NCBI GenBank assembly: GCA_964036195.1
Contig: OZ038453.1
Span: forward strand, 2,375,438-2,439,437
DNA from: Sphaerolaimus hirsutus
Taxonomy: Eukaryota; Nematoda; Chromadorea; Monhysterida; Sphaerolaimidae
DNA length: 64,000 bases
Direction of reading: 5' to 3'
The position numbers were made by a program, and so were the translations under genes. Position 1 is the first letter of the stretch. The number at the start of each line of letters is the position of its first letter. The notes under the pieces were generated by a model that had not been told where the DNA came from, did no database searches, and saw only the letters and a list, made by a program, of their open reading frames with translations. Shown piece by piece: positions 1 to 64,000 of this stretch.

Positions 1-3000
1 TAATCAATGACCATGCGTTTAGAACCATCAGGTTTAGAAACAACTAATGTGGGAGCGCAATATGGGCTTGTGCTTGTTTCAATTATGTCGTGTTCAATTA
101 GACAGCGCAGGTGCTTTTCCAAGTATTGCTGGTCATCCAGGCTCAACCGATACATGCGGCACGCAATCGGTTTTCGATCGGTCAATTGCAGTCGATAATC
201 GACTAATTCACTGTACCCTATGTCGTACTTATGTCTCGCAAAGGCGCCTTTGTGCTTCAAAAGTACGGCTGCAAGTTCCTTGCGCTCATTTTCCGACAAT
301 GTTTGGGGCACAGAAAATTCCATTTCGTGTCCATCTGGACATTTCACATGCAATGGCTCACCTAATTGGTCTTCAATTACCTTCTCTGGAACGCTTGAAG
401 ATACCGGCTCTGTCGCTTCGTTGGCGCGGCACTGCCGTATCCATTCCTCCGGGGGGTCGCCGGCTTTGACTTTCAGGACACAATCGACGGGCTCAACCAA
501 GCCGATTTTTTGTTCCGTCTGCAAGGTAATCGGTTGATCACGCACGTTTGCGACCCTCATTAGAAACACCTCGTCACTTGTTTCATATGCTGCAGATGCG
601 GCAACTACCCCATCCTTCAAGTTTACGGATTCCAGCCCAGTGACCGTAAATGTGCGGTAGCTAACTGGGGCTGATAGGCGCACCGGCACCATTGCTTCAT
701 GCCTTGCCTTGATTTCGGTAGCCGCTGTGACTAATGCAAACACTGCCCGAATCTGCACGTCCGGCTTGTGGTTATCAAAAGGGATGCTGACGCCTACTGA
801 GGGGATTTTTAAGAGGCGCGCGGGCATATCAATTATCATGTGCCGCAGCACGTCCGCGCCCAAAATTAAATTGTCAACCAGCCCATCGATGGCTTGAAAA
901 ACAACACGAAACGTGTGTCCCCCTATATCAATGGGCATTTCCAACTGACCAATTATCATTAGCTTGGAATCCGCAGCGCATCGCATGTGAGAAATGGGAG
1001 AAGTTTCTTCAACGGCGTCATGTCCATGTCGATGCTCCTGGAACACGTCTCTGCTGCATAACGAGCGCATGGCGCCGGTGTCCAGCAAACATCGGTGGTA
1101 CATGATGCCGTCCATGCACACGGGCACTGCAGGACTGTAGTAGACATGCACAGGCCCGTTCCGCCTCGCGACGACAGACTTTATATTTTCCTGTTCATCT
1201 TTTGATAGCGTAATCATTCTGATTCTATCCACCGATGGGCTCATGGAAATTTCCGCCATTTCTAATTGGTGATTATATTCAATTGATGGAAACATCTGTA
1301 CCGTTACCGTGTCATCTGATGCGCGCTCGGACGCACCTGTTGTCGGATTCAACACGGTCAATCGGCCGTCATAGCTTTTCATAAAGCTACGCTTACCTGC
1401 GTCTCTGTGTCTGGTAATTAGCGGCCTCGACTCCCGTCGCAGTCGTCGGCGCGCCCGTTCAATTAGCGTCGTAGCTGCCGGGGGCGCGGCGGCTAACAGA
1501 GCTGCTAATAAATACTGGCAAGTCACTATGGCGCACACCAGGTAAATCCATATCTGCAGCCATGACCTTAAGGCGTCAAAATCCCAAAATCCCACGCTTA
1601 CCATTGACCTGGCCATTAATCGATGCGATTGTAAACTGCCATCAACCGCATGCGTCGGCATTCCATGCACGCGCCGCACAATCGCGTATGAGTGCCACAC
1701 GTCGTTCAGCGTGGTGGTCGGCAGCAGTTCAGACAAATTGTACATTGTCGTTGCGGCAAAGATCTGATGGTGCACGTCCGTCGGTCGTTCGAGTTGCCAC
1801 CTGTGTGGGAAACTGTGGGTGTTGTAAACGGGGATATGTTCCAGGGCGCCTTTCTCAGGTAAGTACTTATACCAGTGCCCATGCAGTTTCAACACACGGT
1901 TGTGGCGATTTGTGCACGTTCCCATAACCGGCTGGAACAGAAGGGCATTTGTAATTGTATCCAAATGTAGGGTCACATTCTGTCCATGTAATTTCATTCG
2001 TATTGGGACCGTAGCGTGGCACGCGCCTTTACCTGTTTCGGTACCCAACTGATAAGTCTTTACCGCAAAACACTTATGCACTAGAAATCCGTCTGGCGCC
2101 GCCTTGGCCAAAATCTCATTGTCGCGCATGTACCAGCGCGCCGTGGTCGTCGGGTGCTCGGTCATAGCTAGGCGGAGAAGTTCCTGAAAATGTTGCACAT
2201 GCCTACAAGTGGACACGGCCTGTGCACGCATAGTTTGCTCAGATGTCTCGTACACCGCTTGCATCGCTGCGGCCAAGTGACCGGTGTCCACTACGCCAAA
2301 TCCGGGGCGTGCCGCGCGACGCTTCTCCCGCACATACCGAATTGGGGGGATTTCGAACGGTGCCACAACAATATCCTGGTCTGATTTCCATAGTTTTTCA
2401 CCACATGAAATGATTTCTTCTTTTGCTCGAAATGACAATGCCAAAGTGTGATCACGCGCGAGCCAAATATCTTGTCTAATTAACCCAGCTATTTCTTGCC
2501 ATTTCTCATAGGGGCATTCAGCCTTTGGGTTGGGTTTCCAGACTAATTGGCTACCGTCGGGTAGGGTACAGGTGCCCTCCTCGTAATTACACTTTGACAC
2601 TTCTCCTAACGTACTTTGCATGACCTTGGCGCCGTAGCGCACGCGTACATCTCCCTTAAACAACCCACACTGCGGGGTCTTGGTAATTAACCAGCTGCAA
2701 CAGTACAGCCCGTGCCCCGAGTAACTCACGTTTGTCGGGTATTGAGTGTCCCATGCGTTGCTCAGCTCGTCCACTGGCTGAAGCGCGCCGTCGTTGCACT
2801 TATGGTACTTCATCATGCTCTCACACTCCGAGGGATCTACCGCACGCGGCTGCGAGTCAAAATGTTCCAAAGTGACGTCACCCCAGAAGTTCTGGTATGT
2901 ATGAGCCGACCGCGTGGCCGCTACACATCGATACGCAGTGGCACGATACTCTACCATATTGCGTTTGTAAATAGTAAGTTTCAGGGGAACCGGTTTAGTC

Positions 3001-5561
3001 AACGACACAGCAGAATCGACTAACGCGGTGCAGTTAGGCAGGTCGGGATAGGTGTACAAGTCGTAATGATCGGTCAGGTCGCTGCACAGCAGTGGCGTGT
3101 CCGGCATCGTCGTGGCCCCCGCCAACGGCATCAAGCTCAAGCACGCCATCACCACGGCGATGGTGAAAACTGTAAACAAAGCGCCAAAGACTTGATTATT
3201 ATACGGTGGCTCAGAATACGCTCGCTGGCGAGGCACTGCGGACGTTTTGTCTCTAAATTCGGCCATTTTATCAACGCATGTGCTCGAAAACGTACGCGGG
3301 GACAAAATCACAGGGGGCTCATTTAGGAATGGGTCTAATGGGGCGTCACGCAAAACCCTCCACTCGATTCTAGTAAGCGTATCATTATGGTCGTCATGCG
3401 GGCGACAGTCTGGGAGCACCACGCAATCTTCATCCTTCAGATCATGCATTGCAGTGCGCCGCAGGTAATCTAACCAACTGGTACGAAATAGGATTGACGT
3501 GGCTTCGCGTTGATACGCCCAGTGGCTAATCCACTGTTCCCTATCTACCATGAGCGCGTGCATTTTACACTGAAGGCTAGCTACAGGTTGCTCCTCCATC
3601 TCCTCCTCCTCGTCAGGGGCTTCCGGTTCCAGCCCTTGCAATGTCAATAGTTGATCATGATGGAAGAGAATTCTAGCGTAAGACGGCGATGACTCGGTCA
3701 CGGCCTTGTAAGTGCATTCACCCACCTGTGTCACTGTCGTCGGGTTCAACAGCGGCACGCTGCTGCTCTGACCTTGCTGCGATTCCAACGGCCGTTGTGC
3801 CGGTTGTGGCTGTGGGTGCCATCCGATTGCCGCGGGCTGCTGGCTCTGGACGTACACAGGCTGCATCATCTGCGAGGAAGGCACGGTCATAGGTTGACTT
3901 AATTGCATCGGTACCCATCCACCTGGATACCCAAAGTTTTGCGGATATTGTCCTCCCTGTCCACGGCCTCGCCCTCGGCCGCCACCTCTACCGCGCGCAC
4001 GAAAGTCGCCTCCGCGGCCACGCTGATTGCTATCGTTGCCGGCAGGTGGCTCGGGAGGGGGCTTATTTGGACATTGGTAGCGAAAGTGATCAGGAGATCC
4101 ACATTCCCAACATCCATTTTCGAACCTTTTGGGCGGTAACTCACGCCTCGGGCGCGGTGCGCCCATCATCTTAGCTTCCTGGGCGTCGAGTTTTTTCTGT
4201 CGTTCGTCGAGCGCCCGTTCCTTGGCCTTGAGCTTCGCATTCTCGGCACCCTCTGCCTCCATCGACTGGACCGAGGGGTGCAGGTTCATGGCCATGATGC
4301 GCTCCATGACCTGGTTCGATGTCTCGGCGACGATCTCGCTGGCCGACTTCGCATGTTCCTTCTGAACGGTTTCAAGGTTTTTGTAGCTTTCTTGCATGCG
4401 CGCATTATCAACTAATTCCTTCCAGCTTATATTGGCGTGCACCGCCAGGTTGCGCCTAATGTCCTTGTCCAACCCCTGGTGAAACTTAGTGATGCACATG
4501 CCTTCCCTTTGGGCGGAATGCAGCATTGGATATGCGCGCTTTACTGCACGTTCCAATCTAGTTGCCCAATCCAGCACAGATTCAGTGGGACTTTGAGTTG
4601 ACTCAATAAACTCGCGCTGTGCATGATGCTGGGCGTTTGGGTTTGCAAACAATTCTTCCAAACGATCCATCATGGCTTTGTAATCAAGTGCGCGCAGTTC
4701 CCGCCTTCTAGCTACAAAGATAGAATTGGCATTCTTTTGTAAAAAGATAGGCAGCAACTTTTGCCTAGAGCGCATTGAAACACCTAGCGCATCACACAAA
4801 ATATCCCACTTACGTCTCCAATCCTTGAAACTCTTGTCAGCCCTTCCAGTGAATGCATCGCACTGCGTAGCCAGGGCGGTCAGCGTAGCGGCCGTGCCGT
4901 GCGGCACCTGGTGCTGCGCCAGATAGTCTGGATCCGTAGGATTAGGTGCAGGTGAGAGCGATCCTGACGATCCTGGGGAGGAGGGACCCGGCTGTCCCGC
5001 CAAATTGATTACACTGGTAGCTGGTTGAGCCGTAGCGTTTGCAGGCGCAGGTGCCGCTCCACTGCCACCCGCTGATCCGCTTACACTCGCCGGCGGGGGC
5101 ACAGTCTGCGCGGTTGTGTTCCCAGGGGCCGTTCCCGCGCCCAAGGTAGCATTAGCTGCCGATGCTATGGGTGGAATTAATCCCCTGTTAGAGCAAAATG
5201 CCAAAAATTGCGTAGTGGCCTGCTCCAGCGCGCTGGGGTTACCTACGCTGGTGTACATACTTAAACCTAGCCTAATGGCCTGTAGCTTATTTTTATCTGC
5301 TGTGGAAGCATTGACTGAAATCGCCGCTGGTCCCGCGCGGTTAAGTTCCCCAGACCACTGGTGCAATAGCTGTATCATGCCCGGGAAGGTCCAACCTTCT
5401 CTAGTGTACCCAGTGGTTTCCCTGCCCGGGTCCGCCGCGGTCGCCGCCGTCAAGATCTGGCCCGGCGTCACTTGGTTGGCCGCCGCCGGGGTAGTCGTCA
5501 CCGTTGTGAGCGTGGCCGGCGCGGTCGTCACACTCGAACCTGGGGGTGGGGTGCTGGTCAT
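1..5561 (-). CDS. Gag - Env-like - protease - RT polyprotein (partial)
   Basis: I translated the frame in 60-base steps and found no stop from 6434 to the left edge; the first ATG is at 5561. Gag: Pro/Ala/Thr-rich N-terminus, capsid-like helices (QSPTESVLDWATRLER), a basic Gln/Arg-rich linker, one zinc knuckle CWECGSPDHFRYQC (CX2CX4HX4C, about residue 488) and an RGRGG box. From about residue 794 to 1358 a hydrophobic segment, Cys-rich ectodomain and TM helix follow (separate entry). The aspartic protease has LLDTGAMRS (Asp about residue 1494) and the C-terminal hallmark LILGADVL. RT begins with PTLVVSKPDGSKRMVID, typical of Ty3/Gypsy RT, at the window edge. The product would be a polyprotein cleaved by its own protease. 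Family assignment of gag, PR and RT is firm; the position of the Env-like block is unusual. Confidence 0.88.
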   Translation of the reverse strand, partial: MTSTPPPGSSVTTAPATLTTVTTTPAAANQVTPGQILTAATAADPGRETTGYTREGWTFPGMIQLLHQWSGELNRAGPAAISVNASTADKNKLQAIRLGLSMYTSVGNPSALEQATTQFLAFCSNRGLIPPIASAANATLGAGTAPGNTTAQTVPPPASVSGSAGGSGAAPAPANATAQPATSVINLAGQPGPSSPGSSGSLSPAPNPTDPDYLAQHQVPHGTAATLTALATQCDAFTGRADKSFKDWRRKWDILCDALGVSMRSRQKLLPIFLQKNANSIFVARRRELRALDYKAMMDRLEELFANPNAQHHAQREFIESTQSPTESVLDWATRLERAVKRAYPMLHSAQREGMCITKFHQGLDKDIRRNLAVHANISWKELVDNARMQESYKNLETVQKEHAKSASEIVAETSNQVMERIMAMNLHPSVQSMEAEGAENAKLKAKERALDERQKKLDAQEAKMMGAPRPRRELPPKRFENGCWECGSPDHFRYQCPNKPPPEPPAGNDSNQRGRGGDFRARGRGGGRGRGRGQGGQYPQNFGYPGGWVPMQLSQPMTVPSSQMMQPVYVQSQQPAAIGWHPQPQPAQRPLESQQGQSSSVPLLNPTTVTQVGECTYKAVTESSPSYARILFHHDQLLTLQGLEPEAPDEEEEMEEQPVASLQCKMHALMVDREQWISHWAYQREATSILFRTSWLDYLRRTAMHDLKDEDCVVLPDCRPHDDHNDTLTRIEWRVLRDAPLDPFLNEPPVILSPRTFSSTCVDKMAEFRDKTSAVPRQRAYSEPPYNNQVFGALFTVFTIAVVMACLSLMPLAGATTMPDTPLLCSDLTDHYDLYTYPDLPNCTALVDSAVSLTKPVPLKLTIYKRNMVEYRATAYRCVAATRSAHTYQNFWGDVTLEHFDSQPRAVDPSECESMMKYHKCNDGALQPVDELSNAWDTQYPTNVSYSGHGLYCCSWLITKTPQCGLFKGDVRVRYGAKVMQSTLGEVSKCNYEEGTCTLPDGSQLVWKPNPKAECPYEKWQEIAGLIRQDIWLARDHTLALSFRAKEEIISCGEKLWKSDQDIVVAPFEIPPIRYVREKRRAARPGFGVVDTGHLAAAMQAVYETSEQTMRAQAVSTCRHVQHFQELLRLAMTEHPTTTARWYMRDNEILAKAAPDGFLVHKCFAVKTYQLGTETGKGACHATVPIRMKLHGQNVTLHLDTITNALLFQPVMGTCTNRHNRVLKLHGHWYKYLPEKGALEHIPVYNTHSFPHRWQLERPTDVHHQIFAATTMYNLSELLPTTTLNDVWHSYAIVRRVHGMPTHAVDGSLQSHRLMARSMVSVGFWDFDALRSWLQIWIYLVCAIVTCQYLLAALLAAAPPAATTLIERARRRLRRESRPLITRHRDAGKRSFMKSYDGRLTVLNPTTGASERASDDTVTVQMFPSIEYNHQLEMAEISMSPSVDRIRMITLSKDEQENIKSVVARRNGPVHVYYSPAVPVCMDGIMYHRCLLDTGAMRSLCSRDVFQEHRHGHDAVEETSPISHMRCAADSKLMIIGQLEMPIDIGGHTFRVVFQAIDGLVDNLILGADVLRHMIIDMPARLLKIPSVGVSIPFDNHKPDVQIRAVFALVTAATEIKARHEAMVPVRLSAPVSYRTFTVTGLESVNLKDGVVAASAAYETSDEVFLMRVANVRDQPITLQTEQKIGLVEPVDCVLKVKAGDPPEEWIRQCRANEATEPVSSSVPEKVIEDQLGEPLHVKCPDGHEMEFSVPQTLSENERKELAAVLLKHKGAFARHKYDIGYSELVDYRLQLTDRKPIACRMYRLSLDDQQYLEKHLRCLIEHDIIETSTSPYCAPTLVVSKPDGSKRMVID
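1497..3180 (-). other. Env-like glycoprotein segment between gag and protease
   Basis: Inside the same open frame, a signal-peptide-like stretch (FTVFTIAVVMACLSLMPLAG, about residues 796-815) is followed by about 515 residues with roughly 16 Cys and N-glycosylation sequons (NCT, NVS, NVT, NLS). A dibasic REKRR furin-like site lies near residue 1078 (2330-2316). The segment ends in a hydrophobic helix (WIYLVCAIVTCQYLLAALLA, about residues 1336-1355) followed by an Arg-rich cytosolic stretch. This is the architecture of a cleaved type I viral envelope protein, with the surface subunit before the basic site and the transmembrane subunit after it. I do not recognise the specific envelope family. 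Membrane topology and function are inferred from hydropathy read by eye. Confidence 0.6.
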
Positions 5562-6434
5562 TCTACTTTGATTTATGGGAGACGGTCCTACGATTCTGCG
5601 CCGTGCTCTATTCGAAGAGACACAGCTTTCAATCGAGCCTTGCGCGGACGCAAGCTCGCGTGGTGTGGATGAGCTTCGCGGGGCACTTAATTGAAGCTCC
5701 CCCAATGAATTTTCCGCCTCTTCGAGCTCTTCGGCTAACGAGGGAAATTCAATATTTATATCTGGGATCGCTACTGGGGTGTCAATTAGATTTACGGAAG
5801 TCTCACCACTTCTACGCTGGTATGCAGACGAACTCACGGGCTCGTCTTCACCAGCGTACCCTGCTGAATCAGCCTGTGATCCAGACCCTGTCGACACCGG
5901 GGAGCTATGGCCGCTTTTTCCCCACGGTCGTCGAAATAAACCCCACTTACTTGATTTCCGCTGCTCTCGCCCGGGCTCAGCACTTACTGGCCTGTCGGGT
6001 CGCAGGAGCGGACTATCTGGTGGGCGTTCTGTTTCTGTGCCTCCACTGGACGCTCGTCGAGCCGCCCCAGTCGGTAGCGCACCTGGCGCGCAAGCCGGCG
6101 TATCCCAACGGCTGCCGCCTGTTCCTGCACGTGCAATTCCAAATTGCAGCACTGGCCGGACGACGGGAGTGCTATCCTCTGTGCGTCTGGTCCAAGTCGC
6201 TGCTTCCTGTGCGCGCTCGGCTTCCGCTTCCTGCGCACCTGCTTCAGCTCTTACCTGTTCAACCTCAGCGTCCTGCGCGTCCGCAGTCTGCTGTGCCCTG
6301 CGCAACGCCGCTTCTCGGCGCGTGCGCTTCTGTAGCTGTTCTGCAGCTCTCCACACTTCCTCAACTGACCCTGGGATCGACGCTGGCCCTCCTGACCGCA
6401 GCGTTTCCACCCGGCGCGACAGATCGTTTGTTAC
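5562..6434 (-). other. AUG-less in-frame extension upstream of gag
   Basis: The gag frame stays open for 291 codons upstream of its first ATG, back to tandem TGA TAA stops just before 6434. It contains no Met. The translation looks protein-like: an Ala/Glu/Gln/Arg-rich, probably coiled-coil stretch (for example EEVWRAAEQLQKRTRREAA) and a Ser/Pro-rich acidic linker leading straight into the gag N-terminus. Possible explanations are a non-AUG start (CTG codons exist near 6422), an upstream ATG joined by splicing, or a chance open frame in GC-rich DNA. The long plus-strand frames here (5546-6459) are the antisense shadow of this segment. Confidence 0.5.
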
Positions 6435-6497
6435 TTATCACTTAACGGCTTGGCGTTGATCAGGCGCCGCACCGTTCACTGAAGTGAATTAAGCTAA

Positions 6498-6516
6498 CCA
6501 CTCGCGTCTGCTACCA
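6498..6516 (-). promoter_or_regulatory. Primer-binding site of the Gypsy-like element
   Basis: Minus-strand TGGTAGCAGACGCGAGTGG lies three bases after the LTR end (TGACA). The first ten bases agree with what I recall of the complement of an initiator-Met tRNA 3' end (TGGTAGCAGA); the remainder does not fit well. Confidence 0.5.
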
Positions 6517-6519
6517 AGT

Positions 6520-8171
6520 TGTCATGAATCCGTGTATTCAGCCGTTTTTCGATTACACGATTCACGAGGTTTTTTACCGCACTTTTCCCTCTATTCCCAC
6601 TTCACCAGCCGCTTGCCGCTGCAGTGCACTGCACTGGGCCCGGAGGTCCAGATTATAAATGCGTGTTGTAAATTTTAAGGAAACGTGTCCGAAGACGGTA
6701 GGTTTTTCAGAACGTGCGATGAACCACTCGGTGGCTCACGCTGTTCCGTTTCCCGCAGCACGCACAGCACTTACACTCAGCATAAGCAGCGCAGTAATTA
6801 GAGCAGTTGTTAATTAGCTAACTAAGGGAAAAAGTTAGTACTTAGTGCCAATACAAAAAGGGGTCCAAGTTGGGTTGAGAAGAGAGTTTATTTTTTGGGC
6901 GATGGAAGAACAGTAGCGGCAGAGTAGAAGCAAAATTGGCTTACGTCGCATCGACGAAGTTGTTGTAAAAAACAATTTCAGCTACTTATAAGGCGATCAA
7001 GACTACCATAATCGACTTGAATGAAAAGCTAAAAAAGACATAACATTGCGAAGTTACAAAATCACTTTCAAATCACATAAGCTCTGATGTAAGCACTTAG
7101 TAAAATCGTACGTAACGCAGCAGCTTATAAAAAGAGTACTAATTAAGAGCAGCTAACAAAAGTAATTAAAAAGCTTCATGCGACATGGGGCTAAACCTAT
7201 AAATTACAAGCTTACTTACTACGACAATTACTCACTTCCATAATTACCTACAAATCCCTACTTAATATAAAACGACCTAAAACAAATAACAATGCAGCGC
7301 AACGCATTTTTACAAAAACAGAATGAACAAAGTACGTACAAAGGCAATTACGGCATCATAATCCAACACAGCAATTTAAGCTAAATAATTAGACAGCTAA
7401 CACATGCTTACAATTAATGTTAATTAATTAAGATACAGAACGATTAATTAAGCTCGTGGGAATGAAAGGCATTGGCGTGAAACGATCTGTACAATAGTTT
7501 CTACATGTCACATGGAAACTTTGCTTGGGGGTTTTGTATTCATTAATTACGGTAGCTAGAGAATGCTCGCGGGCGCGAAGTGCTTATCACCTCCAGTCCC
7601 GCGACCCACTATTGTGACTATCCGGTCGGCTAGCGCCCGTGAGAAAGGTTTCAGCCCGATGGCCACACCCTTCCGAGCGCGAGGAGATATTTATGCTAGG
7701 GCGGCGGAAAAGTATTTTTTGGACTGCGACTTGTCACTTGGGGCGTTATCAGAAGCTGTTCCTACCACCCACCGATACTAGATGACGCACGACAATCTAG
7801 TCAACATGGGGAGGAACGCGGAACAGTGCTTTTGTATTTTTTGAGTGAAATTCATTGTTCCTGGCTTCCGGTCGCCACCTACCTATCAGCCGTCAGTCTC
7901 CGCCTCTGCCCACAGGTAAGTAAAGGGTAGAATGTGCTTTAGACCGCCCAGAGAGTCACAACAGTGTGCCGGCGAGCCCAAAGGCGGCCACACGCCGCGC
8001 CGCGGCATTTCAAAGTGAAAAATGTGAAATTCCCCTCTCACCTTATGCCATGTGGAATGCAGTTACACCTAAGTTAGACATAACCTAGCTAAATTGACTT
8101 AAATAGATTTGGCGCACGAAAATAGTAATTAAAATTGGGGGGATAAGGAAACGAAATTGTGCAGAGCACTA
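6520..8171 (-). repeat. 5' LTR region of the Gypsy-like element
   Basis: The inner end is TGTCATGAATCC on the plus strand, that is, ...TGACA on the element's strand, next to the primer-binding site. The stretch is AT-rich with many TTAATTAA-type words and no long ORF, as expected of an LTR. A TATA-like CATAAATATC on the minus strand near 7690 could be the promoter. The outer end near 8171 is only a plausible ACA and cannot be verified without the other LTR or a target duplication. Confidence 0.4.
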
Positions 8172-8187
8172 CAACCACTAGAAAACA

Positions 8188-8316
8188 TGGCGAACTCGGT
8201 CAGCCCAGGTAGCGGCGTCGATCTTGCGATGCAGTGCTCTGACGGGGTACTGCGCAGCCCACTGCAGGGCTGTGCATGCCATGCAGTCCCCGTTGCCGTC
8301 GAAAAGCCGCCGTAAT
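8188..8316 (+). other. Candidate first exon of the TPD52-like gene
   Basis: An ATG opens a short frame (MANSVSPGSG...) with a possible donor CCAG|GTAGCG seven codons in. It sits about 1.2 kb upstream of the first recognisable D52 exon on the same strand. There is no homology support, and the region usually encoded just before the EEEI helix in D52 proteins was not found. Confidence 0.18.
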
Positions 8317-8439
8317 GTCTGAGAAAGTTTGCCCAAATTTAGTTTACAAAATACATAGTAGTTTACGTTCCGTGAATTATTATTGCATTTGTTTGTCTAA
8401 AATTTTGTGGGGTGGTGTTTTTCCCATCGTAAAAACGCT

Positions 8440-9012
8440 CTTACACATTCACTTCTTAATTCGCATTCTCCAGGATGTAATGAACAAAAACAAGGCTAAC
8501 AACAAAATTTTTTGAATAAAATCCACATGACGAATTCAAATGCAATGGAAATTGTCATTTGACAACAATCCATTCATTACAAATAGACCTTTCCAAACAA
8601 TGTTTCCTAATTGCAACGATTTAAATCCGTTTATTTATGATTTTGCAAGTTAACGATCCATCATTCTTGTCTTCTGATCCGTCAGACAGATCTGATGAAC
8701 CGTTGGACAAAAGATTTCCACCCACTCACACCACTCCGTCCATTTTTCTGGCGAATTTAGATCATCCACGGATGCGTTTTTCATATTTTTTTCCGTTTAC
8801 ACAGCACTCACCGTGAAACCCTGCTGGCGCCTTTTTGGCGCCCTTCTAGAGCAGGGCGCCAGGCGCCAAGAGCGACATGGCGCCTTTCAGAATATGGGCG
8901 CCAGGCGCCAAGGGCGCCACAGAAAAAAGGCACCAAGCGCCAATGGCGCCATGGCGCGGCGCCCTTTGGCGCCCTCAAATGGCGCCAGCGCCATGGCGCC
9001 ATTCCATCACTA
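8440..9012 (+). mobile_element. hAT-like GGCGCC element, 5' end unclear
   Basis: From 8810 the sequence is an array of GGCGCC/GGCGCCA palindromic words ending GGCGCCATTCCATCACTA at 9012, the same right end as the better-delimited copies at 54717-55414 and 20611-20708. The preceding 8440-8825 segment is similar to 54895-55330, which lies inside the 54717 element, so both belong to one longer element. The expected left end TAGTGATG was not found. Confidence 0.55.
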
Positions 9013-9048
9013 CTACCCATACGCTTATTCACAGCACAGAACCATATA

Positions 9049-9316
9049 CCGTATTTCCTCGAATTACCCCCCGGGGGTTTATTTTTTCAGAGTGAAAATT
9101 TCGAGAGAAAAACGTGAAAATGCAACAATAACCACCACTTATAAGTTTTTACAGCCTTATATAAGGATGTAGATGTATAAACGATGTTCTACCGTAACAC
9201 AGTAAGTGTTTTGAACGTCTGTTATGCATTTCCCGGACCACAAATTCATAGTGCCCATTTTGAGGGGGGGGGGGGGGTATTTCGAGGGGGGGGGGGGGTA
9301 TTTCGAGGAAATACGG
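9049..9316 (+). mobile_element. TA-flanked MITE, CCGTATTTCCTCGAA family
   Basis: The ends are CCGTATTTCCTCGAATTAC and GTATTTCGAGGAAATACGG, each bordered by TA, which fits a TA target duplication. The interior has G-runs separated by TATTTCGAG words and a segment (GTAACACAGTAAGTG) shared, inverted, with the copy at 16308-16548. It lies upstream of the first recognised TPD52-like exon. Confidence 0.75.
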
Positions 9317-9375
9317 TACACATCAAAAACAACCCGACAAACCTGATGTACATGCCTATACATTCCTTCTTTCAG

Positions 9376-11433
9376 ACAGAAGAAGAAATCCACGTGTTGC
9401 AACGTCTACTAAACGCACGGGAACACCGCGCCCTGGCGCTCCGTTCACGACTTTTGTCGCTTTCCAACGCTAGTTCCATGCCCAACGCTATTGCCGGTGA
9501 TGTGATCAATGGATGGAAGGGGGTCAAAAGTAGCCATGTGTTAGTTGAGGGGGTTTAGGGTCGTTTTTAGTGGATTTTTTGGTGAATTTCTGAATTGAAC
9601 TACCGTATTGTTTTGGAAAAGGACCCCGGGGGCCAGATTTAATTCTCCCTACAGATTTGTAGGGTAGGGCGTACGCCCAATAGATTTTTCAAAGTTCAGC
9701 CGCATCGACGCACATGCACAGAGAGCAAGGCGGTTTGTAAAATATACGAAACCATTCCTTAAGGTCGCCGATATTGCAATATGACGTATATCGCTTCTAT
9801 TTTCGCCCGGAAATCACTATTTCGTCATTTCTTGGCCGTCTGCCAATTCGTTTTTTATTTTATTTTGTCGGGCGGGTTACTCGCATAAGTCGCGCTTTTG
9901 TGTAGTCAGGTGATCACTTTTTTAGTGTTCACTGTCTGCAACCGAAACCATGAGGGCAGAGACAAGAAAGAAATGCATGCACGAGCGTACAAAAGCGCGA
10001 CTTATGCGAGTAACCCGCCCGACAAAATAAAATAAAAAACGAATTGGCAGACGGCCAAGAAATGACGAAATCGTGATTTCCGCGCCAAAATCGAGGCGAT
10101 ATACGTCATATTGCAATATCGGCGACTTTTAGAGATGGCATTCGTATATTTTATGAACCGCCTTGCTCTCGGTGCATGTGCGTCGATGCGGCTGAAATTT
10201 AAAAAATATATCGGGCGTACGCCCTACCCTACAAATCTGTCGGGAGAATTAAATCTGGCCCCGGGACTCATTTTTGACAGAAATAAATGCGGGGATTTTT
10301 CAAGAAAGGCAGCTATTCCTGCCTGTAGAACGGCAGAATACCCCAAAATCGTAAATACTTTTGTCACTGTCACAAAATGTCAAAAACGCCGCACAGATAC
10401 CAGCGCACGAATGAAGCAGTTTCGCAAACGTCCGACATGGTGCGCAGCGGCATCAACCAGCTCAAGTCGTCCGACACTTTTAAGGCACTGGATAGAGCCG
10501 TGGAAAATGTCACCGTTAGTGTGCTTTGGGGCAGTTGTTAAATAATACCGCGAGCTTTTGGAAAATGTGAGCACATGTGTGTGCATACTCGGCGGACCGC
10601 AAGGTATGCGCCAAAAATTATTTATGTCTTGGTCGATTACGCGGGAGCTGGATACTTATGTAGCACTTTCACAAAAAGAAAAAGGCGGAGTCGCGTAGAA
10701 ATGAGGAATGTTTTGTCCCGTCATGTTTTTTCTTTTTTTGCTCGAATTATTTTTATTTTATTAATGATGACGTTATGACTCATGATGGAGTGTTTCCTTC
10801 AGAAAAAATGCATAGCATGCGGTCCGCCGAGTATACCGAAATTTATCATGGATATCGCATGCTTAAATCGTTGGCACGCTTCCAATGTGCACGTAACGTG
10901 CACATTGAAAGCGTGCCATGCTATCGGAGTGCAGCCATAACATTAAAACCTTACCTTTTCCCTCCCCAACCTTCAGACCAAATTGGCCGCTTCCGTCTCG
11001 CTGCACACCAACCTGAACGTGTCCGGCGTCGACGGCACCGAGCCCGCCGACGACAAAAACGTCCATTCCGCCAGGTGCCAGTCCCGCACCCTGTGAAGTG
11101 TGAAGTAAGTGTCGAATGTCATGTAAAATGTCATTCAAATTTGTCAATTGCGATGCAAAACGTCAAAGGGTGAGTAATTTTTTTCAGATTGACATTTGAC
11201 ACTTGACTTAAAACTTCACACGGTGTGGGACTGCCCCCAGAATGAGTTATTCGAATGGAAAGGAGGGCGGCGGCAAATGTTTGACGTCTCGTTCTCAGTG
11301 CGAGAAAAGCGATTTGGCAGGTGATGCATTGGCGGGAAATTTGAAAAATTCTTGGCAAATGTCCAAGAGCGATAGCGGTACGACTGAGAGCGTCCAGTCG
11401 ATCGTCAGTGATGTGCACGAAGTCGGGAATTGA
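9376..11433 (+). CDS. TPD52: TPD52-like (tumor protein D52 family) gene
   Basis: Four exons: 9376-9522, 10404-10514, 10977-11074, 11241-11433 (TGA). Joined they stay in phase and give 182 residues; the true N-terminus is missing. Exon 1 (acceptor TTCTTTCAG) encodes a coiled-coil, TEEEIHVLQRLLNAREHRAL, ending near INGWKG. Exon 2 gives RTNEAVSQTSDMVRSG and SSDTFKALDRAVENV. These align with the D52 coiled-coil, the GWQ motif and the TFKSFEEKVENL segment I recall for this family of small coiled-coil vesicle-trafficking proteins. Exons 3 and 4 are a divergent Ser/Gly/Asp-rich tail. Intron 3 is exactly a TIR element; intron 1 holds a 632-bp foldback and intron 2 another TIR element. The donor at 9523 (GTCAAA) and acceptor at 10403 are weak, so that junction could be off by several codons. 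The gene converges on the receptor gene at 12204. Confidence 0.62.
9630..10261 (+). mobile_element. Foldback element, GGGCCAGATTTAATT ends, CGG duplication
   Basis: Two inverted arms of about 280 bp (GGGCCAGATTTAATTCTCCC ... AATTAAATCTGGCCC) surround a short loop. Flanking CGG at 9627-9629 and 10262-10264 is a 3-bp target duplication. It lies in intron 1 of the TPD52-like gene. A second copy is at 18013-18642. Confidence 0.78.
10584..10836 (+). mobile_element. TIR element with ATACTCGGCGGACCGC ends
   Basis: The left end ATACTCGGCGGACCGCA is matched by the inverted right end TGCGGTCCGCCGAGTAT. It lies in intron 2 of the TPD52-like gene. Degenerate relatives occur at 50092-50276 and near 28876. 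Just downstream, 10870-10921 is a separate hairpin: TTGGCACGCTTC, then GTGCACGT/ACGTGCAC, then GAAAGCGTGCCA. Confidence 0.6.
11075..11240 (+). mobile_element. Introner-like element forming TPD52-like intron 3
   Basis: The exon ends CCAG and the intron begins GTGCCAGTCCCGCACCC; the far end is GGTGTGGGACTGCCCC followed by CAG and the next exon. The inverted ends match (CAGTCCCGCACC/CAGTCCCACACC, then TGTGAAGT on both sides). CAG at 11072-11074 and 11238-11240 is the 3-bp target duplication, so element plus one duplicate equals the intron. The interior carries TGACATTTGACACTTGAC-type words. Splicing restores an AG|A codon in frame. Confidence 0.82.
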
Positions 11434-11500
11434 TGTTATATGAAATGTGATATTTATATAGTCTATTTACTGATGTGAAATCTACCATATGTCCCATCTG

Positions 11501-11506
11501 AATAAA
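11501..11506 (+). terminator. AATAAA polyadenylation signal, TPD52-like gene
   Basis: AATAAA lies 68 bases after the TGA of the last TPD52-like exon. Confidence 0.55.
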
Positions 11507-11562
11507 GAAACAATCCTACTTACTTGTATTATTTAGCTGCGTTTACAGCTTGAGTAACGTAC

Positions 11563-12010
11563 TGTATTTCCTTGAATTACCACCCCCTTTAAATAACCCC
11601 CTTCGAGATACCCCACGTGTAATAGGTTGGGGAAATAAAAGACCCCCTTGAAATACCCCCACCCGTATTGAGTGTAGAGAATGTAACCCACAAAACTGCA
11701 TTTTGTGATCTGTGTAACGCAGGACACTGAAAATGAATTGTGTTGTTGTAAACAACTAAATAAATGTAAATAATTCAAGGTAAACTCTAACATATAAGGT
11801 ACCCTATATTATAGGTAAGGTATAACTATTGTCAGTAAAAAGCTGACAAAATCTATATAAGGTATAGGTTATATTGGTGTTGGATTTTTCTACATCTGAG
11901 CATGTGGATGTGAAATTTCATAAAATTTGCGGTATTTCATAAAATTTCATACAATAGTAAAACCTCCCTCGATTACGCCCTCCTTGAAAAATCCCCCCTA
12001 AAATTTTGCT
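11563..12010. repeat. Degenerate TA/CCCC MITE debris
   Basis: CTGTATTTCCTTGAATTACC followed by CCCCTTGAAATACCCCC words, and a second C-rich patch at 11965-12002, are fragments of the CCGTATTT family. No complete right end was found. No gene is visible between the two convergent genes. Confidence 0.45.
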
Positions 12011-12158
12011 GGTGAAAAAAGCCGATGAAACAACTATTTTCTAATCTTAAAGAGTAGAAATTCTCTAGTGCACAGGAAATTGTGACCAAGTGAGTGTCTG
12101 TTTTTGCAATCATTACCTAAATACAATGTCACAACCATTTTATTCATCAATAAAATCA

Positions 12159-12164
12159 TTTATT
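12159..12164 (-). terminator. AATAAA polyadenylation signal, receptor gene
   Basis: Minus-strand AATAAA sits about 40 bases downstream of the stop codon at 12204; a second one is at 12139-12144. This supports 12204 being the 3' end of a real minus-strand gene. Confidence 0.5.
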
Positions 12165-12203
12165 TACATGATCACATTGGTTTAAAAAATATCAAACCAC
12201 AAA

Positions 12204-15200
12204 TCACAGCTGAGTGTCATCCTGTCCAAATAAATGAACATAGTATTCATCAACTTTCTGACATGGATCAACACCAGTGACAACTGACGGTGACAACATT
12301 TTGCACCGTTCTTCGTGACAATTGTCACTGTGTTCACCAGCAATGACACTTGACGGTGACAACATTTTGCACCGTTCTTGGTGACAATTGTCATTGTGTT
12401 CACTAGCAATGACACTTGGTAGTGACAACATTTTGCACTGTTCTTGGTGACAATTGTCATTGGGCACCCGTAGCTCATTGTCAAAAAACTCGACGCTCCC
12501 GAAGTGCTTCAAATTTGACGATGATTTTGATTCGATTTTTCTCAACAAAGGAACACTCCTTCTCTCGGCCGATTTAATTCTTTTTCTCTGATTATAACGT
12601 TTATTTTTCACCCGCGGAGTTACGGGTTTGCCACGGTTTTTATTTCTGTTAGTAATGAGTTTGTTAGCAGTTATAGATGGATCATTACCTGCACGTTGTA
12701 AATGTAATGTAAGCCATGTAAAATGTTAAACAAGTGGTTTGGAACAGAGTTGTTAAAAGCAGCAAACGTTTTAAAAGTATACCGTATTTCCTCGAATTAC
12801 CCCCCCCCCCCGAGGGGGGGGGGGAAAGTAAAGGTAAAGTATTCATCTTTTTCTAACGCCCTGTATGCAGAAAATGTAACGTACTTTTTTATTTTTACTC
12901 ATGAGTTACTCATGTTCCTGTAAAATGTTAAAGTTGATATTTTTGATAATTTTTGCTCAAATTTTCACTCAAATCACTACTTTTAATACCTTTTTGCGCA
13001 TTTTCACCTGCAAATTCACTATTTCATTTGCTTTTCGCCTATTTTCACCTATTTTTCTTAATATAGGTACCCATTTTTGGCATTTCCCTATTCCATGCCT
13101 TCAAAAGCCTATATTAAAACCTATATTATAGACGTTTACTGTAGTCAAGTACTTTGAAAGTATGTACCTATATTCATGTATTTACTGGGTAAATACACTT
13201 ACATTTCTTCCCCAAACAATATCCTTATATGGCTGGTGAAAAAATACCCGAAGGACAAGCTTTTATGTCTTTAAATTTTAAAAATTTTGTTTGCAATCAG
13301 TACTTGTCACGTGAATATAAATAGTTTACTCATTTAACCAAAGTAAAAATAGGTACTCACTTTTACATTTTCTGGAGTAAAGTATGTTTACTCATGTTTA
13401 CTCATGAGAAAAGGTAAAAAAAACTACTTTACTTTTCTGTACTCAGTGGGTGAGTAAAACACTTATGGTTAACTTACACATACTTTGAAAAAAGTACAGT
13501 ACTTTTAACAACTAACTAACTGTGTATTTACCTCGCGTGATTTTCTCTTATTATGTTAGACAGTTATTTTGGTATGTACCCTTGACGCGCGTCGCCAATT
13601 GTGGTAATAACTTAAATGAAAACTCTTCATAAAACTCACATTCTCCGGGCCACGCAAACGGCCACTTGGACACGCAGCCGCAAAGTGTCAAATTCACTGT
13701 GCATTTCGTCATTCCATCGCTGTCGCCCGAAATCCGGACGCATTTGCACCGAAATCCTTGGCACAGTGCCAAACAGTGCGACCGCACATCCGCGCTCAAT
13801 ACTACCAGGGGGCAGTCCCAGACCCTGTAAAATGCCCTGTAAAATGTCATATGTCATGCAAAGTGTCAAAAGTCATGTAAAATGCCCTGCAAAATGGCAA
13901 CCTTTTGACACTTTGCATGACATTTGACATTTTGCAGGGCATTTTACATGACTTTTGACACTTTGCATGACATTTGACATTTTGCAGGGCATTTTACATG
14001 ACTTTTGACACTTTGCATGACATTTGACATTTTGCAGGGCATTTTCCATGACTTTTGACACTTTCCATGACATTTGACATTTTGCAGGGCATTTTACATG
14101 ACTTTTGACACTTTGCATGACATTTGACATTTTACAGGGCATTTTACAGGGTCTGGGATTGGCACCAGTAGATAGGGATTCGAAAGCACCGAAGAATATA
14201 GACTGATGTACCAGAGAATGACGGTGATTATCCACGATGTGCGCGTGGTTAGAAAAGATGGGAAATAGCGAATAATTATCCTGAAATGGTGTAGACAGAT
14301 TTTTGTAATGAAGTTATGAAGTCACATACCGAATATGGTAAAGTGCTGTTTGTCGACCCACTTCATGGGCAAGTGGTTGCAAAGTTATAGCCATGCGAAC
14401 TTTGGCGGACCCCCCCCCCCAAATGCTACCCAGAAAATCCCCTATGCGCGCAAGGTCCCAATTTGTGCTTGTGACATTCACAATCACATTGGCCAAAATT
14501 TGACCTTGTGCACTTTTTACTAGGTAAACATGGGTATTTCTGCTTGTGACACCGAAAATTCCGCTTGTGACAGTCACAAGCGCACAAGCACTTACGCCGC
14601 CTATGACCCACTTGAATTATTCCCCCTGTTGCAAAATTTACCCCTGTTAGATGAGTGATGAAAAATAATTCCGCAGTCGAATAATTACCCCATATGATAA
14701 ATTTGTTGTGTATAATTTGAAAATGGCACATTATTTTGTTAACAAAGCATATAGGTATCATGAAATGAGTTGATAATTTGGCTTGACAATTGTGACGAAA
14801 AATACCCCCCCCCCCTTGAATAGTTCCCCCTCAAAAGAGTCTGATGAAAAGATTATTCCCTAGGGGAATTATTTGAGCAAATATGGCTAGTTACCTGGTT
14901 ACGATGCTCATAGATAGAAATAAGCACAGTACACAACCAATGATGAGCAAATTTACATTAGCTTTTCTGCTGATTACTACTGCTGGACTGTTTCTGCTTG
15001 TCACAGCTGTAAATAAATTAGTAAAACTAGAAGACATAAACTTACTAAAGAATACCGTAAATGCTCCAATAAGGCGACTGTCGGTTTATTGTTTTCAGCA
15101 CATTTTTGGGGGTCGCATTATTGGAGGGGTCGCTTTATTGGAGAGGGTCGCATTGTATTTTTCGACACCTCAACAACTCAACTGTTCATGTAACTCGTAT

Positions 15201-18200
15201 GAGCAAGGCATCGTAAAACAATATTGTTAAGCAAAAATCACCACAATTCCACAAAATTTGCTAAATTTGCCTAATTAGCAACGTCCGAAGATTGCAACAT
15301 CATTTTCTTACGTCCGTTTTCTATTTTTTTTTTTCTTTGGGGGTCGCATTATTGGAGAGGGTCGCTTTATACTTAGACAACATGTCAAAGGGGGTCGTAC
15401 TATTGGAGAGGTCGCTTTATTGGAGGGGGGTCGTCCTAATAGAGCATTTACGGTACTTGGTAATCAGAGTTGTTAAAAGTACTGAACTTCTTTCAAAGTA
15501 AACGTCAACGTAAAGTATTTTTATTTTACTCACGGCGGAGTACAGAAAACAAAGTATTTTTTTTACGTTTACACTGGGTAAAACATGAGTAACATACTTT
15601 TTTCAACGGGAAAATGTAAAAGTGGTATTTTTCTCGCAGAAAACGTAAACGTGAGTATTTTCTTCACAGTATATGTAAAACTGAGTATTTTCTTATAGAA
15701 CACACGTAACAGTCACCATTTTTTCAATTTTTACTTTGGAATACATCAAATATGTGTTTCTCTCCTGATAAGTATTTCTCAGGAAAATATCCAATGTCTG
15801 TCACATGCTGTCAAAATGTCACTTTCTATGTCCCCGTAAAATACTTTTTCGGTATTCGCGTACTTTCAAAAAGTACGCGAGTAAGTGAGTACCGGAACCG
15901 GTATATTTTTTCGGGTGGAAACGTAAATGTATTTACGCAGTACTCGAGTATACGTATTTATCGAGTAAACGTAAATACGTTTAAACAACTATGTTGATAA
16001 TAAACAAGTAAAACAAGTACAAAATAATAATATTAACTCACCTCTGACAATTTTACGGCCTTGTATCCTTGACATGAACACAGCAACAACATAGACCGAA
16101 ATGGTGAAAGTGCACAGCGCGGCATATGAAATGTCGCTGTATGAATCTATAGCCATTCTCAAAATTTTATTGTGGCTGCTTATAACTCCCTGATCGTTCA
16201 CATGCAACTGGGAATAAAAATGAAATGTTTGCATGCGTATTTGAAAGTTATTTTTCAATTTTACAATTTTATTTGCAAAATATCCGACGCCGGCAGACCG
16301 CAATCTACCGTATTTCCTCGAAATACCCCCCTCAAAGTGGGCACTATGATATTGTGGTCCGGGAAATGCATAACAGACGTTCAAAACACTTACTGCGTTA
16401 CGTTAGAACATCGTTTATACCATCTACATCCTTATATAAGGCTGTAAAAACTTATAAATGGTGGTTATTGTTGCATTTTTCACGTTTTTCTCTCAAAATT
16501 ATCACTCTGAGAAAATAAACCCCCTGGGGGTATTTCGAGGAAATACTGTATGCGTTCAAAATTACTTTGGACAAACGTTATTTGCACTCTCTATGGGCTA
16601 AATTTCTCCGCAAACGAGCCAGATACCTATGTAGATACATAGCTGGCTGAGTTAGTTCGGGGGGGGGGGGGGGTAGAGATGTAAAGGCAGCGGGGCACCG
16701 GTGCCCCGGTGCTGGGCACCGTAGGGCACCAGCACCGTAGGGCACCAGCACTGCTGCTGGTGCGGTGCCATTTCGATTTTGCGAGGTGTCCTGCCGGTGC
16801 CGGTGCCATTTTTTTCAGAATAGCACCGGTGCTGGTGCGGTGCGGTGCCAATTTTTGACAGGTACCCATGGTGTTGGCGCCAGCCAAAAAAAGAAGGCAC
16901 TGGGAAAGGCACCGGCAGGGTTGCAAGGGCTTGAAGCGTGTGCGCTGAAGCGTTGGCTTCAGGCTTTTTTTCAGAATGGCACCGGTGCGGGCGCGGTGCG
17001 GTGCCATTTTTTGACCGGTGCCCCAGGGTGCCAGGTGCCTTTTCACGCGATTGGAGAGGTGCCGGTGCGGTGCCATTTTCCCGGTGCCTTTAACATCACA
17101 AGGTGTGGGGGGGGGGTTCCAGTGATAGTAGCTAAAAAATTTGCTTTGGGATGGATAGATGGCTGGAGCGTTCCAGGGTACCCCCCTGTTCTAGACCCCT
17201 GCAAACAAATGTATCATTTTACCTGGGGGCCACACATCAGAAATGGTACTGAGAAAGCCACTGCCCCGCCCCACTGCAGCGTGAGTAGATTCTTCAATTT
17301 TCCAACGCTTATCAGCTGAAATTGGTTTAAAAATAATGTAACTGTTTTGTGTTGCATTTATGGCCAGTTTCGCGAGTGGCAAAGTGAAGATTTAACTTTA
17401 CCGTTAACTCTTAAGTTTAGGCTTTACTTCATTTACTCTTTACTTTACTCTTTTTTCTTTACTCTCAACCGCACTCTTTACTTTACCATTTACTCTCAAC
17501 TGTACATTTTACTTTACTCTTTACTCTCAACTGTACATTTTCCTTACTTCTTTACATCTAACGTTACTTTTTACTCTTTACCTTTAAATTTACCCTTAAC
17601 TTTCACATTTACTCGTTACTATTTACTTTTAACTTTACCCTTAACTTTACTCTTTACTATTTACTTTTCACTTTACCCTTAACTTTACTATTTACTATTT
17701 ACTTTTAACTTTACCCTTAACTTTACGATTTACTTTAAACTTTACCCTTAACTTTACTCTTTACTATTTAGTTTTAACTTTACCCTTAACTTTACTATTT
17801 ACTATTTACTTTTAACTTTACCCTTAACTTTACTATTTACTTTTCACTTTACCCTTAACTTTACTCTTTACTATTTACTTTAAACTTTAGCTTTAACTTT
17901 ACTCTTTACTCTTTACTTTTAACTTTACCCTTAAACTTTACTCGTTACTATGTACTTTTAACTTTACCCTTAACTTTACTCTTTACTTTGCCACTTGCAG
18001 AACTGGCCCCAGGGGTCAGATTTAATTCTCCCTACAGATTTGTAGGGTAGGGCGTACGCCGGATAGATTTTTTAAGTTCAGCCGCATCGACGCACATGCA
18101 CCGAGAGCAAGGCGGTTTGTAAAATTTACGAAACCATCCCTTAAGGTCGCCGATATTGCAATATGACGTATATCGCTTCGATTTTGGCCTGGAAATCACT

Positions 18201-20004
18201 ATTTCGTCATTTTTTGGCCGTCTGCCAATTCGCTTTTTATTTTATTTTGTCGGGCGGGTTACTCGCATAAGTCGCGCTTTTGTGTAGTCAGGTGGTCACT
18301 TTTTTAGTGTTCACTGTCTGCAACCGAAACCATGAGGGCAGAGACAAGAAAGAAATGCATGCACGAGCGTACAAAAGCGCGACTTATGCGAGTAACCCGC
18401 CCGACAAAATAAAATAAAAAGCGAATTGGCAGACGGCCAAGAAATGACGAAATAGTGATTTCCGGGCCAAAATTGAAGCGATATACGTCATATTGCAAAA
18501 TCGGCGACCTTAAGGGATGGTTTCATAAATTTTACAAACCGCCTTGCTCTCGGTGCATGTGCGTCGATGCGGCTAAACTTTAAAAAATCTATCGGGCGTA
18601 CGCCCTACCCTACAAATCTGTAGGGAGGATTAAATCTGGCCCCAGGTGAGACTTATTCAAGAATCTGTACCAATTATTGTGTAAGCCAGAAATTCAGCAA
18701 AAACTCACATTCTGATTGGATCTGAATGGTTTTGCCAAAATTGTCAATCGATTAATGCCGAGAATCAAGACACCGATCATGGACGCATAAGCAAAAAATG
18801 CAGCGACGAAAATCACCAGAAATTTCCATTCCTGCGAGATTAAGTTGAAATGACATTTGTGAAAAAAAATTTGCTGTAAATTAAATTTCTTGAACAAATC
18901 GAGCATTTACATTAAGCCGACTACAAGTGACCAGTACCCCAAACTTTTTTAAAAGTATACATAAAGATAGAGTATTGATTTTATACTTTACCCCCTGAGT
19001 ACAGAAAACGTAAAGTATTTTTTTACACATGAATAAATGTGAAGTAATTTACGTTTTTCCCAGAGGAAATTTAAAACTGCGTATTTTTGGTAAATTTTGC
19101 CAAACTTTTCAATCAAATCACTAATCAATACCTTTCTGCACATATAAGGTTTTAATGCACTAGTTCTTTTTTGCATATTTTAACTTTTTTCTGCCTTTTA
19201 TGCCTTGAAAAGTAAAACCTATATAAAAGCCTATTTGAAATACGTTTTCTGTACTCAAGTACTTTCAATAAGTATATGTCCATGTAGTGAGAACATCTAC
19301 TTTTTTCAGAGAAAACTTAAATTTTAAGTTTAAATTTTAAACGTATTTTACTCAATACTCAGTAAAAGTATTTTTCAAGTACCACGTAAATACGTTTAAC
19401 AACTATGCACGATTGCAGCCACACTCACCTCGGGAACGAGCGCACTTACGCTGACAAAGTGCTTCACCAAAATAGCGTATGTTATGTCAGCGACAGCGTT
19501 GCTCACGCAGAGGCGGAAAAATGTAGTCACGAATTTAGTTCTGAGGCACTCCCAGACCCCGTATAAGACCCTGTAAAGTGTTAAAGACCATGTAAAGTGT
19601 CATGTGTCATATAAAAGAGCCTGCAAAGTGTCAAATGTCATGTAAAAGACACTGTAAGGTGTCATGTAAAAGACACTGTAAGGTTTCATGTGTATCAAAT
19701 CATCATATTGTATCGTATCCAAATCATACGTTTTTGTATCCAAATCAAATGTCAAAAGTAAGATTTGGATACAATATATTAATATTTGGATACGCATGAC
19801 ACATTACCGGCATTTTACGTGACATTTGACACTTCACAGTGTATTTTACATGACACATGACATTTTACAGGATCTTTTACACTTTACAGGGTCTTTTACA
19901 GGGTCTGGGAGTGGCACCTGTACACGATTAACACGCTCGCCACGAGTCCGTAGAATGCGCACGACGTATAAATCAATGTGGAACTGATTATGGTCAGAAT
20001 TGAT
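12204..20004 (-). CDS. Seven-transmembrane serpentine receptor gene
   Basis: Exons in gene order, all phase-compatible: 20004-19918 (TM1, STLIYTSCAFYGLVASVLIV), 19540-19429 (TM2, FFRLCVSNAVADITYAILV), 18831-18709 (TM3, ending GINRLTILAKPF, an NR motif in the DRY position), 17315-17223 (TM4, LQWGGAVAFSVPFLMCGPQ), 16207-16042 (TM5, AALCTFTISVYVVAVFM), 15006-14895 (TM6, NLLIIGCVLCLFLSMSIV), 14280-14166 (TM7, SLYSSVLSNPYLL with NPxxL), 13805-13640 (helix 8, VVLSADVRSHC, Cys-rich tail) and probably 12688-12204 (tail with three 22-residue repeats). Donors are mostly GTGAGT. It is probably a chemosensory-type G-protein-coupled receptor in the plasma membrane, similar in style to nematode Srg/Srv receptors. 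The N-terminus is not resolved: exon 1 has no ATG. The last intron before helix 8 has no AG acceptor (see 13809-14165), so this allele may be damaged. An alternative acceptor at ATTGAG gives a different open tail frame. Confidence 0.8.
12285..12465. repeat. 66-bp tandem repeat, three copies, coding
   Basis: GACAACATTTTGCACCGTTC plus about 46 bp repeats three times. The unit length is a multiple of 3, and on the minus strand it encodes NDNCHQEQCKMLS-type 22-residue repeats in the presumed last receptor exon. The frame is kept across all three copies. Confidence 0.7.
12752..13513. mobile_element. Degenerate CAGAGTTGTTAAAAG hAT-like element
   Basis: It begins AGAGTTGTTAAAAGCAGC and ends AGTACTTTTAACAAC, with many AAACGT/TTTACTC-type words between. 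A CCGTATTTCC plus poly-C/poly-G stub (12781-12830) is nested near the left end. No clean 8-bp duplication was seen. It would lie in the last receptor intron (13639-12689). Confidence 0.5.
13809..14165 (-). mobile_element. Introner-like element in receptor, CTG target
   Basis: In gene orientation it runs from GTGCCAATCCCAGACCC to GGGTCTGGGACTGCCCC. Flanking CTG at 14168-14166 and 13808-13806 is the 3-bp duplication. The interior is tandem TTTTGCAGGGCATTTTAC and TGACACTTTGCATGACATT words. Removing element plus one CTG joins CTG to GTAGTATTG and keeps the receptor frame. The right-hand junction reads CCCCTG rather than CCCCAG, so a canonical acceptor is absent at the exact boundary. Confidence 0.78.
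14437..14607. mobile_element. CATAGGCGGCGTAAGTGCTTGTG element
   Basis: The ends are CTATGCGCGCAAGG and GCGCCTATGAC-like (CTTACGCCGCCTATG), with GCTTGTGAC/GTCACAAGC words inside. A related copy at 54695-55572 is interrupted by a hAT-like insertion. This copy, in receptor intron 6, serves as the uninterrupted reference. Confidence 0.55.
14609..14886. mobile_element. CCCC/GAATTATT MITE in receptor intron 6
   Basis: It begins near ACTTGAATTATTCCCCC and ends GGAATTATTTGAGCAAATATGG, close to the TM6 exon donor (14894). The ends are degenerate relatives of the CCGTATTTGCTTGAATAA family. Confidence 0.5.
15055..15453. mobile_element. TA-flanked MITE, CCGTAAATGCTCCAATA family
   Basis: The left end CCGTAAATGCTCCAATAAGG mirrors the right end CCTAATAGAGCATTTACGG; TA flanks both. 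The interior repeats GGGTCGC(TTT)ATTGGAG. It lies in receptor intron 5. Confidence 0.72.
15465..15993. mobile_element. hAT-like element with AAACGTAAA word array
   Basis: It begins CAGAGTTGTTAAAAGTACT and ends AGT/ACGTTTAAACAACTATG. The flanks TTGGTAAT and TTGATAAT agree at 7 of 8 positions, a hAT-type duplication. The interior iterates GTAAA, AAACGTAAA and AGTATTTT. It lies in receptor intron 5, next to the previous MITE. Confidence 0.72.
16308..16548. mobile_element. TA-flanked MITE, CCGTATTTCCTCGAA family (inverted)
   Basis: Ends CCGTATTTCCTCGAAATACC and TATTTCGAGGAAATACTG with flanking TA. Inverted relative to the copy at 9049-9316. It lies in receptor intron 4. Confidence 0.75.
16674..17100. 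mobile_element. GGTGCC/GGCACC word array, hAT-like ends
   Basis: It begins TAGAGATGTAAAGG and ends CCTTTAACATCACA, weakly inverted. The interior is dense in CACCGGTGCC, GGTGCGGTGCC and GGGCACC words. No 8-bp duplication was found, and a G-tract abuts the left end. It fills much of receptor intron 4. Confidence 0.5.
17362..18009. mobile_element. TIR-bounded 12-bp minisatellite (ACTTTACCCTTA)n
   Basis: The ends GGCCAGTTTCGCGAGTGGCAA and TTGCCACTTGCAGAACTGGC are inverted copies. Between them are about 600 bp of ACTTTACCCTTA/ACTTTACTCTTT repeats. The right end is followed by CAG (18010-18012), shared with the next element; a left CAG was not found. It lies in receptor intron 3. Confidence 0.68.
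18013..18642. mobile_element. Foldback element, second copy, CAG duplication
   Basis: GGGTCAGATTTAATTCTCCC ... AATCTGGCCC with arms of about 280 bp, closely matching 9630-10261. The duplicated CAG is at 18010-18012 and 18643-18645. It lies in receptor intron 3. The 64-aa frame found in both copies is arm sequence, not a gene. Confidence 0.78.
18945..19407. mobile_element. Degenerate AAACGT hAT-like element
   Basis: GTAAAGTATTTTTTT and AAAACGTATTTTACTC words, ending TACGTTTAACAACTATG like 15465-15993. The left end is not identifiable. It occupies receptor intron 2. Confidence 0.45.
19541..19917 (-). mobile_element. Introner-like element forming receptor intron 1
   Basis: The exon ends TACAG and the intron begins GTGCCACTCCCAGACCCTG; it ends CGGGGTCTGGGAGTGCCTCAG, then the exon. 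CAG at 19920-19918 and 19543-19541 is duplicated. The splice splits an AG|A Arg codon, and the receptor frame runs through. The interior has AAAAGACCCTGTAAAGTGTC words and, in the middle, a small GTATCCAAATC inverted repeat. Confidence 0.82.
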
Positions 20005-20188
20005 CTGATCAGCCACGTGTCACCGCCATCGGAACCGGAATTTCACCGACCGGAATAGTTTTTTTTTCGGGCGGCTCAATTAATTGTGTCGAAAATTATA
20101 TGCCGCGTATTTGTCCGAAACGAATGCGTTTTATGATTTTACATAAAGTTTCATGGAACGCATCCAAAAAATGCAACGTAGACGTGAC

Positions 20189-20321
20189 TAGTGATGTAAA
20201 AAACGCCAGAACTTCGGCGCCAAGCGCCAAAAGCGCCATGGCGTATTTCATGTGTATAGCGCCAAGCGCCAATGGCGCCACAGCAAAATCGAGCAAGGGC
20301 CATGGCGCATTTACATCACTA
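20189..20321. mobile_element. hAT-like GGCGCC element (133 bp)
   Basis: TAGTGATGTAAAAAACGCC ... GCGCATTTACATCACTA, flanked by GACGTGAC and GATGTGAC (7 of 8). The interior is GGCGCCAAGCGCC-type palindromic words. Another array with only a right end (CCATCACTA, 20489-20497) follows at 20375-20497. Confidence 0.78.
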
Positions 20322-20610
20322 GATGTGACACATCTTCACCAGTGACAAGCCTGAATTTAGTGACCTTGTCAGTCACGGCACGGCGCCATGGCGCTGACGC
20401 CATTTTTTCGTGGAGTCCTTGGCGCCTGACATCCTGTTTCCGAATGGCGCCATTGCACCATTGGCGCTTGGAACCTTTTTGGCGCCTTTCCATCACTACG
20501 CTATGCACCATATTTGCTTGAATAGAGCATCCTTTGGATAATTCCACCATGTTAGACGAATGGTGGAAAAATGACTTCCCCTGCATAATTCCCCACATAA
20601 AGAATATGAT

Positions 20611-20708
20611 TAGTGATGGAAAAGGGCGCCAAGCGCCAATGGCGCTATGGCGCGGCGCCCTCTGGCGCCCTTATATGGCGCCAGCGCCATGGCGCCATTC
20701 CATCACTA
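20611..20708. mobile_element. hAT-like GGCGCC element (98 bp)
   Basis: TAGTGATGGAAAAGGGCGCC ... GGCGCCATTCCATCACTA, flanked by AATATGAT and CATATGAT (7 of 8). It is the shortest copy, essentially ends plus GGCGCC words. Confidence 0.8.
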
Positions 20709-20830
20709 CATATGATCCATATGTGTCCAATTTCAAAGGGGAATTATTCAAGCAAATCCGGCAGAACTGAACACAGAAAATTGTTCTTAATAATGTCGAT
20801 CTGCATATAATTTCAGACTCAATTAATGAC

Positions 20831-21045
20831 GCTGCACACACTAGTTTACTAACGGTTTACTAAGAATTTGGTAAACTCATTTTTCAGTTTCTGAGCGCAT
20901 CTGAGTTCACCGGAACGTGTTTTTTTTTACCTCCGTTAACTGCAGTTGACGAACAGTTCATTCCGGTGAACTCAGATGCGCTCAGAAGCTGAACACTGAG
21001 TTGACCAAATTCTTAGTTTACAGTTAGTAAACTAGTGTCTGCAGC
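20831..21045. mobile_element. Foldback element, GCTGCACACACTAGTTTAC ends
   Basis: Arms of about 95 bp (CACTAGTTTACT ... GCGCATCTGAGTTCACCGGAA) are inverted around a short loop containing GTTAACTGCAGTTGACG. A diverged copy is at 51466-51668. Confidence 0.7.
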
Positions 21046-21250
21046 CCCAAATGTGTAGCCAAAAAAACTTGTCCGACAAATAAAATTCCGCACGAGGAAA
21101 ATAGTCTAGTGAAAGGTTATGATAGGATTGATTAGAATAATTAGTTGCATTCATGCGTTGAGAATAAGAATTTTTATATATTTTTCTGTTCGCCTGTGAA
21201 TTTGAAATGTGTGTGTTAGAATTGCGATCGGGTGTCTCTACAATGTGCAA
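21046..21250 (-). other. Candidate extracellular N-terminal exon of receptor
   Basis: A strong acceptor (ATTGCCTTTTGCAG) precedes an open frame of about 68 codons with several sequons (NAT, NYS, NQS, NLS), as in a glycosylated receptor N-tail. It lies upstream of the TM1 exon on the same strand. No clear donor is visible because the foldback element abuts its end, and no ATG-containing upstream exon was found. Confidence 0.3.
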
Positions 21251-21332
21251 CTGCAAAAGGCAATAAAATGGTCTTTATAATGTGTTACAAAAGCTATGAT
21301 GCACATGTTTATTTATTGATGTTTGCATATAC

Positions 21333-21716
21333 CAGATATCCTTGAATAAAGCCCCAGGGGAGTTATTTTTTCGTCAGATGTTTTTTAGGGAGGAGTTATT
21401 CAAGGGGGGGTATTCAAGGGAGGGGGTTATTTTTTCCTCAGAAACTCTGAACTTAATTCATTGTATGAATGCATTCTGTGATGTTGTGCTCGCGGGAAAC
21501 AGGGCTCCAGTGAACTGAGGCTGTGGTGCACAGATGAGAAATGTGTGGTGTGGTCCAGATAAATTGGGGTGTGGACCTTGGGCAAGAGGCAAAGCCAAGT
21601 CCACTACCATATTTCTCCATTTATAACACCCAGGTGTTATACCAAATCAGAGCAATTTTCAGCAATCTTTTTTTAAACTTGTGTAACACCGGGGTGTTGG
21701 ATCAAGGGGCTGTTAT
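21333..21716. other. MITE fragment and unassigned sequence
   Basis: CCAGATATCCTTGAATAAAGCCCC and GAGTTATTCAAGG words mark a left-end fragment of a TA-flanked MITE (21333-21440). CACCCAGGTGTTATACC-type words follow at 21628-21725. No gene seen. Confidence 0.4.
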
Positions 21717-22868
21717 AAACACCTTCCCACCCAAGTCCGGCCCCCTATTTTTGACTTCACTTCGGATGCCCTATCTCCAGCTGTGGGCAGCGTGGAAAGC
21801 TAAAAGTTGGGTGGTATATAGGCGCAAGCCCCCTTTACCATTCATGAATGGAAGGGGCCATCACGACTCACTACAGGGTGGGTTGCTCTATATGTCAAAA
21901 ACATTTGTGGCGTTTTTACTGTCCCACCCAGTTCCGACCCCCACTTGATTTGTTATACTGTGGTCTGGAAAAGGGGTGCCAGGTGCCTATTGTGCCACAG
22001 GAAAAGGGCACAATGGTGTGGCACACTTTGGCACCCCCAAATGACACCAACACAATTTCATTGCTAATCTTATAAGCCTCCCAGTAAGCAGCAGATAAAA
22101 AATTGTCAATTTGCTAATTTTAAAATTCACTTTTTGCATTGATTTTCTTACACACTTGACACGCTGGTTTAGGATGTTTTTTAGAGGAGGGTTTAAGGTT
22201 CAAAGTTGTGTAAAAAACATTACCTCTAAAATGCCTCCATTAGAAAATTTACTGGGGTGAATTTAAAATTGTAAATTTTGACAATTTATGTTCCTGTGAT
22301 GACATCATTCTGATGTCATAAAATTTACTCCAAGTAAATTTTTCAATGGAGGCACTTTAGAGGTAATGTTTGTTACACAATTTTGAACCTTAAACCCTCC
22401 TCTATAAAACATCCTAAACCAGCATGTCAAGTGTGTAAAAAAATTAAACCAAAAAGTGAATTTTAAAATTTGCAAATTTATAATTTTTTATCTGCTGCTT
22501 ACTGGGAGGCCTCAAGATTAGCGATGGAATGGTGCTGGTGCCATTTGGGGGTGCCAAACAGCGCCACACCATGGTGCCATTTTCCTGTGGTGCAATCAGT
22601 GCCTGGCACCCATTTTCCAGACCACAGTATAACAAACCAATTGGGGGCCAGAACTGGGTGGGACAGCAAAAACGCCACAAATTTTTTGACACAGAGCAAT
22701 CCACCCTGTACTGAGTCGTGATGGCCCCTTCCATTCATGAATTGTAGAGGGGGCTTGCGCCTATATACCACCCAACTTTAAGCTTTCCACCCTGCCCACA
22801 GCTGCAGATAGGGCATCTGAAGTGAAGTCAAAAATAGGGGGTCAGACTTGGGTGGGAAGGTGTTTACA
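21717..22868. repeat. 1.15-kb near-perfect palindrome
   Basis: The left arm starts ACACCTTCCCACCCAAGTC and is mirrored by GACTTGGGTGGGAAGGTGT at the right end. Inner arms (GGTTTAGGATGTTTT...) mirror around 22290-22310. The arms include GGTGCC and GGCACC words. The symmetry covers almost the whole length with scattered mismatches and small indels. No transposase ORF is present. Confidence 0.75.
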
Positions 22869-22910
22869 TGGAAATTTTTAAAACTATACGAAAAGTTTGC
22901 AGGTTTCGTC

Positions 22911-23676
22911 TAGGGTTCAAACGGGACCGCGGTCCCGGTACATGGTTCGGCAAAAAGTCGGGACTGGGGCGGTCCCGGTCCCGGTCCCGGTCCCAACACC
23001 CCAGTCCCGGTCCCGGTCCCGGTCCCGACAATTGAAAAAGGCCAGTCCCGGTCCCGGTCCCGGTCCCGACCACCCAGTCCCGGTCCCGGTCCCGGAATTT
23101 TTCAGTGGTCCCGATAAGAAAAATTAACTGGACTGGAACCAAATTTTGCCTATTAAATACTTGTAAAATTCGAAAAAATTTGCGCCAGTCGGCGCATTCT
23201 CATTCCGTCGACGATTTTTTGACGGTTTTTTTGGTGAGTTCCAAGCATTCTCATTCATGTTCGACATCAGAGAAGGCTGAAAAATTTATTTTCCTTCAGA
23301 AAGCACTGCGCCAGCTTATGTATCAATACTCACTGTCATAATTTTCGTGCGTTATGTCCTTTTTTGTGACTCAATTGAATTTTGTGACTTTTATTTTATT
23401 TTTGATGACAATTTTGATTGAATGAAGTGTGAAAATCGTATGAAACTTCTGAAAATATGCATTCAAATGGTTATCGGTCCCGATAGGGCTCAAAAGGGGG
23501 CTGTGGTACTGGTACCTGGTTCGGCAAATCCTGGTCCCGTTCCGGATGCCCCAGTCCCGGTCCCGGTCCCGGTCCCGACAATTGAAAAATGACAGTCCCG
23601 GTCCCGGTCCCGGTCCCGATAAGAAAAATTTCTGGTCCCGGTCCCGGTCCGAAAAAGTGGTCCCGTTTGAACCCTA
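22911..23676. mobile_element. hAT-like element with GGTCCC arrays
   Basis: TAGGGTTCAAACGGGACC ... GGTCCCGTTTGAACCCTA, flanked by a perfect 8-bp GTTTCGTC duplication. Both subterminal regions are (CGGTCC)n-type arrays; the unique core, about 23110-23470, has no recognisable gene. Confidence 0.85.
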
Positions 23677-24698
23677 GTTTCGTCCCCACTCATGGACCTG
23701 CGCCCATTTTTGTGCGGGACTCGTCAGCATGAACACAATGTCATAAACATAGTAACTAACATGACCATAGTAACTGTAGCACTTAATTAACATTATATTT
23801 ATTACTTTTTGTAATAAGTGATGGAAAAGCGCGATAACTATTGGCTGAAAAGTAAAGTAAAGTACGATATATATTTGTGCTTTCATTTTCTACAGACGTC
23901 ACTGCATATTTTTTGGTTCCCAAGGCAGCTAATTTAATGGAAAAATATGCGTGCCACGGAATTACAACGAGTGGCGCCGCACACAATATCAAAATTTGGT
24001 CAATTTAAGCCTATGTTTTTGAAACCAAGCATAGCACCCCCGGGGTGCTATACAACTATGTAACACCCCGGGTGTTATGCACGGGGGCTGCTATAAACAG
24101 AGAAATACAGTAAGCCAATGACCAGAGGAGAGTTGTGTTCATTTTCAGTGTGGTTGTGCTTGTTGTGGGTCTCAAAGTCTAACATCTCATATTTATAAAT
24201 TGGCAACACCCGAAGGGGGCATGAATGATGGGGGAAAATGAGTTAATGAACATCAACTGACCTGAACACCCAAGTAGTCACATATGAAGATTGGCTGAAA
24301 CATGAAGTTTATGGGTTCAGACCAATCACCCAAAAACCTATACAACTGTGGAAATGCAAGTGTAAAGAATGTAGTGGACTCCAACTACAACTGTGAACTC
24401 ATGTAATCCATGTATTTAACAGTTCAACAACAACAAAAAGGTGTTTATACACTGCATAAATACATGTTAGGTTGTATCTGTTGTCACTGCCATACGTTAA
24501 AATTCTTTTGTATTTTTATCTATCATTTTTGTAAATTTTACAGCATACGTTTCACCCAAAGGGGGAAGTTATTCAAGAGGGGAAGTTATTCGAGGGGGGA
24601 GTTATTTTTTCGTCATAGTTTTTGAGGGGGGAGTTATTCAAAGGGGGTTATTCGAGTGGGTCTTATTCGAGGGTAAAGGGTAGTCTGCTCAGTGCTGA

Positions 24699-25527
24699 CT
24701 ACACACCAGAGTTGCGAAAGTGTATTTACGCTTACCCGAAATACCCGGGTAAATGGGTATTTATACTTACGCTTACGCTTACGCTTTCATAAAATACCCG
24801 TACGCTTTTTTACGCTTTCCCGGCCAAAATACCCGGGTACTAAAAGCGTAAAAAAGCTTTTCACACAGTTCAGTTTACACTTTTGAAAAAGCATAAAACC
24901 ACAAAAAAGAGTGAACGAAACTGCGTACCAAAAAAATTACTGCGTGCGTGCAGTAATGTGCTGGAAATAGTGGCACATTTACAAATTGTGTCGCAGTATG
25001 AATGTCTTGCTAATACTGTGTCGTCGGGCAAAATCGTGGCTTCAGCTAAGAAATTTTGGGCTGAAAATGGATTCCAACGACGATGTTGTCGCCGTCGACA
25101 GCACTAAGTCCAAGTTGGAAGATAAAAAGATGACTTACCGTGTTTCTTCTAATAGAACGGTAGCCTCCAATAGAACGGCACCTCCCATATAACGGCAGGC
25201 AAAAAAAGTTGACGAAAAAAATTGAACGGTGCTCTCCTATTATAAGAAATACGGTAAGTGTCGCTGCCGATGAATTGCCAAACAACATATGAGGGCAGAC
25301 TACTTAGTGGACATCCGAAAAATGTCGCTGAGAGCTTGATTTGGAAAGAATTCACTGAGAAAATGTCTCTTAAAATTTTTTTACGCTTACGCTTTTATTT
25401 ACGCTTTCCCAGGTATTTTAAAAATACCTTACGCTTTAAGTATCCATACTGAAAATTTGGAAAGTGTATTTACGCTTACGCTTACGCTTTCCAAAAATAC
25501 CGGTATTTTAACAACTCTGCTACACAC
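24699..25527. mobile_element. hAT-like element with TTACGC arrays
   Basis: The element, 24707-25519, runs CAGAGTTGCGAAAGTGTA ... TTTTAACAACTCTG with a perfect CTACACAC duplication. Both subterminal regions iterate TTACGC(T). The core has short protein-like stretches (24885-25130) that could be transposase debris. A CCGTGTTTCTTCTAATAG MITE (25138-25254) is nested inside. Confidence 0.82.
25138..25254. mobile_element. TA-flanked TTCTAATAGAA MITE nested in hAT element
   Basis: CCGTGTTTCTTCTAATAGAAC ... AAGAAATACGG with TA on both sides; interior CCAATAGAACGGC words. Same family as 31863-32285. Confidence 0.7.
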
Positions 25528-25724
25528 ACCTTGCCCTGAATTCTACCATATCTCATCTAAAAACTTTTTAACACGTTCTGCCTTCAAACATTGCTTTCAC
25601 CGTGGAATAATTACGCGCAGAAAACCTCTCGTCGAGTCTATTTATTCAGCAAATTGCGGGCATTCTAAACTGTATTTGTTCCGCTCAGTATACGCAATAT
25701 AAATATATTAGTGGAGGCACTCTG

Positions 25725-26113
25725 GTACCAATCCCGCGCACTGAAAAAAGTCACGTAACACGCAAAATGTCACAGAAATTTGTCAAATGTCGTGTAAACT
25801 GTCAGAATATTGAGTAAAACCGACGGGAATGTTTCCTCTTTTTTTAAGGCAACGATAAAAAACTAAAATTCGAAAACATTTGTGAATTTTTGAATTCTTT
25901 GGAGTTTTCGATTTTTTGTCACCCCTAGAAAAAAAACTAAAAAATCGACCCCTTACCAGAAAAATTCGAAAATACCAAAATTCGAAAAGTGTTTAAAACA
26001 CCAAAAACACTTAAACCAAAAACACAAAAATTTAACACTTTTTTCTGTGTGTCTGCACTGGTCACTTGCAGTCCATGTCAAACGTGACATTTTACATTGC
26101 GCGGGACTGGCTC
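25725..26113 (+). mobile_element. Introner-family element, CTG duplication
   Basis: GTACCAATCCCGCGCAC ... GCGCGGGACTGGCTC between CTG at 25722-25724 and 26114-26116. Ends and duplication match the intron-forming copies. I could not show that it lies in a gene; the flanking frames are not recognisable. The interior contains CGAAAAT/ATTTTCG words like those at 56210-56350. Confidence 0.68.
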
Positions 26114-26377
26114 CTGCCCGGAGACCCCGGGGCACAACGATTTCAATTGAATGCAAATTATTTTTTGCACTGGATTTGTACGCAACCTTCGAAGAAGCAA
26201 TTTTACGTGAAGTTGTCGTACACACTAAATGTGCGGTACGAGCTATTTCACGGTTCCTAGTTCCAATTTGAAAACTCGTTCGGAAACTGAATGGCGACGC
26301 GAACGCTGATTGACGCTTCCACCATCCCGCAACTAGTGGTGGAAAAGGCACCGGAAAATATGGCACCGCACCGCACC

Positions 26378-26684
26378 TAGGGTGTCAAATTTCCGTTTCT
26401 GTTTTCCGTTTCCGCAGGAAAAATTTTTACCTTTCCGTTTTCCGGCAGCCAAAAAATTTTTACCTTTCCGTTTTCCGTTTTCCGGCAGCCGAAGATTTTT
26501 TACCTTTCCGTTTTCCGTTTTCCGGCAGCTGAAAATTTGTTACATTTCCGTTTCCGTTTTTCCGGCCCATATTTCCGTTTTCCGGCATAAATTTTTTTAC
26601 CTTTCCGTTTTCTGTTTTCTGTAAAGTGAAAAAATTTTACCTTTCCGTTTTCCATTTTCCGTAAAAAAATTTTTTGACACCCTA
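26378..26684. mobile_element. TTTTCCG array with TAGGGTGTCAAA ends
   Basis: TAGGGTGTCAAATTTCCG ... TTTTTTGACACCCTA. The interior is repeated TACCTTTCCGTTTTCCG. It is embedded in CACCGCACC sequence, which obscures the target duplication. GGTGCC-type words flank it up to 26790. Confidence 0.68.
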
Positions 26685-26789
26685 AGTCCGCACCGCACCG
26701 GTGCCATTCCTCAGAAACGGCACCTGGTGCCTCGGGCACCGGCAAAAAATGGACCCAGCACCGGTGCCATTTTGCAAAAAATAGCATTG

Positions 26790-27450
26790 GCACTAGCGTT
26801 CCAAAAAATGGCTAGTCAATGGGGTAGTCAATGGGGATGCTTTAATGTCAAAAAGTGGTAGCAACAGTTGGAAGCTGAAATGTGTGGTTGGCAAACTTTC
26901 CAAAACTATGAACAGCAAATTTCAGATACAATATCATCAGCAGCAAAAGGGCTTGAAACTAAAAATAAATGAATCATGCCAGTACAAAGAAACTGTTAAC
27001 CAGGTCAACGTCTAGCAAGCACCCCGCACCTCAGAAGTATTGCTTAAAATGATGACACTGGCATTAATTCATCTCCAGAGTATTTCACTGACATAATTCC
27101 AATGATTGGAAATACATAAAAATATATTCAAGCGCAATACATAAAGTATATTGAAATTTTTCCAACTGAGACTTCTCATAGTTATCTATCCCATTATGTA
27201 TCCCTTCCCAATTCAATTAAACCTGATTTTGCAGATTCCCCAAGGTTTCCCATTTTTGCAGATTTCCCAGCTACTCAGGATCCAGCAGACAAAGGATTCA
27301 TTCAACACAACTACAATGATTTACAACTACACCTGCTTATGATACTGATTATATGTGATAACAAGTGATTTCTTTCTTTTCTTAAGTGAAGGGAGAATGT
27401 GTTAAGTCCTGGATATGTGATTCTCATTACATTTCCCCGGTTAAAGTATG
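26790..27450. other. No gene recognised
   Basis: AT-rich sequence with only short frames; no splice-flanked exon or repeat family identified. Confidence 0.4.
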
Positions 27451-27781
27451 CCGTATTTGCTTGAATAATCCCCCTGGGGGATTATTATTTCGTCAGACAT
27501 TTTTGAGGGGGGAACTATTCGAGGGGGGAATTATTCAAGGGGGGGAATTATTGTTTCATCAAAATTTTCAAGCATGTTTCTATCAACTCATTTCACGAAA
27601 TATGCTACATAAACATAATAACGTGTCATTTTTGTTAAACTTAGGTACAACAAATTAATCAAATCTTTAAAGGGGGGATTATTCAAGGGGGGAATAATTC
27701 TTTTCTCACTCGTCTTACAGGGGGGGGGGATTATTCGAGGGGGGAATTATTCAGGGGGGGAAACTATTCAAGCAAATACTG
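27451..27781. mobile_element. MITE, CCGTATTTGCTTGAATAATCCCC family
   Basis: CCGTATTTGCTTGAATAATC ... CTATTCAAGCAAATACTG, with GGGGGGAATTATTCAAG words inside. Close relatives are at 44313-44645 and the partial 52305-52439. 27782-28421 downstream shows nothing I can assign. Confidence 0.7.
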
Positions 27782-28421
27782 TATAATGTTTAAACTAGCA
27801 AGCATTAGACGCAATGTGACACTACAACGAATAAATATGAAAACAACACCAGCTTCATATTGAACAACTGGTGTTAGTAAACGAGTCTGCGCAGATACAT
27901 TCAATTATCAGGAACTAATCACTAATTAATCTCCCCAGCACTGAGCTGCCTTCCATATCGATTTACAACATTGAAACCTACCAAAAGCATCTTAACTATT
28001 ATCCTAAAAGATTAAAAACCATGTTAGGTAGCTAGACATGAAAAAACAATAAGCTGGATAAGTGTTAATCGTTGGTCGTGAAAACGGCTATTTTTAACAC
28101 TGTTTTAGTTTCTGTGTTTTTGTTTTACACAGAAATATGGACATGTGAATTTTTTTGGAAAACTCAAAACTCAAAGAGATTTTTATTAAAGAAGATGGAA
28201 ACAGAAATCTTTTCTCAGTTTTTCCATTGGATTCAATGAATATTATGAATTTATCGGAATATGGTGTTTTAAACTGGACAAAATAACATACATAGGTAGG
28301 TATACATATTGATGAAAACCTTCGTTAAGTTTCCAAATTTATTGACAAGTATTCAAAGTGACGAAACAAAATTGACATCCATTATCATGGCACCTGGCCC
28401 AACATTTTATTGGGAAAGCAC

Positions 28422-29313
28422 TAGGGTGTCAAAAAAAATTTTTTATGGAAAACAAAAAACGGAAATGTAAAAAAAAATTTCTGCCGGAAAACGGAGAACA
28501 GAAAGGTAAAAAAATTTCACTCAGCGGAAAACGGAAAACGGAAAGGTAAAAAAAATTGTCGGCCAGAAAACGGAAAAATGAAACGCCGGAAAACGGAAAA
28601 CGGAAAGTGAAATTGTCACGGAAACGGAAAAAATAAAGTGAAATTTGCACGGTAATAGACAAATTTGCAGAAGGAAAACCTGCATGCGGGTTTGCCTGTT
28701 TGGCTTTGATTGTGGTAGCTGTACATTCTGCAACTATGGATCATGTCAGTAACTTCACTTGTAGTTCAAGCTTAACTGAACCAACAAAAAATCATCAAAA
28801 GGTAGCAAAAATACACTACAACAACAATAAGAATTTAGCAAAAGTGAACTTTGATGTAACTGAACAGTAAAAAGTATACTCAGCGGACTGCAAAGTATGT
28901 GTCCAAAATTACTTTGTGTTTTTTACATATTTGGATACAGATAAAAATTTTGAATGACAGAAGAACCTGGTAGTTAAAAACACCATAGTGGAAAATAAAT
29001 GCAGATTGGAAAAACAATGGAAAAATGCCAGGAAACTGAAAATCGAGCCAGAAAATGGAAAAATGGCCTGGTTAAACGGAAACGGAAAGGTAAAAAATTT
29101 TCAGCTGGAAAACGGAAAAATGGGCCGGAAAAACGGAAACGGAAAGGTAAAAAAATTTCAGCTGCCGGAAAACGGAAAACGGAAAGGTAAAAATTTTTCG
29201 GCAGCTGGAAAACGGAAAGGTAAAAATTTTTCGGCTGCCGGAAAACGGAAAACGGAAAGGTAAAAAATTTTCCTGCGGAAACGCGGAAACGGAAACGGAA
29301 ATTTGACACCCTA
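28422..29313. mobile_element. hAT-like element with CGGAAAA arrays
   Basis: TAGGGTGTCAAAAAAAATTT ... GGAAATTTGACACCCTA with a perfect GAAAGCAC 8-bp duplication (28414-28421, 29314-29321). Both subterminal regions are GGAAAACGGAAAGGTAAAAA repeats. The core (28640-28970) has no identifiable gene. Confidence 0.85.
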
Positions 29314-29395
29314 GAAAGCACGCCCAAAGTGCAAGTGCATGACGGGCATGCCGCAGTCCCCCCCCCCCCCTGCGGGGGTTATGCCTATATATTTA

Positions 29396-29815
29396 CTGTA
29401 TTACCTCGAATTATCCCCCCCCCTTGAATAACCCCCCCTCGAAATACCCCCCCCCTAAAATTTGGCTGAGGAAATAATAAACCCCCCCCTCGAAATACCC
29501 CCCCCCCTAAAATTGAGTGTAAAGAGAACGTACATGACAAATACCGTAGTTTGTGATCTGTACAATGCAGAACACACGTTAAAACTGATGATTAAGTGAC
29601 GTTAGGGAAGGGCTTATGTGTATATACAGTTATATATGCCTATAAACACATATACATGTTGTTCGATTTTTCTACATCTGCGTATGGGGAATTTCTGAAA
29701 ATTTCTGGTGAATTAATAGACCCCCTCGAATAAACCCCCCCCCCCTCGAATTATACCCCCTCAAATTTTGCTGGCGAAATAATAAACCCCCTGGGGGTAT
29801 TTCGAGGTAATACGG
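29396..29815. mobile_element. TA-flanked MITE, CTGTATTACCTCGAA variant
   Basis: CTGTATTACCTCGAATTATC ... GGTATTTCGAGGTAATACGG with TA at both ends; interior of CCCCCTCGAAATA words. Confidence 0.72.
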
Positions 29816-29930
29816 TACCCCAAGTTACAGCTCACGATTCACTTCCCCCCCAGCTGGATCTATGGCACTGGTAAAAAAATAAAAAATTGGTGCCGAACCT
29901 GATGCGTCAACAGTATATACATGAAGTTTA

Positions 29931-30305
29931 CCGTATTACTTCGAATTATCCCCCCACCCTTGAATAACCCCCCCCCCCCCCCCTCAAAATGGGCTGGGGA
30001 AATAATAACCCCCCCTCGAAATACCCCCCTCCGGAATGATGTACATCATGTATGCAATGTACATGATGTATTTATTACGGTATTTACATCGCAGCTACAC
30101 TTATACGCTCATTTGTGTACAGATGTACATCTAATGCCCCAATATAACCTAATTTCTCCCATTTATTACCGTTTTGTGTAAGAAAACGCGTATACTGGCG
30201 GAATAATACCCCCCCTCGAATAACCCCCCCCCCTCGAATTAACCCCCTCTCAAATTTTGCTGGCGAAATAATAAACCCCCATGGGGGTATTTCGAGGTAA
30301 TACGG
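29931..30305. mobile_element. TA-flanked MITE, CCGTATTACTTCGAA variant
   Basis: CCGTATTACTTCGAATTATC ... GGTATTTCGAGGTAATACGG with flanking TA, only 115 bases after the previous element and of the same subfamily. Confidence 0.72.
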
Positions 30306-31718
30306 TATGTATATTTCGAGAAGTTCATGATTCATCCAATCAGTCTGCAGGTATTTAGCCTGAATGCACTCAGAAAAATTGACTTGTATTTGATATTGTG
30401 CGGTTATTTTAAGATCCGATTTCAAGAAGCCGATCATTTTAAGTGTTGAATGGTCCAAATCGGCCAAGAAATGGCGGAGTTATTAAGCTTCGCACTCAAT
30501 CAGCAAGATCGGCCATGCAAAATGACCATGTTTTTATGGACCCTCCTTATCTCGGGACTGGGGGATTATCTGAAGAAAACATTTTTTTACACATAGCCCC
30601 GACCCCAAACCCCAACATACTCGGACGGCATCAAAATCGGCCAATGTACGACAGAATGGGAAGACACGAAAGTCTGGTGAACCCCCCCCCCCCCCCCCTT
30701 AAAATGCCGCCCTCGATTCCAGCTATGAGTGAAAGATCACGACACGAGCATGTGTGCACAGCACTGGTCACATCAAATTTTACAGAGGTCACTACATAGC
30801 ACTGAAGTTGCATCAAATTGAAATAACGTAAACGTATTATCCACGACGACCTCCAAAACGAACCACTGCATAAATGACAAAAAGTAGTGTTGGAAACAGC
30901 GTCTTGACTTGAGCGCCAGCGCCATGACAGAATGGAATTTTCAATCACTACCTATACTTCGGTTACTTTACACCTTGCACGCGTGGTTCCCGCTGGAAGT
31001 GTGCCAACGATGGTTAACGCGTGCGAGCTTCAGAAAAAGATGACAAAATTGATTGTTGTTATAATTTGTTCATTAATATATTCACATCGATGAATTTTTC
31101 CATCTTTTTACGTAAATCGCATGATTTGAATATCATTGGCACGCTTCCAACACGAGACATAAATCAGTGCGAGGGCAGAGTATCATGTACGCCGAGTATA
31201 CTTCCCGTGCTGCGGGGGGGGGGGGGGGGATTCTCGTTGTGGGCTATCCGGCACGCACATTAGCCCGTTTCGCACATAGCATCAGTTATGTGCGATACGG
31301 GCCTATGTGCGGGCTGGGTTTCATCATGTGCGAAACGGGCGTAAATATGTGCGTAACAGTGCACCCTCAAACAGGACACATATTTAAATGTACATATGTA
31401 CAGCTGCGATGCATATTTGCAGCAATGTATAAATACATTGTGTACAATGCATACACGATGTACTTCATTCCAGACGGGGGTATTTCGAAGAAGGGGTTTA
31501 TTCAAGGAGGGTATTTCGAAGAAATACAGTATTTTCTGGAAAATAATTTAATATGATCCCAGAAAATCTTCAAAAATAAAATATTATAACAATGCTAATG
31601 ACACATCCATTTTTCTGCAACACTCGGTCAACTCACCAATTTTCAGTTTTTCGATTAGTTGACCATTTCGGCTTGTACTACTTCAATTTTTAAACAATAA
31701 ATGATAGTAAAATATAGT
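30306..31718. other. No gene recognised; small repeats
   Basis: Mostly unassigned. A C-tract is at 30680-30698. An inverted repeat built on GCCCGTTTCGCACAT/ATGTGCGAAACGGGC lies at 31263-31340. A MITE right end (GTATTTCGAAGAAATACAG) lies near 31512-31530. Confidence 0.4.
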
Positions 31719-32407
31719 TAAGGGCATTGCCTACGCAGCATATAAGCCCCAAAAAGTGAATTGGGTTAAGACGGTCGTTTTCTATACAAGAGGGGCAGGT
31801 TTGATCACCGCATGTGGCAGCGGCAGACACTGCATTTTTACACAAATTCACAAATCGACATACCGTATTTCTTCTAATAGAAGGGCGGCCTTCTATTTTT
31901 TCGTCAACTTTTTTACCCGCCCTTCTATTGGAAGCCGCCATTCTATTTTTCGCCATTTTTCAGGCTAGTTATTTCAAGTTTGTCAATGTTTTTCAAAGTG
32001 TTTCATCACCAACGAGTCATAAAAATGATAGTTCATAGGAATTCATTCGAAAGTTGATATTAAAATAGAATCAAATCAATGGATCACAGACACTAAAACC
32101 AGCATTTGACACAATCTGCCACTTTTTGTATTTTTGTGCTTTTGGCACAATTCCAAAAGTTTTTGTCTCTTCTATCAGAGACCACCCTGTATTTATTTCG
32201 TGGTCCAGATAAACTTGAAAGAGTGTACCTTCTATTGGAGACGCCCTTCTATTGGAGACCCGCCCTTCTATTAGAAGAAATACGGTGAAATGAACTTTTC
32301 AGCAGACGCATGCTTCAAAAGTACGAAACATCAATCTCAATGCACGCACCTTCTCTTCTTAGCTAGGTAGTAATTTATTCATACTTTAAGACTTCTGTTC
32401 GTCTAGT
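31719..32407. repeat. Direct duplication copy A (about 0.69 kb)
   Basis: GGCATTGCCTACGCAGCATA ... TTAAGACTTCTGTTCGTCT is repeated with few differences at 43344-44027. It includes a TA-flanked MITE (31863-32285; CCGTATTTCTTCTAATAGAA ... TTCTATTAGAAGAAATACGG) at the same place in both copies, so the unit was duplicated after the MITE arrived. Confidence 0.75.
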
Positions 32408-32612
32408 TTTTTAGATGTGTCGTAAATAAAATCGTCCGAACTGACTTAATAATTATGCGCGGGCGGAAATTAAAACGTCCGGACCCGATCGTTACACCTG
32501 GCAGTGTGTTGTGCGCCATTTGTCAACATATGGAACTTCACGGAAAGCATGAGAGAGCCAAATCGGACACCCAACATGGGCCTGGAATTAAGTCCGAAAC
32601 TTAAAATGCTAC

Positions 32613-32770
32613 CGTATTACCTCGAAATATCCCCAGGGGGTTTATTATTTCGCCAGCAAAATTTTAGGGGGGGGGATAATCCGAGGGGGGGTTTATTCGA
32701 GGGGGGGGTCTATTATAACGCCAGAAATTTTCGGAAATTCCCCATACTCAGACATAGAAAAATCAAACAA
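32613..32770. mobile_element. MITE left half, CCGTATTACCTCGAA
   Basis: CCGTATTACCTCGAAATATC and following TTTATTATTTCGCCAGC words; the right end is missing. 32770-33400 beyond it holds nothing I can assign. Confidence 0.5.
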
Positions 32771-33479
32771 TTACATAGATAGATATTTATGTGGTTATAG
32801 GCATAGCTGAGCTCAGGATTTTCAATTTATGGTCAATGATTGGGCATTGCTTTATTTTTTCAATTTACACACATGATTATGTTGGATTTTGATTTTTAGA
32901 CATTGCCATTTTCAAAAATGTTGGAAATCTCTCAGAACTACAAAAATGGCAATGTCTAATTAACTTTCAGTGCTCTTAACCATCTTTACTTATGCATTTT
33001 TATTGATTTTCTACCTTTTTTCACAATTCTAATTCACTTCTGATTTGACACAATTTTGCGTGATTTTATAAAATAAACTGGATAACTCTGCTACATCAAA
33101 CACTAAGCTTTAACAAATTCTGCCTACACTAAATACACTAACATTCTCTGTATCAGTACCTGGGGATCATTGTTCATTAGCCTACCACCCTGAGGGGTGA
33201 CTTGCTTTTTTCTTCTCTTCAAAGAACACACGCCTAAACAGCCATGATTTGCCTAAACACAATAGTAAATTGCCTAAAACTTTTTTATGCCACTTACACT
33301 TCATGAATTGCATGGAAGTGTGTGAGGATCGGCTTTTAAACAGTGGAGGGGGCCAGTCCTCCACTGTGGCATGCCTCACACATGGTTACAAGGTGGGATT
33401 CCCTATTTAGGGATACCGGCCCGCCTAGAAAGGCAGAGATGCCCAGCAGTACTGGCACCCCTTTTAACAGGTCTGGGGC

Positions 33480-34277
33480 TTGGGCCGGCCTCAGACCTTC
33501 CCTTGGTCTGCTACCTACCCTAAAACCTTCGCTTTCCTGGAACGCACTTGCACGGTGACATGTGCAAACAAACAGTTTGCAGTGAAATTAGCAGATCCCC
33601 AGGATTACGCTTTGAAAACAGATAAATGTAATAATTGCAAATACTGTGAATTTATTGATGAAAACCCACTACACTCAGCATGCAGCACTGGATATGGTTA
33701 TTTCAGTGGACAAAATAATCAAACTGCTAACTGCAACAGCACCAATGTTGTTTATCATTGTCTTTGTGCTGACTGTGGCATAAGCTATGTTGGGATAACT
33801 AGCAGGAAACTTAAAATACGCATTGGCAAGCACATCAGAAGTTTTAAAAAAGGAACATTGAACACAGAATTGGTAAAACACTTTTCAATGCATGGGCATA
33901 ACCCTAAATTCAAAGTTCTTGGCACTTATCCAAAAGAAGATCTTACAGATGCAGAGCTAGAATGGACTCTAATTCTCAATACAGCTTATCCATTTGGACT
34001 CAACACAAAAATAAAAGGCTATGGCAATATTTCTCGCAACTACATCCCTAGAACAAAGAATAGCCCTTACTTCTCTTGCCCAGTACCCAGGGACCACAAA
34101 GATCGCATAAGAAATAAAAAGAAAAAACATAAAATAAGGAGTTTTCATGAGATTGTATCGGACCTGAATAACGCACATATGCATAACCAAAAATTTCATA
34201 ATGCAATAAACTATCTGTCAAAATTAAGAAAAGGTGAAATATTGCAACTCCAGCACAAAATTGGAACACTACATTGA
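33480..34277 (+). CDS. GIY-YIG endonuclease domain of a Penelope-like element
   Basis: An open frame of 265 codons without a convincing ATG. The recognisable part starts with Cys-rich CNNCKYC, followed by NVVYHCLCADCGISYVGITS, which carries the GIY-YIG core. R.KIRIGKH follows, then a downstream Glu in AELEWTLILNTAYPFGLN. A Lys/Arg-rich tail comes next. This matches the C-terminal endonuclease of Penelope-like retroelements, which nicks target DNA for target-primed reverse transcription. The reverse transcriptase that should precede it is absent, so this is a 5'-truncated copy or an orphan domain. The frame is intact to its stop. Confidence 0.72.
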   Translation: MGRPQTFPWSATYPKTFAFLERTCTVTCANKQFAVKLADPQDYALKTDKCNNCKYCEFIDENPLHSACSTGYGYFSGQNNQTANCNSTNVVYHCLCADCGISYVGITSRKLKIRIGKHIRSFKKGTLNTELVKHFSMHGHNPKFKVLGTYPKEDLTDAELEWTLILNTAYPFGLNTKIKGYGNISRNYIPRTKNSPYFSCPVPRDHKDRIRNKKKKHKIRSFHEIVSDLNNAHMHNQKFHNAINYLSKLRKGEILQLQHKIGTLH

Positions 34278-34865
34278 CAGTTATGTGACTCCTCTACGGA
34301 TTTAGCACTTGCGGTAGTGGCATTTTTAACATGTAAATGGAAAAAGGAAGCCTCAAAGCCAAAGGACATGCGGAAAAAACATTATATCGAATGTATATTC
34401 CCCGGAAACACAATGGATTGCATTAGGCCCTCTAAACTGCTGAATAGCAGTGTGAGCTGTGTCAAAGTGCTGCAATCATTAAAGATACAAAAAGCTCACG
34501 CTGCCATTCAAAAGTTTGGTGAAATTGTTTCTTGTGATGCAGTTTTCTGTGTTGATAGACTATATTATTAGCATTTGTATACATTTCCCTTGATATACAT
34601 CTTTTGATAGCTCGATAAGAAAATGGCATGGTATATGATATATTACTTTTGTGCATTCAAAAGCATACACATGTTTAGGTGCAGCGTCCACTTTTTGTTG
34701 GCTTTAGCCATTTTTTATGGGATATACTTCTTTTTGAGGGCCACAGGCCCAAATTTTATAAGTTATTGCAAATCAAGCAAATGTCAAATGTGGCACTGGG
34801 CAATACAATCTATAGTCGAAAAGAAGCCAAATACTAAGATTCAAAAGATTTTCAACATGACATTT
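34278..34865. other. No gene recognised after the Penelope fragment
   Basis: AT-rich sequence with an 84-codon frame (34317-34571) that could be element 3' sequence; no motif identified. Confidence 0.3.
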
Positions 34866-36030
34866 AGAACCTGAAAGTTATCACTTGACATTTATGACTT
34901 GAAATTACCCACTTGACAATAACTTGACATAAACCACTTGACATTTATGACTGAATGGCATCACTTGATATTTATGACTTGACATGAACTGCTTGCCATT
35001 TTTTCACCTGATAGTTTTCACTTGACATAAACAACTTGACAGGTATCACCTGAAAATTGTTACTTGACATATTACTTGACATTTGACATGACATTTATCA
35101 CTTGACATTAAACTTGACATTTCACTTGAAATTTATCACTTGATGTAAAACTTGACATTTGACATGACATTCATCACTTGACATTAAGCTTGACATTTAA
35201 CATGACATTTGACTTGACATTTCACTTGAAATTTATTACTTGACATTTCACTTGAAATTTATCACATGGCATTTGACCTGACAATTCAATTGAAAGTTAT
35301 CACTTTATATTCACCTTGACATTTATCACTTGACAATTGACTTGACTTGACTTTAGACTTGACATTTACAACTTTACATTTGACTTGACATTTCTCACTT
35401 GAAATTTGATCACTTGACATTAAACTTTACATTTGACTTGACATTTCTCACTTGAAATTTGACTTGACATTTATCACTTGAAATTTGACTTGACATATGA
35501 CTTGATATTTGACTTGACATTTATGAGTTGACATTAAACTTGACATTTGACTTGAAATTTGTCACTTGACATTTGACTTGAAATTTGTCACTTGACATTT
35601 GACTTGAAATTTGTCACTTGACATTTGACTTGACATTTCACTTGAAATTTATCACTTGACATTTATCACTTGACATCTATAACTTGACATTTCACTTGAA
35701 ATCTACAACTTGACATTTATCACTTGATATTTGACTTGATATTTTATCACTTGACATCTATCACTTGGCATTTATCACGTGACATTTGGCCTGACATTTA
35801 TTGCTTGACATTTATCACTTGACATTTCACTTGAAATCTACCACTTGACATTTATCACTTGATATTTGACTTGATATTTATCACTTAATAATTTATCACT
35901 TGACATCTATCACTTGACATTTATCACTTGACAATTGGCCTGACATTTATTGCTTGACATTTATCACTTGACATTTGACTTGACATTTATAACTTGACAT
36001 TTGACTTGACATTAACCACTAGACATTTAT
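34866..36030. repeat. 1.2-kb minisatellite of ACTTGACATTT words
   Basis: Irregular tandem repeats built from CACTTGACATTTATCACTTG and TTGACTTGACATTT with many single-base variants. The same word family (TTTGACACTTGAC, TGACATTTGACA) makes up the interior of the introner elements at 11075, 13809 and 19544. No TIR ends were found. Confidence 0.8.
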
Positions 36031-36425
36031 GACCTGATAGAATTCACCATGCAAGGTCACATGCTCAGTATCACATCAAGCAGTAGTTCAGGCATGTTTG
36101 CGCATTTTACACAAAATAAGCAAACTTGAATAACTTTTGTAAATCTGTACCAAAATTGCCAAAAATTGGCTCATTTGAAAGCTCTAGTCATTGTGCACAT
36201 CAACAAAATTTTTTTATTGCCGCATTTGTATTCAAATTTTAAATTTATTGAGGTTTGAAAATTTCAAACAGATACCATCCCAAAGTGGGCGGAGCCTGTG
36301 AAAAAAATTCCTGAAAATAAAAAATGGCATCATATGCTCTTACATATGAGCCATCAACCATGAAAATCGGTCGTGTTTCAAGGAAGTTATTGCAGTTTGA
36401 AGATTGTCGGGAGAACAAGATGAAG

Positions 36426-36427
<2 letters not shown>

Positions 36428-36474
<47 letters not shown>
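36428..36474. repeat. (AAC)n microsatellite
   Basis: About 15 uninterrupted ACA/AAC units. Confidence 0.9.
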
Positions 36475-36723
36475 CTGCCTAGAAAAGAAAATGTGTAATA
36501 ACTTCTTCCCAACTCAACCATTTGATCTGAAAATTTGCATAGGGGTACTTTTCGAAACGGGCTATTCAATGGTATAATCGGTTTTGCCGTAGCTTGTCGC
36601 GTTCCGAAGTTATTGCGATTTAAATTTTGCGATTTCCGCATTTTGGTGTGTCTGACCATATTATGGGTGGGTCGCTTGCGCCCTCCCTCGGCAGCGAGGG
36701 ATGGCGCTGGCGCGCCCACCCGA

Positions 36724-38191
36724 TTTGCGTTATGTTCTGCAACCTGAAAAAGATCCATATTCTTCATGAAAAAGGACAATGTGACATTGAAGTTTTGGAT
36801 TGAGTTTCACATTTTATACTAATTTTCAACAAAAATACTGAAAAATAAATTTTTAAGTGTTTTTCTAGTGGTTATCATAGCACACGGTGAGAAAATGTTT
36901 TCGATTTTTTTTGGTCATATTGTTGATTTTTTTACAGCGCCACACAAAAAGCGCATGGCGTTGTACTCCGAACCAAAATAATGGCACTTTTTACATCATG
37001 ATTAGCTCAGACTGAACATAAATGTACATCAGAGTTGGTAATGTGTATTTTTACATGCATAGAAAATACATGCATGCATTCAAAGTGTGATGACTGTGTT
37101 GGATGGGTTACACTGAGAAATTATCTCTTTGGCTGAACTTTGATGTTTTTGAAAGAATTTCCATGACCAGATCAGGGGCCAGTTCCGAAAGTTGAAAAGT
37201 GAGAAGTAAAATCTGAAGTGAATTGATAAGATATCTTTAAGTATTTGTGATTTGTCGATGCTGATTTTGTCGCTCCAGCTCCTATTTGTGTAAACTGATC
37301 TTCATGCTGTTCTGTTGTGCAAAAATTTGAAAAACATTCAGGTGCCGGTTCCGCAAGTGGAAAAGTTAAGAGTTAAGAGTTGAGTAAAGTGATAAATGAT
37401 AAGTTAAGAGTAAAGTTAAAAGTTAAGAGTTGAGTAAAATCATTTGTCGTTTTATTCAACTCTTAACTCTTAACTTTACTCATAACTTGTCATTTGTCAT
37501 TTGACTCAACTCTTACGTTTTTACTCTTAACTTTTCCACTTGCGGAACTGGCCCCAGATAATTTATTGGTGTCAAATAGTGTTGTAGCTGGTCGGAGAGA
37601 AAAATGATGCAGAGTAGCGACAAAACAGGCACCAATAGCAGCGTTCAATAGAAAAGGCGTCTCCAATAGAAGGGCGTGTAAAAAAATTGACGAAAAAAAT
37701 ATAAGGGCGCCCTTCTATTGTGAGAAATACGGTATTTGACATTTCACATGATAGTCTAAAAATTGCGTCGTTTACTGGGTCACACTGACACGGGATGGAA
37801 AACTTCTGTCCCAAGAAAAACTCCTGTCCTAAAGAATATTTTTGAACGCTGTATAGGTGACACAAAAAATGGCGTCATAGCTAGAACTAAACATATAATT
37901 ACCCACATGTTTACATTTTTCTTTCACTAACGCATGATAGATAGAAAAAAGTGGCTAATGATTAGTTCAACTAAAATAGCTGGATTTAGCTTGCCTCCGG
38001 ACACAGCTAGTTTTTTAAAATATGTAACTGCAATATAAACAAAGTTTTAATGACTGCTTGGATGATAGTTAAAATTACAGGCTTTTATAGCGGCCCGTCA
38101 GCGTCCGTGACTTTTTGACTGGGGAGTTAATCGAGGGAGGGAGTTATTCGAGGGAGGAGTTTTTTGTGTTGGAATATAAGGAAAAACGCAT
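36724..38191. repeat. Direct segmental duplication copy A (about 1.47 kb)
   Basis: GCGTTATGTTCTGCAACCTG ... GGAATATAAGGAAAAACGCA is repeated at 47092-48557 in the same orientation with scattered substitutions and small indels. It contains a CAG-flanked TIR element (37342-37554), a lone GGGCCAGTTCCGAAAG end after CAG (37173), a TTCTAATAGAA MITE fragment and short GCGCC words. No coding potential. Confidence 0.82.
37342..37554. mobile_element. CAG-flanked TIR element, GTGCCGGTTCCGCAAGTGG
   Basis: GTGCCGGTTCCGCAAGTGG ... CCACTTGCGGAACTGGCCC with CAG at 37339-37341 and 37555-37557. The interior is AAAGTTAAGAGTT palindromic words. Ends and duplication resemble the introner family, and CAG|GT...CAG would again give splice sites. 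Duplicate copy at 47708-47920. Confidence 0.72.
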
Positions 38192-38497
38192 GATCAATAT
38201 ATTGTGTGAATTGGGTTAATTTCAATAAACCTGCAAGTCACGACACAAATTCCATTATTCCTGCAATGAAATTATTTAATGCTGGTAAACACCTGCTGCA
38301 AAATTATACATTATTTTATAGAACACGTACATATAAACATTTTTATACGTGGGCTGCTTTCCCACCCGTCAAACATGAGGGAGCTTTTCGAGGGGGAGTT
38401 ATTCAAAGGGTAACTTTTTCGAGGGGGTCTTAATTGAGGATATACTGTATATTTTAACAATGATTTGCATAGTTTCAAATGATTACAACAACATATA
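38192..38497. other. No gene; GGGAGTTATTCGAGGG debris
   Basis: Unassigned AT-rich sequence with MITE-like GAGTTATTCAAAGGG words at 38380-38450. Confidence 0.35.
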
Positions 38498-38851
38498 CCG
38501 TTTTTCCTCGAAATACCGCCCAGGGGGTGATTGTTTCATAGTGCTCCCGAGAGGGGAGGGGTAAACGAGGGGGGGAGGTATTTCGAGGGTTATTATTTCA
38601 CAGGAAATTTTTTGAAATCCTAGTACAAAATCGTTGTTTGTGATGTGCGCTTGGGTAGAAAAATGCATCAATAACTGACATGTATAGACTCCTGTAGACT
38701 AATATTAGTATGTAGATGGTATAAACACTGTTCTAACGTGATTCCGACAGTGTTTTAACGTGTGTTCTGCACTACGCAGAACATAAACTGCCGTATTTGT
38801 CATGTACGTTCTCTTACACTCAATTTGGGGGGGTATTTCGAGGAAATGCGG
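38498..38851. mobile_element. TA-flanked MITE, CCGTTTTTCCTCGAA variant
   Basis: CCGTTTTTCCTCGAAATACC ... TATTTCGAGGAAATGCGG with TA both sides. The interior (TGTTTTAACGTGTGTTCTGC) is shared with 49837-50547. Confidence 0.7.
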
Positions 38852-38986
38852 TAGTCTATTATTTACAGCACACTTTACACCTAAAACTATCATTTACCAT
38901 GTGAATAATCAACTTAACATTATTTACATTTTTCCTCATTCATTACTCTCATGTGTGATGATCACCACAGAATTAATCAAATACCA

Positions 38987-39474
38987 AATATCCTCGAATA
39001 AGACCCCCGTGTAGTCATATTGTCAGAAGTGTTGAGGGGGAGTTATTCTAGGGGAGGAGTTACTTTTTCGTCCGAACTTTCAGGAAAACCTGCACTTCAT
39101 TCATGTTCAGTGGCGGCATCTTAATCATTCAAATAAACATAAAATCACATTCAAATTGATGCAAATATGTGTACAGCGCGAACACATTATGTATTTATCG
39201 CTGTCGCAGATGTAAGCAAACATTATTTTGAATTCTTTGTTTTAAACACTGCATTGAATTTGCATTTAATGAATTAGCTCAAGCAACCAATATGTAGCTT
39301 AATTTTGTCTGTCTGACGTCACTAGAGGTTTTTTGCAGCATCTTCCCCACACACGTAGGGGGAGTTATTCAAGTGGGGGAGTTATTCAGGGGGATAGCTT
39401 TTTTATTCACCCAACCAACAGAGGAGATTTATTCAAGGGGGAGTTATTTGAGGGGGTCTTATTCAAGGATATAC
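38987..39474. mobile_element. MITE, CCAAATATCCTCGAATAAGACC family
   Basis: CCAAATATCCTCGAATAAGAC ... GTCTTATTCAAGGATATACAG, G-rich GAGTTATTC words near both ends. 39475-40030 downstream holds only AT-rich sequence, a C-tract and ATTTTATTTT repeats. Confidence 0.62.
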
Positions 39475-40140
39475 AGCAATTAACCAAATTTTGGTAACTT
39501 TATTTGCAAAAACCGCAGGGAAGTTCTTAGAGTGCAGGGGAAATTCTAAACAGAAAATCAGATGCACAATCAATCGGCTCACAGCAATCTAAAACGCACC
39601 AAAAAATTGTGTCGCGCAGGTTTTTGCACGACAAACTCGTGTCACGTAAAACTGCGCGACACAATTTTGTTTGTGCATTGGAACTTATTCTGACTGCAAT
39701 AAATCACTCTATAATATTCAACAATACAGATAAACTGATGAAAAACAATTGTGAAACACTTGAAAATGAAGCTAAATACATTTGCAGTGCACTGAACAAT
39801 TACTGCATGAAATGTGGAACATCATAAAATTTCTGGCGCAATAATAGACCCCCTAGTAAAATAAGCCCCCCCCCCCCCCTTGAATAAAAGCCCCTATGCC
39901 TTTGTATACAAATTGTATTTTATTTTAATTTTATTTTTGTTTCATTTTATTTTATTTTAATCCCCAAAAATCGTTAAACAAATGAACTTCTACAAAAAAA
40001 TTGGAATCATGCATGCAAGACCAGAAAAATGTTATCATTAGACCTATACATGAAAAACCTGTGACAAATTTTTCTATTACTTTAAAAAAGGTGCATGCAG
40101 TAGGTATTGTTAGCTAGCTGCAAGTGTAAAGTTACAATTA

Positions 40141-40550
40141 GGCCGGAATTAGAGCTCAGCGTCGATTCGACGTGAAATGATGACGTGAAATGTTGTCGTG
40201 AAATTAATTACACGAATGTGGATCATGCTACGGGTGTACAATTTTCTAAGGATAATATATGAATCAATACCTTAATATTGCAAGCAAAAGTCTGACGTGA
40301 AATGTCAAGTTGTTCCCTGACACTGTGACGTGAAATGATGATGACGTGGAATGATAAAAATTGAATTTTTCAATTTGCTCTAGTTGTGGCTGATAACACT
40401 CAGTATTGGACACGATTAAGGTATTGATTCATATATTATCCTTAGAAAATTGTAGACCCGTAGCATGATCCACACTCGTGTAATTAATTTCACGAAAACA
40501 TTTCACGTCATCATTTCACGTCGAATCGACGCTGAGCTCTAATTCCCGCT
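40141..40550. mobile_element. Foldback TIR element with TTA duplication
   Basis: GGCCGGAATTAGAGCTCAGC ... GCTGAGCTCTAATTCCCGCT with arms of about 170 bp, flanked by TTA (40138-40140, 40551-40553). The flanking DNA is repeated at 52850-53060 without the element, where a single TTA (52944-52946) marks the empty site. A TTA duplication fits PIF/Harbinger-type insertion. Confidence 0.78.
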
Positions 40551-41064
40551 TTATTGATAACAATGGTTTTCATTTTCAGTAGAAGCACTAGGTAAAGGAG
40601 TGTGCTGGGAACATTTGTAAAATATCATGGAAAGTGTCAATTGCCATGACAAATGTCAAGTGCTATCAAATTAGTTTACTCGGCGCAGACTGTTCATGTC
40701 AAATGCAAGTAAAAAAATAACAACATACTCCCGTCGGCTACCCTTACTGCGGTCATATTTTGATGAGATTGCAACCTCGTTGTTTAACACTACAACACAG
40801 GATGGCATGTGATTGTGATTGTAAATGAGATAACAGGTAAATACTGCGACTACCAGTGAAAACCCCCCAGAAAAACTACCTAGCGTCCTAATAAATGAAT
40901 ACTGGAAAGTGGCAAACAACATCGCCAGTCACACCGATGTAAAACATGCTAATACCCCTGACCGGGTTGAACACTTGCGTATAACTCGAGCACAAAAGAA
41001 CAAGCGAATTGTAACATGTGAATCATAACAATTGCCACTTTGCTATGTCAAGTGTCAAGCAAAG

Positions 41065-41264
41065 NNNNNNNNNNNNNNNNNNNNNNNNNNNNNNNNNNNN
41101 NNNNNNNNNNNNNNNNNNNNNNNNNNNNNNNNNNNNNNNNNNNNNNNNNNNNNNNNNNNNNNNNNNNNNNNNNNNNNNNNNNNNNNNNNNNNNNNNNNNN
41201 NNNNNNNNNNNNNNNNNNNNNNNNNNNNNNNNNNNNNNNNNNNNNNNNNNNNNNNNNNNNNNNN
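41065..41264. other. 200-base assembly gap (N)
   Basis: A run of exactly 200 N. Frames crossing it are artefacts. Confidence 0.99.
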
Positions 41265-41448
41265 TATTCGAGGATTTGCGGTATTCAGGTTTTGGCTCAG
41301 CGCCAACATTTGGTGTTTTTGGAGCAACACAAGTTAATGATGATGTGCGCGTTCCATTACGGATAATGAAAAGTCTGTTGACTACATATGTTTTACGGTC
41401 ATTTTTATGTAAAAATATATCTGCCCTGCACCCTAGGACGGTATTTAA

Positions 41449-42093
41449 GCCGGAATTACAGCTCAGCGGCGTTTGACGTGAAATGATGACGTCGTAAAAT
41501 TGATTACATCAAAATAGACATAGGTACAGCGTTGAAATTTCAGAATTTGATAGTTCTAGTAATTGTGTGTAATGTCCTAAAAAAAATAAGAAAATGATTA
41601 TTATTTAATAAGTTATTAATTTTATGTCAAAATTAATATCTCCTCGAAATTACCCCCCCCCTCGAAATACCCCCCCCCCGCCCCCTCGAAAAATACCCCC
41701 CCCCCCCCTCCCCCTCAAAATGGGCACTATGTATTTGTGGTCCGGGAAATGCATAACAGACGTTCAAAACACTTACTGTGTTACGTTTTGAACATCGTTT
41801 ATACCATCCACATCATTATAAAACGCTGTAAAAACTTATAAATGGTGGTTATTGTTGCATTTTTTTCATGTTTTTCTCTCAAAATTGTCACTCTGGAAAA
41901 AACCCCGGGGGTAATTCGAGGAAATACGGTACTTAAATAATGATTATGTGATAAAATTTTTTTGGGACATTACACACAATTACTAGAACTATCTAATTCT
42001 GAAATTTCAATGCTGTACCTTTGTCTATTTTGATGTAATCAATTTTACGACGTCATCATTTCACGTCAAACGCCGCTGAGCTGCAATTCCGGC
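41449..42093. mobile_element. TTAA-flanked foldback element with nested MITE
   Basis: GCCGGAATTACAGCTCAGCG ... GCTGAGCTGCAATTCCGGC between TTAA at 41445-41448 and 42094-42097. Arms of about 180 bp are interrupted at the centre by a CCTCGAAAT MITE (about 41634-41929, right end GGAAATACGG). Ends resemble 40141-40550 but the duplication here reads TTAA. Confidence 0.75.
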
Positions 42094-42348
42094 TTAACAA
42101 TTTTTTACGAAAAATGGATACGGAATTTATTTTTCTCTAGCCGCAGAAACGGGAAGTTTGTTTTGCATTTGCCCTAAAACGGAAAACGGAAAAATGAAAG
42201 GCCAAAAACGGAAAAGGGAAAAACGATATTTGCATGGAAACGGAATTAAATTTCTGAGCTGATATGGAGCTGATAATTAAGGGGTATATAAATAGGCGTA
42301 ACACCCCGCTACTATACACCGGCAAGGTGGGCTTTGGCGATTCACTAC

Positions 42349-42650
42349 TAGTGATGTGAAAAGCGCCAGAACTTTGGCGCCAAGCGCTAAAAGCGCCATG
42401 GCACTTTTCCGACCCATAGCGCAAAGCGCCAACGGCGCCTGGGCAAAATAGCGCCAGCGCCAGTCATTTTGTTCTTGGCGCCAGTCAAAAATAGCGCCAA
42501 GCGCCAAAAGCGCCATAACGCTTTTCATGGGCATGGCGCCAGGCGCCAATAGCGCCACAGGAAAATAGTGCCTGGCGGCAAAAGCGCCATGGCGCTTTTT
42601 GCTTTGGCACTAGCGCCAGGCGCCAGCGCCATAGCGCTTTTACATCACTA
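42349..42650. mobile_element. hAT-like GGCGCC element (302 bp)
   Basis: TAGTGATGTGAAAAGCGCC ... GCGCTTTTACATCACTA; flanks TTCACTAC and CTCTCTAC agree at 6 of 8. The interior is a GCGCCAAGCGCC word array. CGGAAAA words precede it (42110-42250). 42651-43343 after it has no recognised gene. Confidence 0.72.
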
Positions 42651-43343
42651 CTCTCTACACTGTGGGTCGCTGAACATGCAAAAAAATCGTTACATTTTTG
42701 CTGTTCGCGTCAAGTTAGTTAAAGTCGGCGGACATTTCACCCTACAAAATCGGAGAGTTAGAATTCGCTCTTGAATAGAGCGAACAACGAAACTTGTGTC
42801 CCACGCGGACGCTAGAAATTGAAAAAGAAAATCATATTAAAATAAAAATGGACGTTTCGCTGCGTCCGTGCGTCCCACGCCCTAGTTATCTACATTTTCA
42901 ACGTTGCTCGTAAAGAATTTGACGGTTCAAACTACCGTTTTACCGTTCAAACTACCGTTTTTGTTTTTATTTTATTTTTCATTCGTTGGCTCCGTTCCAA
43001 CAAAAGAGAACTTGGCAGCCGGCCAAAATTTCGAAATCCGCTATTAATATGAATAAAATAGGCTCACAATAGCTATATAACCATGTATATAAACAAAAAT
43101 AGCGATTATGAAGGTGGAAATTGGCAAAGCGAAGCAAATTTTAACTATTTTTAGCTAACTTTCAGTCTTCACTCTCATTTGTATAATACGCAACTTGTAA
43201 CTGGGATAAGGGCCAAGTTTTCATACGTGACCCGATCTATTCCAATGGTTAAAATATTGTGTCACAATACCTAATGCCGTCATGCACTCTCCACTGGAGA
43301 GACTGACGCAAATGTTTGTAGGGCAATACGTCTGCCGACTTTA

Positions 43344-44027
43344 AGGGCATTGCCTGCGCAGCATATAAGCCCCAAAAAGTTAGGTAGGTTAAGACAGTTG
43401 TTTTCTATACAAGAGGAGCAGGTTTGATCACTGCATGTGGCAGCGGCAGACACTGCGTTTTTACACTAATTCACAAATCGACATACCGTATTTCTTCTAA
43501 TAGAAGGGCGGCCTTCTACTTTTTTGTCAACTTTTTTACCCGCCCTTCTATTGGAAGCCGCCATTCTGTTTTTCGCCATTTTTTTCAGGCTAGTTATTTC
43601 AAGTTTGTAACGGTTTTTCGAAGTGTTTCATCACTAACGGGTCATAAAAATGATAGTTCATAGGAATTCATTCGAAAGTTGATCTTAAAATAGAATCAAA
43701 TCAATGGATCACGGACACTAAAACCAGCATTTGATACAATCTGCCACGTTTTGTATTTTTGTGCTTTTGGCACAATTCCAAAAGTTTTTGTCTCTTCTAT
43801 TAGAGACCACCCTGTATTTATTTCGTGGTCCAGATAAACTTGAAAGAGTGTACCTTCTATTGGAGACGCCCTTCTATTGGAGACCCGCCCTTGTATTAGA
43901 AGAAATACGGTAAAATGAACTTTTCAGCAGACGCATGCTTCAAAAGTACGAAACATCAATCTCAATGCACGCACCTTCTCTTCTTAGCTAGTCATTTATT
44001 CATACTTTAAGACTTCTGTTCGTCTGG
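43344..44027. repeat. Direct duplication copy B (about 0.69 kb)
   Basis: Counterpart of 31719-32407, carrying the same TTCTAATAGAA MITE (43486-43910). Confidence 0.75.
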
Positions 44028-44312
44028 AAAAAATGTCTGGTTTTGAAGAAATGTCATGTTGAAAAAACTTGTTTTAAAACAGGCTTTTTTCATCCATACT
44101 GGTGGATAAACAGCTTGGTAGGCCATCAAAGGAAATTGTTTTATAATGATATTCCCCAAAAAAATTGAAAATGCCAAATCTAGTATTCAGAAGTTCTTTT
44201 TTGAAAACGGAAAGAACTTGTCCATTAGATTTTGTCCACTGGACAACGTCTGAACATGGGGTAACTTGTCCAGGGGGGAAAAATGACCTATATGAAAAGT
44301 ATTTGAAAACTA

Positions 44313-44645
44313 CCGTATTTGCTTGAATAACCCCCCTGGGGGATTATTATTTCGTATAATTATTTTTGAGGGGGGAACTATTCGAGGGGGGGAATTATTC
44401 AAGGGGGTAATTATTATTCCGTCAAATCTTTCAAGCATGTTTCTATCAACTCGTTTCACAAAATATGCTTTATAAACACAATAACGTGACATTTTTGTTA
44501 AAATTAGGTACAACAAATTAATCAAATCTTTAAAGGGGGGATTATTCAAGGGGGGGATTATTTTTTCCTCACTCGTGTTACAGGGGGGGGGGGGGGTCAT
44601 TCGAGGGGGGAATTATTCAAGGGGGAACTATTCAAGCAAATACGG
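44313..44645. mobile_element. TA-flanked MITE, CCGTATTTGCTTGAATAAC
   Basis: CCGTATTTGCTTGAATAACC ... CTATTCAAGCAAATACGG with TA both sides. Nearly the same interior as 27451-27781. Confidence 0.75.
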
Positions 44646-45357
44646 TAGTTCTAAATATTGAAATCAAAAAGCTAAATTTGAAAATATGAAAAACTTATGA
44701 AATATTTGTACTGTTTCCCGTACTCAGGTGAGCACAGATACTTTTTTCAAAGTATGCATATGCATATTTACTGAGTACTCAAGTTTTTTGAGTAAATAGA
44801 AGTAGAGATTAACAACTGTGGTTTGACCGAATATGCTGAACAGTAATAAAATCTAATTAGTTTGAACAAAGGAATGTTATAATTGATGGCGTCATAGGTT
44901 TTTTGAATTAGCATTATGATTGAATTAGCAGCATGCCGGGTATTTACAAATATGTAAATAAATTAATTATGATTGAATTAGCGCATGCCGGGTATCAACA
45001 AATATTTTTATAAATGTAGACTTTATATGTTGCCCTGTCTAAGCCCTAAGGCCCCCGAAAAATCTACGCATTATACAAGTTTCAGGAAAGTTTACTGAAA
45101 AGCACCTCGATTCTGTATAACACCCGGGCACTTTACATGATGAAATACGGTACACATTAAATACGCATTCTAAAAAATGCACTACCAAGCAAATTGCAAA
45201 ACAAAATCCCAATGGCATAGACAGACTGCTTGTTTATAAAAAGCACAAACATACTTAGGTATTGTTACATTTGAATTTAGACGGGTGCTCTGCTAGCAAT
45301 GAGCTGGCCCGCCATGTGGTGGAGTAAAGAGAATCTGTATTAAGCGGGTGCCAAGTA
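44646..45357. other. No gene recognised
   Basis: AT-rich. A short AAGTACT/GAGTAAA patch near 44715-44818 resembles hAT AAACGT-family debris. GCATGCCGGGTAT is repeated at 44931 and 44982. Confidence 0.35.
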
Positions 45358-45521
45358 GAGTTGGCAACCCGACCAGACCCGACCAGACCCGACCAGACCC
45401 GACCAGACCCGACCCGACCCGACCCGACCAGACCTGACCCGACCCGACCCGACCCGACCAGACCCGACCCGACCCGACCCGACCCGACCAGACCTGACCC
45501 GACCCGACCCGACCCGACAGA
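45358..45521. repeat. (GACCC)n / GACCA pentamer array
   Basis: About 150 bp of GACCCGACCA and GACCCGACCC units. The left border TAGAGTTGGCAACCCGACC looks like a hAT-type end, but no inverted partner follows. Confidence 0.75.
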
Positions 45522-45830
45522 ATTGAGGTGTATAACGCAAGTAGGATTCAAACATGATTGACTTTTCCAGATTGAGTATCAGCATTGTGTTTTTCGTATC
45601 GGCAATCGGATCAGGGTTTTTTTAAACTTTTTTTACAACTTTGAATGTTTTTGACAAAAAAAAACCCTCAGCTTTGCATGTGCTGCAGTTATCGCTGTTT
45701 TTTAATCGCTTAATAAGTGCTTTTTGATGTCTGTTTTAAAAAAATATGCATTGCAAGTAATCATCGCAATTATATTTCATTATATTGTGAAAAATTTTAC
45801 CCAGCAGACCCACCAGTGTATAGTAGGGGG

Positions 45831-46365
45831 CAAAGATGTTAAAAGTACTCAACTTTTTTCAAAGTAAACGTAAACATAAAGTATTTTATTTATACTCAAC
45901 CCTGAGTACATTTTTAAAATACTTTTACGCTGCGTAAAACGTGAGTAAAATACTCTTTTCAGCGAAAACGTAAAACTGAGTATTTTTTCTCTCACAGAAA
46001 ACGTAAAAATGAGTATTTTTCTCATATAAAATGCAAGTATTTATTTATTTACAGTAAGTATTTTTCTGACAGAAAACGTAAAAAAAAAGAAATTTTGTCA
46101 ATTTTTACTCTAGATTATATCAAATATGTGTTTTGTTCTCCCGTTAACTATTTCTTAGGAAAATGTTTTATTTTTGTCATGTTCTGTCTGTCAATATGTC
46201 ACTTTCTATGTCCCGCTTAAATACGTTTTCGGTACTCGCGTACTTTCAAAAAGTACGCGAGTAAGTGCGTACCGGTATTTTCTCGGGAGGAAACGTAAAC
46301 GTATTTACGCAGTACTCGAGTATCCGTATTTATCGAGTAAACGTAAATACGTTTTAACAACTATG
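45831..46365. mobile_element. hAT-like AAACGTAAA element, second copy
   Basis: CAAAGATGTTAAAAGTACTC ... TACGTTTTAACAACTATG; flanks GTAGGGGG and GGAGGGGG agree at 7 of 8. The interior resembles 15465-15993, including AAAAAGTACGCGAGTAAGTG. Confidence 0.7.
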
Positions 46366-47091
46366 GGAGGGGGGCAGTGTCAACACTTCCCCCAAATTTC
46401 ATCTCTCAAACTCCCCCACAAAAACACATGGAGATAAAACCCCCATAGTTCAAGATATCAGATGGGTGCCGGACATTTGTGGGACATCAAAAAGCCAACA
46501 AATGTTGCATACACGGTGCCCCCCATTGATGACCCAGTGCTAGGACATCCAAACTGAAATAAAATATAGTATGCCGCACCTGACTGAGAAGGTGTTTACA
46601 ATATGATTTTTCAGGTGTGTAAGGCGCATCACTCTAGAATTACAGCTGGCCCTCGCTGTGCTGCATTTGCATTTGATTAATTAAACCAGACACAACTCTT
46701 GCTTTGTCTGACTTCAACAATTGTTTTCAAAACAAATGGGCATTGTCGTTCTTAAAATCAATGGGGGAGTTATTAAACTGGAGGAATTAATTTTTTACTC
46801 ACTCATCCAAAAGGGGGGGGTGTATTCAAGTGGGTGTGATTATTTAAGTAAATACACCAAATACATATAATGATTACTTGAGACGTGCACCTTGAACCAT
46901 CTGCTTCTTTCAATTTATCTAATCAGCTCAGACTAGTGATGTAAAAGTGCCATGGCGCGAGCTTCAAAGCAAGCATTATCTGTTTAACAATGCCAAACCT
47001 TATGGAAAAGTTTTTCTTCTAAAATCAGTTTTTGAATTTTTGGATTTTAGCCAAAAGTGGTTCCACTAAAAATGGCAACGTAAGATGTCAT
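46366..47091. other. No gene recognised
   Basis: Unassigned; MITE-like GGGGGAGTTATTAAACTGG and GGGGGTGTATTCAAG at 46765-46850. Confidence 0.35.
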
Positions 47092-48557
47092 TTGCGTTAT
47101 GTTCTGCAACCTGAAAAAGATCCATATTCTTCATGAAAAAGGACAATGTGAAATTGATGTTTTGGATTGAGTTTCACACTTTATACTAATTTTCAACAAA
47201 AAATCTGAAAAAAATAAATTTTTAAGTGTTTTTCTAGTGGTTATCATAGCACACGGTTAGAAAATGTTTTCGATTTTTTTTTGTCATATTGTTGATTTTT
47301 ACAGCGCCACAAAAAAGCGCATGGCGTTGTACTCCGAACCAAAATAATGGCACTTTTTACATCATTAGCTCAGACTGAACATAAATGTACATCAGAGTTG
47401 GTAATGTGTATTTTTACATGCATAGAAAATACATGCATGCATTCAAAGTGTGGTGATGACTGTGTTGGATGGGTTACACTGAGAAATTATCTCTTTGGCT
47501 GAACTTTGATGTTTTTGAAAGAATTTTCATGACCAGATCAGGGGCCAGTTCCGAAAGTTGAAAAGTGAGAAGTAAAATCTGAAGTGAATTGATAAGATAT
47601 CTTTAAGTATTTGTGATTTGTCGATGCTGATTTTGTCGGTTCAGCTCCTATTTCTGTAAACTGATCTTCATGCTGTTCTGTTGTGCAAAAATTTGAAAAA
47701 CATTCAGGTGCCGGTTCCGCAAGTGGAAAAGTTAAGAGTTAAGAGTTGAGTAAAATGATAAATGATAAGTTAAGAGTAAAGTTAAAAGTTAAGAGTTGAG
47801 TAAAATCATTTGTCGTTTTATTCAACTCTTAACTCTTAACTTTACTCATAACTTGTCATTTGTCATTTGACTCAACTCTTACGTTTTTACTCTTAACTTT
47901 TCCACTTGCGGAACTGGCCCCAGATAATTTATTGGTGTCAAATAGTGTTGCAGCTGGTCGGAGAGAAAAATGATGCAGAGTAGCGACAAAAAAAGCGCCA
48001 ATAGCAGCACTCAATAAAAGGGCAGTCTCCAATAGAAGGGCGGGTAAAAAAGTTGACGAAAAAATATAAGGGCGCCCTTCTATGTGAGAAATACGGTATT
48101 TGACATTTCACATGATGGTCTAAAAATTGTGTCTTTTACTGGGTCACACCGACACGGGATGGAAAACTTCTGTCCCAAGAAAAACTCCTGTCCTAAAGAA
48201 TATTTTTGAACGCTGTATAGGTGACACAAAAAATGGCGTCATAGCTAGAACTAAACATATACCTAATTACCCACATGTTTACATTTTTATTTCACTAATG
48301 CATGATAGATAGAAAAAAGTAGCTAATGATTAGTTCAACTAAAATAGCTGGATTTAGCTTGCCTCCGGACACAGCTTGTTTTTTAAAAATATACCTGCAG
48401 TATAAACAAAGTTATAATGACTGCTTAGATGATAGTTAAAATTACAGGCTTTTATAGCGGCCCGTCAGCGTCCGTGACTTTTTGACTGGGGAGTTAATCG
48501 AGGGAGGGAGTTATTCGAGGGAGGAGTTTTTTTTCTGTTGGAATATAAGGAAAAACG
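47092..48557. repeat. Direct segmental duplication copy B
   Basis: Counterpart of 36724-38191, including the CAG-flanked TIR element (47708-47920; CAG at 47705-47707 and 47921-47923). Homology stops exactly where a TTACAC hAT-like element begins. Confidence 0.82.
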
Positions 48558-49316
48558 CAGAGTTGCGAAAGTGTATTTACACTTACCTGAAATACCCGGG
48601 TAAATGGGTATTTATATTTACACTTACACTTACACTTTCATAAAATACCCAAACACTTTTTTTACACTTTCCTGAGCAAAATACCCGGGTACAGAAAGTG
48701 TATTTTTTTTCTTTCAGATGGCCTTGTTTAATGCTTTTGAGTAAGCATAAAATAGGGTCATGTACAAAAAATAACTGCATAGTGCACACATGCAGTTATG
48801 CATTGAATGTATAAAATATGGCAAATGTACAAACTAGCCTTTGATCTCCAACCTTTGATCAGTACTTATGGTATCCTACAGTTTCATCATACTTTTGTAA
48901 AAAGGACAAGATCAACGGAAATTCACCAGCTGGACACAAAGTCAACTTTTGCATTGACATTTGCTGCATGTCCAATTTTGCATTTAAGCAGTGTGTATCG
49001 CATTGCTTAATCAGTAAATTATCAACACTGAAAAAGTGCCATTATTAGGGTACTTCATACCACTATAATGCATGAAATATACTGAAATAATGCATGAAAA
49101 TGACAAATAAATTGATCTGAAGGTGAAAACGGTGGTGTTTTCTAATGCTCAACAGTGAGAGCTCTTTCTAAAAAAAATTTACACTTACACTTTTTTTACA
49201 CTTTCCTAGATATTTTTAAAATACCTTACACTTTTGGTATCCATACTCAAAATTTGGAATCTGTATTTACACTTACACTTACACTTTCTAAAAATATGGG
49301 TATTTTAACAACTCTG
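48558..49316. mobile_element. hAT-like element with TTACAC arrays
   Basis: CAGAGTTGCGAAAGTGTA ... TTTTAACAACTCTG, the same ends as 24707-25519, but the array word is TTACAC(T) instead of TTACGC(T). Flanks (GAAAAACG, GGCACAAG) do not match. 49317-49836 downstream is unassigned AT-rich sequence. Confidence 0.72.
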
Positions 49317-49836
49317 GGCACAAGTGATATAACACAATCAATAACACACCTAATCACTTACTTCATGGCCAGAAGTGTGATAAATTGAATGTATGAATTG
49401 GTTATATTTCAATGGACAAAAGTACATATACTTTTACTTTGATGGTTTTGACATAAACTGTGGGGTTACTTTCAAAAGTTACGGTTTTATGGAATGAAAT
49501 GGGTGCAATTTGCAAGTCATCAGTGTTTGCACTGCAAGGCAACTGTTTTGTCTTCGCACATGTGAATAGAGCGTGGGAAAATGTTCCGCGTGCTGTTTAT
49601 TGAGAACATTGGCGCCAAGCAAACTAGTTTTCATGGTTTCAATTTGAAAAGTCCACCGAAATCTTGTCTATCTCCTTAGACAGTAGTTCGTGGACTGGGC
49701 ATTTCTGTCAACTAATAATTTTTAAAGTCGACAAGTTCAAAATATAACAATTTCGAGTTAGGCCCGGAAACGTCATCTGGGGCTACTCCTGCACATTTTT
49801 CATTATTTTCCATAAATTTTTGACCTCAGATGCCTA

Positions 49837-50547
49837 CCGTATTTTCTCGAAATACCCCCCCTCGAAATAACCCCCCTCGAAATACCCCCCCTCGAAATAC
49901 CCCCCTCGTTTGACCCCCCCCCCTCTCGGGACCACTATGAAACAATCACCCCCCCCCTCGAAATACCCCCCCAAATTGAGTGTAAAGGGAACGTACATGA
50001 CAATAACTGTAGGTAGTTTGTGTTCTGTGTAATGCAGAACACACGTTAAAACAATGTCGGTGTCACGTTAGAACAGTGTACATATACTCGGCAGACACGA
50101 AACTCTACAAACAGATAGGAGTTATGTCTTCGGCTGGCAGACGGCCAGCCGAGAACTTATGGAAGGCGTGATGATGACGACGTGATGGCGAGATATGACG
50201 AAGAAGACGAAAGTGATGACGTCATGATGGAGTGTTTCCCCCGGAAAAATGTACGGCGTAATGTCATCCGAGTATACCATCTACATACTAATATTAGTCT
50301 ACAGAACCTTATAAATGGCAGTTTTTGTTGCATTTTTTGACGTCTGCGAACGTTTCAGACGACAATTTCGTACTTGGTTTTCAAAAATTTTCTTGTGAAA
50401 TAATAACCCCCCCCCCCTCAAAATACCCCCCCTCGTTTAACCCCCCCTCAAAATACCCCCCCCCCTCGTTTAACCCCCCCCCCCCCCCCCCCTCTTGGGA
50501 CCACTATGAAACAATCACCCCCCAGGGGGTATTTCGAGGAAATACGG
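49837..50547. mobile_element. TA-flanked MITE with nested ATACTCGG element
   Basis: CCGTATTTTCTCGAAATACC ... GGTATTTCGAGGAAATACGG with TA both sides; long C-tracts interspersed with CTCGAAATA. A TATACTCGGCAGAC ... TCCGAGTATA insertion (about 50092-50276) interrupts sequence that is continuous in 38498-38851. Confidence 0.7.
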
Positions 50548-50754
50548 TATATACGATAGTGTCAAATTTTTGGGGAAAAGTGCAAAAAAATTGGCAAGAA
50601 GTCGAAAAGTCCACTTAGTTTTGGGCTAAAAGTCGACAAGTCCATCCTCCGCATCCTTTTTATGGAAAAAAACGCAAGAAATATGATAAGTCAACTGTGG
50701 ACACGGATTTCTAAAAGGCGACAAGTCCATAATTTTCCCGGTTGGTTTTAGTAA

Positions 50755-51035
50755 AATTTGTTTTACTAAAATTGTATTTTATTTTTATTTTATTCTTTGA
50801 TTTTCTGTTTTATTTTTATTTTATTCTTCAATTTTACATTTTATTTTTATTTTATTTTTTATTTTAGTTTATGACCAGGATTGATTTAAGTAAAATTCTT
50901 TTTACTAAAATTGTATTTTATTTTTATTAAAATTGTATTTTATTTTTATTTTATTCTTCAATTTTACATTTTATTTTAATTTTATTCTTTTATTTTCTTT
51001 TTTCTTTTTATTTTATTTTTATTTTTTTGCTGCCT
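50755..51035. repeat. TTTTATTTTATT simple repeat
   Basis: A 280-bp low-complexity tract of ATTTTATTTTTATTTTATT. GAGTC/GACTCG words (51040-51165, and again at 51858-51908) follow, perhaps another word-array element starting TAGGGCTCGAAACTCG. Confidence 0.7.
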
Positions 51036-51465
51036 GTAGGGCTCGAAACTCGATTTTTTCAAACTTGAGTTCGAGTCGCAACCCCAATTTTTTTTCCAGT
51101 CGAGTCGGCGAGTCGAGTCGGGCGAGCCAGTTAAAGGTCGAGTCGAGTCTCGAGTCGAGCTGGATGCGTTACTTTTTGGTATGACCCTTGCAGTAATTTT
51201 TGATACTGGTTTCTCTACCAATGTTTTCACACACACATACTCACACTTGATAAAATCTTAATGCCAACAGTTCATTTAAATATCAAGATAAAGCAAAAAA
51301 AGAACTTTTTATCACTCATGTTGCTACAAAAAAGTTGAAAAAATAAAATCGGCCTAGGGATGGAAAATCAACGTCTTTTACAACTTTTTTTGGATCAGTG
51401 CCAACATTGTGCAATGCATTTGAGGTGGTGTGTACTGTGTGTGTGTGTTTCACATGTGGCGCTGC

Positions 51466-51668
51466 ACACCTTAGTTTACTGCCAGATTTTGGTAAACTCA
51501 TAAATTGGCTTGAACGCATTTGAATTTACCAGAATGACATAAATATCTGTCAACTGCAGTTGATGGGGATGAAGAATAACTCATTTCAGTAAACTCAAAT
51601 GCATTTTATCAAAGCTGATTTATGAGTTTACGAGTTTACCAAAATCTGGCACTAAACTAGCATGCACA
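51466..51668. mobile_element. Foldback element, diverged second copy
   Basis: GCTGCACACCTTAGTTTACTG ... CACTAAACTAGCATGCA; same architecture as 20831-21045, including the central TCAACTGCAGTTGA. Confidence 0.62.
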
Positions 51669-52304
51669 TGCACATTATGCATAATTCTATGGTAATAAGA
51701 AATTTGAGTTTTAACACCATTCAATACATATGCCAAGCCAATCCACAATATATCACGCATGCGGTGTGGAAATGCGCACTCGCGCGCAAAATTTTTGAAA
51801 AATATGTTCAAAATTTCATATCGAAATTGATATTTTAGACATTATTCAATGGAAACCCTGACTCGAAATTTGCCAAAATTTTGAGTCGAGTCGGGCAAAA
51901 ACCTCGAGCATTTACTCAAAATCGCATTTTGTGGACTTGTCGACTTTTAGAAATAGACACCTCAATTGCATCCTAAAACTATTGCGCTGAGTCTAAGTGG
52001 TCGGTTACAGGATGTTGGAAGCGTCAATCAACGTTCGCGTCCCATTTAGTTTTTGAATAAGTTTTCAAATTGGAACCATGGAAACTAGCTTGTGAGGTCA
52101 AAATATTGATGAAAAATGTACGGGGTTGCCGTAGCCCCAGATGACGTTTCCAGGCATAACTCGAATTTTTCATATTTTGGACTTGCCGAATAGTGTGTGG
52201 GCCGCCTAGCCAATGCTAATTACAATTAAATAAATCAGTTCAAACATGACTCAACAATACAATGATGTCGTATAATAGCTACCCCCGCCACCCCCTACAC
52301 ATGT

Positions 52305-52439
52305 ACCGTATTTGCTTGAATAATCCCCCTGGGGGATTATTATTTCGTCAGACATTTTTGAGGGGGGAACTTTTCGAGGAGGCAATTATTCAAGGGGGGG
52401 GGGCGAATTATTTTTTCGTCAAAATTTTCAAGCATGTGT
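52305..52439. mobile_element. MITE left half, CCGTATTTGCTTGAATAATC
   Basis: Left end and first G-rich words as in 27451-27781, breaking off after TTTTCAAGCATGT. 51669-52304 and 52440-52850 around it hold no recognised gene. Confidence 0.6.
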
Positions 52440-52849
52440 ACCTTCTAAAGTGCCAGTGGTGACAATATGTAGGATGTAGGACAAAAGGTAGGACAAAATT
52501 AAGTAAAATTTATGATTGAAAATATGGGCCTGCTTGTGGCACTTTTAGTTCCTGACAAATTAATGGTGTATGCAATCAGACAAAATAGGAACTTTAGGTA
52601 CAGTTTTAAATATGGCGTGTATAAAATTTATGTTTTCCTTTGTATTTGATTTTTGGGTAGTTAATAAAACTGTTTTTGAGTGATTTTATGATTTTATTCT
52701 ATTTTATTTAGTAAGTGTAGTTGTAAAAAAGCTACTACAGTCAATTTAGTTAAAAAGTATTGAGAGTATATTTATGATGTTTTCACACATAAAAATAGTA
52801 CAATGTGAAAGTATACAAACTTAGTATAAATACTCTACTTAGTAGAGAC

Positions 52850-53060
52850 CTATACATGAAAAACCTGTGACACATTTTTCTATTACTTTAAAAAAGTTGC
52901 ATGTAGTATGTATTGTTAGCTAGCTGCAAGTGTAAAGTTACAATTATTGATAACAATGGTTTTCATTTTCAGTAGAAGCACTAGGTAAAGGAGTGTGCTG
53001 GATACATTTGTAAAATGTCATGGAAAGTGTCAATTGCCATGACAAATGTCAAGTGCTATG
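52850..53060. repeat. Empty-site paralog of 40038-40665
   Basis: GACCTATACATGAAAAACCTG ... TGACAAATGTCAAGTGCTAT matches 40038-40140 joined to 40551-40665, without the foldback element. Confidence 0.8.
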
Positions 53061-53306
53061 TCAAGTGTCAAGCAAAGTGGCAATTGTTATGACTAATGCC
53101 ATTCAAAGTGTAAATTGTGTATCCAAATCTTGGGATTGATGGTGTACAAATAATTGTCACTAAGGTGTGTTGCCATGGTGCAAGCAAATGTCAAACAGTT
53201 ACACATTGCTGGATTTGTATTTGCAAATTGTGGAACAGACACCTGAGCCTCGAACTGAAAATTATCAAGCCTAACATGCACAGGCTAAAAAACAGGTGTT
53301 AATGTA

Positions 53307-53759
53307 CCATATATCCACGAATTAGTCCCCCTCTCTAATAACTCCCCCTCACGAATAAGTCCCCCCTCTTGTGAGCGTGAGGAAAAAATACCCCCCCCCC
53401 GTTGAATAACCCCCCCCCCCCCACTTTAAAATTTAACAATTAACATAAAACATTTAACAACATATCACATTTACAAAAACAATTTTATGTGTTTAATTGG
53501 TTATTATTTGTATTATGTAGCAGCTAGAGTTCATTAATATTGATTTCACTGCTTGAATTGTGAATTATGTATTTCTACAAATGATTTATGTTACCAATAT
53601 TACCCCATTTCTGCAGTAAATCAATCATACATTTTACTGAAAATTCTGACGAAAAAATAAGTCCCCCCTTTGAATAACTCCCCCATGTCGAATAACTCCC
53701 CCATCAAAAACTTCTGACAAAAAAATAACTCCCCGGGGGACGTATTCGAGGATATACGG
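53307..53759. mobile_element. TA-flanked MITE, CCATATATCCACGAATTAGTCC family
   Basis: CCATATATCCACGAATTAGTC ... CGTATTCGAGGATATACGG with TA both sides; CCCCC-separated GAATAA words inside. 53760-54694 beyond it holds no recognised gene apart from a short TTATTCAAGGGGGAACTATTC fragment at 54370-54420. Confidence 0.68.
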
Positions 53760-54694
53760 TAAATGCATTAAAAGACTAACATGCTTGCCGCTTGTCAGAA
53801 ATATTTATAAAAATATTAACTCACTGTGCAGTTATGTAACATGAAATGCATCTGTTCTCACGTAAATAGCACAGTAAACCCATGTTTACCACATAACCAC
53901 CCTTGAAACATTTTCAGAAAACAATTCATAATTTCGCTATTCACCATTGTATCTGGCCAAGTAGGGTATCTTGTCCTTATAGGGCAATAAAGGCCCTACA
54001 AGTGCATATATTTAGGGCACAACAGATTATCTCTTCTCTGGGTCATTTCAAGGGCCAGATAAATTTTTTTATTCATTCACAGCCGATCACCATATTTGGC
54101 ACCCTGTTTTCTTCTTGGTCCTAAATCATGATTTCCTAGGCTGAATTCTGCAGCAAATGCCAGATTTAAAAAAGTTTGGTACCCAGCCAGCTGTGAGTGT
54201 CAAGCCAAGGTGGAGTTTGAAATGCATTTCGATGGCTTTTTCCATTCTATTGTTCTGGAACATAGCCACACTAATGATAAAAATGGCTGTTTTAACCATT
54301 TTCTGTGCGTTTCAGCTGCTGAAAAACCCTTGTCTGATGAATATGTCATCCACACCTGTGGTATGACCCCATTATTCAAGGGGAAGTTATTCAAGGGGGA
54401 ACTATTCAAGCACATATGGTATATGGAGTGCATTCAAGTCTGGTGCTCATGATGGGTGTCAGTATTTTTCGTCTAAGCAACAATTAGTCTTTGAGCAGTT
54501 ATGGCTTGGGGAATTGCACTTTTTGTCTCACATACATTTTATTTATATGTATTTATGATTTTTTTGTATAAATTATACTCAGAGATTTTATTTATGTATG
54601 TATATTGAAAATATGTAAACACTCATGAAACTGATAATTTTAATAAAAAATATTAGCGTTGCATGTAATTTCCGGACAGCAACACAAGGAAGCA

Positions 54695-55572
54695 TAGGCG
54701 GCGTAAGTGCTTGTGCGTAGTGATGGAAAAGCGCCAGAAAAAAGGGCGCCAGGCGCCAAGGGCGCCATTCAAAAAGTGGGCGCCAGGCGCCAGGGGCGCC
54801 ACGGAAAGAGGGCGCCAAGCGCCAAGGGCGCCAGGATAATTAAGTGCGTACGATACCCTGTGTGCGCTAAAAATGTTTCTCCGGTGCTGCAATGCACACA
54901 GTCAATACTTTATTCACTTCTCCAGGATGTAATCGACAAAGACGAGACGAGCAACAATTTTTTCGCATACCGTACTAAACATTAAACTACATGACACAAT
55001 GAATTTGTTATTTGATAAAACGATGTACCCATCCACTTTAAATAGATTTTTTCCAATGGCTGTTTTCTTGAAGTGGATGAAAATGGAATTGCGACGATTT
55101 GAATCCATACATTGATGTTTGCAAATGTATGCACCAAATGTATAAATTCAACGGTCCATCATACTCAGCTTCTTAGCCATCAGACGCGACTGATGAACCG
55201 TTGAACGAAATATTTTCATCCACTCGCATCCGTTCGTCCACTTTTATTGTGAATTTCGATTATTCACGGAAACTCTGTATTATTTTTTTCATTCATGCAG
55301 CACTCACCTTGAAAACATGCTGGCGCTATTTTGGCGCCATTTCAGGGCAGGGCGCCAGGCGCCAAGGGCGCCACGGGAAAAGGGCGCCAGCGCCATGGCG
55401 CCATTCCATCACTACTTGTGCGCTTGTGAATGTCACAAGCGGAAATTTCGGTGTCACAAGCAGAAACACTAGCTGAAAGCATGTTTGCCTAGTAAAAAGT
55501 GTCACAAATTCAAATTTCGGTCAATGTGATTGTGAATGTCGCAAGCACAAATTGGGATCTTGCGCCGCCTAT
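54695..55572. mobile_element. CATAGGCGGCGTAAGTGC element, interrupted
   Basis: CATAGGCGGCGTAAGTGCTTG on the left and CTTGCGCCGCCTATGC on the right; GTCACAAGC words inside. A 698-bp hAT-like element with 8-bp duplication splits it after GCTTGTGCG. The uninterrupted relative is at 14437-14607. Confidence 0.68.
54717..55414. mobile_element. hAT-like GGCGCC element, perfect duplication
   Basis: TAGTGATGGAAAAGCGCC ... GGCGCCATTCCATCACTA with identical CTTGTGCG on both sides (54709-54716, 55415-55422). GGCGCC arrays lie at both ends (54730-54835, 55318-55405). The core is shared with 8440-8825 and contains no recognisable transposase. Confidence 0.88.
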
Positions 55573-55608
55573 GCAAGGAAGCATTTCCGCAAGTTTCAAA
55601 GTAGAGAG

Positions 55609-55932
55609 TAGTGACGTAAAAGCGCCATGGCGCTGGCGCCTGGCGCTAGCGCCAAAGCAAAAATCGCCATGGCGCCTTTGGCGCTTGGCGCTATTTTGCT
55701 GTGGAGCCAGGCCCAAGAAAAACGCCATGGCGCTTTTGGCGCTTGGCGCTATTTTTGACCGGCACCAGGAACAAAATGCCTGGCGCTAGCGCCAATTAAA
55801 AAGCGCCATGGCGCTTCTGGCGCTTGGCGCCATTTTTCTCTGGCGCTATTGGCGCTCGTCTCTAAAGGTTGGAAAAGCGCCATGGCGCTTTTGGCGCTTG
55901 GACCCAAAGTTCTGGCGCTTTTCACATCACTA
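55609..55932. mobile_element. hAT-like GGCGCC element, perfect duplication
   Basis: TAGTGACGTAAAAGCGCC ... GGCGCTTTTCACATCACTA with identical GTAGAGAG on both sides. The interior is entirely GGCGCTTGGCGCC/CATGGCGC words. Confidence 0.88.
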
Positions 55933-56500
55933 GTAGAGAGTAATGTAAAAAGTGGAGTAAAGAGTAAATTAAAAAGTAAAGAGTAAAGAAAAAGTTAAAG
56001 AGTAAAGTTAAAAATAAAATACAATGATAAATAAGAAGTTAAAAGTAAAGTAGGTAAAGAGTGAGTGAAAAGTAAACTGAAGAATGAAGTATTTTGCCAC
56101 TTGCGGGACTGGCTCGAGGCCAAGGGGGCTGGGCGTAGTGAAATGGAGACGTGTTGAATTCTGACAATTTAACTGGAAGTCATACTGGGGGTAACGATGG
56201 CAAAAAAAGATTCAAAAATTCAAAAACATTTTCGAATTTTTCCGGAATTTTCGAATTTTTCCGGAATTTTCGAATTTTTATTTCACCCCTAGAAAAAACA
56301 CTTGATAATCGATTTATTTTTCAAAAAATTCGAAAATTCGAAAATACTTTTTGAATTTTTCAGGCAATTCAAGGCACTCTTAAGTGCAACGTACTAAATA
56401 CAACAAAAATTGATACGCGGTGCTTATGAAAAAGCGAAACAAAACAGAAAAAAGGTCCAAAAACGTTGAAATGTAAACTGCCCTGTAAAATGTGAAATGT
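55933..56500. repeat. AAAGAGTAAAG repeats and CGAATTTTTCCGG words
   Basis: GAGTAAAGAGTAAATTAAAA repeats end in TTTTGCCACTTGCGGGACTGGCTC (56090-56113), an end like those of the introner-related elements. CGAATTTTTCCGGAATTTT palindromic words follow (56215-56350). No gene seen. Confidence 0.6.
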
Positions 56501-57586
56501 TGTGTAACATTATCATAAAATGTAAAACTTTTAATATTTAAGTTGACGTTCTTATGTTCGCTTTTATATTTTAGTTAATTCAACTTATCAATATTCCATT
56601 TCGGTTCACATTCCATTTTTTAACATCTTCACATTCACCATTTAATATCTCAAGCGATCATATTTACAACGTGCGCTTTACGTTGCTCACATATTTAGAT
56701 CTTAGTCATTGCTCACATTCCGCCACATTTCCTTGACAAGCTGCACGCAAATACGCAGACATGTTTATGTTAAGCGGCGGGCTCGCCCCAAGCGAGGGGC
56801 TGGGCCCGCGCGCCATTTCAAATGCTGTCTGGCTTGTCTCACATTTTCACTATCTTGCCAGTTTAGCTCGCTTTTCATCGGAAGAGCGAGCGGGCAAGAA
56901 TTGAACTTTCACAATTGGAAATGTTGGGTAAAAATCGGAGATTAGAGCCGACCGATTGGCGCCAAGCTAGTCGCCATTGGTCTGGCCCTTAAAAGCCGAT
57001 CTCACAGCTAAAATCGGCAGTGTTTGCAACCTCGTCAACTTCACACAAATCTCTTCCTAGGATCTAAATAAGCGCCGTTGTCACCTTTATTAAGTCGCTT
57101 AATTTTTGGTGCTAAGTTTTCACTCTTGGTGCTTTAAAGTCACCTTAGTGCCTTAGTCACACCCGCGCTAGTTAAGGTGCTTTGTTCACAACCGCGCCAC
57201 TTAATTATCGCCTTTTTGTCGTAATTAAGTGCCTTCTTTAAATTGCCTTATTTCTTCGGTAATTTGAGCTTTATTTACGTTTAATTTAAGTAATTAATTT
57301 AGTTGTAAATTAATTCATTTATTTACGTATATTTTATTTGCATTTATGTATTTAATTGTCTAAATAAAAATGTTCGTCAAAACCTTTTGGAAACAGTCTA
57401 AATTTGCTTCACACTAACTCACGTCAATTCACTTCAACTCAACTAATCACATTGATAAAATAGCGGAACGTCAACTAAGAGACGACGCTTCACGTCACCA
57501 TTCATCCGTTCACATTCGTCCTCTTCCTCGGTTAGGAATAGGAGCTCGTTCACAAGTCAACTCAACAAGTTCTGTAATATTTTACA
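56500..57586 (+). repeat. 5' LTR region of the BEL/Pao element
   Basis: The inner end TTTTACA directly precedes the primer-binding TGG. AATAAA at 57363-57368 could be the LTR polyadenylation signal. The outer boundary is not determinable here; 56500 is approximate. Confidence 0.5.
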
Positions 57587-57604
57587 TGGCGCAGCAAGCA
57601 GGGT
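57587..57604 (+). promoter_or_regulatory. Primer-binding site of the BEL/Pao element
   Basis: TGGCGCAGCAAGCAGGGT begins immediately after the LTR end TTTTACA. I do not assign the tRNA. Confidence 0.5.
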
Positions 57605-57849
57605 GACTAATTAACTAATTGGTCACTCTAATTAAGTCGTCTCGCGTGAAATTTCATTGGAAATTGTTTGTCACAACATGAGGTTACGGTAATACAGTTT
57701 TGGACGCAAAATCGTTAGTAACGCGTGTGTATTTACTTACGATTTTATAAGTACAATTCACAAGTAACAAAATATTTATTTTATTATTTTATTTCGTTCA
57801 CAGCTAGCTACCACTTTGCTAATAAGCAATAAATCGATCGAATTTTGCT

Positions 57850-58164
57850 ATGGACGAACGCTTACACGCTGCTCAACGCGGCGCACCAGCCGCCTCAGCC
57901 ATGCCTTCGAGCAACGTAGATGAAGCCGACACAACTCATCCATTGACTCAGCATAGCCGGGCGTTGACTGGAGTTCGCAATGGCGTATTGCGATTCACAA
58001 CTAAACCGATTCCTAAAATCGTCAAGGACGAGTCACAACCTGCCGCAGCAAATTTGCGCGCGGCGGAGGAAGTATTGGAATTACTTCAGGCCTACGTCTA
58101 CCAAGCCGAGATGAAACGCTCGGACCTGTCCATAGCTATGGAACGATTCACATCCATCGTTTAA
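57850..58164 (+). CDS. BEL/Pao gag N-terminal part, ends at in-frame TAA
   Basis: It starts at the first ATG after the LTR (MDERLHAAQRG) and runs 104 codons to TAA at 58162-58164. The frame continues directly after the stop with similar helical, charged sequence (DYITSLDRDQDGAAEE), so gag N-terminus and core were one protein. The residues look like a coiled-coil rich in Ala, Glu and Arg. The stop is either an inactivating mutation or read through. Confidence 0.78.
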   Translation: MDERLHAAQRGAPAASAMPSSNVDEADTTHPLTQHSRALTGVRNGVLRFTTKPIPKIVKDESQPAAANLRAAEEVLELLQAYVYQAEMKRSDLSIAMERFTSIV

Positions 58165-59310
58165 GATTACATCACAAGCTTGGACAGAGACCAAGACGGT
58201 GCGGCCGAAGAGGCAAAGAGCGCCACGGCGAAATTGGAACGCGCACTCTACTCGGGCTCGAACAACGCGACGATGCTCATGGATGAGCTGGAATCGAAAA
58301 TGGCGTCCGCCAAAGCACAAATCAAATCCGCGGAAAGGTTGATACTTTCCCTGAAAGGTCAGTCCACTGTTGATTTAACTACTCAACCCCCTTCACAACC
58401 TACCCTTAATGTCACAACGGGAAGTAGTTCTCAACCTTCACAACCGGAAACTTTGTTAAAGTTGCCTAAAATTGAGCTTGCCAAATATAACGGTGATCCG
58501 TTAGAATGGGCAGCTTGGTGGGAAATTTTTCGAGCTCAAATTCACGACAGAGCTAATTTGTCAAACGGTATGAAATATACGTACCTCAAGCTCAGCCTCA
58601 CCGGTCCAGCAGCAGAACTGCTGGCCAGATTAAAAGGTGATGGTCGTGATTACATCACAGCGGTCACCATGTTAAAATCAAACTTTGGTGAAACGCATAG
58701 GGTACAAGCAGCCCTTTGGGATAAATTGTATTCACTCAAAAAGCCTTCGTCAAGAGGAGATTCTCTCACAAATTTCACAAGAACCCTTTTGTCAACTCTC
58801 AATCAACTAAAAGAAATGGGCGAAAGTGTCGATTCTGGTGCTGTTTTAAGAATAATTCGAGGTTATCTCCCCGATAATATTGTTCTTGCCGTCACAGAAG
58901 AACACCGGAATTCGATGCGCACTGCGGCAACCGACGACACAGAACTCACAGTCGTCAGGTTTGTTGATGCATTATCTACCATTGCTCGTGCTCGGTTAGA
59001 TGCGATGAAAACTGAACAGCAAGGTTCACAATCTTCAAATGTTGTTCAGAAATCACAAAATTCATCATCAAAAAGTCCACAAAGTGGAGGTGGTTGGCAA
59101 CAGCAAAAGAAAAAGGGAAATAAATCACAAAATACTTTTTCTAAGCAAAAACCTATTCACAACACGGTTGCTTTTGCTGGTACAAATGCTAACGTTGGTA
59201 AACAACAAGGAAAAATTAAAAATTCCACTCAACCTCCCAGAACTCCCGCAAGCGGAGCGACTAATCAAAAGCAGTTCTCACAACCTGCTGCTGATTATCG
59301 CAAGCCGTAG
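58165..59310 (+). CDS. BEL/Pao gag core (DUF1759-like), ends at in-frame TAG
   Basis: Same frame as 57850-58164. About 45 codons of Glu/Lys/Ser-rich helix and a Gln/Pro/Ser linker lead to LPKIELAKYNGDPLEWAAWW, the hallmark start of the capsid-like DUF1759 region of BEL/Pao gags, then FGETHRVQAALWDKLYSLKK and RGYLPDNIVL. A basic Gln/Lys/Ser-rich tail follows, ending at TAG 59308-59310. The CCHC knuckles that normally end gag lie just beyond this stop in the same frame. The product would form the capsid of virus-like particles. Confidence 0.85.
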   Translation, partial: DYITSLDRDQDGAAEEAKSATAKLERALYSGSNNATMLMDELESKMASAKAQIKSAERLILSLKGQSTVDLTTQPPSQPTLNVTTGSSSQPSQPETLLKLPKIELAKYNGDPLEWAAWWEIFRAQIHDRANLSNGMKYTYLKLSLTGPAAELLARLKGDGRDYITAVTMLKSNFGETHRVQAALWDKLYSLKKPSSRGDSLTNFTRTLLSTLNQLKEMGESVDSGAVLRIIRGYLPDNIVLAVTEEHRNSMRTAATDDTELTVVRFVDALSTIARARLDAMKTEQQGSQSSNVVQKSQNSSSKSPQSGGGWQQQKKKGNKSQNTFSKQKPIHNTVAFAGTNANVGKQQGKIKNSTQPPRTPASGATNQKQFSQPAADYRKP

Positions 59311-62300
59311 TTCGAATGCTTGTTCTGTGGCATCAAAGAGCACTACACCGTCGATTGCCCTCAATACGTCACACCAAAAGAGCGCATCGATCTGCTGCAA
59401 GCTTTGGGCGAAGTGTGCACGCGGTGCACACGCAGAGGTCATCAAACAGCACAGTGCACTCAACGATTGAGTTGCTACTATTGTCGCCAGATCAATCAGC
59501 ATCACGGGGCGTTCTGTCCTAACAGACCGGCACCCGCACGGCGTCAGGTAAACAATTCACAAAATAAAGCCTTTGTCACAGCAACGAGCGCTAATTTTGT
59601 CAACGCTCAGGTAATTACAACGGGCGCGGCTTCGTCACAAGCGCTGCCATCGTATCCGCCTTCACACACGGAACCGATGAGCGCGCGCGTCATCCCCCCG
59701 GACGACAACGATTTTCGGTGGGAACAGCAGACGCTGTACCAGATGGACATGGACGGCCCGCTGGACATGGGCGAATGGCCGAAGCCCGCGAATGAGCTCC
59801 AGGCGAGAGCTCAGGAGGAAGCGCGCAAGTATCACAGCGAAAACGAGCTGTGGACGACGCTTCGTGCCGGCCTCATCAAGGACGGCATGGACATGGAGAC
59901 CGTCGAGGCCAAGATCCGCGGCTTCCAACAGAAACGGTACGAGGTGTACCCACACCTCAACCTGAACCAGATGTCATCGTTGGTGCCACTTCAACCCAGT
60001 CACAGGCCCACGGTGGAGGTGCTGAGCGCACAGGCGGGTTATGGTAACCCCAACGCCGCTACAAGGCAGCAGGCCGACCAAGAGTGTGAGTTGGATTTTG
60101 CGCCTATTGTTCGTTTGCAAGTGGCCCAGGCTTCATTAATTAATCAAGACGCCAAATTAAATCGAGTCACAGACCCTTTGTTAATATTCTTTGACACTGG
60201 ATGCGAATATTCATACATCAAAGCATCCGTGGCAAATGAGTATAACTTTGAAAACAAAGGAGACGTTGTTCTTCAAATGAATGTGTTTGCGACAAAAACG
60301 CCAGTCACAGTCAATACGTTTTTAATCGAGGCCGTCATGCCTATTTACAAACACGTCGACAATCAGTGCAATATGTTACAAATTCCGCTCACATTGCGTG
60401 CGGTCGATAATTTGGCAACATATGCATGCCCGCCTCCTTTGTCACAGGAAGACAAAACAGTCATTTACGTTGTGTACGGTAAACATGCACAAGAACAATT
60501 CGCGGAACCGCTTGAATTGACGGAAATGACTGATGAGTTTTGTCACAAACTATGTCAACCAGATGTGGTCATTGGTCAAGACTATTATTGGAAGTTCGAT
60601 ATTCAACCAACAGAAGTCGAACTCCCATCTGGATTGATAGTAGTTGAGTCAATACTTGGATTGATGCTTGGCGGAAATGCGTCATCACAGTCATTTGTCA
60701 CAACACCTGACATTATGCCACATCAATTCATGGTATCATGCTGTTCACACGCATCATCAGCTGTTGCTGTTGGTCAAGAGACATTATTGCAATTTCACAG
60801 TCTCGAGTCAATAGGCATCACAGACGATCCATTGTCACACGATGACAACATAGCAGAACAGTTAATTCTGGAATCAATTACATTCGATCCAGAAACTGGA
60901 CGCTATAGCATAGATTGGCCATTCAAATCAACAATTCACGAATTGCCAACCAACAATGCAGAAGCATTTCGTCGCTTTCTGTCATTGTTGAAACGGTTTC
61001 GAAAAGATCCCGATTTATTCGCAACATACGCTAAAGTCATCTCTGATCAACTTCACAAGGGCGTCATAGAACCCGTCTATGGTTCACAAGACGGTTTGCA
61101 AGAACACATCTTACCACACCAACCTGTCATCACACCTGGCAGATCGACAACATGTCGTATAGTGTATGATGGTTCTGCCGGTAAACCAAGTCTCAACAAT
61201 TGCTTATTTCGAGGCCCAGTTCTCACACCACTGGCGCTCGGATTAATGCTTCGTTTCAGAGCCAGAAAAGTTGTGTTATTAGCAGATATTGAGAAAGCAT
61301 TTTTACAAATTGCTCTTCACCCAAAATCACGCACTTTCACAAAATTTTATTGGCTGCGTGATGACACCATTCCGACTCACGAAGATAACATTCAAATGAT
61401 GCAATTCACAAGGGTGCTATTTGGTCTCACATGCAGTCCATCAATTTTGTCGACTGTTATCAAATATCACCTGGAAGCGGAACTAGCTTCCATGCATCCC
61501 GCTGATTCACATGAACGAGCGAAATTGGAGTTGTTGCTCAGCAGCATTTACGTTGATAATTTAGTTATCAGCGTAGATGATGAAAAATATGCAATCCAGC
61601 TCTATCGTTTAATTAAAGCTGTTTTTGCAAGAGCAAATTTCAATATGCGCAAATGGATGACAAATTCGCGTGTTGTTTCTGAGAAAATCAAACCTGATGA
61701 TCTCAACCCGAAACAGTCACAATATATCAAAGTCATGGGTCTTGTTTACGATCACATCGAAGACACCATCGCGCTACCAACTCCAAAGAAAGATTTCACG
61801 CTCATTGTCACAGCCACGTGCCGCAATCTGAACAAATTGCTGGCTTCAACATATGACCCTATTGGCATCACAGCGCCCGCGTTATTTCGGTTGAAATTTC
61901 GTGTGTCACAAATAATTCAAAGGTGCAATATCACAACCTGGGACGAACTCATCGAAGACCCAGAAGCGGATGACTTACTGGACGATTTGAAACGACATCT
62001 CTCGTCCATTAGTCAAATCAAATTTCCATGCTCATTTCACTCTTTTGGCATTGACGTCAAAGACAAAACACGTCCATTAGAGTTACATGTGTTTTGTGAT
62101 GCCTCAAAAGACGGATACGCCGCTTGCGCTTATTTGCGTCAACAAGCGAGTTCACCTGATGAATACGGCTATGAGGATTTCCGACATTTTAGTGGTTTTC
62201 TCACAGCTCGTACGAAATTAGCCCCACTTCCATCAAAACAAGGTCAACCCCTCACAATCACACGCTTGGAATTGCTCGGTGTCACAATTGGTGCACAGCT

Positions 62301-63535
62301 CATCGATTATTTACATCACGAACTCGTTGAGCTAGGTGGATGGAAAATTCACAGCAATTTCCTATGGACCGATAGTACAGTTGTCATCGGCTGGCTATAT
62401 ACTTCAAAGCCGCTGGCTACTTTTGTCAATAATCGGGTCACAAAAATCCATTCATTTATGTCAAAGCACTGCATTCAAATTTGCAAAGTTGCTACAAAAG
62501 ACAATCCGGCTGACATCGCGTCGCGAGGATGTACTTTTGATCAACTAATGATTGAAACAATGTGGTTCACACGACCATCATTTTTTGCTGAACCCTTCAC
62601 AGCAGACATTGTTGACATTTCGCAATATCAAGCTCAACCTGTCACCGAAGAGCTTGCGAAAGGCGACACTCATATAAGTCGACTGTTATACGCTGGTGCA
62701 GTAACTTCACAGCCTGCTTCACAGCCTGCTAATGCTCTTGCACAACAAGTGCCTGTCAATTTGGACCCCAATCTGTCACAAAATGTCACTCCTCAAAATC
62801 CATTTGTTGAAAGTCGGCAACGTCACATCCCATCAAATCCGTTCAAAATAGATATTCTACGATTTTCAACACTGTCAAAATTGTTGCGCACTGTCATTTA
62901 TTTGCTTCGTGTCAAAACATATTGGCTCAATCGCTCTATGCATAAAGCTGCAAAACGCGACAGTGAATATTTGAAAAAGGCTATCACCCAAGCCGACCTG
63001 AATGAAGCATTTCGACATGTGCTGCACATTGCACAAGCTGAGGAGTGCGCCAGTTGCATTTCACAAGCGCAACTGGGCAAGCACCACATGCTCAAATGGG
63101 ACGCGTGGAATAATTTATTATATTGTGTCACGCATGTGTCTCACAAAGAACACCGAAACCCTTCGTTGTTTTACTACCTACCAAAAACGGGGTGGTTAAC
63201 AACGCTTGTGGTTATGCACTTTCATGAACTTGCTGGTCACAGTGGCATGCTTCACACCTTAGCGGATTTACGCGAACACTGCTGGTTGTCAAGTGCCAAG
63301 CAAGTAGTTGCGAAAATTTTGCGCAAATGCGTCACATGCCGCAAAGCGGAAGGAGGTCCATTCACATTACCTGATTTTCACACGTTACCTGTAACTCAAA
63401 CTCAATCACAAATCAAGCCATTTCAACACGTTGGCATTGATTATATGGGACCGTTAGTTTATTCACAGAACGGCGTCCGTCACAGTCAACACATTTTGTT
63501 GCTAACATGCTTCAGTACATGCGCTATTCATTTAG
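59311..63535 (+). CDS. BEL/Pao pol: CCHC knuckles, PR, RT, RNase H, IN (5' part)
   Basis: Same frame as gag. Three knuckles open it: CLFCGIKEHYTVDC, CTRCTRRGHQTAQC and CYYCRQINQHHGAFC. A GC-rich segment without recognised domain (59640-60060) precedes the protease, FFDTGCEYSYIK. RT: CRIVYDGSAGKPSLNNCL, LLADIEKAFLQIAL, and a catalytic box reading YVDN (61549-61560) where YVDD is expected. RNase H: HVFCDASKDGYAAC, LELLGVTIGAQL, WTDSTVVIGWL. Integrase: an HHCC zinc domain (ELAGHSGM ... CVTCRKAEGG) and the first catalytic Asp in VGIDYMGPL. After CAIHLV the frame becomes nonsense to a stop at 63789, while integrase continues in the next frame. Replication activity is unlikely for this copy. Confidence 0.9.
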
Positions 63536-64000
63536 TCAGCCAACAGTGTCTCGACAGCCGACACAATTATGGCTCTAAATCGTTTCATTTCGCGTCGCGG
63601 CATGCCGGACACGATTTGGTCCGACAATGCCCCCGCGTTCAAAAATTGCGTCAAATTACTGCCGGACGTAAAATGGCATTTTATCACAGCCAACAGTCCC
63701 TGGCAAGGCGGTGTGTACGAACGCATGGTCGGCTTAGTCAAATGCTTGCTCAAAAAAGCATGTGGCCGACGTTGTCTCACATGGCATGAGTTTCTCACAG
63801 TCATGCTTGACGTCGAATTCTCCGTCAACACGCGACCATTGTCATATTTGTCAAACACAGACATTGGTGCTGCGATACTCCGCCCAATACATTTTCTTTG
63901 GGGCACCCCACCACCATGTTACATGGATGAAAAACGTGAGTTGGAACTCGATTCCACCACGATTAAGCCCATGCGAAAAATTCCAAAAGAGAAATGGGAT
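63536..64000 (+). CDS. BEL/Pao integrase C-terminal part, shifted frame, partial
   Basis: Frame 2 is open from 63536 to the edge and continues the integrase catalytic core: RRGMPDTIWSDNAPAFKN carries the second Asp and PWQGGVYERMVGLVK the catalytic Glu, followed by VNTRPLSY. The join to the preceding frame needs a one-base shift near 63530-63545, either a mutation or an assembly error. Confidence 0.85.

Follow-up and report, generated by a model that had tools for sequence, protein, structure and literature searches.

Predicted intron 3 of a TPD52-like gene coincided with a 163-bp TIR element (E1), which we consider, with a probability of about 0.85, to be one copy of a high-copy MITE without coding capacity that acts as an introner. 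The gene lies in the window, by which we mean the whole 64,000-nucleotide stretch of DNA analysed here. By the features testable in this genome the family is a predicted introner present in thousands of copies, and those copies that land in genes are probably removable from RNA as ready-made introns. The partial TPD52-like gene model and E1 comprised the following features:

9376..9539, plus strand: modelled TPD52-like exon with a weak donor (Pfam TPD52 8e-7 on the joined protein)
10397..10514, plus strand: modelled TPD52-like exon
10977..11074, plus strand: TPD52-like exon with its 3' end at E1 (98/98 identical in the second gene copy)
11072..11074, plus strand: left CAG target copy, forming exon positions -3 to -1 of the predicted 5' splice site
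11075..11237, plus strand: E1, 163-bp TIR element, forming predicted intron 3 (11075-11240)
11170..11187, plus strand: candidate internal splice sites within E1, GTGAGT (11170) and TTTTTTTCAG (ends 11187)
11238..11240, plus strand: right CAG target copy, providing the AG of the predicted 3' splice site
11241..11433, plus strand: TPD52-like last exon including the stop (190/193 identical to the second copy, without indels)

The boundaries of E1 read gccag/GTGCCAGTCCC...GGGACTGCCCC/cag (slashes marking the limits of the element), bearing out the sequence-only reading that intron 3 is a TIR element from its first base to the duplicated CAG, with the GT donor brought by the element and the AG supplied by the duplicated target, an arrangement which recurs genome-wide. 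The inverted ends matched at 46/56 aligned bases (outer 60 of each end), with extreme tips that were unlike each other (left GTGCC, right GGGGC); this inequality, also pointed out previously, recurs in relatives across the genome. The exon frame is kept, as had been claimed, since removing the element and one CAG restores the TPD52-like reading frame, the 11074-11241 join being in phase 2, reading ...NVHSAR/MSYSNG... and running on as far as the TGA at 11431-11433; an AATAAA follows at 11501. A restored frame is expected whenever any transposable element is removed with one TSD, so this continuity shows only that the insertion was exonic.

We propose that the element inserts mostly at CWG, duplicating 3 bp, and that one of its inverted ends starts GT rather than GG. 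Where the GT end follows a CAG of the coding strand, the left CAG would complete a 5' splice site (CAG/GT), the target CAG pairing with U1 beside the GT tip, and the pyrimidine-rich right end with the right CAG (...CCCCAG/) would act as the acceptor; splicing, which we infer to be spliceosomal, would then take out the element and one CAG and leave the mRNA unchanged. The U1 duplex of the tip was calculated at -6.8 kcal/mol after CAG (E1) and -3.8 kcal/mol after CTG (element E2, below), where the GT tip could still serve as donor; for comparison, two proposed TPD52 donors gave -1.5 and -3.7 kcal/mol and two donors of the GPCR gene described below gave -12.7 and -5.5 kcal/mol. As the GGG end reads CCC when reversed, the right end plus CAG would be a usable acceptor without tuning, and replacing one G by T at a single tip would therefore suffice to make a portable intron of a CWG-targeting MITE.

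That E1 is instead a plain exonic MITE truncating TPD52, or is spliced through stronger internal sites to give a shorter protein, we regard as unlikely. Both kinds of internal site do exist: GTGAGT (-11.7 kcal/mol U1 pairing) ranks in the top 0.1% of the window's GT sites, and the acceptor-like TTTTTTTCAG is more T-rich than the acceptor at the right end of E1. From the sequence, splicing at either would bring in a stop, and with E1 left in the transcript translation would end after 7 codons. The Pfam TPD52 match covers residues 1-86 and ends upstream of the insertion, with the 63-codon terminal exon outside it, so truncation could be tolerated. Against this reading, the terminal exon is open for all 63 codons (417 of 20000 mononucleotide shuffles of it were stop-free) and is free of indels (190/193) between the window gene and its second copy (L002), the only other copy compared, which also has E1. 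Indels separate these two copies in E1 itself (1 bp), in the upstream intron (18, 17 and 1 bp) and in the 3' flank. The same family is, moreover, precise in OSCP1 and in the GPCR gene. The E1 locus thus provides moderate evidence, from comparison of the two copies, that the TPD52-like gene still works with E1 present, and the exact junction 11074/11241 is the likely one. A homologous-protein search with the TPD52-like protein gave no match at E <= 0.01.

A second element of the family (E3) was found as a predicted exact intron of a GPCR gene on the opposite strand, and the case for it is stronger than that for E1:

19918..20015, minus strand: GPCR exon with TM1, partial
19918-19920 and 19541-19543, minus strand: E3 target duplication CAG
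19544..19917, minus strand: E3, with its right tip short by one base
19429..19540, minus strand: GPCR exon with intracellular loop 1 and TM2
18709..18831, minus strand: following GPCR exon

E3 lies between TM1 and loop 1/TM2, and the joined protein matched Pfam Srv across the join (2e-4, at the cut-off); its best matches in the PDB were amine receptors, which were weak (E 0.05-0.25) and again spanned the join. The Srv match would fit a nematode source, but gene content as such indicates only an animal. In the paralogue L109 (C4:17655578-17655877, 54% identical) the TM1-TM2 exon is unbroken with no intron there, and two more relatives (C13 and C15) match across the join as one stop-free stretch. 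With the L109 exon uninterrupted, the E3 insertion is new relative to its homologues. A closer GPCR copy on C15 has its element at the E3 site; counting the target copy, this element measures 508 bp and E3 377 bp, a length difference of 131 bp, and the two were identical at 326/370 aligned bases with 9 gap segments. The 210 bp of flanking exon differed between these two copies by 1, 1 and 7 changes at the three codon positions (7 synonymous, 2 non-synonymous). The exons flanking E3 evolve in the manner of coding sequence while the element drifts.

It is very improbable that these introns are older host introns that were invaded and then replaced by a MITE. Elements of this kind do occur within longer introns (a type B relative at 9630-10261, and L083, below), but E1 and E3 each occupy their entire intron, with both boundaries marked by the TSD, and L109 has no intron at the E3 position.

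Further members and relatives of the family in the window were:

13809..14165, minus strand: E2, same family, GT tip adjoining CTG
25725..26113, plus strand: E4, diverged member, tips GTACC / GAGCC, TSD CTG
37342..37554, plus strand: 213-bp relative, GT tip, TSD CAG, duplicated at 47708-47920
9630..10261, plus strand: type B relative with symmetric GGGCCAG tips and TSD CGG, within TPD52 intron 2
18013..18642, plus strand: type B relative with TSD CAG and both tips GGG

All four family A copies in the window (E1-E4) and the 213-bp relative have a GT tip at one end only; among the window copies the left tip is GTGCC and the right tips are mostly GGGGC or GGGCC. The TSD was CWG for E1-E4, the 213-bp element and the second type B element (18013-18642), and CGG for the type B element at 9630-10261. 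In E2 and E4 the GT tip lies beside CTG, and these copies would therefore form no GT-AG intron by themselves; no coding context was recognised around the 213-bp element at 37342-37554. A TIR scan of the 64-kb window (14-bp inverted ends, up to 3 mismatches, low-complexity ends dropped) gave 9 matches between identical CWG triplets, whereas 10 first-order Markov sequences gave 0-3 apiece. Ends related to GTGCCAG/GGGCCAG were present in 8 of these 9, which are not independent of one another (a right end is shared within each of two pairs, and one pair is a duplicate of the other). Other triplet classes also gave matches (4-27, with ends mostly unrelated), so the signal is the shared end motif and not the number of matches. 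A duplicated segment of 1480 bp (36.7-38.2 kb and 47.1-48.6 kb, 96% identical) holds the 213-bp GT-tip element in both copies, and a tandem array at 34858-36030 is made of a TGACATTTATCACT-like unit similar to the interior of the introner elements.

A search of the genome for the element, as the sequence-only reading had proposed, found thousands of copies: the window's assembly (348,482,957 bases, 762 contigs) held 3531 sites at which CAG directly precedes GTGCCANTCCCRS and 3216 with CTG in that position, while the reversed-pattern controls gave 1 and 0. The excess of CAG over CTG was 315 (binomial p = 1.3e-4 against 1:1, the ratio expected because CWG integration is neutral between CAG and CTG by symmetry). 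This excess would fit the survival of spliceable exonic copies, and we think selection may lie behind it; integration bias would produce the same.

For CAG we sampled 50 loci, made up of the first 30 listed plus 20 that came after them, and for CTG 30 loci; all were selected by the CWG at the tip, with right ends placed by alignment. Exact TSDs at both ends were found at 33/50 CAG and 16/30 CTG loci, the 17 CAG and 14 CTG loci without them being dropped before counting. Duplicates were left in these counts (L097/L100, L098/L099 and L072-L074), as were two elements sampled from both ends, L084/L085 and, across the CAG and CTG sets, L030/L059; both of the latter have GT tips at both ends. Three loci, L072, L073 and L074 (C1: 2421108, 2441030 and 2469904), share the same element and near flanks, which is local multiplication of a segment. 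A further 19 relatives not selected by target, the ends of which were placed only by alignment, had the same CWG at both ends in 5 cases, CAC in 1, CAT in 1 and no matching triplet in 12; the target of the element is not strictly CWG. As 12/19 of the relatives begin GTGCC, unequal tips are common across the family, and the earlier suggestion that those of E1 were tuned for splicing at TPD52 does not hold: they are a family trait, present in spliceable and unspliceable orientations alike. Element lengths did not significantly differ between CAG and CTG copies (p = 0.14), no viral or prokaryote contig scanned contained an exact match to the pattern of one element end, and Rfam at gathering thresholds gave no match.

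Predicted introns formed by this same repeat family were found in TPD52, GPCR, OSCP1, cadherin, EF-hand and LRR genes. Within the 50-locus sample, 5 of the 33 CAG copies with exact TSDs lay at exact joins in open reading frames recognised as conserved, which extrapolates roughly (5/50 x 3531) to some 350 recognisable cases genome-wide. The OSCP1 match (Pfam 3.4e-19, residues 25-74) spans the join after residue 33, and the cadherin match (2.1e-8, residues 75-121) spans its join, after residue 76, by two residues. The EF-hand join is spanned by a pair model at 29.5 bits (cut-off 30), the LRR join (LRR_6 4.5e-12) only by weak models, and the SMYD-like frame was recognised by eye, with no Pfam match at the join. 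In E1, E3, L095, L094 and L048 the element ends coincide with the predicted splice sites, and mRNA length would be unchanged. Pfam matches above cut-off were obtained for 4/14 CAG-sense frames (12 from the sample and 2 other relatives), 0/10 frames antisense to CAG copies and 1/22 CTG frames, the frames having been picked by eye, not blind, and some loci duplicating one another. The single CTG match, to granulin (L061, element reversed), lies beyond the join, and this locus was rejected as a join test. Stop-free runs did not differ between CAG and CTG flanks (p = 0.87) or between sense and antisense (p = 0.37); the random CWG control gave a median span of 98 codons and was probably swamped by retroelement reading frames.

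OSCP1, the clearest case, gave three exon matches at one locus in the whole genome, with two elements there. Element X (CAG/GT...CAG) splits QRL/RAQN and element Y (CTG/GT...CCCC/CTG) splits KLYDL/MTMACK; joining exactly across both gave a Pfam Oscp1 match of 6.7e-51 (residues 17-168 against profile 1-151), in a model that also includes two ordinary introns joined by guess. An AAG lies 18 bases beyond the second CTG of Y, and its use would drop six conserved residues and lower the score from 173.2 to 147.2 bits. CTG elements were likewise found between exon parts in L080 and L081, with no AG at the element end; between the exons of these two loci the three codon positions differ at 12/16/36 sites, with 24 codons changed synonymously and 26 non-synonymously and no indels. 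The two paralogues have elements of distinct subtypes (149 and 315 bp), inserted into an identical CTG target at one shared codon, which reflects either parallel insertion or replacement by recombination.

Such CTG copies bear on whether the paired inverted ends, rather than GT-AG, are what is recognised for removal of the element from RNA or DNA, a reading we hold to be quite unlikely. Comparable processes are SOS splicing, described for Tc1-type insertions, and IES-like DNA elimination. In a fuller version, which seems equally doubtful, paired ends would trigger precise removal in either target orientation, the animal would thereby tolerate many genic insertions, and the CAG/GT match would be a later refinement. 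The exact splitting of a conserved stretch by element Y (173.2 bits with MTMACK kept, 147.2 with it skipped), the strong pairing of element ends (54/60 in the arms of Y) and the third-position bias of the differences between L080 and L081 all speak for removal by paired ends. However, 11/12 recognised exonic joins, chosen by eye, are in the sense GT orientation; the 12 comprise 7 at CAG (E1, E3, L048, L049, L051, L094, L095), 4 at CTG (OSCP1-Y, L080, L081, L083) and 1 reversed (L061). In L083, a SMYD-like gene with a CTG copy, a possible intron runs from the GT tip to a CACAG ending 50 bases past the element, and this join would keep the frame into a MYND finger (26.7 bits against a cut-off of 22.7), a route that would be ordinary splicing. 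By our own reading of the sequence, in-frame AGs also lie 18 bases beyond the second CTG in OSCP1-Y and in L080/L081. For the CTG copies without an AG (OSCP1-Y, L080/L081), use of a downstream AG, a damaging or recent insertion, and paired-end removal are each possible.

Among known systems, the introners of Micromonas and Aureococcus, reported by Huff and colleagues in 2016, are said to be MITE-like with TSDs and TIRs, as is the family here, although the hosts differ. The account of introners given in a 2022 survey describes families that generate introns across whole genomes, mostly resembling transposable elements and often bearing TIRs and/or TSDs, with TSDs of 8 bp in Aureococcus, a length that also sets these apart from the present family (Gozashti et al. 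2022, PMC9860276). Its Fig. 2C depicts, for Chrysochromulina, a class in which the element brings the 5' splice site and the TSD provides the 3' splice site, which is the same way of working as proposed here; the example presented there has 4-bp TSDs and no TIR evidence, whereas here a 3-bp CWG gives both the exonic CAG and the acceptor CAG (PMC9860276). The sequence-only reading had tied the family to no described one. Its CWG duplications and GGG ends (right tip GGGGCAG; type B GGGCCAG) resemble NuwaI of the PHIS superfamily, described with 5'-CWG-3' TSDs and ends that usually start GGG, the GT start of one tip being the difference (PMC4482050). The hosts named in the NuwaI description are bony fish, a beetle, a crustacean, a mollusc and an anthozoan, and introns go unmentioned in that description (PMC4482050). 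No report of NuwaI-type introners was found in the open-licence literature searched. Both features may point to a NuwaI-like (PIF/Harbinger-group) MITE, for which a NuwaI-type transposase would presumably be responsible. At least 163 DDE_Tnp_4 matches were present in the genome (150 of 306 candidates scored); the three listed in C1 0-7.75 Mb were all more than 15 kb away from any listed tip site, CAG or CTG, and no link of these matches to the element ends was found. Most of the listed matches cover profile positions 12-158 in ~630 bp containing in-frame TGAs, and may stem from a single Harbinger-type transposon that amplified recently and has an internal intron.

The origin of new introns is an old question, and the host here is an animal, a kingdom in which introners are rare, the 2022 survey recording them in no more than two animal groups (PMC9860276). 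This genome supplies thousands of copies, duplicates and uninterrupted paralogues, and both splice sites can be predicted from one CWG preference; an ordinary MITE and a portable intron would differ by just one base, GG to GT at one tip. The orientation bias, age and splicing of new introns thereby become directly testable, and the CTG copies test the need for an AG at all.

Retroelements were also observed elsewhere in the window. An open frame of >2100 codons (6434-3, minus strand) runs off the window start; we take its order to be a gag-like zinc knuckle, a Cys-rich membrane-like segment, a protease and the start of a reverse transcriptase, and an env-like part between gag and pol would, we assume, be an unusual order. 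At 58165-63789 (plus strand) a gag with DUF1759 (2.6e-19) is followed by a long pol frame, presumably of BEL/Pao type. A GIY-YIG domain at 33468-34277 (plus strand; 3.6e-4, below cut-off) is probably, we presume, the endonuclease of a Penelope-like element.
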